This document shows positions 1-64,000 of a DNA stretch of 64,000 bases, in pieces. The translations under genes and the position numbers were made by a program. Position 1 is the stretch's first letter. Every line of letters starts with the position of its first letter. The notes under the pieces were generated by a model. It did no database searches. It had not been told where the DNA came from and saw only the letters and a list, made by a program, of their open reading frames with translations. Source of the DNA: Arenicola marina (taxonomy: Eukaryota > Annelida > Polychaeta > Arenicolidae); contig OZ025255.1 of the NCBI GenBank assembly GCA_964019135.1, forward strand, positions 20,313,708 through 20,377,707. Direction: 5' to 3'.

Positions 1-3000
1 GTGCGGTTATGGTGGTGATGGTGATGATGTTACTGTGCGGTCATGGTGGTGAGTGTGATGTTACTGTGCGGTTATGATGGTGATGGTGATGATGTTACTG
101 AGCGGTCATGGTGGTGATGGTGATGACGTTACTGTGCGGTCATGGTGGTGATGATGATGATGTTACTGTGCGGTCACGGTGCTGATGGTGATGATGTTAC
201 TGTGCGGTCATGATGGTGATGACGTTACTGTGCGGTTATGGTGGTGTTGGTGATGATGTTACTGTGCGGTCACGATGGTGATGGTGATGATGTTACTGTG
301 CGGTCATGATGGTGATGACGTTACTGTGCGGTTATGGTGGTGTTGGTGATGATGTTACTGTGCGGTCACGGTGGTGATGGTGATGTTGTTACTGTGCGGT
401 CATGATGGTGATGGTGATGATGTTACTGAGCGGTCATGGTGGTGATGGTGATGATGTTACTGTGCGGTCATGGTGGTGATGGTGATGACGTTACTGTGCG
501 GTTATGGTGGTGTTGGTGATGATGTTACTGTGCGGTCACGATGGTGATGGTGATGATGTTACTGTGCGGTCATGATGGTGATGACGTTACTGTGCGGTCA
601 TGGTGGTGATGGTGATGATGTTACTGTGCGGTCATGGTGGTGATAGTGATGATGTTACTGTGCGGTCATGGTGGTGATGGTGATGATGTTACTGTACGGT
701 TATGGTGGTGTTGGTGATGATGTTACTGTGCGGTCATGGTGGTGAGTGTGATGTTACTGTGCGGTCATGATGGTGATGGTGATGATGTTACTGAGCGGTC
801 ACGGTGGTGATGGTGATGAAGTTACTGTGCGGTCATGGTGGTGAGTGTGATGTTACTGTGCGGTCATGGTGGTGATGGTGATGATGTTACTGTGCGGTCA
901 TGATGGTGATGGCGTTACTGTGCGGTTATGGTGGTGTTGGTGATGATGTTACTGTGCGGTCACGGTGGTGATGGTGATGATGTTACTGTGCGGTCATGAT
1001 GGTGATGACGTGACTGTGCGGTCATGGTGGTGTTGGTGATTACGTTACTGTGCGGTCAGGGTGGTGATGGTGATGATGTTACTGTGCGGTCACGGTGGTG
1101 ATGGTGATGATGCTACTGTGCGGTCATGATGGTGATGACGTTACTGTGCGGTTATGGTGGTGATGGTGATGATGTTACTGTGCGGTCATGGTGGTGAGTG
1201 TGATGACGTTACTGTGCGGTCATGGTGGTGATGGTGATGATGTTACTGTGTGGTCATGGTGGTGATGGTGATGATGTTACTGTGCGGTCATGATGGTGAT
1301 GGTGATGATGTTACTGAGCGGTCACGGTGGTGATGGTGATGAAGTTACTGTGCGGTCATGGTGGTGAGTGTGATGTTACTGTGCGGTCATGGTGGTGATG
1401 GTGATGATGTTACTGTGCGGTCATGATGGTGATGGTGATGATGTTACTGTGCGGTCATGGTGGTGATGGTGATGATGTTACTGAGCGGTCACGGTGGTGA
1501 TGGTGATGATGTTACTCTGTGGTCATGGTGGTGATGGTGATGATGTTACTGTGCGGTCATGGTGGTGATGGTGATGATGTTACTGAGCGGTCACGGTGGT
1601 GATGGTGATGATGTTACTCTGTGGTCATGGTGGTGATGGTGATGATGTTACTGTGCGGTCATGGTGGTGTTGGTGATGATGTTACTGAGCGGTCACGGTG
1701 GTGATGGTGATGATGTTACTGTGCGGTGATGGTGGTGTTGGTGATTACGTTACTGTGCGGTCATGGTGGTGATGGTGATGATGTTACTGTGCGGTGATGG
1801 TGGTGATGGTGATGATGTTACTGTGCGGTCACGGTGGTGATGGTGATGATGTTACTGTGCGGTCATGATGGTGATGACGTTACTGTGCGGTTATGGTGGT
1901 GTTGGTGATGATGTTACTGTGCGGTCATGGTGGTGAGTGTGATGTTACTGTGCGGTCATGATGGTGATGGTGATGATGTTACTGAGCGGTCACGGTGGTG
2001 ATGGTGATGAAGTTACTGTGCGGTCATGGTGGTGAGTGTGATGTTACTGTGCGGTCATGGTGGTGATGGTGATGATGTTACTGTGCGGTCATGATGGTGA
2101 TGACGTTACTGTGCGGTTATGGTGGTGTTGGTGATGATGTTACTGTGCGGTCATGGTGGTGATGGCGTTACTGTGCGGTTATGGTGGTGATGGTGATGAT
2201 GTTACTGTGCGGTCATGGTGGTGATAGTGATGATGTTACTGAGCGGTCATGGTGGTGATGGTGATGATGTTACTGCGCGGTTATGGTGGTGATGGTGATG
2301 GTGTTACTGTGCGGTCATGGTGGTGTTGGTGATGATGTTACTGTGCGGTCATGGTGGTGAGTGTGATGTTACTGTGCGGTCATGATGGTGATGGTGATGA
2401 TGTTACTGTGCGGTCATGATGGTGATGACGTTACTGTGCGGTTATGGTGGTGATGGTGATGAAGTTACTGTGCGGTCATGGTGGTGATAGTGATGACGTT
2501 ACTGTGCGGTCATGATATTGATGGTGATGTTACTGTGCGGTCATGGTGGTGATGGTGATGGTGATGTTACTGTGCGGTCATGGTGGTGATGGTGATGATG
2601 TTACTGTGCGGTCATGGTGGTGATGACGTTACTGTGCGGTCACGGTGGTGATGGTGATGATATTACTGAGCGGTCATGATGGTGATGACGTTACTGTTCG
2701 GTCATGGTGGTGATGGTGATGTTACTGTGCGGTCATGGTGGTGAGTGTGATGTTACTGTGCGGTCATGGTGGTGATGGTGATGATGTTACTGTGCGGTCA
2801 TGATGGTGATGACGTTACTGTGAGGTCATGATGGTGATGACGTTACTGTGCGGTCATGGTGGTGATGGTGTTGATGTTACTGTGCGGTCATGATGGTGAT
2901 GACGTTACTGTGCGGTCATGGTGGTGATGGCGATGATGTTACTGTGCGGTCATGGTGGTGATGGTGATGATGTTACTGTGCGGTCATGATGGTCATGACG

Positions 3001-3765
3001 TTACTGTGCGGTCATGGTGGTGAGTGTCATGTTACTGTGCGGTCATGATGGTGATGGTGATGAGGTTACTGTGCGGTCATGGTGGTGATGGTGATGATGG
3101 TGATGATGTTACTGTGCGGTCATGGTGGCGATGGTGATGATGTTACTGTGCGGTCATGGTGGCGATGGTGATGATGTTACTGTGCGGTCATGGTGGTGAT
3201 GGTGATGATGTTACTGTGCGGTCATGGTGGCGATGGTGATGGTGATGATGTTACTGTACGGTCATGGTGATGATGGTGATGATGTTACTGTACGGTCATG
3301 GTGGTGATGGTGATGATGTTACTGCCCAGGCATGGTGGTGATGGTGATGATGTTACTGTGCGGTCATGGTGGTGATGGCGATGATGTTACTGTGCGGTGA
3401 TGGTGGTGATGGTGATGTAAGTGTGCGGCCATGGTGGTGATGGTGATGGTGATGATGTTACTGTGCGGCCATGATGGTGATGACGTTACTGTGCGGTCAT
3501 GGTGGTGATGGTGATGATGTTACTGTGCGGTCATGGTGGTGATAGTGATGATGTTACTGTGCGGTCATGGTGGTGATGGTGATGATGTTACTGTACGGTC
3601 ATGGTGGTGATGGTGATGATGTTACTGTGCGGTCATGGTGGTGATGGTGATGATGTTACTGTGCGGTCATGGTGGTGATGGCGATGATGTTACTGTGCGG
3701 TGATGGTGGTGATGGTGATGGTGATGATGTTTCTGAACGGTTGTGATGGTTGTGGTGATGACGAT
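1..3765. repeat. Minisatellite, 28/31/34-bp units, truncated by the window start
   Basis: A continuous array of over 110 units. Each unit carries a fixed 13-base block, ttactgtgcggtc, followed by a variable GTG/ATG-rich block of 15, 18 or 21 bases, so unit lengths are mostly 28, 31 or 34 bp and differ in 3-bp steps. The variants are intermixed rather than in blocks. Common point variants are gagcggtc for gtgcggtc and cacggtgg for catggtgg. The array decays over 3700-3765, and its left end lies outside the window. Open frames on either strand here are repeat by-products. Confidence 0.97.
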
Positions 3766-5225
3766 GGACTCGTACCATAACAATCGATGATGGTGTCATG
3801 ACAAATTGATGATGATTTTGGTGATATGAAGAATGTGATGAATGTGGACTGGTGGGGTGACAAAGGCGTGTGCACGTTACTGCCATTGCGACTTGCCCGG
3901 TGTCAGTGGGACGGGTGACCGCTTTATGAAGTCTGGGCCGATGAGAACCAATCACAATGCTTCCACGTGACATCCGGCCACGTGGTCGGGTGTGATGGTG
4001 TTTGATGAAGCCACGCGGCACGAATCCAACAATTCACAAGGTCTACAGGAGAAGCCGCATATCGTGGTTACCAGCATCATTCTGTGCCTCGGTTGGCTCT
4101 CGTGTGTCAACTACCGGAGGCGGACATGATTGGATAAGGTGGGTGTACGATGGGGGGTACTAACTCATAACAGGCCGCAATCCGAGCTCATTCCGTCCCT
4201 TTTCTGTGTATTAATCTCAGTGGAACCTGGGCCAAATGCCGCGTGGACTGATTGTCGCGTCGTCGTCTGACACCTACCGATGACTATATAGCTGAATGTG
4301 GAAAGCGCGTGACGGTAATATGGGATGTATCTTATAGTGCTTGTTATGTTATTGGAAGTTGTAACATGTTCGAAGTGTTCGAAGTGTTTTCTTCGGCTGT
4401 TTAACCGGGAGTTATATTTTAAATTTAAATTTTATAACCGGGTTACATTTGATTTTAATACTGTTATCCTGTAGATTTGATAACTGTTATCTTGTTGATT
4501 TTATCATTGTTAACTTGTAGATTTTTTAATTGTCTTTTGCAATTGGATGCCACAGAGAATACTTGGTTAAATCAGATCCAATGTCCATGGCTTGTCCAAC
4601 AACGTGTGCAACAACGAAAATATATTGACAGAGAATAAAGACAAAAATATAAAATGTCAAAAAGAAAAAAAGATAAATTACCACTCCGCTAAATTGTCAT
4701 ATAACTGCAACTGCACAGTACTAACGGGATGGGGGACACAACGGATAAAACGATCAGTGAATGTAGAGTTCATGCACTAAACGACGGGAATCAGCGGGAC
4801 ATTACAGCTCTGATTGTGTCGGTTGTATTGATTGCGTTGAAACGTCACAAGCGCCTCTGGCGGGTGATCTATAGGCGACAATTGGTGTAAGCTGGTACCA
4901 CCGCTCAAACTCATACACGTGCTGAGCGAGCGAAGTTGGGACCGCGGAACCAGGCTACAATTGGTGTAGAGGGCGCCCCACCTAGCGTAGAAACAATTCG
5001 CGCCATCTGTTGCATGATTTGTGTGTTTTGTGACGTCACCGTTATAAATGGGAAGCCCACGAAGAGGACGCCTGGGGACTCTATAGGACTGACTTACATA
5101 TATCTGCCGCGGGTTCATAGCCGACTATGATGCGCCGAACAGTGCTCCTGCGAATGATCTAAAATGTATTTACTGATAATGAAGTGGGATATAGACAAGA
5201 ACGACCGATAAAGTGAGGTCAAGTT
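3766..5225. other. Non-repetitive stretch, no gene recognised
   Basis: No convincing coding region. It is AT-rich at 4400-4560 with direct short repeats of a gttatcttgtagatt type. A perfect CRE octamer TGACGTCA lies at 5031-5038. CTCF-like cores occur at 4965-4977 (tgtagagggcgcc) and 5000-5013 (gcgccatctgttgc). The short open frames at 4592-4780 and on the opposite strand at 4777-5118 have no recognisable protein features. Confidence 0.6.
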
Positions 5226-6172
5226 GTCAACTCTCACAGGTTGCCTGTTGTCATGAAATGAAGGGAGGTCAGTTGGCCTGCTGTCGTGAAATGAAGGGAG
5301 GTCGGTTGGCCTGTTGTCGTGAAATGAAGGGAAGTCAGTTGGCCTGCTGTCATGAAATGAAGGGAGGTCAGTTTGCCTGCTGTCATGAAATGAAGGGAGG
5401 TCAGTTTGCCTGCTGTCATGAAATGAAGGAAGGCCAGTTTGCCTGCTGTCATAAAATGAAGGGAGGTCAGTTTGCCTGCTGTCATGAAATGAAGGGAGGT
5501 CAGTTTACCTGCTGTCATGAAATGAAGGGAGGTCAGTTTGCCTGCTGTCATGATGTGAAGGGAGGTCAGTTTGCCTGCTGTCATGAAATAGGTCAGTTGG
5601 CCTGCTGTCATGAAATGAAGGGAGGTCAGTTGGCCTGCTGTCATGATGTGAAGGGAGGTCAGTTTGCCTGCTGTCATGAAATAGAAAGTCAGTTGGCCTG
5701 CTGTCATGAAATGAAGGGAGGTCAGTTAGCCTGCTGTCATGAAATGAAGGAAGGTCAGTTTGGCTGCTGTCATGACATGAAGGGAGATCAGTTGGCCTGT
5801 TGTCATGAAATGAAGGGAGGTCAGTTTGCCTGCTGTCATGAAATGAAGGGAGGGCAGTTTGCCTGCTGTCATAAAATGAAGGGAGGTCAGTTTGCCTGCT
5901 GTAATGAAATGGAGGGAGGTCAGTTTGTCTGCTGTCATGAAATGAAGCGAGGTCCGTTGGCCTGCTGTCGTGATATGAAGGGAGGTCAGTTTTTCTGCTG
6001 TCATGAAATGAATCGAGGTCCGTTGGCCTGCTGTCATGATATGAAGGGAGGTCAGTTTGCCTGCTGTCATGAAATGAAGAGAGGTTAGTTGGCCTGCTGT
6101 CATGCAATGAAGGGGGGTCAGTTGGCCTGCTGTAATGAAATGGAGGGAGGTTAACTTGTTCGCTGTCAATAA
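5226..6172. repeat. 33-bp minisatellite
   Basis: About 28 units of 33 bp with the core cctgctgtcatgaaatgaag. A few units are shortened in multiples of 3 (for example near 5585 and 5680). Because the unit is divisible by three, frames stay open on both strands for up to about 290 codons. Translation gives only monotonous repeats such as GGQFACCHEMK. Degenerate units trail to about 6245. Confidence 0.96.
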
Positions 6173-7740
6173 ATCAATGAAGGCCATCGTGTTTGATGTC
6201 ATGAAAACCTGGGAGGTCAGCTTATCTGCTATCAAGATGGAGGGATGTCAAGTTGCTGTGGTCATTGTTACGCGAGGGGTCAGTCTGCCTTTCTGCCGCT
6301 CAGCTAACCTACTCCCCACCTACTGAACCCCGCGATTACCACACTGACTGTACTACATGAAATATGTCCTATCTCCTTGTGGTACCCTCTCCCGCCAGAC
6401 AATCTGGAAATAGAAATCGTGATGCTAGTTGAAGTAGGAGTAATAAAACATCCCAATGTATTACACGTTACAGGAGTGATGTCGGTTATGTCGTGATCCT
6501 CACCGCAGAGGTAGAGAGAAGCGAAAGGAAAGAGCGGAAAGTAAACATAAAGTACCCAACCGGAAGTACCCAACTTGAAGTAAAACAAGCGTTCATTCCA
6601 TGAACTTCGGCGTCCACACGGAGTTGAGGAATAAAGTCGGTGCCCCCCGTCAAGCAGATCGTTTTTCATTTGACTCCATACGGGTATTTCAATACCTTGT
6701 GAATTACCCATGAGTCTCCACCCGCTCCAATGTGTTTGAGGTTAAGGGAGAACACCTGGGTCCCGTGCTGCCCAGGGGTATCATTTCGAGCCCTGCGCCA
6801 TAATGTTAATGCCCAAAGCATGTAAAGCTCCCAAGTCGTGAAAAAGTGAAGGAAAAAATAGGGAGTTGCTGTGTCAACATGTGGGGGACGAATTCATGTT
6901 TTGGTCCCACCGTCAGCGTCGTTGGGATGAATACGGTGGAAACAATTATGGATTCTGGATAAACACTCAGTTCGATTTTCATGCAAACAATTTGTTATCG
7001 CCCTATTAAAAGTTCAAACTGCCAATATCGCGGACATTAAGGCGGTCTGTTCACCCCCCCCCTCCATCCCTATCTCCCCCAGTCCCATATAGGCCCCACC
7101 CCCACCCCACCCACACAGTCCCTTCGCTCTACTATTTATACCCACACTGATTCCGTTTGTGGTCACATCTGTGTCTCGCATTCGTGTAAATACATTTCTT
7201 ATCTTCTATTCCCGGTGGTTTTTGTGATCAGTAAAGAAGTCCCCTAAGTTGAGATTGATGCAGAGCGAGGCGGCGGTATGCGTAGGCACAGAACCCCGGC
7301 GTCCGACCGCCATTTTGAATACCAAGGCCCTGACCTGACTGCGGACCGAGAGATAGATCGATATAAAATGAGGGAGCTATTAGCCCGTCAGTACCGCTGG
7401 CTGCCCCCGGGAACGCCGTCACAGAGGCAACCACAAGACGACAACCTCTGGACGCTCATGGCTGGCTATATATCAGGACGCTTGCCACTCAACACAAGGA
7501 CTTCTCAGGGTTAGAGTCCGGACTATAAGACCCTCTTACTGGACATATCAGGGTTTGTCTGGCTATGACCTCTGACCTCTGATTATCCGCCCCGACGTGG
7601 GGTCTAAACCAGTTTTACTCCAGCAGAAAAGACAGGCGTGAAACATTTAGGCAAGTGGGCCTATTTATTCGAATCCCTGTAATCGACCCTGCAAACCAAA
7701 TAAGTCCGCAATATTTACATTTTTCCTATAGATTTACTTC
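6173..7740. other. Non-repetitive stretch, one short ORF, otherwise nothing recognised
   Basis: After decayed 33-bp units (to about 6245) the sequence is unique. A tRNA B-box-like string (atttcgagccctgc, near 6786) follows an imperfect duplication of cctgggtcccgtg/gcccaggggt, but there is no clear A box, so I do not call a SINE. A C-rich tract occupies 7052-7110. The ORF at 7278-7514 is listed separately. Confidence 0.5.
7278..7514 (+). CDS. Uncertain 78-codon ORF
   Basis: An ATG-initiated frame of 78 codons whose composition is less biased than the repeat-derived frames around it. It is rich in charged residues (for example DREIDRYKMRELLARQYRW). I recognise no family, signal peptide or membrane segment. 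A polypyrimidine stretch lies upstream at 7050-7130. It could be a small gene, an exon fragment or chance. Nothing in the flanks (no clear TATA box or poly(A) signal in register) decides between these. Confidence 0.15.
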   Translation: MRRHRTPASDRHFEYQGPDLTADREIDRYKMRELLARQYRWLPPGTPSQRQPQDDNLWTLMAGYISGRLPLNTRTSQG

Positions 7741-7965
7741 GGCTCAATCAATTTCGTTAAAAACAAATGCGTTTGACATAGATAGATTGTGCTAAATCAA
7801 TTCCATAAAAAAGATACCTTGTGCTAAACGAATTCCATAAACAACATACCACGGGCTAAACCAATTCCATAAACAACATACCACGGGCTAAACCAATTCC
7901 ATAAACAACATACCACGGGCAAAACCAACTCCATAAACAACATACCACGGGCTAAATCAATTGTA
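7741..7965. repeat. 32-bp minisatellite, left block
   Basis: About seven units of 32 bp with core cataccacgggctaaacc. The first units are degenerate (ttgtgctaaatcaattcc). The array stops abruptly after a caatt and resumes at 8505 with the same unit and orientation, so it appears to have been split by an insertion of about 540 bp. Confidence 0.9.
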
Positions 7966-8504
7966 ATATGGATAGGTGCTACCTAAAAAATGCGAGCGTA
8001 TATTTATTAATTCAGATATTTCGAGGGGATACATCTAGATTAATATTCACAATTAATCTCACTTCGGTTTGCCATTAAGCATATCTTTGGCAGGATGAAG
8101 TGTACCATGCACGTGCTTGTGACATATCATTCGGTTGCCTAGGAACTCCCACTGTGACGTCATGTTTATAAACATTTTGTCGTCACAACTACTCAATATG
8201 CTCTACTTGGAGCTTGGCAACAGACATTTAGCGCATCGCTTATAAATTAACTTTAATTTGAAGTAAAGATCCATTGTGAACATTGAATAATTTATTCGTT
8301 AATTTTGTGGGGCAGCTGATTTAATTATTAAAGATATGACATAATATGCTCCGACCTCTCTTTGCTTGATTATATTTATGTATAGCTGATATTTACCCCG
8401 AACTCAAAAACGTCTCATGGGGGCTGTTGCGCAAAATGAAAGTCCTAAGCCTATGCTTGAAATTTGAATATGCATGCATGTTACCTTAAGAGCTCGCTTG
8501 CGCT
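7966..8504. other. Sequence interrupting the 32-bp array
   Basis: About 540 bp of unrelated AT-rich DNA between two blocks of the same minisatellite. I found no terminal inverted repeats and no clear target duplication. It contains an X-box-like motif GTTGCCTAGGAAC (8134-8146) followed 8 bases later by TGACGTCA (8155-8162). It may be an inserted non-coding element, or a residual unique spacer between two independent expansions. Confidence 0.5.
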
Positions 8505-8742
8505 CCCTATAAACAACATAAATCTACCACGGGCTAAACCAATTCTATAAACAACATACCACGGGCTAAACCAATTCCATAAACAACATACCACGGGCGA
8601 AATCAATTCCATAAACAACATACTACGGGCTAAATCAATTCCATAAACAACATACTACGGGCTAAACCAATTCCATAAACAACATACCACGGGCTAAACC
8701 AATTCCATAAACAACATACCACGGGCTAAACCGATGCCTTTA
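8505..8742. repeat. 32-bp minisatellite, right block
   Basis: About seven units of the same 32-bp unit as 7741-7965 (core cataccacgggctaaacc), in the same orientation. The first unit carries a 5-base insertion (aaatc). The array decays near 8740. Confidence 0.92.
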
Positions 8743-11010
8743 AAATATATATCGTGCGCTCGAAAAAACATGTGCGGCACCTATATGTGTATCAATGTGG
8801 ACCCTTCCTATACCAGTTGTTGAACAACCAAAAAAAAACTATAGACAGCAGAGCATTGCAAGTTAACGTTTCATTAAGTCGCGAGTGAATTGTCCATTCT
8901 CAAATAATAGCTAGAAACTTTACGCCACGAAAAAATAAGATTCCATAATACATGGCCTATAACATATTAGTACAAACAAATATTTACTACTCTTCGTATT
9001 GTTACATGCTGCAGCGTTACGACCGTAACATATGTGGAGGCTACTGTTATGTAAATACGTGAAAATGTACCGGAGGAAGTTACCGAGTTTCTTCAGACGG
9101 AAAGAGCGTCTTCACAATACAAGACGAGCCGTCCATGTACTGCAAGTTCTGTGGCCAGGGAGTCTGATTGCTCGCGACTTCTATGTCAAGATTATGACAC
9201 CACCAGGAGAAGGGTGATTCAGTGAGGGTGGGGTTTGGTGGGATGGAGTGGGGTGGCGAGAGAGGGTATTATTTAATTTACCGCCGCGATGGACCCCAAA
9301 TTTCCGCCCCGCATTAATAGCGCTCTCGACGCTAGTCATTTTAAACTCTCCTTCGTGTGCCAATCATCTTAGATCCGGGTACTTGCCCATAAAGCTGTCC
9401 CACGATCCAGTCTGCCGGGGTGTCTCCATTCCCTTCCATTCTATTCTATTCCCCGGCCGGCCGGCCGTCCCGAGTGAGACGTCCTGGCCGGGACCCCACG
9501 CACCCCATCCACCCACGCCCCCCCCCACCCCCAACCCCCCGAGCGCCCCGACCTCTCCCTCGGGCGGGGGGCTGGGGGGGGGGGGGTGGCAGCGAGATGT
9601 TGGCCAAAGACGCTGAAGACATATTTTGTGCCAAATAATGGAGAAATAAAACTTAGAAGCCGGACGATAGTGTTTAGCGATGGAGCCCTGCCGCCGCCAC
9701 CCCCTCCCCCCCCCCCCTGCGCCCATCTCCCACACCTACGGACTTCCCTCCCCAACCACACCGACCACCCACACCACCCTAAAGCTCACACATACCCGGG
9801 GCTGTGATAAAGGGCGCAATTTGGGCGGACAAGTTATTGTCTTAGTCCCCGGGACTGGTGGAGGGAGACTGAGGGGGGGGGGGGGGGGACTGGTGGAGGG
9901 AGGAGGAGGGAGGGGGAGGGAGTGGAGTTGGGGCAAACATAGACCCGAGGACTCGCTGCGGGGTTTCCTCAAGTGATCCACTTGTTTAGAGGGATCGTGG
10001 GGAGGGTGGCGACCCTCTCATCACCATGACGATAACTCTTCGGCCACAAGTGACCTGTGCGGCGATGTAACTTACGCCCTCTGGCGGTGGGAGAACAAAG
10101 CGGAGGTGGATATAGCCAGCTAGTCATCATTTATTCATCAGTAAGGGCTGTTGTCATCGAGGGGGAACAACAACATCGGAGCAAGATTTCAGCAATTTTA
10201 ATGTGACGCCCCGAATCCTTGTGGTCATTTTTAATTTAATTTTTTTTAATCGCTTGATTTTCGCAGAGCATCTATTTCTTTGTACATAATTCACAAAGTA
10301 TGGGTTCTGATATCACAATGGCAAAGTTGTTCAACGCGTGTTCACATGTTCCATTTAAAGCGTTGAAGAAGCCATTTACAGAAAAAAGAATTTCTTCTAT
10401 CTAAGTCTAACTAATCGTCGTCCCCGTGGCAGACAAAGCCTCAATCAAGTACACGCATCGTCTTGAGACGCTGGAATTATTTGACCTCTGCAGCCGCCCC
10501 GTTGACTTTGAAACCTCCGTAGGCGACTCGGTATCACGTGCCTTGTGACTGCCACTCTCCCAACGGATGGCGCCCTTTTAGCCGTTTTCCCGGAAGGAAC
10601 AAGCCATAAAATGACGTCTACACGAACCGAGCCTACGATGTATGGAGTGTAATTAGCCTTAGGTTAATCTTCGGTTTCCAGCTGATGACACCATCCACCG
10701 CGGTACCGAGGGGGCGTTCAGGGCGTAAAGGTAAATGTATTGGACAGGTAACGTGCCAGACACCCTGGGCTGGTGGCAAAAGGAGTGATTAAAAACAATG
10801 TAAACGAAGACGCCTCTGCGCATGTAGTTTGTTTTTGACCATAACAAAGAAATTGAAGTAAATCCATGCTGTCAACTTTCCTTAATCAGTAGGCGTGCTG
10901 TTGTCGTGCTGTTGTCGCTGTTAGTTCAGCAGGAAGGAGAGGGTATTGGCGAGGTGGGTGGGGTGGCGAGGGGGGTGGGGTGGCGAGAAGAGTGCGGTGG
11001 CGAGGGGAAA
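8743..11010. other. Non-repetitive stretch with G/C homopolymer tracts
   Basis: No gene recognised. Low-complexity GC-rich segments occur at 9470-9600 and 9690-9935, including runs of ten or more C or G. Short open frames here are proline- or glycine-rich shadows of those tracts. A CTCF-like core (acgccctctggcggtgg) is at 10074-10090. A short tandem motif, gaggtgggtggggtggc, repeats about three times at 10940-11000. Confidence 0.55.
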
Positions 11011-11110
11011 AATCTATAGAAATATGATTTTCTATAGAAAGTTTGTACATAATTCTATAGAACATTAATTTTCTATAGAATGTAAACAGATATTTCTATA
11101 GAAAGCATTA
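11011..11110. repeat. Cluster of palindromic TTCTATAGAA motifs
   Basis: About six copies of a decamer that is its own reverse complement (TTCTATAGAA or a one-base variant) within about 100 bp. It lies just outside the inverted-repeat element at 11258-12372, whose ends use the related motif ttctatggaaa. It may be an outer remnant of the same family. Confidence 0.7.
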
Positions 11111-11801
11111 TTTCTATAGAAGATCCCGGGATACTTTTTCCTATTGTAGCCGGTTATGATCAGGTATGTTTGCAGGCTTGTAGAAGTACTCTTTATGTGA
11201 AAGGATACATGAAAGTAATTCTCTCTTCCTAGATTTATTACGCAAATCATGGCATTAAATTTATCAGACATCATTACACCACGTAGGCAAATATTTGACA
11301 GAATTTCACTAAAAACAATTCTAAAGGTTTCTATCAATTTTGCTATGGAAATTCTAAACGTTTTCCCATAGAGTTTTCACAGAATTTCTATGGAGTTTCC
11401 ATAGTCTTCATCGAGTTTGAATAGTTTCCATACCGGCCTTACAACTGACGGAAGGCACAACAACGAGCTCTCGATTTAACACACTTAGGCTACGTTCTCT
11501 GCGACAAGCGAACGAGTGGTTTGACGAATTCTGGAATATATTGTGAAACAAGACTCCTGCAAGCGATATATGAAGGGATACCGACGGCACTATATAAGGT
11601 GGTATTCGAAGATTTAAAACTTCGCATTTAAGGAACTTTGGAAGCCTTGCCGGCATATTGACTTTGCCACCGGTTGCCTGCTGCGAAGTGAGAGTAGCGG
11701 CGGAGCCAATCCTTTGGACAATAACATTAACAGCATGAGATGTGAAGGTCTGCCCAACGGCCGTGCCCGTTCAGCCGAGACGGAGCTGATGTTGGACTCA
11801 C

Positions 11802-11861
11802 CCAGGGCGACCTTGAACTCTGTACCATGCACTGCCGCGACGTGCCCTTTCTTTGGAAACT
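11802..11861 (-). pseudogene. Exon-like 60-nt stretch, weakly FKBP-like
   Basis: On the minus strand a pyrimidine-rich acceptor (ttctttcaaatttccag) leads into a 60-nt open stretch that ends at a consensus donor (GG before GTGAGT, complement of 11796-11801). The translated core FPKKGHVAAVHGTEF resembles the start of FK506-binding-protein prolyl isomerases (FPKKG.., ..VVH.., ..GT.F), but about seven residues of the family pattern are absent between VH and GTEF. No neighbouring FKBP exon was found on this strand. It may be a captured or decayed exon fragment, or chance. The splice signals are seen in the sequence; the family assignment is inference. Confidence 0.22.
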
Positions 11862-11880
11862 CTGGAAATTTGAAAGAAAT

Positions 11881-12056
11881 GTTAGTGGTTTAAGCCACTT
11901 TTGTGCACATGAAGGCTCAATCGGGCCAAGGAACCTTCGGGACGATGAAGGATTAAAGGATGAAACATGCCCCAGATGATGTGCCCGAGCCCGGATTCGA
12001 ACCCAGGACCTATTGATCTGCGGCCGAGTGCGCTAATCACTACAATAGAGAGGCCC
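11881..12056 (-). mobile_element. tRNA-derived SINE, family A, copy 1
   Basis: On the minus strand a tRNA-like head includes an A-box-like stretch (gtgattagcgcactcgg) and a perfect B box (GGGTTCGAATCC). The body includes a block shared with copy 2 at 26362-26517 (ccacttttgtgcacatgaag on the + strand). The copy lies inside the inverted-repeat element at 11258-12372, so it inserted after, or was carried by, that element. Head and body are about 175 bp. Confidence 0.82.
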
Positions 12057-12064
12057 TCCGGAAT

Positions 12065-12240
12065 CTCTAGGGAAACTCTAAGGAAATTTTATAGAAACTC
12101 TATGGAAATTCTATGGAAACTATGAAAACTATGGAAACTCTATGGAAATTCTATGGAAACTCTATGGAACTCTATGGAAATTCTATGGAAACTGTATGGA
12201 ACTCTATGGAAATTCTATGGAAATTCTATGAAACCTCTAT
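12065..12240. repeat. 11-bp tandem repeat in the right arm of the inverted-repeat element
   Basis: About 15 units alternating ctatggaaatt and ctatggaaact, with some lost bases. Its complement is present more sparsely in the left arm (11345-11405), so the repeat is subterminal to the element. It shows local tandem expansion on one side only. Confidence 0.88.
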
Positions 12241-12561
12241 GGAAATTCTATAAAAATGCCATGGCAAGTCTATGGAAAAACGTTTAGAATTTTCAAAGAA
12301 AAATCGATAGAATTCTTTAGAATTTTTGTCATAGAATTTCTATATGATATTTTCGTACGGGTGATGTCAGTCGCGCGCGGTTCACTGTGACGTATTGCGC
12401 CATCTGGCGAATGGGAAAACGCTCTGGGGGGAGTCATTATTTTCACAAACTTGACTTACGTCAAAAGTCATAAGAAACTTATAAACAGCATTTGATATCT
12501 TCACAGTGATTTTAACCACAAAGAACCAAAGTTTTGAACATTTTAATGCCTTTCCTTCGAA

Positions 12562-13098
12562 ATGATATGGAAAAATCGCATGACTCTGTATGTCGACATT
12601 GTCGTCTGCTTGTCGTCTGGCTCTCTGGTTTGGTCAAAACATGAATATGTCTCAATTGAAAAGTATCTTGCCCAAGCGTGTAATTGTGCTGTCAATACCG
12701 GTATGCATGAACCCTGGTCCGCAGCCTGTGGTAATGATATGTTTGTCGCATGTAATTTGCTAAATATCAGCAGACATATATCTGGAACTTCTACAAAACG
12801 AAAACTACGTCACTCGAGCAAAATATAGATATGCTTGTTCTATCAGCAGATAACGCTAAAACGTGGAAATGTTCTATAATTTGATAATGACCTAGATGTT
12901 GTTGAATCCGCGGACGGTATGAAAAATATTCCAATGGAGAAAGTCGAGATTCATATTCGACGGCTGTTACACCAAGATACTGATGTCACGCTGTATGTAC
13001 TTTGGTCTGATGGCCTCCTTACAAAACAACGCTCGCGAAAAATATCTGTGTTCTCTGGTCACAGGGTGCTAAAGTTTAAAAATCTACTTTTAATTTAG
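12562..13098 (+). pseudogene. Coding-like remnant, unrecognised
   Basis: An 88-codon frame (12562-12828) and a 59-codon ATG frame (12919-13098) lie in the same phase, 90 bp apart. Between them that frame has stops at 12826 and about 12877, while another frame of the gap is open. Composition is unbiased and protein-like, with pieces such as HIRRLLHQDTDVTLYVLW and YVLWSDGLLTKQRSRK. No family is recognised with confidence. Upstream DNA (12397-12410) has a CTCF-like core. This could be a decayed host gene, two exons with a short intron, or chance. Confidence 0.25.
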
Positions 13099-13984
13099 AA
13101 GAAAAAATAACTGTTCATGGAAAGTGAGTTAATGGTTTTGTCCATACATGTACGTATTTTTATGTACCTATGGCTTAAAACGGAAAATAGTAGATTAAAG
13201 CGAGACAGCGAGGCAACAAAAAAACAAGAGCCGAAATCAGCCGGAGGCTGAGGCTTACTGACAGAAGCGATTTTGTTACAGACGATCAGGGGAATTCATT
13301 TGCTAAATTATAATCCTATTTGGTCTAAATAGGGCGTGCAGCGGTCAATGTATCTTAAAATAGCTCATACAAACGGGCATTTCATCCTACATTCGCACCT
13401 ACAAGCGGCAATAGTGAGGGAACCGAAAGTGCCTGGGGTTCATTTCCCCATTCTCTCCTCATTGGCGACCGAGCCAGGGGGGTCCCCTTTGTGCGGCGCC
13501 ATGGTTCCCAGGGTAAGGGCATTACGTCAATTGTAAACACAGGTATGTTCATATATAGTTTAGCCCTACTAAGTACCGTAACAATCGCGGTTCTAACTTG
13601 CTTTCCTGATTTTTGACGATTTTTGGTAAGTACTAAAAGTGAGAGGCTGGTGATTTTGAATTTTTGATATGCAATGGTGCATATGGCTTTCTATAGTGCC
13701 TAATTACCGCGGAGTAATGCTATATAGCCTCAGATAGTTCCGTTTTCATTGCCTAATTACCTAATGACGGGTTCGTTTAGAGCGCGGTTTGAAGCATTAA
13801 CACTTGCTACCACACGTCGAAGTATCGTCGTGAACATGTTTCGTTGGGGTTTGAGTCGATATAAAGATTGAGGCGGAAGCGTGTTGTGATGCGGTAGACC
13901 TTATGGAAGGCCGATATCAGGATATTGTGGGGAAAACTACATTTTGAAAGCTATACTTTTACGAATATTGTCAACGCCCGAAAC

Positions 13985-14150
13985 TGCGCGACCCGGCCTT
14001 TGGACATGAATCACATGCGACACGCCACCGTTAACGCTGTCTGGCTGGCTCAGTGGGTATAGCGTTGGACTTCGGATCCAAAGGTCACGCGTTCGATCCC
14101 GCCTGGGAGCATGCCATTTTTTGTTTTTTTTCGTTTTTCTGATCAAAATT
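13985..14150 (+). mobile_element. tRNA-derived SINE-like element with a T-rich tail
   Basis: A tRNA-like head contains a D-arm-like tggctcagtgggtatagcg. It has a perfect 5-bp anticodon stem (ttgga/tccaa) around a loop CTTCGGA, which would give anticodon TCG (Arg). A B-box-like gcgttcgatcccgcc follows. The T stem and acceptor stem do not pair properly, so this is not a functional tRNA. A T-rich tail (ttttttgttttttttcg) follows at 14115. I read it as a tRNA-Arg-related SINE or tRNA pseudogene. Confidence 0.65.
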
Positions 14151-14204
14151 GAAATCAAAACAATGATTCGGCTTCAGGGCGTCATTTTATTAAGCACTGT
14201 GGCT

Positions 14205-14355
14205 CTAGGTTAACATCTTTAACCAAAGGACAAATCCTGGTACTATTTGACGAAGGGATATGTGAAGTACGCGACAACACATTTGTCCCAGCATAAGAGC
14301 GAGCACGATGAACGGCTTTAAACATGGGAAGTCCCATAGAGAAATGCCGTCGTGG
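14205..14355 (+). repeat. Dispersed repeat, copy 1
   Basis: About 80% identical by eye to 16445-16580. Shared strings include aaatcctggta, gcgacaa.acat and the exact block catgggaagtcccatag, which itself contains the palindrome gggaagtccc-like core. No coding content. Element class is unknown. Confidence 0.7.
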
Positions 14356-14429
14356 TAGTAGGCCTTATGTATGTTATGTATGTTATGTATGTATATTATT
14401 TGCTTATTGTAGCCGCCTCACCGTATGGA

Positions 14430-15120
14430 CACTAGTGGATCTCAAAGAACAAATCTGGATTTCAGGGGTCAAATCTGGATCTCAGAGGTCAAATCTGGAT
14501 CTGAGGGGTCAAATTGGTGTATCAGGGGTCAATTAGTGCCTTCAGTTGACAATTTGGGTCAAATAGAGGTTTTAGCGGGCAAAATGGAGTTTTAGTGAGT
14601 AAATTTGGCTAAGTAGGCCATTACACATACAATTTGGCCCAAATAGAGCTTTTAAGGTATAATTTGAGGTAAATAGAGCTTTCGGCGGGCCAAATATAGC
14701 CTTCAGATGGCAATTCAGCATAGCTGGCGGCTTGGGAGAACCACTTATGCCCAATATGGCTTTCTGTTGACAAAATAGAGCTTTCTGTTGACGAAATAGA
14801 GCTTTCTGTGAACAAAATAGAGCTTTCTGTTGGCAAAATGGAGCTTTTGTTCGCAAAATAGAACTTTCGTTTGGCAATTTGGGCTAAATAGCAAGTATAA
14901 CAGGAAATTTGAGGTACACTGGGCATCTAAGGGGCAATTTGGGTTAAACAGCGCGTATAACGGGCAATTTATGCTAAATAGCGAATATACCCGGCCATTT
15001 GAGCTGAACAGCGCATATACGGGGCAATTTTGGATAAACAGCGCCTATACGGGGGACAATTTGGGCTAAACAGAGCGTATAACGGGACATTTGAGCCAAA
15101 TAGCGCATTCATCCGACAAC
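14430..15120. repeat. Degenerate ~30-bp tandem repeat
   Basis: Poorly conserved units around gggcaatttgggctaaa with spacer variants; early units use ggtcaaatctggatctgag, central ones acaaaatagagctttctgtt, and late ones cagcgcgtataacggg. Unit length wavers around 28-31 bp. The high divergence marks it as the oldest-looking array in the window. Confidence 0.8.
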
Positions 15121-16444
15121 GTGCGCACCGCAGGCTCTATTTTGAGCAATGTGCAATGCGCAATTAACAGATATTAACGGAATTACAGGTAAAACCGTCG
15201 ATTGTGCCTGTGACGTGACGATCACGTCATGTGACGCATCTTCCGGCCGCCAATTTAATGCCATATTAGAGTTTAAGTGAACATGAACATTTGTTCTCAA
15301 GAGCGATTGCTCGACTCATTATGAATGGCGCTACGAATTTTATTTTTATCTAATAATACGTCATCGTGACGAGACATGACGTCATTTGACGTTCGCAAAA
15401 ATGCTCAAGATGGCTTCTATGTCTTTAATATACCTACTTATCAACTCGGGTTATGACAGCTATTGCCAAAGTGGCTGAAAATAAAGCAAACCCAACATTT
15501 CTTAGGAGCACGTTAGCTATGACGTCATTTTTGACGCACACGTTTCGGTACCGCAAAAAAAATTACGCATCGCAGCAGTTGTCTCTTGATATAAGGTACA
15601 GCCTCAAATCAACCGGTAGTCGCTTCGAGGTATAATAGTCGAGTAATGGAGGTTATAAAATTATGACGTCATCACGTCATGGTGACGTCATGGCATGACG
15701 CACGGCAACGTCCAAACATCTAGACACAAACATGTGTGCCCTCAATCCCAAACGTTGATTAGAACGGCGGTAGGACTGTTAGTTCTTCAGACATAGCTTC
15801 ACCTAATTACCGAAAATTGCTATTCTTCATCATTGCGGATAAATGAAAAACGAGCAGACGAAGAAAGGACTCTGCAGCTAAGATGTAAAGGATAATAATG
15901 CTTTACTGCCAATAGCAATCTGGAGACATATCTTCCCTACCATTATACGCAACGATCGAAGGTCTAGCTAGTTTTTCCGATTTTTGACGAATTTTCTAAA
16001 TTAGAGGGAATCCGTATACCTTATCATTGGAAAAATGTCCGGTTGCCATGGAAACGAAACTGAGACACGCGTTTGCCGTCAGTCTACACTGGGACTCTTG
16101 TACTCGTCCACATCTCTCACCATGGTAAAGCAAAGTGAGATCGATCAAACGAAAGTATGTCAAATTGAATGAAATTATATTTTCCCCATAGGGTTCCATG
16201 TTAAACGTTTTCGACTCTATAACGAACAGTTAGTATGTTATGTCACCATGTTTACCGTTGGTGGCTCATCTCAGTTCGGTCCATCCACAACTGCAAGCAT
16301 TGAATGATAACTGGCATAGGTCGCTCGTGGGAGCCCTTGCCAGCGCTAAAAATCCCTATCTTTTACCATTGGCCAAATTTAAAAAAATTCCTCTGACGTC
16401 ATTTCTTATTCAAATACCATATGGTATCTATTGTTTCTACTAGG

Positions 16445-16580
16445 TACCATATTGAATCAAAGAAAAAATCCTGGTAGTGTTTGACGCAGGCACTTGTGAA
16501 ATATGCGACAAAACATATTTTCCCAGCTTGAGAGTTGGAGGGCTTTAACATGGGAAGTCCCATAGACAACTTCCCGCCGC
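16445..16580 (+). repeat. Dispersed repeat, copy 2
   Basis: Homologous to 14205-14355, sharing aaatcctggta, ttgacg.ag and the exact block catgggaagtcccatag. The flanks diverge. The similarity spans about 130 bp, with small insertions in both copies. Confidence 0.7.
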
Positions 16581-16993
16581 TCTGGAACCGGAAGTAAGAT
16601 TGGAACGTATTGTTTTTACAAGGCCTCGCGCCGCGTTTGACAATTTTTTGTATGTACCGAAAGTGACGTCATCGTGGCGTCACGTGACGCACTGGAGAGA
16701 CCTAAGATTCTACAGAGGTTATTTCTATTCATATTTCTATGACATGTCAGAACGTTATAGCGATAACTTGGTTTTAAATGTGTCTAAAAGCCACAAAACT
16801 GACAGAGGTGATTTAGTGTGTTTTGCGAAAAACCTATTATCTCATTTTGCTCGAAAATGAGTATGACGCGTCAAAAAGTGAACAGTATACAAAAGATGCC
16901 TCTTGATGGGCAGCACATTTTGAAACTTACCTATCTCTCTATCTCTAAAATTAACGGAGATACGTTGTTAACTTTTTTTATAAAAAATCGCTG

Positions 16994-17012
16994 TGACCTT
17001 GACCTTTGACCT
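16994..17012. promoter_or_regulatory. Three TGACCT half-sites (nuclear-receptor-like)
   Basis: TGACCT occurs at 16994, 17000 and 17007. Read on the minus strand this is a perfect DR1 (AGGTCA A AGGTCA) followed immediately by a third half-site. DR1 is the classical target spacing for HNF4- and RXR-type receptors. There is no associated gene, and similar strings are common in invertebrate repeats, so function is doubtful. Confidence 0.3.
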
Positions 17013-17168
17013 ACATATGCCATTAACGAACTTGACCGAGCCATGTCACCAATCTACCTTTTGGTGAAGACCGATGACCGTAGCTATCGAATTACGACCT
17101 GTATCGCTCTGACAAGAAAAGCTAGCTGACAAACAAACAACAAATTTACAAGCCAAACTGAGTAGTAT

Positions 17169-17198
17169 ACTGACAGAAGTCTTTGGACTTCTGTCAGT
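17169..17198. other. Perfect 13-bp stem hairpin beside a minisatellite
   Basis: Left arm actgacagaagtc (17169-17181) pairs without mismatch with 17186-17198 across a 4-base loop (tttg). It lies about 90 bp before the 32-bp array begins, and its arm shares the ctgacag string with that array's core (gtgacaggg). Confidence 0.75.
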
Positions 17199-17289
17199 AC
17201 CAAACAGGGCAGAAAATTAACAAGACCGCAGCAGAAGTCACTGACAGCACTTGAATTTCTTTCTTGTGGCAAACCACAGCACGCCATAC

Positions 17290-19530
17290 TAGTGACAGGG
17301 CGACCCACGGCCGACTACAGCCAGTGACAGGGCGACCCACGGCCGACTACAACCAGTGACAGGGCGACCCACGGCCTACTACAGCCAGTGACAGGGCGAC
17401 CCACGGCCGACTACAGCCAGTGACAGGGCGACCCACAGCCGACTACAACCAGTGACAGGGCGACCCACGGCCGACTGCAGTGACAGGGCGCCCGACGGCC
17501 GACTAAAGCCAGTGACAGGGCGACCCACGGCCGACTACAGCCAGTGACAGGGCGACCCACGACTGACTACAGCCAGTGACAGGGCGACCCACGGCCGACT
17601 ACGGTGACAGGGCGACCCACGGCCGACTATAACCAGTGTCAGGGCGACCCACAGCCGACTACAGTGACAGGGCGACCCACGGCCGACTACAGCCAGTGAC
17701 AGGGCGACCCACAGCCGACTACAGCCAGTGACAGGGCGACCCACAGCCGACTACAACCAGTGACAGGGCGACCCACGGCCGACTGCAGTGACAGGGCGCC
17801 CAACGGCCGACTAAAGCCAGTGACAGGGCGACCCACGGCCGACTACAGCCAGTGACAGGGGGACCCACGACCGACTACAGCCAGTGACAGGGCGACCCAC
17901 GGCCGACTACAGTGACAGGGCGACCCACGGCCGACTACAGCCAGTGACAGGGCGACCCACAGCCGACTACAGCCAGTGACAGGGCGATCCACGGCCGACT
18001 ACAGCCAGTGACAGGGCGACCCACGGCCGACTACAGCCAGTGACAGGGCGACCCACGGCCGACTACAGCCAGTGACAGGGCGACCCACAGCCGACTACAG
18101 CCAGTGACAGGGCGATCCACGGCCGACTACAGCCAGTGACAGGGCGACCCACGGCCGACTACAGCCAGTGACAGGGCGACCCACGGCCGACTACAACCAG
18201 TGACAGGGCGACCCACGGCCGACTGCAGTGACAGGGCGACCCACGACCAACTACAGCCAGTGACAGGGCGACCCACGGCCGACTACAACCAGTGACAGGG
18301 CGACCCACGGCCGACTACAGTGACAGGGCGACCCACGGCCGACTACAGCCAGTGACAGGGCGACCCACAGCCGACTACAGCCAGTGACAGGGCGATCCAC
18401 GGCCGACTACAGCCAGCGACAGGGCGACTCACAGCCGACTACAGCCAGTGACAGGGCGACCCACGGCCGACTACAGCCAGTGACAGGGCGACCCACAGCC
18501 GACTACAGCCAGTGACAGGGCGATCCACGGCCGACTACAGCCAGTGACAGGGCGACCCACGGCCGACTACAGCCAGTGACAGGGCGACCCACGGCCGACT
18601 ACAACCAGTGACAGGGCGACCCACGGCCGACTGCAGTGACAGGGCGACCCACGACCGACTACAGCCAGTGACAGGGCGACCCCCGGCCGACTACAGCCAG
18701 TGACAGGGCGACCTACGGCCGACTACAGTGACAGGGCGACCCACGGCCGACTACAGTGACAGGGCGACCCACGGCCGACTACAACCAGTGACAGGGCGAC
18801 CCACGACCGACTACAACCCTGTGACAGGACGACCCACGACCGACTACAGCCAGTGACTGGGCGAGCCACGGTCGACTACAGTGACAAGGTGACTCACGGC
18901 CGACTACAGCCAGTGACAGGGCGACCCACGGCCGACTACAGTGACAGAGCAACCCACGACCGACTACAGTGGCAATGCGACCCACGGCCGACTACATTGA
19001 CAGGGCGACCCACGGCCGACTACAGCCAGTGACAGGGCGACCCAAGGCCGACTACAGTGACAGGGCGACCCACGGCCGACTACAGTGACAGGGCGACCCA
19101 CGGCCGACTACAGTGACAGAGCAACCCACGACCGACTACAGTGGCAATGCGACCCACGGCCGACTACATTGACAGGGCGACCCACGGGTCGACTACAACC
19201 AGTGACAGGGCGACCCAAGGCCGACTACAGTGACAGGGCGACCCACGGCCGACTACAACCAGTGACAGGGCGACCCAAGGCCGACTACAGTGACAGGGCG
19301 ACCCACGGCCGACTACAGTGACAGGGCGACCCACGGCCGACTACAGTGACAGGGCGACCCACGGCCGACTACAACCAGTGACAGGGCGACCAACGGCCGA
19401 CTACAGCCAGTGACAGGGCAACCCACGGCCGATTACAGCCCGTGACAGGGCGATCCACGGCCGACTACAACCAGTGACAGGGCGACCCACAGCCGACTAC
19501 AGTGACAGGGCGACCCACGGCCAGTGACAC
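17290..19530. repeat. 32/28-bp minisatellite with higher-order repeats
   Basis: About 72 units with core gtgacagggcgacccacggc. The 32-bp form carries an extra ccag that is missing in the 28-bp form. Variant units recur at long intervals. A gggcgccc variant followed by ctaaagcc is at 17487 and again 308 bp later, and the gactgcagtgacagggcgac junction at 18221 recurs 408 bp later. Blocks of about 10-13 units have therefore been duplicated as wholes. Confidence 0.96.
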
Positions 19531-19865
19531 CTACCGGACGCACATTGACGATGAGGATTGTCGCCCACGCAGCTGTGGGCACACCGTGGTGGGCCGCGCA
19601 CTGATTGGCCGGGCTTTCACCGCCTCACACAAATAAGGAAGCGCATGCTTCTACATTTAGTCGTGGTTACAAAAGGGCAAATCTTCGTATCGATAATGAC
19701 CGTCAGTTTTAGGTCCGATATTCGGGACAACACCATAATACTCTGGCATAGGCGTCGCGAGAGAGTGGGAAGCGCACTGAGCAGGGTGATCCTAGCCACT
19801 TTCCACCCATTACATACATGTTACGTTACAACAAGATTCGCTTGAAGCACACTGATTATATAGAA
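19531..19865. other. Short unique spacer between two minisatellites
   Basis: About 335 bp separates the 32/28-bp and 30-bp arrays. An ORF of 95 codons (19558-19845) has no recognisable features. No RNA gene or regulatory site is evident. Confidence 0.5.
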
Positions 19866-20191
19866 GAAGCTACAACACCCACTGACTAGATACAAGAAGC
19901 TTCAACACTCATTGACTACATACAAGTAGCTTCAACACCCACTGACTACATACAAGAAGCTACAACACGCATTGATTACATACCAGAAGCTACAACACCT
20001 ACTGACTACATACAAGAAGCTACAACTCCCACTGACTACATACAAGAAGTTACAACACCCACTGACTACATACAAGAAGCTACAACACCCACTGGCTACA
20101 TACGAGAAACTACAACACCCACTGACTATATACAAGAAGCTACAACACCCACTGACTATATACGAGAAGCTACAACACCCAGTGACTACAC
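19866..20191. repeat. 30-bp minisatellite
   Basis: About eleven units of 30 bp with core actacatacaagaagctac, well conserved in the centre. It ends about 1 kb upstream of the receptor exon, against a C-run (20200-20218). The 30-bp unit keeps frames open on both strands. Confidence 0.94.
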
Positions 20192-21241
20192 ATTAACCCT
20201 CCACCCCCCCCCCCCCCCGCCAGCATCCCCCGCCAACGGTGGGAGAGACCGTGGGCCGCGACTTTCCCGCCAACTCCAGAGCGGATATCGTCTGCCCGGC
20301 CTTTCCAGCCTTCCCCGCGCCCGCCGCCCCGCCATGGTTCGCTCGGGAGCGGACAAACTTGCCATCTCCAGGCTTGACTCATCCGCAGGCGGGCAGAGCG
20401 AGCGAGCGAGCGAGCGGGGGTAGTTAGGTGGGAGGAGAGCACACCCCAGACTGCAAGCAAGGAGCCAACCGACAAGCAATGCTCGCTCTCTGTCTCTCTC
20501 CCTCCCTCTCGAGCGAGTTGTCTCTCTGTGCCACACCGCACACCTAGACGGCTCGGACAGGGAACCAATCAGACTGAGCCATCACGGCCACACATCTCAG
20601 CCCGAGAGTCTATGTGATACTTCAATCTATATCACGCTTCACGTTCACGATTCGTCTGTGTTTACCGTACATCGCAGCCGCAGGAATTCATCGATTGCAG
20701 AATAATTGCAGTGTTTTTGTGACTATTTGTCCCCCCCACCAATATGCACGTTACTTCTCAATGAATATGTGAACTATCGGTTGTTGAATTGCAAAGTTTT
20801 TGCGGAAAACTAATTCACTTCGCCATGGCATCTGTACAATGGGACGTATGTCATTTCACGGTGTGATATGACACGGTCGAGATTGGACAACGACCTGGGA
20901 TACACAGCTTGCGACTCACACTGATATTGGAAGCGATTGCTAAATCATGAACTAAATCATGGAACTATCCATTGGATGTTGTAGAACCCACCAAAACAAT
21001 CATGGTTTATTGACGGTCAATGTGAATGTATACAGTTAATTATTTTGGAGTTTAGTTTATTCTTGAAAATATCTTAATATCGTCTGTATACCCTTGTGCA
21101 TACACGCCCGAAGTTAATTTCTGTCTTGCTTAATATTAATTTCTCGGACTTTTCCCCGGGAAGTTTCCTCTGTGGTCCGGAGCTACCCGGATTTCGACGC
21201 AGATTTCGTTTCGGGATAGCTCAGCCCACGTACGAGCGACC
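20192..21241 (+). promoter_or_regulatory. Upstream region of the receptor gene (presumed 5' UTR and promoter)
   Basis: The first part (20200-20560) is GC- and CpG-rich, with a long C-run, an agcg tandem (20398-20416) and a ct-rich tract. The second part is AT-richer. No convincing TATA box or start site can be fixed. Open frames on the minus strand are shadows of the GC-rich segment. Assignment as promoter and 5' UTR rests only on position before the receptor ATG, and additional 5' exons are possible. Confidence 0.35.
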
Positions 21242-21901
21242 ATGGCCGGACTAAGGTTCGGCTCCCAGTTCCCTCCCGGAGAGGGTGACCAGACCCATTG
21301 GAGGGACGCCAACGCCACCTGGGGCGTTGCCATGGACACGAGCTTCCAGCCGGTGAACCCCGGCGACAAGGCTTTCCGACCGTACGCCGACGGCGGTTGG
21401 CTCCTGAACGACACACACGAGGACTCGAACCTGGACCACGCGACCATGGATCCGGGGATGGGGATGACGATGGCGCCGCCGCCGGTCTTCAACGATATAT
21501 CCATGATCAAGACGGTCGTGCTGAGCATGATGTTCCTGATCTCGCTCATCGGGAACACGGCCACGCTGGCCCAGATGTACAAGATGCGACGCCGGAAATC
21601 GACCATCAACACGCTCATCCTCCACCTGGCCATCGCTGATCTCATCGTCACCTTCTTCTGTAACGTCACCGACGCCGTGTGGGCCTCGACCATCCAGTGG
21701 TACGCCGGCAACTACATGTGCAAAATGGTCAAGTTCATCCAGGTCTTCGGATTATACCTCTCCACCTACATCATCGTCATCATCAGTCTGGACCGCTGCT
21801 ACGCCATCCTGGATCCCATGAGGCGCATCAAGGCCTCGCGCCGCGTCCGGATCATGGTGGCCACCGCCTGGATCTGCAGTGCCTTGTTCAGTCTGCCCCA
21901 G
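21242..21901 (+). CDS. First coding exon of a GnRH/corazonin/AKH-type receptor (GPCR, partial)
   Basis: Encodes 220 residues of a rhodopsin-class peptide receptor of the plasma membrane. The start has a full Kozak context (ACCATGG). The N-terminus of about 87 residues has N-glycosylation sites at N24 and N56. TM1 (about 88-112) has the GN pair (104-105). TM2 has LAIADL with D133. QWYAG (152-156) precedes the TM3 cysteine C160. The TM3 end is DRC (184-186), followed by DP in loop 2. TM4 ends SLPQ. QWYAG and the ISLDR block match human GNRHR closely. The exon stops in phase 0 at CAG before GTAGGT, the same site as human GNRHR exon 1 (Q174). TM5-TM7 are not visible in the window. Whether the ligand is a GnRH-, corazonin- or AKH-like peptide cannot be decided from this half. 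Coupling to Gq is family knowledge. Confidence 0.93.
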
Positions 21902-23555
21902 GTAGGTGTTTGCTTCAGTCTGCCCCAGATATGTGTTTGCTTCAGTCTACCCCAGATATGTGTCTCAATCAGTCTGCCCTAGGTATTTGTCTGAATCAAT
22001 CTGCCCTAGGTATTTGTCTCAATCAGTCTGCCCTAGGTATTTGTCTGAATCAATCTGCCCTAGGTATTTGTCTGGATCAGTCTGCCCAAGGTATGTGTCT
22101 GGATCAGTCTGCCCCAGGTATGTGTCTGGATCAGCTTGCCCTAGGTATGTGTCTGAATCAGCGTGCCCTAAGTATGTCTGGATCAGTCTGCCCCAGATAT
22201 GTGTCTGGATCACTCTGCCCCAGGTATGTCTGGATCAGTCTGCCCCATGTATGTGTCTGGATCAGTCTGCCCCAGGTATGTCTGGATCAGTCTGCCCCAG
22301 GTGTGTGTCTGGATCAGTCTGCCCAAGGTATGTGTCTGAATCAGCCTGCCCCATGTGTGTGTCTGGATCAGTCTGCCCAAGGTATGTGTCTGAATCAGCT
22401 TGCCCTAGGTATGTCTGGATCAGTCTGCCCCAGATATGTGTCTGGATCAGTCTGCCCCAGGTATGTCTGGAATAGACTGCCCGATGTATGTGTCTAGATC
22501 AGTCTGCCCAACGTATGTCTGGATGAGTCTGCCCCAGGTATGTGTCTGGATCAGTCTGCCCAAGGTATGTGTCTGAATCAGCTTGCCCTAGGTATGTGTC
22601 TGGATCAGTCTGCCCCAGATATGTGTCTGAATCAGCTTGCCCTAGGTATGTGTCTGAATTAGCCTGCCCTAGGTATGTCTGGATCAGTCTGCCCCAGATA
22701 TGTCTGGATCAGTCTGTCCCATGTATGTGTCTGGATCAGTCTGCCCCAGGTATGTCTGGATCAGTCTGCCCCAGGTATGTGTCTGAATCAGCCTGCCCTA
22801 GGTATGTCTGGTTCAGGAGGCCCCAGGTATGTGTCTGAATCAGCCTGCCCCAGGTATGTGTCTGAATCGGCCTGCCCTAGGTATGTCTGGTTCAGGAGGC
22901 CCCAGGTATGTGTCTGAATCAGCCTGCCCCAGGTATGTGTCTGAATCGGCCTGCCCTATGTATGTCTGGATCATTCTGCCCCAGATATGTGTCTGGATCT
23001 GTCTGCTCCAGGTATGTCTGGATCAGTCTGCCCCAGGTGTGTGTCTGAATCAGTCTGCCCCAGGTATTTGTATGAATCGTTCTGCCCAAGGTAAGTGTCT
23101 GGATCAGCCTGTCCTAGGTATGTATCTGGATCAGCCTGCCCTAGGTATGTATCTGGATCAGCCTGCCCCAGGTATGTGTCTGAATCAGCCTGCCCCAAGT
23201 ATGTGCCTGGATCAGTCTGCCCCAGGCATGTGTCTGAATCAGCCTGCCCCAGGTATGTGCCTGGATCCGTCTGCCCCAGGTGTGTGTCTGAATCAGCCTG
23301 CCCCAGGTATGTGTCTGAATCAGCCTGCCCCAGGTATGTGTCTGAATCAGTCTAGCCCAGGTATTTGTCTGAATCAGTCTGCCCCAGGTACGTGTCTGAA
23401 TCAGTCTAGCCCAGGTATATTTCTGAATCAGTCTGCCCCAGGTATCTGTCTGGATCAGTCTGCTCCAGGTATGTGTCTGAATCAGCCTGCCTGAGGTATG
23501 TGTCTGGATCAGCCTGCCCAATGTATGTGTCTGGTTCAGGCTGCCTCATGCACAA
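21887..23555 (+). repeat. 25/27-bp minisatellite grown from the receptor's 5' splice site
   Basis: About 62 units. The exon's last 15 bases (ttcagtctgccccag) are the end of the first unit, and the unit then continues gtatgtgtctgaatcagtct in a 27-bp or 25-bp form. Each intact unit therefore repeats CAG followed by GTATGT, a good donor sequence. Variants have ctag or caag before GT, or ATATGT in place of GTATGT. Reading on from the exon frame gives three further SLPQ repeats before a stop at about 21980. Long frames elsewhere in the array are repeat by-products. Confidence 0.96.
21902..21907 (+). promoter_or_regulatory. 5' splice donor of receptor exon 1
   Basis: CAG followed by GTAGGT, directly after codon 220 (phase 0). 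It is chosen because receptor homology stops here and human GNRHR has an intron at the equivalent residue. Dozens of similar donors follow every 25-27 bp in the adjoining array. Confidence 0.85.
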
Positions 23556-26500
23556 ATGTTCGTGCATCTAACTAAGTTAAATCTAAGTTAAATCGCGTTA
23601 TCACCTCATCCATATACAGCGTTTAATGTATTTTCTCGTACAAGTATAGTCATGTGCTTTTAACCGGCTCCAGAATGACAACATATATATGTATATAGAT
23701 GGATCCGGAATGTATTGGTGCTCGCCGCGGGCCCAGCGCTGAACCACCAGCCAACACCACATGAATCATGACTTATTTGACGCATCTTAAGGGCCATGCA
23801 ATCGCCAGGGTTTTGTTTTCAGCCTGTCGTGAGAGGAGCTTGTGTTGTCGCGCATGTAATATATATATATATATATATATATATGTATACTACATATATA
23901 TTTATATGAGAAAATCGTACCCCATATGCCAAATTTTACGCCGCCCGGCATGCCATACCAGCTTGGTATGTGCGTCAGATATTATCACATGTAGACACAT
24001 TTTATCGTACTAGTTTATGACACCTGCAGAGAAACAAAGATCCATTCATTATGTGACAGTTATCTTTCCTTACAGGATATTACTTTTAACTGGGCCAATT
24101 TGGTCGTGTATAAAAGTGGGAAGGTGTGATCAAGGCTGTCGTAGTTATGAGGCTCACGGGTCAATGTACCTGTAATAGCTGACGGTCATATTTCTGCATA
24201 TATCAGCAGCGGTGTTATTGGCTGGTGGTAGCAAGAGTGCACCAGCATTACCATGTCTGGCATTACATAGTCGACTTTCTATTTTATTGAATGACATTAA
24301 TTTTTACTTTTTCCATCCATGAGGGATGCTTATTATTTGTTTCATTTCGTAGCCGAATTCCGTAAGTGGTGCTATGTCGTGAAAGATTATCACCATTGAT
24401 AAGCAAGATAACATCTTTAGATGAGAGGGAATACCTTTTCCGATATCCGCGATTGGCATCCAGGAATTCCTGGAGATTCGCGATTAACTGCTGGCAATTT
24501 TTGGGGATCGTTATCCGTCATACAATTCCTGGTTCAACGCGAAGACCATGTCCTTATTTACCGCGATCCGTTATAGCGGTCTGTGAATTCCTCGATATTC
24601 GCGATATATCTTTTAAGATATTATTTTCTCGCGCTAGGTCTTGAACAGTCATCATCAGTCCCCTTATTCTTGGGGATTCGCGATTCCCCCCCACCCCCCC
24701 TTTACACCAACATGAAATCAGAACAATACATCTCGTGACGTCACTGGTTCCAATGCCACGGTGCTGACATCACTGAACATCACTTAAAACTTAAAACATA
24801 GAATATTAATCTGCTGGGAATAATAAAAACGTTGGCCAGGCATTGTCCCAACACTTTTGGTCGCGGCGGCCCCGACGCCCATCAAGGCAGCGGCAAAGCG
24901 TTTGTCACAGTATTTAAAAGCCCAATGTTCTTACAGTTTAATTTCATTTATTTTTGCATAACATTTTGTCGGTAAACAGAAACAGGTCCTCGTAGGTCAC
25001 GACGTGGCGATGGTTCCCGTGAAACCCTACTTTTCGAAATGGCTCCTATCTTTTTCTAATACAGTGGTCGTCCACCTGTGTTTTGATTTTTTTTTCTTAC
25101 CGGCTCTTGCGCACCTCTTTTCCGGCTGCTTCAATGACAATTTCTTCGAAAACGTCGCCCACCATTTGAATGTGTACCAGCTTAGGGTTTGACGGTTTGT
25201 CTGGGTATATGTAGCATGTATTGTGGTACACGCAGATAGGGCAAGTGGCGATGCAGCGGCGCGTCACTGCGCAGTCAGCGTGGTGCCCGCGCCGTCGACT
25301 GGTTCTCGGATAGGAGGCGCAGTAAAGATAACAAAGAGATACCTGAAGGTGGAGAGTCGAGTGTTGTTACAGCAGGTGTAGGTTGGCTATCACTAGGCAG
25401 AGAAGCAACCCGGTGTTAGTTCGAAGATCTGGAGTAGCCAGGACCAGCCGGATATATATATACGGCGCGTTGGTCGGTGCCGTGCTGTGCGCCAAGTCTC
25501 TCGTCCTATCAACCTTAAGCACTCCGGTATCCTTCAGAGTTTTAACTTGACTGGCAAGCAGGCAGATTTAAGTTGTAGAAATAGGGAAGGGTTCGGGTCT
25601 GATAACGGGTTCCAACGACCCACGTGAGTAAAAGAGGTGGGAGATGATAGTCCTGGTGTATTGAGGTCAGTTGTAATAACATGTGTAGCCAGAGGACGCT
25701 TGTTATATGTTATTATGTCCGTTATGTCTGTTATTATGTCCGTTATGTCTGTTATTTACGTTGACGTTTACGCGTTCAAAATAACATCGCGACGCCGATG
25801 CGATAGAGGGACAATCATATGGTTTCTTCAGAATGACCCGAATGACCTTGACAACATGTGAACCTGTACGGTGGAAAATGTTATTTTCCCTTATTAACGC
25901 CAGAAGGGTCGTCCTTATATAGTTCACGGGGGAGGGGGGCGTTGGGTGGGTCGGGTTTACCCATTCGGTGAGGCACGAGCCGGGGTCTCTTGCCCTTTAC
26001 CTGGCAACCCAATGAACACTGTACCGACGATGTTTTGCTGCTGTATGTTTACATGTTCCACATCGGGCACTAAATGCTGTTTTGACAGGGCAACACATCT
26101 GCGGAAGATGCGAGCTGCGCAAGGTGTTTAGCGAGGGCAAGAGACGACTACTGCCGCCTATCCGTTGTGGGATGTTCGGCGGTGCCCAAAGGCGCTAACT
26201 AGAATCAAAGCAAGCTGTTAGCAATCATGTCAAAACGGATTTTTGTCAAGCACATGTCTCTTGGCTCTGACATTCGACATACTTGCGTCTTCTTGTGTTG
26301 GCTTCGCGACGGTGCGAAGTATAATTTAGTTTTATTTGGAACTGTCAAGTTAGATGCAAATGTTGGTGCTTTTGGCCACTTTTGTGCACATGAAGGCTAA
26401 AACAACGGACGAAGAAACCTACCGAAACTTGCCCCATGTGCATGGTGTCATGGTACGAACCCATGACCTGTTGACTTGCAGTTTAGCACGCTTACCAACT

Positions 26501-28261
26501 CAGCCACAGAAACTCCCGGGAGGGGGTCGGGGCCCTGCTGTTGAATGATACGCTGTGGCGACCTTTGTTCGCCGACTAAATTATATATACCTCCAGGGCT
26601 GTTGAAGATTATGCTGCCATGGTGTCAGTGCGGTGGTCCGCTTGGGCGGTGAGGATGCCATGCCCTGATATGACAATGGGTTTCAGATGCATTGTTAACT
26701 TCCGGTTTTGTTATTGGCTTACATTTATCGATATGACCTCATAAGCAGCGTCATATGTTACTCACAATGTAACTGCTTAGTATGTATAATATGTACACTG
26801 CCTGACACCTGGCTCGCTTCGCTCCCGGCCATATGCATCTTCCGGGTGAGCAATACGTGAGATAATAGGTTGAAACAAAGGAAGAGCGACCGCCAGCCAT
26901 ATTAGTTATATTACTGGGGTGTCGGCAAGTCAGTGGCAAGGCCCGGAGCGCGAACACACGTAACTCATATCACCGAGCCGACGCGTTGGCTATTGGGCTA
27001 CACATTGATATCCCTGCAGTCCGGGCACTAGCGTTTCTGCTTGTACCGCTGACACCCCGAAGCCGATATGCAGATATGCCACAGTGCCACATGCCTCGGT
27101 GCAGATCTTCAATGGGGTTGCTCTCTAATTCTAACTTCCTCGCTCGGCTCTCCTTTAGCCTTCCTCGACATTTCTTCACCCTTTCTTATTCATCGCCCCG
27201 TCAACCGCCCGTTGTCCTATCCCTGCCGCCCAATCCCCCCACCCCCCGCCCTCGCCTCTCTCCTCGGCGCCTCCTCAACACCGGCCCGCACTCCACCGGA
27301 GCTTTCCTCCTCCAGTGGACTCCTTAAACACACAATATTTCCAGCCATGGGCCCGTACGAAGTGCGCAACCTCCCCCTCCCTTTCCCCCTCCCATTCCCA
27401 TGACCGCCCCACCTTCCCACAAACCCACACCCGCCATCTAACCGGCGCCGTGGTCCTCCCCGCGTTAACACAATGCTCTTATTGTTGCTGGCAAATGCCC
27501 CCGAGACCACGTGACCGCCAACCGGAAGTGATGACAAAGGCCGGCGGCGGGCTGGACTGTTGAGGATTCCCTTCCTCCTCGCTGTGCGTTCCTTCAAGGA
27601 AGTGTGTCCCCCGCCCTGCCCCATCACCACCTCCCCCCCCCCCCACCCCGTTTTGTCCAACGCTGACCACAGCTTGATCACAGACTGTTCTTGGTCAGCC
27701 ACCTACTGCCCGCTGTTACCAATCCATTATTGTCTACCTAGCGTATTTCTGTCTCCCAGCGGTTACGCTGAAGGGCATTCTTCCTTTTTGGTCACTGTCA
27801 ACTGAACTCTCCAGCACCGCCATTTTGCGGAAATGCTTAAATTCGATCTTTTTTTCCTTGCCGATGGCGTGATCCTTGTCCCCCTCCGGGTTGATCTCTG
27901 AAGTTTTTGTACGATGGGTGAGGCACTGCAGGCTACGGATCACACATTGGGCCATAAGTTCCTGAGGCATTTAGATATATATAGTCTGTGTATTCAGCCT
28001 GTAATGACACAGTGTCCCAGTCATAATTGCACCCCACGCTGTTGGTGGATGGTTCACAATTCTAGTTTCTTTCGCCCAGTAGGTCTGTGTGAGAAGTTCA
28101 TGACTGCAGGGAGAGCCAGACTTCGACACCCACTACGCACACAGAGCAAAACCGATTAGTTGAGCTCTATAGACATTCCATACCGGATTCCGTGCTTTAC
28201 AAAACCCGGACAATTTGCTTACGAAAAGCTTATGCCACTTCGATTGGGTTGTCTGCGGACG
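23556..28261. other. Presumed receptor intron 1: unique DNA with minor repeats
   Basis: No receptor exon recognised. Contents include a TA microsatellite (23859-23885) and a degenerate ttcctggagattcgcgat-type repeat (24440-24690). A TGACGTCA lies at 24736-24743. An 18-bp ttatgtccgttatgtctg repeat (25703-25755) gives about three units, and a family A SINE is at 26362-26517. A C-rich region with runs (27220-27650) also occurs. Short open frames show nothing recognisable. Confidence 0.55.
26362..26517 (-). mobile_element. tRNA-derived SINE, family A, copy 2
   Basis: Minus-strand tRNA-like head with A-box-like gctgagttggtaagcgtgc and B-box-like gggttcgtacc. The body contains the ccacttttgtgcacatgaag block (+ strand, from 26377) shared exactly with copy 1 at 11881-12056. 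The two copies differ widely in the stretch between block and head, so both are old. Confidence 0.8.
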
Positions 28262-28445
28262 CAGCATTCGGTCTGAGGCAGGGTATGGAGCAGGGTCTGA
28301 GGCAGGGTCTGAGGTAGTGTTTGAGGCAGGGTCTGAGGCACGGTGTGAGGCAGGGTGTGAGGCAGGGTCTGAGGCAAGGTCTGAGGCAGGGTCTGAGGCA
28401 AGGTCTGAAGCAGGGTCTGAGGTGGGGTCAAAATCTGCTTTTGAG
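28262..28445. repeat. 12-bp minisatellite
   Basis: About 15 units of gtctgaggcagg, with variants gtgtgaggcagg and gtctgaggcaag. The 12-bp period keeps frames open on both strands, giving QTLP- or RQGL-type repeats that are not genes. Confidence 0.93.
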
Positions 28446-29591
28446 GCATGGATGGAGCCCCTTTGTATATAATGGGGACGACCCAGGTGGGGGACATGGG
28501 GTCGAGGGTCTGGCCAGCCGTCCGCGGCCCAAGGAGAGGGATGAGCCGCAGTGTGGCGGCGGACAGAGCGGCCCAGAGGCCCGGCCTCTGTCGAGTCTGT
28601 CGGGCACGGACAGCGGCGGAAAATCGAATTACTGTGGAAGAAGCTGTTGCTTGATGGAGGCTGTCCTTGGATGCAGCCCGCTACTTACTGAACCTTGACA
28701 CGACCATTCATGAGCAGGGCGCTGTCGCCGACATATTGAGCCATAGAGGAAGTGTACATGTGGCATTATGGGTAATAGGCGGAACCGGAAGATGCAGGGT
28801 TGGGTGCGTTAGCGATATCAAAACCATGAATGAAAAAAAAGAAAACGAATAAGGAGGCGAACTGCGCATGCGCGAAGATTAACCCCCTGGTGAAAAATCG
28901 GTCAACAAGGTTATGTTGTTTACTAAGTTGCGCTAGTTCATGACAGCCAAGGTCATGGCAACATCAATCATGGCAATAACAATTAACAATTTATAATCTG
29001 CAAATTGTAGAAGGGCATGTTGTTATATGCATGTTTATTCTGTGGGGTATCTGGTGTGGAAAAGTGCGGTTTTCTCATATACTGCGTCATCAAATTAGTG
29101 GGTTTTTTTCCCTTTTAACATGATAAAGGATGTGATATACAATACATGTCTTCAAGTTTTAAGTTAAGTTCCTTAAGAGTTAAACCTACATCGAGATCAC
29201 TCTATGTCTAGTCGATCCACAAGAAGATATTAAAAACTTACAGGTGAAACATTGTCCAAACCAAAGCGAGCCTGTCCAAAAAGAACGACTGGTATCATAT
29301 TCTACATGTTACTTATTACCGTCGTTATTGCGATTGAAACCTTCCTTTAGAGAGACCGCCCTCGAGTAAACAAAACACAGAAGGCAATTGAGTCAACACT
29401 CGAGGCCACCGCGGATCTCCAACTGAACCATCATGCCTTCAGAACGAGGCCTGTGGCGCCACAGCGCTTGCATCTCGCGAGACCTCCCCGCAGTTTCAGA
29501 TTCCGAAATGAATTCTTCTCTGACGAGAAAACTTGTAGAGTATTGGTGTTATGTAGACCTGTTCTGGCGTTGTTGGAGTTCCAAAGATACC
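28446..29591. other. Unique stretch with one CpG-rich open segment
   Basis: The first 200 bp are CpG-rich and open (see 28448-28654). The remainder is AT-rich, with no recognised gene. A palindromic aactgcgcatgcgcgaag lies at 28859-28876, an NRF1-like core (TGCGCATGCGC). No RNA gene or mobile element seen. Confidence 0.5.
28448..28654 (+). CDS. Uncertain 68-codon ORF in CpG-rich DNA
   Basis: An ATG frame with a basic, unbiased C-terminal half (RPGLCRVCRARTAAENR). An overlapping frame (28321-28698) is open too, because the upstream repeat contributes open sequence. CpG density is higher than in the surroundings. No family recognised. It could be an exon fragment, or simply open GC-rich DNA. 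Confidence 0.13.
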   Translation: MDGAPLYIMGTTQVGDMGSRVWPAVRGPRRGMSRSVAADRAAQRPGLCRVCRARTAAENRITVEEAVA

Positions 29592-29775
29592 AAAACCAGA
29601 GTGAGGAGCGATATCCTCGTCTGATGGAGATAGCGAGACAAGGACCGCTTGTTAAAACCAGAGTGAGGAGCGATATCCTCGTCTGATGGAGATAGCGAGA
29701 CAAGGACCGCTTGTTAAAACCAGAGTGAGGAGCGATATCCTCGTCTGATGGAGATAGCGAGACAAGAACCGCCTG
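29592..29775. repeat. Three-copy 62-bp tandem repeat
   Basis: Three nearly identical 62-bp copies start at 29592, 29654 and 29716, with core gagcgatatcctcgtctgat. The first two are identical by eye, and the last carries small changes (aagaaccgcctg). The near identity suggests a recent triplication. Confidence 0.96.
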
Positions 29776-31439
29776 TTGGAAATTCCGCTTAAACATCGTG
29801 TGCGGATATGTCTTCGACGCACTGGATCTGGGCAGTGAAGTTGACGCACATAAACAGGAGCGAGCAAAACTGCAACCACTCCAAGCATGAGACCGGGGGG
29901 ACTTCTCTCGACTGGTTGGAGAACCCGCTCAAGCGATAACCAAAACCTGTTGTGGGGAACCGATTGGAAAAATATAACAATAACACTTGAAGGCAATAAT
30001 ATATACGAGGGCGTTAAGTCGCCCTGGGGTATGATTTGCGGAAGAGAGTGGTGTGTGTGTGTGTGTGTCGGGGGGGGGGGGGGGGGAAGAGGGGTGTCAG
30101 TGTCCTGTCGTCATTCCCTACACAGTGCGGTGCACGGTGTAGGGAATGCTGTTATGGATAAATAGCGATGTGGATAAACTCTTTAAAACGTAAATATATT
30201 TATGAAACTAAATAAAAAATACTGAACGGCGCTGGTGATAATAAGTTAGTACACTCTTTGAAACGTACATATATTAATAGAACTAAATCCAAACTACTGA
30301 ACGGCGCTGACAATGATGCTATGACTGGTGGTGATATTGCTGTGATGGGATGAAGATGTGCGGACCCCGCCCTGTTACATGGATACACTAGAGTAGGTAG
30401 AGAGCACGCGTTATTCAGAGCCAGAATACAGACCGGTCTTCTGTTCGAATCATGCAGCCCTAGCAGAGCGCTATCTTATCCAGGTGACCCCGGGGACGAC
30501 AATAGAAGTTATACAGCGATTACTAGCACATAGCGACCTTGATCCAATCTGTTTATATGATATCGTAAATTTATGTTTACAAGACAGTCCTTGTAAATAC
30601 TTTTGCCTTCCTCTACGGCTTCCAATACATTTACATTTGGTTCATTTATCATTCATGTAAAGAACCCTGTAGGTTAATTAACCCTCAGTGTGTCGTGGGT
30701 GTTGATGGGTGGGAAGGAAGGGGGTGACGGTTCATTGGAGTATATTCGTTATCAGATTAAATCGTAAAAAGCCTAAAGTTTATGCCAAAAAGTTTAAAGT
30801 TACATGTGGAGCTGGCCGTTGCAACGGCTGTACCAAAATAAACATAAACAGGAAATGTTACCTTTGACCACAAGCAGTGTCAACGGCCACCGCCAAAGAA
30901 AATATGGCGCTCCTGACGCTTCTATTGTCTCATATAATTTAGCGCTTGGGCCCCCTGTCGGTGGCACCGGTAAACGACTTGCTTACACACGTTTATGACG
31001 TTTCAAATCAGCCCAAGTTTTTAATTTTTGTGGCGGACAATTCATGAATTTGAAATATTTTGCTCATTGGCAGATAATTGGTGAGCGATATGGTAGGTGT
31101 TTATTGTCTGTTATGAACCTTAAGGCCTTAGGTTTGTGTTCTTATACGCAAATTTGGCATTCAAAAACAGCGAAACAACTCCACATGCAACTTTAATTCG
31201 AATGTTTCGTCCCAGGGTTGCAATGGTTACAACTGAGCCCGTCTTAGGTGGCAACGTGCTCGCTGCACATTTATGCTGGAGCAGGTCACGTAATAGGGCA
31301 ATGTCTGGGTCGTAAAGAGTGATTATAATGCACAGTGGAAGCTTTAAGCTGACGTTATCTTGTGCTACTCGTGGTAACGACGTCGGCTAGGAGAAGGAGG
31401 GGGTGGCAGAAGGTTAGAAAGGGTCATGGGGGCAAAGAA
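29776..31439. other. Unique stretch with low-complexity tracts
   Basis: No gene recognised. It holds a GT run and a G run of about 17 (30051-30086), then a perfect inverted repeat (arms 30113-30123 and 30137-30147, attccctacac). A weak minus-strand tRNA-like string lies at 30420-30490 (gattcgaaca). The last 45 bp (31395-31439) are complementary to DNA near 36700-36745. Confidence 0.5.
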
Positions 31440-32775
31440 ACATGGGAAGAGATAGAGAGGGAGTAAAAGGGAAAGATGGGGACAGACTGAGGGAGGGAAA
31501 GATGGGGACAGACTGAGGGAGGGGAAGGTGGGGACAGACTGAGGGAGGGAAAGATGGGGACAGACGAATGGAGGGAAAGATGGGGACAGACTGAGGGAGG
31601 GAAAGATGGGGACAGACTGAGGGAGGGAAAGATGGGGACAGACGAATGGAGGGAAAGATGGGGACAGACTGAGGAAGGGAAAGATGGGGACAGACTGAGG
31701 GAGGGAAAGATGGGGACAGACTGAGGGAGGGAAAGATGGGGACAGACTGAGAGAGGGAAAGATGGGAACAGACTGAGGGAGGTAAAGATGGGGACAGACT
31801 GAGGGAGGGAAAGATGGGGACAGACTAAGGAAGGGAAAGATGGGGACAGACTGAGAGAGGGAAAGATGGGGACAGACGAATGGAGGGAAAGATGGGGACA
31901 GACTGAGAGAGGGATAGATGGGGACAGACTGAGGGAGGGAAAGATGGGGACAGACTGAGGGAGGAAAAGATGGGGACAGACTGAGGGAGGGACAGATGGG
32001 AACAGACTGAGAGAGGGAAAGATAGGGACAGCATGAGAGAGGGAAAGATGGGGACAGACTGAGGGAGGGAAAGATGGGGACAGACTGAGGGAGGGAAAGA
32101 TGGGGACAGACTGAGAGAGGGATAGATGGGGACAACAGGAGGGAGGGAAAGATGGGGACAGACTGAGGGAGGGAAAGATGGGGACAGACTGAGAGAGGGA
32201 AAGATGGGGACAGACTGAGGGAGAGCAAGATGGGGACAGACTAAGGGAGGGAAAGATGGGAACAGACTGAGAGAGGGAAAGATAGGGACAGCCTGAGAGA
32301 GGGAAAGATGGGGACAGACTGAGAGAGGGAAAGATGGGGACAGACTGAGGCAGGGAAAGATGGGGACAGACTGAGGGAGGGAAAGATGGGGACAGACTGA
32401 GGGAGGGAAAGATGGGGACAGACTGAGGGAGGGAAAGATGGGGACAGACTGAGGGAGGGAAAGATTGGGACAGACTGAGGGAGGGAAAGATGGGGACAGT
32501 CTGAGGGGGGAAAGATGGGGACAGACGAATAGAGGGAAAGATGGGGACAGACTGACGGAGGGTAAGATGGGGACAGACGAATAGAGGGAAAGATGGGGAC
32601 AGACTGAGGGAGGGTAAGATGGGGACAGACGAATAGAGGGAAAGATGGGGACAGACTGAGGGAGGGTAAGATGGGGACAGACGAATAGAGGGAAAGATGG
32701 GGACAGACGAATAGAGGGAAAGATGGGGACAGACTGAGGAAGGGAAAGATGGGGACAGACGAATGGAGCGGGGCA
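31440..32775. repeat. 27-bp purine-rich minisatellite
   Basis: About 49 units with core gggaaagatggggacagact, ending gagggag or gaatggag. The + strand is almost pure purine apart from two or three pyrimidine positions per unit. The 27-bp period keeps minus-strand frames open for up to 450 codons (SLSLSPSFPPSVCPH pattern); these are not genes. Right-end units mostly carry the gaatagag variant. Confidence 0.96.
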
Positions 32776-35084
32776 TGGCGGGAGACGGAAGGAGGGAGAT
32801 TATTGTAAATGGATAGATGGGGGAGATAAAGAGATAGACAGAGTGAAAGAGATTGTAAAAGAAAAACCGAAGCAGAAGAAAGGGACAGGCACACAGAAAT
32901 ACAGCAAAGAAGAAACCTGAATTAATAACAGAAAAACTCAGTGATAATTTGCACGGATCTTAAGGACAAAAATAAGCGTGTTTTACTTGGAGCCGGTCAC
33001 AATCGGGCCCCTTGACGTAACGTTATAAAGACTAATAACCCCGCAGGTCCAAGAGAAAACCCAATAATGAAGCTGTCTCGCGTACTGCCACGAGAGTTTC
33101 CATGTTAACGGAGTCCTTGGCGACGAACCCGATAAGACGAGTACCTATCCGTGTAACAAGATATCCGCCTCCTGCCGGTATCAAGGCGAGGCTGGAGGGT
33201 GTTGGTGCTTAGCAATGGCTCTGTAGGGTTGTTAGGTGGGCGATATTAGGAAGGCGGAGAGCCACGAGACGAGTCGCTCTGACGTAGGAGAAGCGGTGTT
33301 GTTGAGGTCTCACGTCTACGATGAGTTAGTTAGGTTTGGGACAATGTTTGAAAATAGGAAGTTATCCTGTTTTAAATCCTCTTTATAGCAAAGCGTCAAA
33401 GTCCCCCGTTTGCATGAATCGCTCTGTTCTTGGATCTTCATTTATTAAATTTACAGATTAAATGAGAAACACGTAAAGGAACTGGTTCCTCCGAATATTA
33501 TAAAATGAACTGCATTTACAATTTGTTAAGACTTGCTAAGAGGCCGGCGGTCGATGCACTGTGTTATGGGTCGGCATCCGTTCGTCTGCCTAGGAACCGG
33601 GTGGGGGGGAACTTAATACAACTATGGGTTTGGGGGAGGCGGGGGGGGGGCGGTAAAACCCCCCCACCCTCCCTTTTTCACCGCCAAAATGCGCTTGTTC
33701 GGGGACGTTTTACCGCCAAATACGGCTTCCTCGGGGTTTTACCGCCAACACCTGCTCGGAAGGGGTGTATTTTTGGGACAAAGTATAGCTTTAATGACTC
33801 TGTTGCCAAGGGCGCCGTGACGCCACATCGGGTTCCGGCGATGTACAGCGACAAATGGTCGTTCATTTTGTCATTCATTTGGAAGGTTGCCATGACAACA
33901 GTGATATTTCTGCCGCATCGCATAGCTCTTGGCAACATTGATTCTGACGTCATTGTTACTTAGCTTTTTAAAGTAACATATATATATATATATACTCTCT
34001 ATATCAGAATATATCCGGAATGTAGCGTGGGCGTGTGCAGTGTTTTTGTTCCACAAGATACATGAATAAATCGCGTAGAAGCCTGAGACTAAGGTGACCA
34101 TGGTGCACGTTAGGTATTATTTGCACACTATATAATCGTTGCTACTGAGCTTGATGCATTGTGATATATATATAAGGTTAAAGCAGGGGGCACCGCATTT
34201 GAAAGGGGGGGGGCACAGATATACATTAGGGCCTGGGAGAGTGGGGGGGCGTACCCCCTGTTCCCCCTGTTCCCCATGCAAGCTTCACTGCTGCGATTGT
34301 GCATATGACGATGAAAGCTGAGAAGATGTTTGTTTTTCTCAGCCTTTCGAGAATATCACTTGCAATCAGACGCATGGTTGCCTGTTTTTCTGAGTATTTA
34401 TTCGTTCGAGAATACGTGTCCGGAAAAACGTATGTTTCACATTAGTAGTTAAAAACGTGCTGGACTTTGACTATTTTATTTTAATAAAAAAGATTTCATA
34501 GGCCACAAAACAAACACTCTCGAGATGTTTAATCACAGACAACAGTCTGGGTCATTAGAGTCACATGTCAGTTCGTGTATTCACACTCGCCACGGGTCTT
34601 AAAACATATGTAATGTCACACTGAGCCAATCGCGCTTATGCAACGACATGTGCATGCACGACAGAAAGCGACTTTTTGTCTTCTTTCTGTTACTTCTATG
34701 AATTATTGTCAAAAATTCCAACAGTTTCTGGACCATCCTATGACAATACTCATGTTCCGCCAATCTCGAGGTTTGTTTAAATGGCGGCTATAGCCCACGC
34801 CCGCAGTGTGGCTGAGTAACTTCACACCTAATCACCGTCCATCGCTTTTCAGAGGCTGCTTCGCTTGTATATATCTGTAGGCGTGCCATTGTCAGAGCAT
34901 GACAGACTGAAGCTATGCTGTATCATTGAAATTAAACCTTAATTGGGGAGACGGAGCGGGCAGGAGGGTAGGCAGTCTTCGATAACAAATGTTGAGATAT
35001 ATATATAAATACATACGTTAAAATGCGACTTGGATAACTTACGACCTTTGAAAATATTCATCATTAATATCATATTAATTGTTA
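32776..35084. other. Unique stretch, no gene recognised
   Basis: Contains G/C runs at 33600-33665 and three ttttaccgccaa-type repeats (33650-33750). An X-box-like GTTGCCATGACAAC lies at 33886-33899, with TGACGTCA at 33945-33952. A TA microsatellite is at 33979-33994 and G runs at 34205-34245. A diverged tgtttttctcagc..tcgagaata duplication is at 34330-34415. The ORF at 33505-33963 has no recognisable feature and crosses the G/C runs. Confidence 0.5.
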
Positions 35085-35690
35085 TTATCGTATTGATTAT
35101 TATTACCTTATTTATTATTATCATAGTGATTATTATTATCGTATTGATTATTATTATCAGAGTGATTATTATTATCGTATTGATTATTATTATCATAGTG
35201 ATTATTATAATCGTATTGATTATTATTATCATAGTGATTATTATTATCGTATTGATTATTATTATCATAGTGATTATTATTATCGTATTGATTATTATTA
35301 TCATAGTGATTATTATAATCGTATTGATTATTATTATCATAGTGATTATTATTATCGTATTGATTATTATTATCATAGTGATTATTATTATCGTATTGAT
35401 TATTATTATAATAATGATTATTATTATCGTATTGATTATTATTATCATAGTGATTTTTATTATCGTATTGATTATTATTATCATAGTGATTATTATTATC
35501 GTATTGATTATTATTATCAGAGTGATTATTATTATCGTATTGATTATTATTATCATAGTGATTATTATAATCGTATTGATTATTATTATCATAGTGATTA
35601 TTATTATCGTATTGATTATTATTATCATAGTGATTATTATTATCGTATTGATTATTATTATCATATGGATTATTATCATACTGATTATTG
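35085..35690. repeat. 36-bp AT-rich minisatellite (18-bp half units)
   Basis: About 17 units of 36 bp, each made of two diverged 18-bp halves (tgattattattatcatag and tgattattattatcgtat). Frames are open on both strands (isoleucine- or asparagine-rich), up to 265 codons. The hydrophobic isoleucine frames could be mistaken for membrane proteins but are only translations of the repeat. Confidence 0.96.
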
Positions 35691-37566
35691 ACGGTTGGCT
35701 CCAGATGGTCAACATAGTACCATAGTACCACAGCATCTGTCTTTAATATACTCCACCGCGTTTGAAGATGACAAAGCGCCACAACGTATTCTATGTTGAT
35801 GCGTGCTTGCTCGGGAACGGATGAATATTTTTTGAAAGTAGTCCAACGGATTCAAACTGCTTGAATTTATGGACATTTTTGCTAACAGTGTACATATGCG
35901 ATGGCCACTTTCCGAACACTCCGAAAGGTATGCATCGCAAGTAAACAAACAAATATTACATAGACAACAGCAGATGCCGTAGCTTATATGCTAACGTAAA
36001 ATAGAACTTCACAAGTAGATCTATACAGATACCAGAAAAAACGAGAAGAAAAAGTAACGTGAAAGGGCCACAGTAGTAGGCTGTTTACCTCAAGGAATTA
36101 ATGTGAAAATAATGTCTCGTCCCACATATTGGATATAATACTAGTTTATGACTAAGGACGATATAATTGTTCTCTGGCATGAGTGAAGGGATGAGTTAGA
36201 TTCTGTCTTATTTTACCATTTATTAAAGAAAGTAATGGATATAGGGACGAAGGTGGGGGGGGGGTTATAAATATAACCCTACAACGCCACCCTCGTTACC
36301 CGCTCACACCTGCACGCAAAAATCGGATTGATGGCAAGAGGACCGAGATCTTTTCTTCAAATATCCACGGCGGGGCACATGGCCCCCCCCCCCCATCAGC
36401 ACCACACTCCGTCGTTCGCCACCGAATAGTATTGATCTCCGTCTGTCCCGATCTTTCTCGGTCTCTGTCTCCTTCTCTCTCTCTCCTTTTCGCTCTGTCG
36501 GTCTCTTTCTCCCTTTCCATCTATGACCCTTTCTAACCCCTTGCCACCTTCTAATTACCATCGTTCCCTCCCTGCCTCTGTCCCCCCACCTGTCTCTCTA
36601 CCTTTTGTCCTCTCTCTCTGTCTCTCTCCCTTTTATCCTCCCTCTCTGTCTCTCGGTCTTTTGCCCTTTCTCTCTGTCTCTTTGCATTTTGCTGTCTCTC
36701 TATCTATTCCCACGTGTCTTTCCTCCTATGACCCTTTCTAAGTCAGTTGAAAACGGGCCGGAGCCAAAAAGGCGCAAACTTATTTTTAAAGTTGCCCTAC
36801 GTGAAGAATGTGTGCGTGTCTGAATAAAGACTCGCTAGATGCGATGAGGGACACATCCGCAAAGCCGGCTCTGTAGTAGTGGCTTCTTGCGTTTGAGGGG
36901 GCGCTGTAGATATTGCATTGGGTGATGTGTCGCGACACAGAATATCACAGAAAACACAGAGTATTTAAAACCGGAAACATCAGTCGCAACAGCTTCGTTG
37001 AACGTTATAGATGGCTTTATGACGATTTGTTGATATTTGTCGGGATATTTGTCGGGCAGAATTATACCAGTGAGTAAATAAACGGGGCCTTAATTGCACA
37101 GTTTAAGATGGACATAATTGTAAAAAGACGGCTGTTTCTTTTTCAAATATGTAAAGATTTATTGGTCTTCACCCTTATAAAGAATCTCGCGTAACGAGGC
37201 TTTCGGGTCACGTGAATGGCACTCTATCTCGCGGGACGGGGCTTTCTGGTCACGTGATCGACGGGGTTACATAACTCAGACCTTGGAAATCACATGAATA
37301 CACTGGTCATTTCCGGTATATGAAGGGCCAGGCCTGTATTAACATGGCCGTTGCCAAACCTGGATGGAGTAAGTATACGCCCGTTGTGGTTCCCAGTGCA
37401 ATGGGATAAATCAAAGAGCCCATTGGCGGAAATGAAATGGTGGGAGACATTCGTGAAGAGCGAGAGTCGAATGTGAGGAGAATGCGTCACACATACCGTG
37501 TGCCTTTCTTGACCAATCAGTAGGGCGGGGCTTGTCACCTGAGCTTGGCTGGCGCCATGTGACTGG
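35691..37566. other. Unique stretch with a pyrimidine-rich tract
   Basis: No confident gene. A pyrimidine tract at 36440-36745 is related in inverted orientation to the left flank of the 27-bp array at 31.4 kb: both contain ctatgaccctttctaa or its complement. A G run and a C run lie at 36254-36264 and 36381-36393. A terminal-exon-like stretch at 36743-36823 is listed separately. Two similar gcgggacggggctttc/gtcacgtg segments are at 37205-37260. Confidence 0.5.
36743..36823 (+). CDS. Possible terminal exon with overlapping poly(A) signal
   Basis: After a long pyrimidine tract ending tttctaag, a 27-codon open stretch encodes a basic peptide with the NLS-like PKRRKL and ends TGA. That stop overlaps AATAAA (36823-36828). 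Acceptor, stop and poly(A) hexamer are in the order expected for a last exon on the + strand. No upstream exon or family is recognised. The pyrimidine tract is itself repeat-derived, so this may be coincidence. Confidence 0.18.
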   Translation, partial: SVENGPEPKRRKLIFKVALREECVRV

Positions 37567-37730
37567 AGCTCCGACCAGTGGAGGGGCCAGGCCGTGCGGG
37601 CTCCGACCAGTGGAGGGGCCAGGCCGTGCGGGCTCCGACCAGTGGAGGGGCCAGGCCGTGCGGGCTCCGACCAGTGGAGGGGCCAGGCCGTGCGGGCTCC
37701 GACCAGTGGAAGGGTTAGGCCGTGCGGGTC
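37567..37730. repeat. 32-bp minisatellite, five units
   Basis: About five near-identical 32-bp units with core gaccagtggaggggccaggc. Only the last unit diverges (gaagggttaggc). The near identity suggests recent expansion. Confidence 0.95.
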
Positions 37731-38126
37731 AATAGAGAGGTCAGTATTGGCATGGACAACCTTGGCCCAATGGCCAGGAACATCTAGTGATTAGCTAGCT
37801 GCGAGTTATACGACGAAGACAGCCTTAGTTACTTAGTGGCAAGTATCAATAGGTAGCTGTATATAGAAAGATAGATATGTATATATATATATATATATAT
37901 ATCGGGTTTCCGGTTTTGGTGGCCATGCAAGACCAATCCATTGCTTGTAGGTTTCTTTTGTTATTAGTTTTTGTAACATCAGCCATACACTCGTTAAAAA
38001 CATCTACTATCACTATTATTGTCTTATAACGTTTTTTATCCAGATCATCTGCATCATGTTATTATAATTGTGGGCCAACCGTGAACCAATTACCAGATTT
38101 GGGGAAACAGATTCTGTAAGCCATGA

Positions 38127-38263
38127 ACCAATGAGCCTTACAATGCAGCAGGGGTCCGGAGTAATACCACGAAGAAGGAGTTTATATCATACAAGGCGGA
38201 TGCGGTATCCACCTCGGGAGGCAGACTCCTTGCAGAACTGGCAGAAGGTGACGTGCCCCGGCC
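38127..38263 (+). CDS. Possible internal exon, unrecognised
   Basis: A stop-free stretch of 45 codons with unbiased, protein-like composition (KKEFISYKADAVSTSGGRLL) ends at a strong donor, GTGAGT (38264-38269). Without splicing the same frame stops immediately (TGA 38265-38267), so the open frame ends exactly at the donor. A weak acceptor could be tgcagcag at about 38152. No family recognised. The donor and composition are seen; the exon call is inference. Confidence 0.22.
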
Positions 38264-39712
38264 GTGAGTCTGATAGAGGCTATTAGAGGGACCTATCGAC
38301 AACCGCGGTGGCATTCCCAAAGGGATCAATAGATCCCCTCGACCCCCCCCCCTCCCCTCCCCCACCCCATGGTAGGGCCGCTCACTCACTCCTGGAACCG
38401 GAATACCAGGTCTTTGTCCCATCAGAGGCAGTCGCCCTGTAGTGACGTAGGATCGCGCCGTGTCATTTGATTTCGAAGGGTTTGGTATTATGGAGGAAGG
38501 GAAGGAAGCGTATCTTACATATTTAGTGGTAATTGTATGGAAGATGCTGAGCGTATGTGGCATCAAACTGTCGGTATGGATGGACAGTGGTACGTCCTTG
38601 ATAGACTGATGTCTACTGTGGACTCTACCATAGATCATTCAGTACAACGTAGCTACCGTAGATCATCTTTGATCAAAATCACATTTGAATAATGCTTGTC
38701 AATAGGATGATGAAGAGTGAAATTTTCACGTCTGAGCGTCTCGTGATTAACGTATTCATGACAATTCGAGTCCATTTTATAATTCCCCATTGGTTGGAAC
38801 CGGTTTTTATCCCCATCTTCATCAAATGCCCTGGACCGTTGGGCACAAATCATGGATCCGCGACTGTAATATAAGTGAAAAGTGTTGAAAGAGGCACAGA
38901 TCCTTGTCGTGTGTATGGACTATGACATATAAACCCCGAAGTACTTCAATAACCCCCAATGATATATTGTCTGGTAGCTTTTTGGACAAGACAAAATGTA
39001 CAACCGCAGATGTATGAATTCATGCAAAGCCAACAGCCACTTGAGTGACCGGCTCAACGCTCGTTAGTGACGTATACCGTTGTTACTTGTATCACTACAT
39101 GACACACAATAATACTTGAAACACGACCCTCCGTGGAGATTACAGCTATAATTTTTAATATTAGGGATGGACGTATTTTCAGGCCAAAACAGCTGAATTC
39201 CCAGTTTCATATCCACCTTGGCGGTGGGCATGTGCCATAGTTAAGTACTCTGTGGTGACCACGGGACGTCATACGGAATAAGGTCAGACACCTAGTAATT
39301 AAGCCTCGCGTTAGATGTGTAATCCTCACACTGCGGCACGGGCGTTGGCCGCCCTGCGCCGCCATCCATGCGTCTTCATTACGTCACGGCTTAGTGGACG
39401 GATTGATAAGCGGCCGTGTCTGCCGACAGGGCCGCGTGGGCGGCCGGGACAAGCGGCATTGGGACCTGTTGTTGTTGGCACGCAGCGAGAGCGGCGACGG
39501 CTTAGGGCTAGATTACGTCTGGGGCTGATGCCTGAGCTGATACCATAGCCTGTGGCATAGGAAAGTGTAGAGTTTAGAGAGGGGTGTGGGAGTGGGGGCG
39601 GGGGGGGGGGGGGGTGGAGGGAGGGGGGGGGGGGTGGTTACTGGCTCGCCGTCATATCCCTCCTGGCGTAGTTGTCAGTCAGTCCTTGGTCGACGCCTGT
39701 AGCTGTGACAAG

Positions 39713-39985
39713 ATGTCCTCTGGGGACGACTCGCATGTCATCGACCGCAACTCGACAGCTGGAATAAATGTGGGCGCTCAGTGGGATATTTTAACGAACT
39801 ATATTATCGTTGCCGTTCTTAATTATTCATTATCTGAACGCCTATTTCGGTTGTTCTTCCATGTTAAAGGGAGCCATTATTTCAGCATAGCTCACGGAAT
39901 ACTTACGCCGGCTTCTACTATATTTTTATTGCGTGATCGAATATGCAATCGCATCGATGATCATATACTTTCAAATGAGGTCTAA
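39713..39985 (+). CDS. Uncertain 90-codon ORF
   Basis: An ATG frame beginning MSSGDDSHVIDRNSTAG, GC-rich and acidic with one N-glycosylation sequon. It is followed by an AT-rich, hydrophobic part that looks non-coding. The first 17 codons may be a real 5' exon. The later part contains attcattatctgaacgcct (about 39824-39843), which is the unit of the 28-bp array that starts 290 bp downstream. No family recognised. Confidence 0.15.
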   Translation: MSSGDDSHVIDRNSTAGINVGAQWDILTNYIIVAVLNYSLSERLFRLFFHVKGSHYFSIAHGILTPASTIFLLRDRICNRIDDHILSNEV

Positions 39986-40134
39986 TTACATTGCCTATGT
40001 TATATTGTAGAAACTGTCTGTAACTTGTCCGATTTCTTAAATAAAGCATTTTATTTCAAACAAGAAGAAGACAAAAATATATATATATATATTTTCAATG
40101 CGTGGGCCCTAACAAGAAATTCGAATCCCTATTT

Positions 40135-41620
40135 GAATGGTTCATTATCTGAACGCCTGCTACAATGGTTCATTATCTGAACGCCTGTTACAGTGGTCCA
40201 TTATCTGAACGCCTGTTACAATGGTCCATTATCTGAACGCCTGCTACAATGGTCCATTATCTGAACGCCTGTTACGATGGTCCATTATCTGAACGCCTGT
40301 TACAATGGTCCATTATCTGAACGCCTGTTACAATGGTCCATTACATGAACGCCTACTACAATGGTCCATTATCTGAACGCCTGTTACAATGGTCCATTAT
40401 CTGAACGCCTGTTACAATGGTCCATTATCTGAACGCCTGTTACAATGGTCCATTATCTGAACGCTTGTTACAATGGTTCATTATCTGAACGCCTGTTACA
40501 ATGGTTCATTATCTGAACGCCTGTTACAATGGTACATTAACTGAACGCCTGTTACAATGGTCCATTATCTGAACGCCTGCTACAATGGTCCATTAACTGA
40601 ACGCCTGTTACAATGGTCCATTATCAGCACGCCTGTTACAATGGTCCATTATCTGAACGCTTGTTACAATGGTTCATTATCTGAACGCCTGTTACAATGG
40701 TTCATTATCTGAACGCCTGTTACAATGGTCCATTATCTGAACGCCTGCTACAATGGTCCATTATCTGAACGCCTGCTACAATGGTTCATAATCTGAACGC
40801 CTGTTACAATGGTCCATTATCTGAACGCCTGCTACAATGGTCCATTAACTGAACGCCTGTTACAATGGTCCATTATCAGCACGCCTGCTACAATGGTCCA
40901 TTATCTGAACGCCTGCTACAATGGTCCATTATCTGAGCGCCTGTTACAATGGTCCATTATCTGAACGCCTGTTACAATGGTCCATTATCTGAACGCCTGC
41001 TACAATGGTCTATTATCTGAACGCCTGTTACAATGGTCCATTAACTGAACGCCTGTTACAATGGTCCATTATCTGAACGCCTGTTACAATGGTCCATTAT
41101 CTGAACGCCTGTTGCAATGGTCCATTATCTGAACGCCTTTTACATTGGTCCGTTATCTGAACGCCTGTTACAATGGTTCCTTATCTGAACGCTTGTTACA
41201 ATGGTCTATTATCTGAACGCCTGCTACAATGGTCCATTATCTGAACGCCTGCTACAATGGTTCATAATCTGAACGCCTGTTACAATGGTCCATTATCTGA
41301 ACGCCTGCTGCAATGGTCCATTAACTGAACGCCTGTTACAATGGTCCATTATCAGCACGCCTGCTACAATGGTCCATTATCTGAACGCCTGCTACAATGG
41401 TTCATTATCTGAACGCCTGTTACAATGTTCCATTATCAGCACGCCTGCTACAATGGTCCATTATCTGAACGCCTGCTACAATGGTCCATTAACTGAACGC
41501 CTGCTACAATGGTCCATTAACTGAACGCCTGTTACAATGGTCCATTATCTGAACGCCTGTTACAATGGTCCATTATCTGAACGCCTGTTGCAATGGTTCA
41601 TTACCTGAACGCCTGTGGAT
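40135..41620. repeat. 28-bp minisatellite
   Basis: About 53 units of 28 bp with core tctgaacgcctgttacaatg. Common variants are ctgctac for ctgttac, and tcagcacgcc or taactgaacgcc. Some variant combinations recur in blocks. A single copy of the core lies 290 bp upstream in unique DNA. Confidence 0.96.
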
Positions 41621-42099
41621 GGCAGGGACGAGGCGTGGGAGAGTGGAGGGTCGAGGGTGGATTATTCAGCGACCCTGGTCGGGTGAGAGCGCACCTTCTC
41701 CAGCATGGCATTGACATCGTTCCAGTTACTGATTGCGATCGCTTACTGATCGATGGCTGGTGGTTACCTTCAAGGTCATCAACGTGCGACGAACCCTGGC
41801 AATGACGGCATAATATCGACGAGGCTGAAGTAAGTCCATGGCGATAATAGGTTGTTCGCACGCACGTGGTGGCTGAGATAAAATGAGCGACCTTATTAGT
41901 CGGCGCCAACACACCGAGGTTCGCGTGTGATGCTCATGTGGACCAAAATACAGACATTAGTTTACATTATAATGTATAATGGTTCAGTGACCGCCCTTTA
42001 TTATATGCCTGTCTGAGGCCAGAATGTCCGTAGTCGTGTGAGTTTTATAACTGGATGAAACATGATCTCTTTCTAGGGGGATGAGATGGGGGCCTGGCT
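41621..42099. other. Unique spacer between two minisatellites
   Basis: About 480 bp. The first half holds an open, protein-like stretch (see 41640-41805). The second half is AT-rich with nothing recognised. Confidence 0.5.
41640..41805 (+). CDS. Uncertain open stretch at the array's end
   Basis: The frame runs out of the 28-bp array into unique DNA and stays open for about 55 codons to TAA-type termination at 41805. The unique part is protein-like (LLQHGIDIVPVTDCDRLLID). A possible donor (CAAG before GTCATC) lies near 41780, and a possible acceptor (ggatggcag) at about 41627. No family recognised. Confidence 0.15.
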
Positions 42100-42625
42100 A
42101 GTGGGATCAGATGGTGGTTGATTGAGTGGCTCAGACCGGGACCTAGGTAGATGGATCAGATGAGGGCTGGTTGAGGGGATTAGACAAAAACCGGGCTAGT
42201 GGGATTAGATGGTGGTCGACGCAGTGGATCAGACAGAAGCCGGGCTAGTGGGATTAGATGGTGGTCGACGCAGTGGATCAGACAGAAGCCGGGCTAGTGG
42301 GATTAGATGGTGGTCGACGCAGTGGATCAGACAGAAGCCGGGCTAATGGGATCAGATGGTGGTCTGTACAGTGGATCAGACAGAAGCCGGGCTAGTGGAA
42401 TCAGATGGTTTTCTGTACAGTGGATCAGACAGAAGCCGGGCTAGTGGTATCAGATGGTGGTCTGTACAGTGGATTAGACAGAAGCCGGGCTAGTGGAATC
42501 AGATGGTTTTCTGTACAGTGGATCAGACAGAAGCCGGGCTAGTGGTATCAGATGGTGGTCTGTACAGTGGATCAGACAAGTCTGACTAGTGGGATCAGAG
42601 GGTTGTATGTACAGTGGATCAGGCA
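42100..42625. repeat. 49-bp minisatellite, left block
   Basis: About eleven units with core tggatcagacagaagccggg, less regular at the left end. The same unit resumes at 43105 in the same orientation. The array is interrupted by about 480 bp of unrelated sequence. Confidence 0.93.
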
Positions 42626-43104
42626 GAACGTTCACGTATCGCGCCTTCAGTCCGCGGGGAAATAGCGGTCGCGGTACGCTAGGGGAAAATAACTGCACGC
42701 CTTGGTTCGGTGCAATGTTTATCTCGTGTAGCGTCAATACATCAATACAGTACATCAGTACATCACGACTGGTTACAACGGGTCTGTTTTCGGCTCTCTC
42801 TTCTCTCATACATATACCCCCCGCCAACCAATCACACGACTCCTTTATTGAAATGCGGGTTACAACTTGCCCATCTCTTTATCCCCGCTTCACAACCTCG
42901 GTTCGTAGTCTCGCTCGCTCACCAATCACACGTCTTTCTTGCAACCAGGCGGGTTGCGACATGCCGATGAACCTGCCCCAGCATCAGCCGGTTTGGCTGG
43001 CTGGGACTTGTCAGGGCACCGTTATGAACTCCGCCTTTAACACCGTCTTAACCACATAAGTTTAGCTACCCCGGCTCCAAACGTGCTAGGGCATACTTTA
43101 TGGC
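42626..43104. other. Sequence interrupting the 49-bp array
   Basis: Unrelated DNA flanked on both sides by the array string tatgtacagtggatcag (42605-42621 and from about 43110). That string is part of the unit, so a target duplication cannot be separated from the repeat. An ORF across it (42589-43059, 156 codons) begins inside the array and shows no recognisable domain. No terminal inverted repeats were found. Confidence 0.5.
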
Positions 43105-44135
43105 CGTGATAGTATGTACAGTGGATCAGACAGAAGCCGGGCTAGTGGGATCAGATGGTGGTCTGTACAGTGGATCAGACAGAAGCCGGGCTAGTGGGAT
43201 CAGATGGTGGTCTGTACAGTGGATCAGACAGAAGCCGGGCTAGTGGGATCAGATGGTTGTCTGTACAGTGAATCAGACAGAAGCCGGGCTAGTGGTATCA
43301 GATGATGGTCTGTACAGTGGATCAGACAGAAGTCTGACTAGTGGGATCAGATGATGGTCTGTACAGTGGATCAGACAGAAGTCTGACTAGTGGTATCAGA
43401 TGGTGGTCGGTACAGTGGATCAGACAGAAGCCGGGCTAGTGGGATCAGATGGGGGGGGGGGGGTTGTACAGTGGATCAGACAGAAGCCGGGCTAGTGGTA
43501 TCAGATGGTGGTTTGTACAGTGGATCAGACAAGTCTGACTAGTGGGATCAGATGGTGGTCTGTACAGTGGATCAGACAGAAGCCGGGCTAGTGGGATCAG
43601 ACAGTTGTCTGCACAGTGGATCAGACAAGCCGGGCTAGTGGGATCAGATGGTGGTCTGTACAGTGGATCAGACAGAAGCTGGGCTAGTGGTATCAGATGG
43701 TGGTCTGTACAGTGGATCAGACAGAAGCCGGGCTAGTGGGATCAGATGGTGGTCGGTACAGTGGATCAGACAGAAGCCGGGCTAGAGGGATCAGATGGGG
43801 GGGGGGGTTGTACAGTGGATCAGACAGAAGCTGGGCTAGTGGTATCAGATGGTGGTCTGTACAGTGGATCAGACAGAAGCCGGGCTAGTGGGATCAGATG
43901 GTGGTCTGTACAGTGGATCAGACAGAAGCCGGGCTAGTGGGATCAGATGGTGGTCTGTACAGTGGATCAGACAGAAGTCTGACTAGTGGTATCAGATGGT
44001 GGTCGGTCCAGTGGATCAGACAGAAGTCTGACTAGTGGTATCAGATGGTGGTCTGTACAGTGGATCAGACAGAAGTCTGACTAGTGGGATCAGATGGTGG
44101 TCGGTCCAGTGGATCAGACAGAAGCCGGGCTGAGA
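43105..44135. repeat. 49-bp minisatellite, right block
   Basis: About 21 units of the same 49-bp unit as 42100-42625. Two units carry an expanded G run (43449-43463 and 43797-43807). Variant units with aagtctgactagtgg cluster near both ends. Confidence 0.95.
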
Positions 44136-44664
44136 TCACATAAAGTCGCCAAACATCCCTCAAGAGGTTTACAATCACCATTAAGGTTAGCCCCAGGTCT
44201 GTGGCTGTAGGTCGGGCAAAAATCTGGGGCTATATTAAGGTGTGTTATGAGGTTCAGCGTCCGCTGATGTTCCCTGTCTTGCTAAGGGCGTTATTATGTG
44301 AACCAAGTGTTTTTTTTATATGTTCCATGTTATGTGGCGACAAGTAGCTATGAACCAAAAGTAAATCAGGATAGGTTGTAACAAGACGCCATCTGACGGC
44401 GTCATATCCGTTGCGTGACGTCACTAACCTCCCCGAGGCATCATCCAACCCTTTCAGACACACTTACCCCAAACCCTCAGCCTCCCCCACCCACCTCTGC
44501 CCCTCCGCCTCCCCCACCTACCCCTCCCAGTGGACAGCCATTATTACTCAGGGGAAAAGCGCAGATAGCGTGAGACGCGAGAGGAAGGTGTAACCAGATC
44601 CGGGTACTGCTGTCCGGGACGGGATATTACCGAGGAAACCAGGCTGTGACCGCAGTGGAGGTGG
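44136..44664. other. Unique spacer, nothing recognised
   Basis: Contains a CTCF-like core acgccatctgacggc (44386-44400) and, 16 bases later, TGACGTCA (44416-44423). A C-rich cctcccccaccca repeat lies at 44475-44525. No gene recognised. Confidence 0.5.
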
Positions 44665-44840
44665 TGCGGCTCACTAAGGTTGGGGTGGTGCACCCCAACT
44701 CAGGGGAGGGGAGAACGCCAAGTTAAGGTGGTGGACCCCAACTGAGGGAGGGGGAGAGCGCCAAGATGGGGTGGTGCACCCGAACTTAGGGGAGGGGGGA
44801 GGTCCAAGTGGGTACCCCCAACTTAGTGGAGGGGAGATCA
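44665..44840. repeat. Short G-rich tandem repeat, about four units
   Basis: Four imperfect units of roughly 40-45 bp sharing gtggtgcaccccaact and caggggaggggaga cores. Proline-rich minus-strand frames are repeat by-products. Confidence 0.8.
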
Positions 44841-45544
44841 GACAGGGAGTATAAATAGGGGGACTGGGAGACAAGAGGGGGAGGTTGAACTGGGAGGAGA
44901 GATAGACAGGACACACTGGATTGCATAGATACAGATTACATCGAAATAAAAGAAATCGAAAGGGACAAGTGTTGACTTGTTCACTGTGCGACCGTGCAGC
45001 TCGGAGTTAGAAACTTCACAATACATTACCTGCGTACTGAGGCCCTGGGTAGCCCCCTTAAGATATCCCTCACCCCCCCCCCCCCCGGCCCCTCACCCCA
45101 CCACCCACCACGCGCCTCTACCACAGGGGGGGGCGGGGCGGTGATGAGGGCGTCAGGTCGCTAGCATTCTGTTTGGTTGCTTCAGCGCCATAGGTTTTTA
45201 ACCCTGTTTGCGTATAAATTTCCTCTCTTTAAAGCCGGAAGGGCATTAAATGACTGCTGCCCCCCGCATCAAAACCAAGGATTGGTAGTCTAGGTGTTTG
45301 TTAACTTAAATCTATCAAATAATCCGGCTGCATCTTATTTAACATAACATATCAATCAACGGTCGCTATGGCACACCCTGAAAGCTCTCCCCCATTTAAT
45401 GGCGCCGCATAGCATTTCAGTCATTGCATAGCATTCAGAGATATTTTATGAGCCCCCCCCCCCCCCGTGATGTGTTGGGTACTTTAGCTTTAGTTTTAGA
45501 AAGATGTCTCGTGCTTTCCCGTGGATTACAGTAACATGGCAGAT

Positions 45545-45660
45545 CACGGATTCAGATGTATCGTAACTTGGCAAAGTGGGCTGAGCTGCAGATCCAACAC
45601 GTTGGGGGTTCGAACCACACACACGCGAGTCATCCACACTCCGCGCTTTTGTGGGTTGTT
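45545..45660 (+). mobile_element. tRNA-like SINE head, single copy
   Basis: tRNA-like segment with A-box-like ggcaaagtgggctgagctgc and a perfect B box (GGGGTTCGAACC, about 45606), spaced as in tRNA genes. Cloverleaf pairing is poor, so it is not a functional tRNA. The body beyond 45660 matches no other sequence in the window. Confidence 0.5.
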
Positions 45661-46964
45661 GGCCGAAGGAAAGTTGACGACTATGGAAATAGATTCCCGC
45701 GGGGTCAAAACATACTTGAAGACACCCTAATGAGTGATTATATTCCAAATACCCCCCCCCCCACCACACTCCTCCCCACCCCTCCCCACCCCTCGCACCC
45801 ATCCATATTATCATTCCGTGGCAGAGGCGCGACCGCGGAGCTCCCTCGACTGAACCTCAACACTGCAATCCTCAAACTAAGGGTATCATAGATATGATTA
45901 TTTTACAGTAGGTAAAACATAACATTTTCCCACAGATAGACTTTTTTCCATATATGCGTATTTGCTATTCTACCGGGATGACCAGGGGACATCAGTAGGC
46001 TGCTGGGTGGTAGATATACAGCTCAAAGAGGCCCCAACGGAGGTATAGCGGTGGGGTGAGGGGGGGGGGGGTCTCTTGGTAAACTGGGTTGTAATGATTC
46101 GTCGCAGGACTCATCCGGCGCAAAGGACGTTTTTAGTTTCCGTGGAAACATGTCCAAGTATGTAAATATGGTAAGAATTACCCAGGACGGCGCTCAAGTA
46201 TATTTTATGAGCTTTTGTACTAGCGTCGCTGGAAATATTTATAAGGTGCGACGCTTTAAATATGGTGAGTTTTTTTTCCGGTTTTCGGAAGTGACGTCAT
46301 CGTGGCTTTCTCTCGTCCAGAGTAGTTGGTTAGTGAAGGGGTTTCTATATATGAAGGGCAGGAAGTCCTTGAGAAAACGGAGACAACCTGAGACAATTTT
46401 AATCTGCTGAATTGCTTTCCACATCCACCCCCCCCCCCTCCACACACACACGCGCTTTCGGATAATGTGCGAGGGTTTCATATCCATAGTTGAGGCAGGT
46501 GCATGATTTTGTTGTGTGGGCAACAAATGTTGTGTGGGCATGCATATAAACCAGAGAGTGATCTCGTTGCTTTCGCTAAGTGGCGTTTCGCTTATCGCGT
46601 GTCAATGGCGCGAATGGGCTGAACCATGGTACAGTGTACGGAGCGCCACCAAGCGAATGGTGCTTTTTCGACTACGGTGCGCATGCGCAATTTTGCCACT
46701 GGGTGGGGAAGGTGACGGACGGAACAGGGTGTCGGACGCAGTTGTCTATCTGTTCGACAAACAACAAAAGATATCGTCGTAATCACTGAGACTGAAATAC
46801 ACTATTGTAAGATACCAGAAACTATTGTTATACTAACAACAGTTGTTGTCACGAAGACCGTTTCTCCACGCACATATGATTGAACGGCACAGTTTGTGAT
46901 CTAATGGACATGTGGCGTTGTTGTTTAAAACCAACAATGTCACATGGGACTATTTTCGAGTGTG

Positions 46965-47140
46965 CTCTGTTGGGCCAGCCCATGCGGCCGGTGCGTGGAT
47001 CGAAGCCCACCTGTGCAAATGGCTATGTTTGGGCAGGCTACAGACCCCGTCACTTTCTTCGCAAAGAGTAGGGACTTACTTCCGAAGACATGGCTCCTCC
47101 CTATATTGACCCTTCCCATTGTCGTGATGTCGGGCAGTAA
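46965..47140 (+). mobile_element. tRNA-derived SINE, family B, copy 1
   Basis: B-box sequence GATCGAAGCC (about 46999) within a tRNA-like head. The body is shared with copy 2 at 58836-59080: gcaaagagtaggg/gcaaatagtaggg, atggctcc, ccttc.cattg and a gatgt/gatatg end. The shared body extends about 75 bp at roughly 75% identity by eye. Confidence 0.72.
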
Positions 47141-48002
47141 ATGTTTACATGAAGATCCAATTAGTTGTACGGTCCGCGACTGATCCGCTTGAATCGTTTG
47201 TTTCCATCGCAGAGATTATATAGTCCGGTCCAAATTACTTCTGACAAGTGGGCTAAGGTTCAGGCCGCCACTGACCCTGTCTCCCTTGCCCCCCTAAATG
47301 CACTTCCCAGTCCCTGGCCGCGGTCCTGCCCTCCACCCTGCCAGGAATAATACCGCTGTAAGTGGGCCGGGTGGATATGGTCGGGGGTGGTATCAGTGGT
47401 GTGGGGACTGGGGGGTACGGGGTGCTGGATCATTGATAGGCGTCCCTGGTCGCCGTGCACGCCCAGCAACCGACCCCCCCCCCCACACCCCGACCCCGCC
47501 CCCCTATCGGTCACCCCACTACGTCTCCGCTCTCGCGGGGAACAGGTGCCCGTCGTCAGGCAGAAAATTACAATAATACAGATCTACAGGTTTGCCAAGC
47601 TGTAGGCTTCACGGGTAAATTGTGACCAAGGTGACGATCAAGGCAATCCCACGTCTCGCTTTCAAATCTCCCTCTGATCTCGTTGCCTGGTCCATTTGCC
47701 GGAAACTCGTGCGAGACTTATCGCATATTACCCAGGGCCCGTATATCCGGCGGATCACGTGACCACTTACCCCCCGGGAAACACCGGTCCCCAAGGTCAT
47801 GCAGAGATAGACGACAAGCTCATATTGTTATCTTGGCGATCATCGCTGCTGCATTTTAATTAACATATTTACATACAAACACATCATATGCACATATTAG
47901 ACATTTATTCTATTCTATAAGAAATGCACGCGAAACGATTAATGAGCGGACGACATTCGCAATAACCCCGTATAAATCATCTTTAAGTCTTGTGTCCACG
48001 TG

Positions 48003-48185
48003 GAGGCCCCGCGACGTCACATGTTGAGCCAGTATGACGTCACCCGTGGAACTTCTATGACGTCACATATGAAGTCACCATGCAGTTATCCGTGAAACCT
48101 CTATGACTGCATCCGTGAGGCAGCTATGACGTCATCCGTGAGGCATCTATGACGTCACACGTGGAGTGTCTAGGACGTCACGCGT
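48003..48185. repeat. 23-bp minisatellite carrying a CRE octamer in each unit
   Basis: Eight units in strict 23-bp register. The octamer positions are 48012, 48035, 48058, 48081, 48104, 48127, 48150 and 48173. Four are perfect TGACGTCA (48035, 48058, 48127, 48150); the others are one or more bases off (CGACGTCA, TGCAGTTA, TGACTGCA, GGACGTCA). Units also share a ccgtgaggcatcta-like spacer. TGACGTCA is the binding site of CREB/ATF bZIP factors, so the array would be a homotypic cluster if bound. Confidence 0.9.
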
Positions 48186-49139
48186 GGTATAAGCAGGTAA
48201 AGATCCTACTGTGAGATCGTAAGCCGTAAGCCTTCTCCCCGCGACACCGCGAAGTTTTCAGATTTAACACTTATGAAACGGCTTTTTCGCTATAGCTTCT
48301 TTCGTCCATTCGCTACGTAGATAACATGATTGTAAAACCATGTTAACATTTTCATTAATCAGCACATTTATGGCGTGCGTTGAAGTGCCCCAACGAGAGT
48401 CGTGCTGACAGGCTCAGGGGAAACATGCTGTCTTTGGCGTGGACATAAAACCTGCCTTCCAGGCTGACTGTCAAACTGATTGACTGGCGGAAGCGGCCCT
48501 TGCAGGCTGCATATTCTGATCACGACCGACTGACTGAGATGCTTTTATGATACGTTTGGTTTTCTCCTGGGTATGAGTTTTGGTCACACCGTGAACGCTG
48601 CAGTGGATTTGTACCAGAGCACGCAGCGTGTGGCGAAATAGGCATTGTCCGCCAGCACGTCCAGACTCCAGACCGTGGCTTCCTTTTACTTGGTACAGAA
48701 TATATGAATGCTTATTCGCAACAAAAAACATGCCCATTGAGGGAAATACTAGCCTGTCCACAGAAAGAATCAGTGCATTTGGTGGATGTGGGTATGGGCG
48801 CAGTTTTTTTCGCGAGCCCGCCTACCACAGGAAACCGATAGACAGTCTAGTCTTTGAGTCTGTGACAGTGCTAAGTACACCATCGTGAGGTCTTGATATT
48901 AACGAGGCGATAACTGATGTGGAAAGACGTTTGCTTCCTGACAAATAAAAAAACGACGTCGATGAGGGAAGTTAATGATCAAAAACGGCAAAAACCAGTG
49001 GCCGATCACTCAACTCGCCGCAGCTAAAAAAAAACATGTCTGTAATTGGCTGATAACCAGCACTATGATAGCTGCGGTCCTGCGATTAGCACCCTGCATA
49101 AGTCACCGCGCATAACATGGAGACGTCAGAAAAACGGGC
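48186..49139. other. Unique stretch, no gene recognised
   Basis: Short open frames at 48471-48761 (minus) and 48628-48888 (plus) overlap on opposite strands and show no recognisable features. No repeats apart from A-runs near 49026. Confidence 0.5.
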
Positions 49140-52015
49140 GTATAATTGCAGTGTATATGGTAAATGTAGTGTGGCGTAATATATTTACGGTGTATATGGT
49201 ACATGTAGTGTAGCGCAATGTATTTACACTGTATATGGTACATGTAGTGTGGCGTAATGTATTTACACTGTATATGGTACATGTAGTGTGGCGTAATGTA
49301 TTTACACTGTGTATGGTACATGTAGTGTAGCGTAATGTATTTACACTGTATATGGTACATGTAGTGTGGCGTAATGTATTTACACTGTATATGGTACATG
49401 TAGTGTGGCGTAATGTATTTACACTGTGTATGGTAAATGTAGTGTGGCGTAATGTATTTACACTGTATATGGTACATGTAGTGTGGCGTGATGTATTTAC
49501 ACTGTATATGGTACATGTAGTGTGGCGTAATGTATTTACACTGTGTATGGTAAATGTAGTGTGGCGTAATGTATTTACACTGTATATGGTACATGTAGTG
49601 TGGCGTAATGTATTTACACTGTGTATGGTAAATGTAGTGTGGCGTAATGTATTTACACTGTATATGGTACATGTAGTGTGGCGTAATGTATTTACACTGT
49701 ATATGGTACATGTAGTGTGGCGTAATGTATTTACACTGTGTATGGTACATGTAGTGTGGCGTAATGTATTTACACTGTGTATGGTACATGTAGTGTGGCG
49801 TAATATATTTACGGTGTATATGGTACATGTAGTGTAGCGTAATGTATTTACACTGTATATGGTACATGTAGTGTGGCGTAATGTATTTACACTGTATATG
49901 GTACATGTAGTGTGGCGTAATGTATTTACTGTGTATATGGTACATGTAGTGTGGCGTAATGTATTTACACTGTATATGGTACATGTAGTGTGCCGTAATG
50001 TATTTACACTGTGTATGGTACATGTAGTGTGGCGTAATGTATTTACACTGTATATGGTACATGTAGTGTGCCGTAATGTATTTACACTGTGTATGGTACA
50101 TGTAGTGTGGCGTAATGTATTTACACTGTGTATGGTACATGTAGTGTGGCGTAATGTATTTACTGTGTATATGGTACATGTAGTGTGGCGTAATGTATTT
50201 ACACTGTATATGGTACATGTAGTGTGCCGTAATGTATTTACACTGTATATGGTACATGTAGTGTGGCGTAATGTATTTACACTGTATATGGTACATGTAG
50301 TGTGGCGTAATGTATTTACACTGTATATGGTACATGTAGTGTGGCGTGATGTATTTACACTGTATATGGTACATGTAGTGTGGCGTAATGTATTTACACT
50401 GTATATGGTACATGTAGTGTAGCGTAATGTATTTACACTGTATATGGTACATGTAGTGTGCCGTAATGTATTTACACTGTATATGGTACATGTAGTGTGG
50501 CGTGATGTATTTACACTGTATATGGTACATGTAGTGTGGCGTAATGTATTTACACTGTATATGGTACATGTAGTGTAGCGTAATGTATTTACACTGTATA
50601 TGGTAAATGTAGTGTAGCGTAATGTATTTACTGTGTATATGGTACATGTAGTGTGGCGTAATGTATTTACACTGTATATGGTACATGTAGTGTAGCGTAA
50701 TGTATTTACTGTGTATATGGTACATGTAGTGTGGCGTAATGTATTTACACTGTGTATGGTACATGTAGTGTGGCGTAATGTATTTACACTGTATATGGTA
50801 CATGTAGTGTGGCGTAATGTATTTACACTGTGTATGGTACATGTAGTGTGCCGTAATGTATTTACACTGTATATGGTACATGTAGTGTGGCGTAATGTAT
50901 TTACACTGTATATGGTACATGTAGTGTGGCGTGATGTATCTACACTGTGTATGGTACATGTAGTGTGCCGTAATGTATTTACACTGTATATGGTACATGT
51001 AGTGTGCCGTAATGTATTTACACTGTGTATGGTACATGTAGTGTGGCGTAATGTATTTACACTGTGTATGGTACATGTAGTGTGCCGTAATGTATTTACA
51101 CTGTATATGGTACATGTAGTGTAGCGTAATGTATTTACTGTGTATATGGTACATGTAGTGTGCCGTAATGTATTTACACTGTGTATGGTACATGTAGTGT
51201 GGCGTAATGTATTTACACTGTATATGGTACATGTAGTGTGGCGTAATGTATTTACACTGTGTATGGTACATGTAGTGTAGCGTAATGTATTTACACTGTA
51301 TATGGTACATGTAGTGTGGCGTAATGTATTTACACTGTATATGGTAAATGTAGTGTGGCGTAATGTATTTACACTGTATATGGTACATGTAGTGTGGCGT
51401 AATGTATTTACACTGTATATGGTACATGTAGTGTGCCGTAATGTATTTACACTGTATATGGTACATGTAGTGTAGCGTAATGTATTTACTGTGTATATGG
51501 TACATGTAGTGTGGCGTAATGTATTTACACTGTATATGGTACATGTAGTGTGGCGTAATGTATTTACACTGTATATGGTACATGTAGTGTGCCGTAATGT
51601 ATTTACACTGTATATGGTACATGTAGTGTAGCGTAATGTATTTACACTGTATATGGTACATGTAGTGTGGCGTAATGTATTTACACTGTATATGGTACAT
51701 GTAGTGTGGCGTAATGTATTTACACTGTGTATGGTACATGTAGTGTGGCGTAATGTATTTACACTGTATATGGTACATGTAGTGTGGCGTAATGTATTTA
51801 CACTGTATATGGTACATGTAGTGTGGCGTAATGTATTTACACTGTATATGGTACATGTAGTGTGGCGTAATGTATTTACACTGTATATGGTACATGTAGT
51901 GTGGCGTAATGTATTTGCACTGTGTATGGTACATGTAGTGTGCCGTAATGTATTTACACTGTATATGGTACATGTAGTGTGCCGTAATGTATTTGCAGTG
52001 TATATGGTACATGTA
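49140..52015. repeat. 39-bp minisatellite, about 73 units
   Basis: The longest complete array in the window. The unit is 39 bp with core gtacatgtagtgtggcgtaa. Variation is limited to a few positions: gtatatgg/gtgtatgg, ggcg/agcg/ccgt, acact/actgt. Being 13 codons long, the unit leaves several frames open: two minus-strand frames run for 1067 and 967 codons, and + frames run for 137-187. The translations are monotonous (YMYHIQCKYITPH) and are not genes. Confidence 0.98.
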
Positions 52016-52879
52016 GTCTGGTCTCCCATATACAGTGCATATAGGGTACCCCGCTCGAACGGAGTTTCTCATATTACTTGGGCGCTGGAGTCGCACGAAT
52101 GATGATGAAGTCGCCTTTTCACATGGCGGGGTTTCATAAATGGATTGTTCACGGTCAGAGTCGACGGGTGGATGAAAGAGCGCACTGAGGGTGGAGTGGG
52201 GGTTGGGGGTGGTGGCACTTGCTTGGCGGAGCCGGGGTGGGGGCGAGGGTGGGGTGTGATGAACGAATGGCGGTGAGTGTGTAAGAGTGCGGCACAATGA
52301 GTTCACTCCAGTGATCTGTGCTCTGGCGAAGAGGACTTACGCATTCGGGAGTTGGGGCCGAGTGGGTTTCAGGACGAGGAAATGGAGGTCGGGCGATAAT
52401 ATGAGAGATGCTCACGCCATTCGACACTGAATCAGCTCCGTTCGCACGGGATCCGCTCGTGCCAGGCACAGCCGGGACCCAGCCTCCTCGTGTCCAGCAG
52501 GCGGGGAGCCAGGGAGTGAAACAGCAGCGGACATCAGTCATACTTTGGACATATCGACTCTCCCTTCCCTCCCCCCACCCACTCACATCCGCGCCCACCC
52601 CGATGTTGTTGACACTATCACGGTCTTCCCACCCCGCATCGCCGGTCACGTGGTCCTCGCTAGTTCCGGTGTCTGACGTGTCGTGGCGCTGATGCATGGC
52701 CCCCGAGGAGAGATATGGCCGTTAGAGGGCGCGCGGCCCGTCCGCCACCGTCACGTGACCTATGGCCGCTGCGCACACCGCGAGATCAAACAACTTTTTT
52801 TTTATCCAAAAAGCTATACATTTCCAGTTAATAAAACATCTTGACAAACAGTTTTCGGGTCCTCTTTCGCGGAAAAACG
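52016..52879. other. Unique stretch with overlapping open frames
   Basis: A 180-codon minus-strand frame (52155-52697) and a 94-codon + frame (52408-52692) cross the same GC-rich DNA. Neither has a recognised domain. The minus frame is proline/serine-rich and reads as open GC-rich DNA rather than a gene, although a real exon cannot be excluded. Confidence 0.4.
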
Positions 52880-53850
52880 GACTGGCTCTCGGGGTAACAC
52901 GGACTGTCTCTCGGGGTAACACGGACTGTCTCTCGGGGTAACACGGACTGTCTCTCGGGGTAACACGGACTGTCTCTCGGGGTAACACGGACTGTCTCCC
53001 GGGATAACACGGTCTGTCTCCCGGAGTAACACGGACTGTCTCCCGGGATAACACGGATTGTCTCCCGGGATAACACGGATTGTTTCCCGGGGTAACACGG
53101 TCTGTCTCCCGGAGTGACACGAACTGTCTCCCGAGGTAACACGGACTGTCTCTCGGGGTAACACGGACTGTCTCTCGGGGTAACACGGACTGTCTCCCGA
53201 GATAACACGGTCTGTCTCCCGGAGTAACACGAACTGTCTCCCGGGATAACACGGATTGTCTCCCGGGATAACATGGATTGTCTCCCGGGGTAACACGGTC
53301 CGTCTCCCGGAGTGACACGGACTGTCTCCCGAGGTAACACGGACTGTCTCTCGGGGTAACACGGACTGTCTCTCGGGGTAACACGGACTGTCTCTCGGGG
53401 TAACACGGACTGTCTCTCGGGGTAACACGGACTGTCTCTCGGGGTAACACGGACTGTCTCCCGGGATAACACGGTCTGTCTCCCGGGATAACACGGTCTG
53501 TCTCCCGGAGTAACACGGACTGTCTCTCGGGGTAACACGGACTGTCTGCCGGGATAACACGGACTGTCTCCCGGGATAACACGGTCTGTCTCCCGGAGTA
53601 ACACGGACTGTCTGCCGGGATAACACGGATTGTCTCCCGGTATAACACGGATTGTCTCCCGGGGTAACACGGTCTGTCTCCCGGAGTGACACGGACTGTC
53701 TCCCGAGGTAACACGGACTGTCTCTCGGGGTAACACGGACTGTATCTCGGGGTAACACGGACTGTCTCCCGGGATAACACGGATTGTCTCCCGGGGTAAC
53801 ACAGTCTGTCTCCCGGAGTGACACGGACTGTCTCCCGGTTAATACGGACT
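52880..53850. repeat. 22-bp minisatellite
   Basis: About 44 units with core taacacggactgtctctcgg. Variants alternate ctctcgggg, ctcccggga, ctcccggag and ctcccgagg in recurring orders. Because 22 is not a multiple of three, each minus-strand frame cycles through the same three peptides every 66 bp (RETVRV, PCYP, RQSVL), leaving all three frames open over 320 codons. Confidence 0.96.
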
Positions 53851-55329
53851 GCTTCAGAAAATAATCTCCCGCAAATTCATCTTTCAGAGCTGTCATCGCT
53901 ATTATGTTAAGGGGAATGCCCAGTACACTCTTAAAAAAGAATTTACGAGGCGCAAGTCGAGTACATATCTTTTCAAGAATGAACTGTTACACGAGTATTC
54001 CCTGATTTTAAGTACGGGGAGCCTCACCCGTTCCCCATAGCGTGAATATGAGTCATTTTAAGATGTACATTGCAACTCTTGCTTCCAATAGCAATAAAAT
54101 AGCTACATGAATTTCCGGTCCATCTTCCATCTTAGAACTCATGAAAATGTACTATTGTAGCAAATGGTAGGCTTGAGTTATATGTGAGCTATGTTGAAAC
54201 AATGGTTTGCCCTAGCATGGAAGAACCTTTGGACCCTGCAGCATCAAGTTAGTTTAGTTGATCTTCAGATTGCACCAATGAAGTGTTTCACACCAAGGCG
54301 CCTAGGCTACATTACAAAGAACATTTGTCATTACGCAGCCGGTCATTATCCTTTGACCAAGGAATATGATGCAATCGTGCAAATTATTAGATATTAAAAG
54401 GATATGATAGGCAGCGATGTTGCGATACGACAAGGAACACCACGTGAAGTGCGTTGTTGATGGATAGGATGCGCTTTGCAAAACGAGTTTTGTGGGATTC
54501 ACGAAAAGAAAATGATTTCTTATGTTATTACTGAAGGATATAAGGAAATATCTGTATGTATTTTGGATAAGGATGACATGCACATGGGATGACCTGCATA
54601 TCGAGTGTTACAGGGGAAGCTCGAGGGACGAGGGGCTATTTTTGTTCGTCCAGATTTGTCCCAGAAGGTTTAATTGGGAATAACATTGGCAGACCCTGGG
54701 GCCTAGCCATTTCACCTCCCCATGGTGAGTGAGCAGCTTAGGTCCGTTTATGGCCAGCCGGACTTTGCGTTCAAAGCTGTATCTTATACCTGTCTTATCT
54801 CATTCTGATGACCGTCTGCCTGACGCACAACACATCCCTAAACCCCACACCTTTATGGTAACGCCCTGTTCTATGGGGCCAGGAAGCTATTTCACGGGCG
54901 GAGGCCGCTGTAGGTGTTAGGTGTTAAGTAGATCCGGCTGCGTGTTCCCGGTGGGCGCTGAAGCGCTCTACCTCCCCTTCAGCCCTATGTTAGATCTATT
55001 TTATACTGATTAGAAGTGTCAACGGCCATTGCCCTGTTGGAGAGAAGGGAGGGGTGGGGTCCCAGGGGTGAGGTCCCTGCGTAACGCCCGCTTGTTAAAA
55101 CGGGGGCGTTTTACTTCAGGGAATGGGGGGGGGGGGGTGGAGGAGGGCAATTAGGGGACGGGGCGGGGTCAGCGGCCCCCGGCAACTGTCTCCATTTCCG
55201 AGATGAAATCCCCTTTATGTGGCAGGCCATGTGGGATATCGGGGGGTCGGGGTTGATGCGTGGGGGGGGGGGGGTGGGCAGGGGAATGGTTGATGCGTGG
55301 GGGAAGGAACAGGGGCTTTGTGGGTGGGT
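53851..55329. other. Unique stretch
   Basis: AT-rich to about 54600, then more GC-rich. A G-run is at 55123-55137 and another at 55262-55274. One uncertain ORF (54191-54397) is listed separately. Otherwise nothing recognised. Confidence 0.5.
54191..54397 (+). CDS. Uncertain 68-codon ORF
   Basis: An ATG frame with unbiased composition (LAWKNLWTLQHQVSLVDL, then a basic, tyrosine-rich end). It is opposed on the minus strand by another open frame (54302-54583). No recognised domain, signal peptide or neighbour gene. Possibly chance in AT-rich DNA. Confidence 0.13.
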   Translation: MLKQWFALAWKNLWTLQHQVSLVDLQIAPMKCFTPRRLGYITKNICHYAAGHYPLTKEYDAIVQIIRY

Positions 55330-56620
55330 ACAGGGGTACGGGGTACGGGAAACGGGGGTGGGGGTGCGGGGTTAGGGGTTAGGGTTATGAGGGGTAAGGG
55401 GTAAGGGGTAAGGGGTTAGGGGTTAGGGTTATGAGGGGTAAGGGGTAAGGGTAAGGGGTTAGGGCTAGGGGATGTGACAAGGGGTAGGGGGGTAGGGGTA
55501 GGGGGTAGGGGTAGGGAGCAGGGGGTAGGGGGTAGGGGGTAGGGGGTAAGGGTAGGAGGTACGGGGTACGGGGGTATGCGGTACAGGGTACGGGGTACGG
55601 AGCACGGGGGTAGAGGATCGGGCAAGGGGCAGGGGTAGGGGATGGGACAAGAAGAGGGACAGGACAAGGGGTAGGGATGGGACAAGGGGTAGGGGTAGGG
55701 GATGAGACACGGGTAGGGGATGGGACAAGGGGCATGGGTAGGGGATGGGACAAGAGGTAGAGGATGGGACAAGGGGTAGGGGTAGGGGATAGGACAAGGG
55801 GCAGGGGAAGGGGATGGGATACGGGGCAGGGATAGGGAATGAGACAAAGGTAGGGGATGGAACAAGGGGTAGGGTATAGGACAAAAGGTAGAGGATGGGA
55901 CAAGGGTTAGGGGTAGGGGATAGGACAGGGGGCAGGGGAAGGGGATGGGATACGGGGCAGGGGTAGGGAATGAGACAAGGGTAGGGGATGGGACAAGGGT
56001 AGGGGATGGTACAAGGGGTAGGGGATGAGACAAGGGGTAGGGAATGAGACAAGAGGTAGGGGATGGGACAAGGGGTAGGGGATGGGACAAGGGGTAGGGG
56101 ATGAGACAAGGGGTAGGGGATGGGACAAGGGGTAGGGGTAGGGAATAGGGCAGGGGGTAGGGGATGGGACAAGGGGTAGGGGTAGGGGATGAGACACGGG
56201 TAGGGGATGGGACAAGGGGCATGGGTAGGGGATGGGACAAGAGGTAGAGGATGGAACAAGGGGTAGGGGTAGGGGATAGGACAGGGGGCAGGGGAAGGGG
56301 ATGGGATACGGGGCAGGGATAGGGAATGAGACAAAGGTAGGGGATGGAACAAGGGGTAGAGGATGAGACAAGGGTAGGGGATGGTACAAGGGGTAGGGGA
56401 TGAGACAAGGGGTAGGGAATGAGACAAGAGGTAGGGGATGGGACAAGGGTAGGGGATGGGACAAGGGGTAGGGGATGAGACAAGGGGTAGGGGATGGGAC
56501 AAGGGGTAGGGGTAGGGAATAGGGCAGGGGGTAGGGGATGGGACAAGGGGTAGGGGTAGAGGATAGGACAAGGAGCAGGGGATGGGTCACGGGGTAGGGG
56601 AGGGGGCACGGCGTATGTCT
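55330..56620. repeat. G-rich minisatellite with telomere-like left edge
   Basis: Units of mainly 19-26 bp with core aggggatgggacaaggggta, intermixed with gtaggggtaggg pieces. Large blocks recur: the segment around 55690-55900 reappears around 56175-56370. The left edge (55360-55440) is made of ggggttaggg, gggtaagggg and gggttatgag pieces, resembling degenerate telomere-type repeats. Runs of four G spaced by 3-6 bases are dense. Minus-strand proline/serine frames of up to 397 codons are by-products. Confidence 0.95.
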
Positions 56621-56994
56621 GGGCGTGGTGTTAAGCTGACAAGTTCCGGAAGGTGTGATATAACGGATTCCGGACAAACGAACTGTCTATTAAGGAATAT
56701 CATGTTTGGCGGCACCCTTCAGAAACACAAACAAGTTTTGGGCCCTCTAAGCTGAGGTGTCCCTCAAATAAAACCCCGTCGGCAACTCATTATGCCGGCG
56801 ACAGAGGCCTGATGGGTGACAGGGAGGCGTGTCGTGTGCACCCGTCGAGGCAGGCCCAGCAGCTCCGTCACGTGACAGGAATATCCGGGTAACAGTGTGA
56901 GATTTTGTCACCATACGAAGAAGAAACGCGAGAGACTTAAAGATTTTCCTTTGTTTGGTGTTGCGTCCCCGGGAGCGGGCGGGGTGGGGGTACC
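56621..56994. other. Unique spacer, nothing recognised
   Basis: About 370 bp between two arrays, with a 100-codon minus-strand open frame (56747-57049) that runs into the following array and shows no features. Confidence 0.5.
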
Positions 56995-57870
56995 GCCTAT
57001 TATATATACCTCTCCATATAGATACCGCCCCATTATATATAACTCCCAATATAGATACCGCCCATTATATAAAACTCCCCATATAGATACCGTCCATCAT
57101 ATATAACTCTCCATATAGAAACCGCCGATTATATATAACTCCCAATATAGATACCGCCCATTATATCAAACTCCCCATATAGATACCGCCCATCATATAT
57201 AACTCACCATATAGAAACCGCCCGATTTATATATAACTCCCAATATAGATACCGCCCATTATATAAAACTCTCCATATAGAACCGCCGATTATATATAAA
57301 TCTCCATATAGAACCGCCGATTATATATAAATCTCCATATAAAAACCGCCGATTATATATAACTCACCATATAGAAACGCCGATTATATATAACTCCAAT
57401 ATAGATACCGCCCATTATATAAAACTCTCCATATAGAACCGCCGATTATATATAAATCTCCATATAGAAACCGCCGATTATATATAACTCTCCATATAGA
57501 AACCGCCAATTATATATAACTCACCATATAGAAACCGCCGATTATATATAACTCCCAATATAGATACCTCCCATTATATATAACTCCCCATATAGATACC
57601 GTCCATCATATATAACTCCCATATAGATACTTCCCATTATATATAACTCCCATATAGATACCGCCCATTATATATAACTCCCCATATAGATACCGTCCAT
57701 TATATATAACTCCCCGTATAGATACCGCCCATTATATATAACTCCCATATAGATACCGCCCATTATATATAACTCCCATATAGATACCGCCCATTATATA
57801 TAACTCCCATATAGATACCGCCCATTATATATAACTCCCCATATAGATACCGCCCATTATCGCCCCATAG
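56995..57870. repeat. ~32-bp AT-rich minisatellite
   Basis: About 28 units with core catatagataccgcccatta preceded by tatataact. Variants agaaaccgccgatt and agataccgtccatc alternate in a partly regular order, suggesting duplication of two- and three-unit blocks. Units vary from 29 to 33 bp through loss of C or A in short runs. Confidence 0.94.
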
Positions 57871-58835
57871 TAAACGCAATCAGTAAACACAATCGATATA
57901 CAGTGCCCCATTTAAATATCGCCCTGCGTAGATACCGCCCATTGGCCTTACTGCCCCATTATAGAAACCCGCCCCACAGTGATCCAGTGGGCATGCTGCC
58001 GGAGAGTCCGTACCGGGTTCGCAGGTGCAAGAGTCTTAGGGTCGGGCATATGTGGGTGATGGGATGTGGGTGGCGTGTAGCAGGGGTGGGCAAGGTGGGT
58101 GGTATGAAGGGCGGTGAGCCAGCGGTTAGAGGGGTCGGGCTAGGTGGGGGGGGCGGGGGGGGGGGTACGGTTTCTTTCCAAGCTTCTTCCGCTCTTCTGT
58201 GTTTACACTGGCAGGAAATCTGAGCTTGGTAAAACCCAACTAGACCCGACATCCCCCGTCGGGACCGATGCCGTCATCCCCGGTCGGGGGGCCTGTCGGG
58301 AGCCCGGTCCGTGTGGTCACGTGTCTGCAAGGTGATCCACCGACCGAAAACACGTGTACATGGTATCTATAGGGGGCACTTGTCACAACTAGACACCTCT
58401 CATACCTCTGACTGTGGCTAGATTATACTTTACATGAACAGATATTGCAGCCGAAATTGGTGTCGACCCAAAAAAGCAGACACTATATATAACACATGAG
58501 GACTACGAATTGAGCCCCACTTAACAAAACGGCAGCTCCAGTAAATGAGGCTGTATATATGCCTCTACATGGTTTGTCATGGCAATCATCTGTGGCGATG
58601 GGAACAACGAACGGGCTTTGACATTCGACCGAACACACAACGGCGCAAAAGCCAAAGGGACAAATGATATCATAGGAAAACTTCCAACGAAAGGAGAAAA
58701 AAATCTAACTGGGCAAAATTCAACGCGACGATATCTCATGGACTAATCCCACAGGACAAAATCCCTCGGGAAAAATCCAAGAGGACAGAATTAAGCACCG
58801 AGGACAAATTGCGCGACAAAGCATCTCGTTAAAAA
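57871..58835. other. Unique stretch with one exon-like segment
   Basis: Contains decayed array units to about 57970, a G run (58143-58164) and an exon-like segment (58215-58331). A series of gggacaaa/aggacaaaat-type strings (58640-58815) suggests a degenerate short tandem repeat. Confidence 0.5.
58215..58331 (+). CDS. Possible internal exon, 117 nt, unrecognised
   Basis: A pyrimidine-rich acceptor (cttctgtgtttacactggcag) precedes a stop-free 117-nt stretch that ends CTGCAAG before GTGATC. The length is a multiple of three, so the exon is phase-symmetric. The peptide is GC-coded and not repetitive (KSELGKTQLDPTSPVG early, ACREPGPCGHVS late). No family recognised. Splice signals and openness are seen; that it is a real exon is inference. 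Confidence 0.25.
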
Positions 58836-59080
58836 TATCGCAGGGTTTAACGGCACATATCGCAGGGTTTAACGGCACGTGGATCGATGGTTCGAGCCCC
58901 GCTGTGGTCATGTCTGTGTGTTCGCAGGATAAAGATCCCATGTCCTTGTTTTGCAAATAGTAGGGGGTTACCCCCGCGGATATGGCTCCACTCTCCCTGC
59001 CTTCTCCATTGACGCGATATGACCAGAATTGGTTAAGCGTTCTGAATATACAACCAACCAAGCAGTCTGATTGCGACAAA
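58836..59080 (+). mobile_element. tRNA-derived SINE, family B, copy 2
   Basis: Begins with a 22-bp duplication (two copies of atatcgcagggtttaacggc), then a B box (GGTTCGAGCCC, about 58889), then a body homologous to copy 1 at 46965-47140 (gcaaatagtaggg, atggctcc). It ends gatatgaccagaattggtt followed by caaccaaccaa. That 3' end recalls SINE tails in gastropod genomes, from memory only. Confidence 0.72.
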
Positions 59081-60300
59081 TGTCGATTGGACTGGATATA
59101 GTTTCATTGTCTCACCCTAAGGTCTGAAATGTCCACGTGGTAACTTCACTAGGGGTGGAGTGGGTAAGGGGTGATGACTGTGATGTGGGTGGGATGGGTT
59201 AAGGGTGTAAAGGGTTTTAGTGGCGCTGGACGGGGGGGGGGGGCGGGGTGGTAGTGGAGTTGTGACTATGGGTGTGGGTTGCGGGTGTGTGGGGTTAGTG
59301 GTTGGGGCTGGGTTGTGACATGGGTGTTGGGTGTGAGTTGTGGGGGGGCGGGGGGGTAGTGGTGGGGGCAGGGTTGCGGTAGGCGAGGTGTGTCGGTCCG
59401 GGGTGGGTAGAGGCTTGAGGGTGACGATGGGTTGTGGAGTCTGAAGTGGGTCAATGGGACTGGGGGCTGGGGACGGATTATTGGGGGGTTGGTGAGGCTG
59501 GGGTTGGGAGGAGCTGGGGCGGCTGGGGGGCTGGAAGGGAGCGGATTGGAAGCTGGAGGGGGGTGGGGGCGGCTTAGAGGTGGGGGTGATGTTTCAGTCA
59601 GACCGAGGTTGGCAGATAATCAAAGCCGCTACCGGGGGAGTTCGGCCCGTAACCATGGTGATTGCCGTCAGGGTCACTGCGGGTAATGGGGTCAGGCCAC
59701 GGGGTGCAGGTAAACCCGCCCCACTGCTTCCGCCACCCCCCCCCCCCGCTTCCCCAACCCCATCTTACATGACACCTCGCCACCCCACCCTCCCACGCTT
59801 GTCATTCCAATCCACGTCGTGCACCCAGATCGCTCACGTAGAAACCTAACTTTTTTCACCTTTTCCAGGAAACTCGGAGGACGGGGGGTCGGGTTTAGGG
59901 TGTGCGTGTGTGTGGGGCGGGGGGGCGGGGGGCAGGGGGGGGGGGGGTGCAGGTTTGATTTCATTTTCTGCCAGTATTTCAAAAACTGTTAACATTGAAA
60001 AAAGTAATTACATGGAGGTGTAGTGGCCAAGACGATCGATGCCGAGTGCCCCCCCCCCTTGACCCCCCCTCCCTCCCAGCCGGAAACCAGCGCCGCCGGA
60101 CTGAGGGCTTGTCGCTGCCCTCTGACCACCGCTCTCCTGTCTGGCAGCCCCGCGGTGTTTTGTCTGTACCTTATCTGTGACACTCCATGTCAGACTAGAA
60201 ATGATGAAGTGGAGAATGACCGCAAATCACCAGCCCGCATTTGCCTCTACTTCAGCTGACATTCATCAAGACATCAGCTATGGGGGGGCGGGGGGGGGGG
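59081..60300. other. G/C-biased low-complexity stretch
   Basis: Dominated by GT/G-rich DNA (59150-59580: ggtgtggg, gggttgtgg strings) and G or C runs (59231-59241, 59738-59749, 59937-59947, 60048-60056, 60283-60301). A short exon-like piece at 59598-59682 is listed separately. Open frames otherwise follow the base bias. Confidence 0.5.
59598..59682 (+). CDS. Possible short exon, unrecognised
   Basis: Acceptor-like gatgtttcag, an 85-nt stretch open in two frames, then a donor-like GG before GTAATG. One frame gives KAATGGVRPVTMVIAVRVTA (strand-like, hydrophobic), the other a basic cysteine-containing peptide. Openness in two frames and weak splice signals make this tentative. Confidence 0.12.
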
Positions 60301-62959
60301 GTGGAGGGGTATTCCTCGAGAATACGCTTTTCATTTCGCCGTGAACTGGGAATGAGGAAAAAAATTCTCCATGAACTGGGAATTAGCCGACCGTCGTGAT
60401 CAAGGATTTTCATTAATCGTAAACTGTGAATTTTAATATTAGATAACCGTGAATCGGGAAATCGAGAAATTTATATCATGTATCCGCCCTCCTTTTGTAT
60501 GCGGGTAGTTCTCGGCATAATGCTTCGTGACGTGGAAAATAAAGACTTTTTTCTTCGTGATCTGGGAACAAGACCACCCCTTGCTCCCCCCCCCCCCCCC
60601 CCCCCCAGCTTTTACCTATTGAACCCCTGTAACTTAGTTCGTTCTTTTCGCCTTTCGTTCTGCTTCTACACGTGCATGGATATATATATATATATACATC
60701 TTTCCACTATTTCTGTATCTCTATGTCCGTCTATTCTCTTTGTATCTCACGTCTCTCTCTTGTCACACCACACCACGGTCCCTGGTGCCTTACTATGACA
60801 GTGTGGCACTGGCACCAGCTGCGTGATTGATGAGTAGTTAACCCTTGGTCACGTGGGCACTAGGAGCGCCTCCTGATTGGCCTGGACGGGCGGATATTGG
60901 CAACCGGAAGTAGGACTTAACCACCCTCCCCTACAGGACAGGAGCCAGACCGCTATAGAACGCCCTGGGACGCCTGGACAATACACGCAGGATGGGCAGG
61001 GGGGGGGGAAGGGCGAGGCGTGGGGATTGGGGAGGGGGGGGGGGGGGGTAGAGGGGCGACTTAAATTAAGAAGACCCCGGCGAATTTAGTAAAAAATCTG
61101 ACAGAAGGGTCCCCGGGGACGTGCACTGGACCAGTTTGCACCCTTTTCCCGTCGGTGTGGAGACTTATTTACCCTGGCGGCCGCCGTAGCGTCCCGGCGT
61201 GCATAGCATCAATAAGACATGTCGAGTGGCTGTGCGGGTTTTAAATAACGCCGCCCGGCTAGGCGACTCTGGAGCTAGGTGGGTAGGACCCCTATCAGGG
61301 TCAGTCACAAGAGGGTAGAGGGGGAGCGTGCCCTTGCAGATGGTCACCCCACGACCTTCTTACTATGGCAACGGTCTACTCACAGAGAAGACGGCCAGTG
61401 GAATATTAACGCTGGTGTTTTGTTTTCTTTCATAAGGATCATTGGGAAGGGAAATTAGCAGTTAAATTGGATTGGCAGGATATGGACGATGTTTTTGTGG
61501 GAACGGTAGGGCTAGGGTTTGTGGTGCAGACAGAGGGCAATTTAGAAAAGCGACATCCCGAAGATTCATCCTCCTAATACCCACCAACGCAGGCCAAACC
61601 ATCGGGTCTCAACCCCTATGGTTTATCATGCACACTGCAGGAGTCAGGATCAAACATCTTTGTCAACATGACGAAAAAAGCTCTTTTATGCTCATGTTTT
61701 CTCATGTTGCCCCACGTAATATTTTATAAGAACTGAACTCCTTATTGTACTTCACGGCCTCAGGCCCATGGTGCATAGATAAAGGAAACAACTTCGACGA
61801 GACAGACTATTTTATCACACAGTTCTCATATAAAAGGCCCTATGAATAATTGCTGCTGATACAGTTCATACCTAACCTGTCTTCTCGTGGAGTGTTATTC
61901 CTCGTCCCCGTCTCTATGGCTAAGTTAGGACCCGAACTCAGTTTGGAAAGTGCTGCACGGTACTTTATGATGTTTAGGGCAGAAAGGTACTTCTCCGGCT
62001 CTTACACCAACAGTAAGGTGGAAGCTTACTTCAACCTTACTGTTGGTTCAAGAGTTAACTGCACTGTGCCTTTCCCGCAGTCTTTCAGTCGCTAGCGAAA
62101 CATATGAAGCAATACGTTCACCTTCCCCGACTTCTTGTAAAATAAATACTGCCCTAAGTCCATATCTAAACAACAAACTTTTGACTTTTGACACCCAATT
62201 ATCGTGACCTGCTTGTTCTCTACATAATAACATCCTATACGCGGCTTTTGGAAGCCTACCGTCCTTTCATATGAACTAACTTAACCCAGTTCTTGACGGG
62301 CTTTAACAAGTAACTTATGTACAATGGCTCTCTTCCCATTCACATAGAGCAGCTACATTGCTCGTTGTCAAAGATACTCCAAGTGGACGTAAAATGATAA
62401 AAGGCTTCGACTGAATTTTAATAACCGTGAGTTCCTCCTGGCTTTCATGTCATTTTCGTTAGCAGCTAGCGCTGACCCAATGCAATGCATAGTCATGTTT
62501 GCAAAGGCGAGGCAGGACATGTCGAGACAAGTATATTATATATATATTTATAAACATACTACATGCTAAGTATATTATTATAGCTCCAAGAGGCAACCAT
62601 CGAATCCGCATTATAGAGCAAGTTTAATTCAATATTAACAACCAGTCAGATATGAGCGACATATTGCGGCAATCACACCAAACTGGACGAACCTGTGTTT
62701 ATGTTAGCGGGTGATCCACCGCCCAGCCTCCACCCCCCAGCACCATCTCGTGCCTCCCGCCCGCCCCCCCTGCCCCTCCCAACACGACGCCCAGTCTACC
62801 CCCCCAAACCACCATCTCGCGCATCCCGCCCGCCCCCCCCCCCCCACCTTCCCCAACTCTGGGCCAGATCGCCAGAAGGGCATCTCCACGGCATGTTTCG
62901 CGGTATTTAAAACATGCTACTTCCGGTTCCATTGTGCTTCCGGTTCCATCGCACCGCGG
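60301..62959. other. Unique stretch, no gene recognised
   Basis: A degenerate gtgaactgggaat-type repeat (60335-60575, about 50-bp spacing) comes first. It is followed by a C run (60587-60605), a TA microsatellite (60679-60696), G runs (61001-61048), a perfect inverted repeat (arms 62007-62019 and 62034-62046) and C-rich DNA at 62720-62850. The ORF at 61850-62095 spans the inverted repeat and shows no family. Confidence 0.5.
62007..62046. other. Perfect 13-bp inverted repeat
   Basis: Arm ccaacagtaaggt (62007-62019) is perfectly complementary to 62034-62046 across a 14-base spacer. No U-rich tract follows, so it is not a bacterial-type terminator. Its role is unknown. Confidence 0.7.
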
Positions 62960-63159
62960 NNNNNNNNNNNNNNNNNNNNNNNNNNNNNNNNNNNNNNNNN
63001 NNNNNNNNNNNNNNNNNNNNNNNNNNNNNNNNNNNNNNNNNNNNNNNNNNNNNNNNNNNNNNNNNNNNNNNNNNNNNNNNNNNNNNNNNNNNNNNNNNNN
63101 NNNNNNNNNNNNNNNNNNNNNNNNNNNNNNNNNNNNNNNNNNNNNNNNNNNNNNNNNNN
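62960..63159. other. Assembly gap (200 N)
   Basis: Exactly 200 N, a conventional size for a gap of unknown length. The left side ends in a tandem duplication of cttccggttccat (about 62921-62955), so the gap probably hides a repeat the assembler could not resolve. Confidence 0.98.
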
Positions 63160-64000
63160 ACCCAGCCAATCGGTCAAAACTAGAGCGGTCATTACTAACA
63201 GCGACATGACATCTCGTCTAACACGCTAGGTCGCGTTACTTGTCATGTATCTTCATATATGTCGTCGTATGGTGGTGTTACAGACTTACCACTAAGGATG
63301 ATGGAACGCTTCTTGGTATGGGAACATGTTGGCTGTTGTTACCATTGGTTTACTCACCAAAACCATGCATAATATCATTGCATTCATCGAAAATCCGATA
63401 TTCTTCCCATATCAAGTTTCAACATTATTTGATTACACGTCTATTGTGCTTGCAATATCGCCCTATTGATTTAAATATGCACAAGCAGTAAAAGGTAATA
63501 TCGTAATGTATCATATGGTGATGTATAATATAAGTGTATACATATAATAATGTATAATATTAATGCATACATATATTAATTATAGTATTAATGCATACAT
63601 ATAATAATGTATAGTATTATTGTATACATATAATATTAAGTAAACGAAATTTAATGCATAACATTAATATATATATTATTAACATAATATTAACTGTGAA
63701 TTAATTTACATTAAACACAATTAGGTTCCACTGCACCGTACTTCACCTGTAAAAAAACACTCCGAATTTACGGAAAACTAAGAAAGTACCAAGTTGGTAC
63801 TGAAAGTACTGAAGTCTTGTAGAAAATATACAGCTTGATGATGAGCTGGATTAAATCAGATAAAGCCGAACCCTGAACAGAATTAATCCCGCTGTAGTTC
63901 TCAAGCTCCAGTTGCTCAAAGTTGCGACTTATCCGCCACATGCTTTAATACTGTGTCATTGCAAAATTGACTATTTGTCTGTCAAAACTGCTGTCTGTCT
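63160..64000. other. AT-rich end of window
   Basis: No gene recognised. At 63500-63700 there is a degenerate AT-rich repeat (gcatacatataataatgtat pieces at about 30-45 bp spacing). The rest is unique. Confidence 0.55.

What the first reader, a model, noticed from the sequence alone, without database searches (positions are those of the whole stretch)
21887..23555. Minisatellite that has amplified a gene's own 5' splice site about 60 times
The last 15 bases of the receptor exon plus its donor form the first unit of a 1.7-kb array. Each intact unit again reads CAG followed by GTATGT, so the real donor is followed by dozens of competing donors at 25-27-bp steps. In the exon frame, use of the second or third donor would add SLPQ-containing 9-residue repeats at the end of TM4, and the frame stops near 21980. 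It is a natural case of splice-site amplification that could affect U1 binding, donor choice or allele-length-dependent expression.
Basis: partly seen in the sequence, partly recalled or inferred. Interest (0 to 1): 0.82.

Follow-up and report, generated by a model that had tools for sequence, protein, structure and literature searches.

The report
Minisatellite copying a receptor's splice donor
A tandem repeat of about 62 units begins inside the end of a hormone-receptor exon and repeats that exon's splice signal, a kind of repeat already described in lancelets and in one human gene, so it is a good new example and not a new phenomenon.

Summary
The array is real: 62 full units (49 of 27 bp, 13 of 25 bp) plus a 13-bp stub, 21888-23548. 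It starts inside the last 15 bases of an exon encoding the first half of a GnRH/vasopressin-type receptor and repeats the exon-intron junction. Only 17 of 62 units read CAG|GTATGT, and units 2 and 3 read CAG|ATATGT with no GT, so the predicted 9-residue isoforms lack a donor. The first later donor in the unit phase follows an in-frame TAG (21980-21982), and 53 of 53 later ones carry a stop. The true donor, CAG|GTAGGT, pairs best with U1 of the 54 GT donors. Most likely this is a slippage/unequal-exchange minisatellite grown from an old 5' splice site and removed with the intron. Such repeats are known as amphioxus 'mirages' (passages of PMC3087553, PMC3902484); a minisatellite with several splice donors is known in human IFI6 (passage and citation in PMC4526556). 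Species not identified, second exon not found, no RNA data. Verdict: new member of a known kind.

The parts
21242..21901 (+). First coding exon (from the first ATG; frame open from 21140): N-terminus with two N-glycosylation-type sites, TM1 to the end of TM4 of a rhodopsin-family peptide-hormone receptor (GnRH/AKH/corazonin and vasopressin/oxytocin receptor superfamily)
   Evidence: Pfam 7tm_1 E=1.3e-21, profile positions 1-120 of 260; best PDB relatives oxytocin, V1a and GnRH receptors, E 3e-27 to 3e-22; NAT and NDT sites
21887..21901 (+). Exon tail TTCAGTCTGCCCCAG (F-S-L-P-Q): the exonic part of the first repeat unit
   Evidence: Last 14 nt match the unit 14 of 14, 0 of 5000 shuffles reach it; Pro-Gln is kept in the five aligned sequences, which are of three receptor types
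21902..21907 (+). True 5' splice site GTAGGT (preceded by CAG), inferred, no cDNA
   Evidence: U1 duplex -13.7 kcal/mol; 0 of 4465 GT sites on the + strand outside 21801-23600 and 0 of 53 other GT units equal it; the only + strand GT site in the window at -13 or lower
21888..23548 (+). Whole minisatellite: 62 full units (49 x 27 bp, 13 x 25 bp) plus a 13-bp partial unit
21915..21968 (+). Units 2 and 3: exon tail kept, donor lost (CAG|ATATGT)
21980..21982 (+). In-frame TAG at the end of the exon-like part of unit 4; contained in any transcript that uses the donor at 21983 or a later one
   Evidence: 53 of 53 later unit-phase GT donors
21969..22076 (+). Units 4-7: weakened donors TAG|GTATTT (U1 duplex -5.7 kcal/mol)
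22077..23535 (+). Units 8-62: mostly GT donors of moderate strength; the best copy is AAG|GTAAGT of unit 46 at 23091
22791..22958 (+). 89-bp exact repeat at a 79-bp distance inside the array (overlapping copies start at 22791 and 22870): a trace of recent multi-unit duplication

Best explanation
This is an intronic minisatellite of the 'mirage' type. An ancestral duplication of the last ~14-15 nt of a receptor exon with the first ~12-13 nt of the following intron was amplified by replication slippage and unequal exchange into ~62 head-to-tail copies, the copies lying inside the intron. The array is transcribed and removed with the intron. Splicing uses the original donor at 21901|21902, which pairs with U1 better than any copy and is the only GT donor in the unit phase that leaves an open frame. 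Transcripts spliced at a copy would carry the TAG at 21980-21982 and probably be destroyed or make a receptor cut off after TM4. Shown: anatomy, unit variants, frame, ranking of donors by U1 pairing. Inferred: the copying mechanism, transcription, use of the first donor, and fate of mis-spliced RNA.
For: The array begins within the exon and repeats exon tail plus donor. The direction exon to array is supported because the tail encodes the Pro-Gln kept in the five aligned sequences (two oxytocin receptor, one V1a, two GnRH receptor). Within TM4 is also where exon 1 of pig GnRHR2 ends (passage of PMC5732264). Unit divergence, 25/27-bp length classes and the 89-bp exact repeat at distance 79 show turnover. 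The true donor is strongest by U1 pairing. Without splicing at 21902 the frame stops at 21980, after TM4; 53 of 53 later unit-phase GT donors include a stop. Published mirages in amphioxus genes have the same kind of anatomy. For Adh3, globins and TnC the passages report no aberrant mRNA; for PGBD5 the authors only suggest it (PMC3087553; PMC3902484).
Against: No RNA evidence. No exon 2 was recognised downstream in the window, so the intron would be over 40 kb or the exon may be orphaned. By a recalled base-frequency score unit 46 (AAG|GTAAGT) beats the true donor, and 23 of 61 copies come within 1 bit, so first-donor dominance is not guaranteed. PMC3087553 itself notes that mirage copies could act as cryptic splice sites. 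The species is not identified.
Confidence: 0.78

Rival explanations
1. Functional multi-donor minisatellite like human IFI6: some copies are used as alternative donors, making stop-containing messages whose share depends on array length, so that the array tunes receptor level through RNA decay.
For: 54 of 62 units keep GT; 23 of 61 copies score within 1 bit of the true donor and one scores above it (recalled frequencies); 53 of 53 later donors carry the in-frame stop; IFI6 is reported to use two downstream repeat units as donors (passage of PMC4526556).
Against: The nearest six copies are the weakest stretch of donors of that length in the array; 0 of 53 copies equal the true donor by U1 pairing; Adh3, globin and TnC mirages are said not to give aberrant mRNA.
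Confidence: 0.12
2. The exon is an orphan or pseudogenic fragment next to a repeat, and nothing is spliced there.
For: No TM5-TM7 exon found in the 40 kb downstream; no other Pfam domain above its cut-off in the parts scanned, except one repeat artefact.
Against: The 220-codon frame is intact, with a full N-terminus and a strong Pfam match up to the conserved Pro-Gln, and GC at third codon positions is 0.88. A single TM5 exon could escape these scans.
Confidence: 0.1
3. The array is older and the exon end was captured from it, or the edge falls at the exon end by chance.
For: The window is rich in minisatellites (29 merged arrays, 34.5% of bases), so an edge lands in a given 15-bp stretch with a chance of about 1.4%.
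Against: The exon tail encodes residues conserved in distant receptors, and its last 14 nt match the unit exactly, so the sequence was most likely exonic first.
Confidence: 0.04

Closest known systems
Amphioxus 'mirages' (minisatellite-like tandem duplications of exon-intron boundaries; Adh3, globins BflGb6 and BflGb9, PGBD5, TnC)
   Same: Tandem units that span an exon-intron boundary, many but not all carrying AG/GT splice signals, with the authentic boundary in or next to an end unit (my reading of passages in PMC3087553, and PMC3902484; the original Adh paper, PMC117041, is not held).
   Different: A receptor gene with 62 units of 25-27 bp. In the passages: BflGb6 3-6 units of 150-160 bp, BflGb9 157 bp, PGBD5 60 and 108 bp, Adh3 10-72 bp. 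Host species not shown here to be amphioxus.
Human IFI6 (6-16) splice-donor minisatellite, Turri et al. 1995
   Same: [quoted passage not shown] Its short unit starting at the exon boundary is recalled.
   Different: In IFI6 two downstream units are used as donors, giving three mRNAs. Here units 2 and 3 lack GT and unit 4 brings a stop.
Intron creation by tandem duplication of AG/GT proto-splice sites (Rogers; Gao and Lynch; as cited in PMC3087553)
   Same: Duplication of splice-signal-bearing sequence.
   Different: Here the intron position appears old (TM4, as in pig GnRHR2), so an existing intron gained the array; no new intron is implied.

Membership tests
Amphioxus mirage | Minisatellite-like tandem repeat | tested here: met
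   62 units of 25-27 bp
Amphioxus mirage | Unit spans an exon-intron boundary of a gene and the authentic boundary lies in an end unit | tested here: met
   Unit 1 = exon tail + donor of a receptor exon; donor inferred, no cDNA
Amphioxus mirage | Many but not all units keep splice signals | tested here: met
   54 of 62 keep GT, 45 of 62 AG|GT
Amphioxus mirage | Normal splicing is not disturbed | not testable with these tools
   No RNA data; only donor scores
Amphioxus mirage | Length instability, also somatic | tested here: inconclusive
   One haplotype only; internal 89-bp exact repeat suggests recent duplication
Amphioxus mirage | Cephalochordate host | not testable with these tools
   No genome is held for the window and no eukaryote collection is on hand; minisatellite density is compatible but not diagnostic
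IFI6-type functional multi-donor minisatellite | Copies next to the true donor can serve as in-frame donors | tested here: not met
   Units 2 and 3 have AT in place of GT; unit 4 ends in an in-frame TAG; off-phase GTs before the stop are weak
GnRH / vasopressin-oxytocin receptor superfamily (rhodopsin-type) | 7tm_1 domain, TM1-TM4 part | tested here: met
   E=1.3e-21; relatives oxytocin, V1a and GnRH receptors
GnRH / vasopressin-oxytocin receptor superfamily (rhodopsin-type) | TM5-TM7 with its motifs | tested here: inconclusive
   Not found in the window; may lie beyond it or be missed

The most novel reading that the evidence does not exclude
The array is a splice-donor minisatellite shaped by selection to be harmless: the true donor has been kept or made uniquely strong (GTAGGT, in 1 of 62 units), the copies nearest to it have been disarmed (units 2-3 without GT, units 4-7 weak), and a stop codon right before the first usable copy sends any slipped transcript to decay. 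That would be a natural record of how a gene survives dozens of competing 5' splice sites. Support is modest: the first 3, 6 or 7 copies are the weakest stretch of that length (rank 1 of 59, 56 and 55, units without GT scored 0). Chance estimates are 0.02 for the first two distinct donor runs and 0.05 for no near-equal donor before unit 8 (recalled base frequencies). Against it: copies are not independent, units at the array's start differ more outside the donor too, and donor columns over the whole array show no special pattern.
Probability: 0.2. Interest if true: 0.62.

Novelty: new member of a known kind. Interest (0 to 1): 0.38.

Why it matters
Natural arrays of tens of copies of one 5' splice site test how the spliceosome picks a donor among near-equals. 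Here the copies near the true donor are weak, and every later GT copy in the unit phase (53 of 53) would bring a stop, so mis-splicing would be easy to detect. As a phenomenon it has been known in amphioxus since the Adh work cited in PMC3087553 (Nucl. Acids Res. 2002), so the gain is one more, many-unit example in a receptor gene.

Tried and rejected
Exon 2 of the receptor in the window. Motif scans for TM5, TM6 and TM7 in six frames (17 motif hits, the only one in the receptor exon being the N-terminal FRPY, none judged to be TM6 or TM7; TM5 pattern, nothing printed) and Pfam scans of the + strand from 23551 to 62957 and 63161 to 63999 in three frames found no 7tm domain. A lone TM5 exon could be missed; no positive control with a known TM5 exon was run.

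A second array at an exon: a Peptidase_C13 match near 40.05-40.27 kb (E=4.4e-06, 26.9 bits against a cut-off of 22.8, but no single stretch passing) turned out to be frames of the 28-bp array at 40136-41616 with stops. Rejected as a repeat artefact. DUF4653 (13.9 bits, cut-off 27) and SelP_C (13.3 bits, cut-off 28.8) are below their cut-offs.

Special conservation or decay of the donor columns inside the array: variability of the nine donor columns is 0.106 against 0.091 for the rest, rank 7 of 27 circular windows. No signal either way.

Other genes: Pfam scans of 23551-33492 and 33301-43202 minus strand and of 3721-13622 and 13501-21202 plus strand gave nothing above cut-off. Not scanned with Pfam: the minus strand of 1-23550 and of 43203-64000, and the plus strand of 1-3720 and, apart from the exon, of 21203-23550. 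No Rfam match at gathering score and no tRNA (ARAGORN, bacterial code).

Relatives in viral contigs: no exact match of a 31-base unit pattern; by protein 3 stretches matched a pattern and none encoded a relative. No eukaryote genome collection is available and no whole genome is held for the window, so species and allele comparison could not be done.

Literature: (nine of ten searches). For mirages two held papers were found. I saw passages only, no whole text: PMC3087553, PMC3902484, PMC10321317 (five GnRH/corazonin-type receptors tested in B. floridae; receptor intron positions not seen), PMC4526556, PMC4232701 (shared receptor intron-exon boundaries are mentioned, their positions are only in figures), PMC12783039, PMC6905558, PMC5732264, PMC2915984 (reference list only). 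Abalone TSSK1-like (a 27-bp intronic minisatellite shown with 62 repeats, a coincidence) and earthworm metallothionein repeats are not described as exon-boundary repeats in the passages seen. One search, on competing 5' splice sites, was seen as a listing only and is not used.

Full report
What is there. Tandem Repeats Finder gives a 27-bp array at 21888-23545, 62.4 copies, 83% matches. A wrap-around alignment splits it into 62 full units and a 13-bp partial unit, 21888-23548: 49 units of 27 bp and 13 of 25 bp. The consensus unit is TCAGTCTGCCCCAG|GTATGTGTCTGGA. The 27 bp just before the array match the unit at 8 of 27 positions and the 14 bp just after it at 4 of 14, while the last 14 nt of the exon match 14 of 14; 0 of 5000 shuffles of that tail reached 14. 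Units are numbered here from the one that starts at 21888.

The gene. Upstream lies one open exon: ATG at 21242 (frame open from 21140), 220 codons to 21901. It matches Pfam 7tm_1 with E=1.3e-21 over positions 1-120 of 260. Of 531 PDB sequences at E up to 1e-5 (60 shown) the best are oxytocin, V1a and GnRH receptors. In the five best alignments (two oxytocin receptor, one V1a, two GnRH receptor sequences) the query ends on a Pro-Gln that all five share. So this is the TM1-TM4 part of a receptor of the GnRH/AKH/corazonin and vasopressin/oxytocin superfamily; which branch is not decided. In pig GnRHR2 exon 1 encodes TM1-3 and part of TM4 (passage of PMC5732264), which fits an old intron here; the human GNRHR boundary after codon 174 is recalled only.

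Which came first. Because the tail encodes residues kept in distant receptors, the exon end is most likely the source and the array the copy. The intron position looks old, so the array grew in an existing intron and is not evidence for a newly gained one.

The donors. Of 62 units, 17 read CAG|GTATGT, 31 NAG|GTATGT, 45 AG|GT, and 54 keep GT. The true donor is CAG|GTAGGT; GTAGGT occurs in 1 of 62 units. Units 2 and 3 read CAG|ATATGT. Unit 4, the first later GT donor in the unit phase, is at 21983, directly after TAG 21980-21982 in the exon frame. Of the 53 later unit-phase GT donors, 53 have an in-frame stop before them. Nine GTs off the unit phase lie between the true donor and the donor of unit 4, three of them in frame; their U1 energies are -5.1 to -1.2 kcal/mol.

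Strength. With the 5' end of U1 (recalled sequence) the true donor pairs at -13.7 kcal/mol. 0 of the 53 other GT units equal it (best: unit 46, -12.5; CAG|GTATGTGT, -10.2), and 0 of 4465 GT sites on the + strand outside 21801-23600 do. On the + strand 39 GT sites reach -10 or lower, 13 of them in the array. With recalled base frequencies the picture is less clear-cut: unit 46 (AAG|GTAAGT, 23091) exceeds the true donor, 23 of 61 copies come within 1 bit and 36 of 61 within 2, the first within 1 bit being unit 8; outside the array 0 of 4473 GT sites reach the true donor's score and 6 come within 1 bit. Units 2-4, 2-7 and 2-8 form the weakest stretch of their length in the array (rank 1 of 59, 56 and 55). 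Estimates of chance are 0.02 and 0.05, from copies that are not independent. Donor-column differences from the consensus are 1.67 per unit in units 2-7, 0.80 in units 8-56 and 1.0 in the last six; non-donor differences are 2.0, 1.53 and 1.83. Part of this is a general edge effect. The donor columns as a whole are not clearly more or less variable than others (rank 7 of 27).

How it probably works. Slippage and unequal exchange amplified the junction; an 89-bp exact repeat at distance 79 inside the array suggests recent multi-unit duplication. The array is then intron and is removed from the first donor. Transcripts that slip to a later unit-phase donor would carry a stop after TM4. This last part, and transcription itself, are inferred.

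Compared with what is known. [quoted passage not shown] Adh3 data and the authors' globin RT-PCR suggest that regular splicing is not disturbed, though the authors note that copies could act as cryptic sites. Passages of PMC3902484 add TnC, and PGBD5, where a gene model had annotated repeats as an exon and undisturbed splicing is only suggested. A human minisatellite providing multiple splice donors (IFI6, Turri 1995) is cited in PMC4526556. The two original papers are not held. In the held library the searches listed no mirage paper on a GnRH-type receptor; most journals are not held, so this says little.

Limits. Species not identified (no eukaryote collection). No exon 2 in the 40 kb downstream by the scans done. 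No RNA, no second haplotype. The window is rich in minisatellites (29 arrays merged by me from the 74 TRF rows, leaving out most rows scoring under 100; 34.5% of bases), so an array edge at one given 15-bp exon end has a chance of about 1.4%. The single case alone does not prove that splice sites seed arrays; the published cases make it plausible.

Verdict. Observation partly confirmed; interpretation partly supported; a new, many-unit member of a known kind.

Noticed in passing
1-3720, 17291-19522, 31468-32760, 40136-41616, 49152-52021 and others: The window is about one third minisatellites (29 merged arrays, 34.5% of bases). None of the other arrays was shown to touch an exon, but only one exon could be recognised.
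   Followed up: partly
23549-62957: About 40 kb downstream of the receptor exon without any recognisable coding domain on the + strand (one Pfam match was a repeat artefact): a very long intron, or an orphan exon.
   Followed up: partly
62960-63159: A run of exactly 200 N, probably an assembly gap.
   Followed up: no
23091 (unit 46): One array copy, AAG|GTAAGT, scores above the gene's own donor by recalled base frequencies, but below it by U1 pairing.
   Followed up: yes
22791-22958: A 79-bp-period, 89-bp exact repeat (three-unit block with a TCAGGAGG variant) marks what is probably the youngest duplication in the array.
   Followed up: partly
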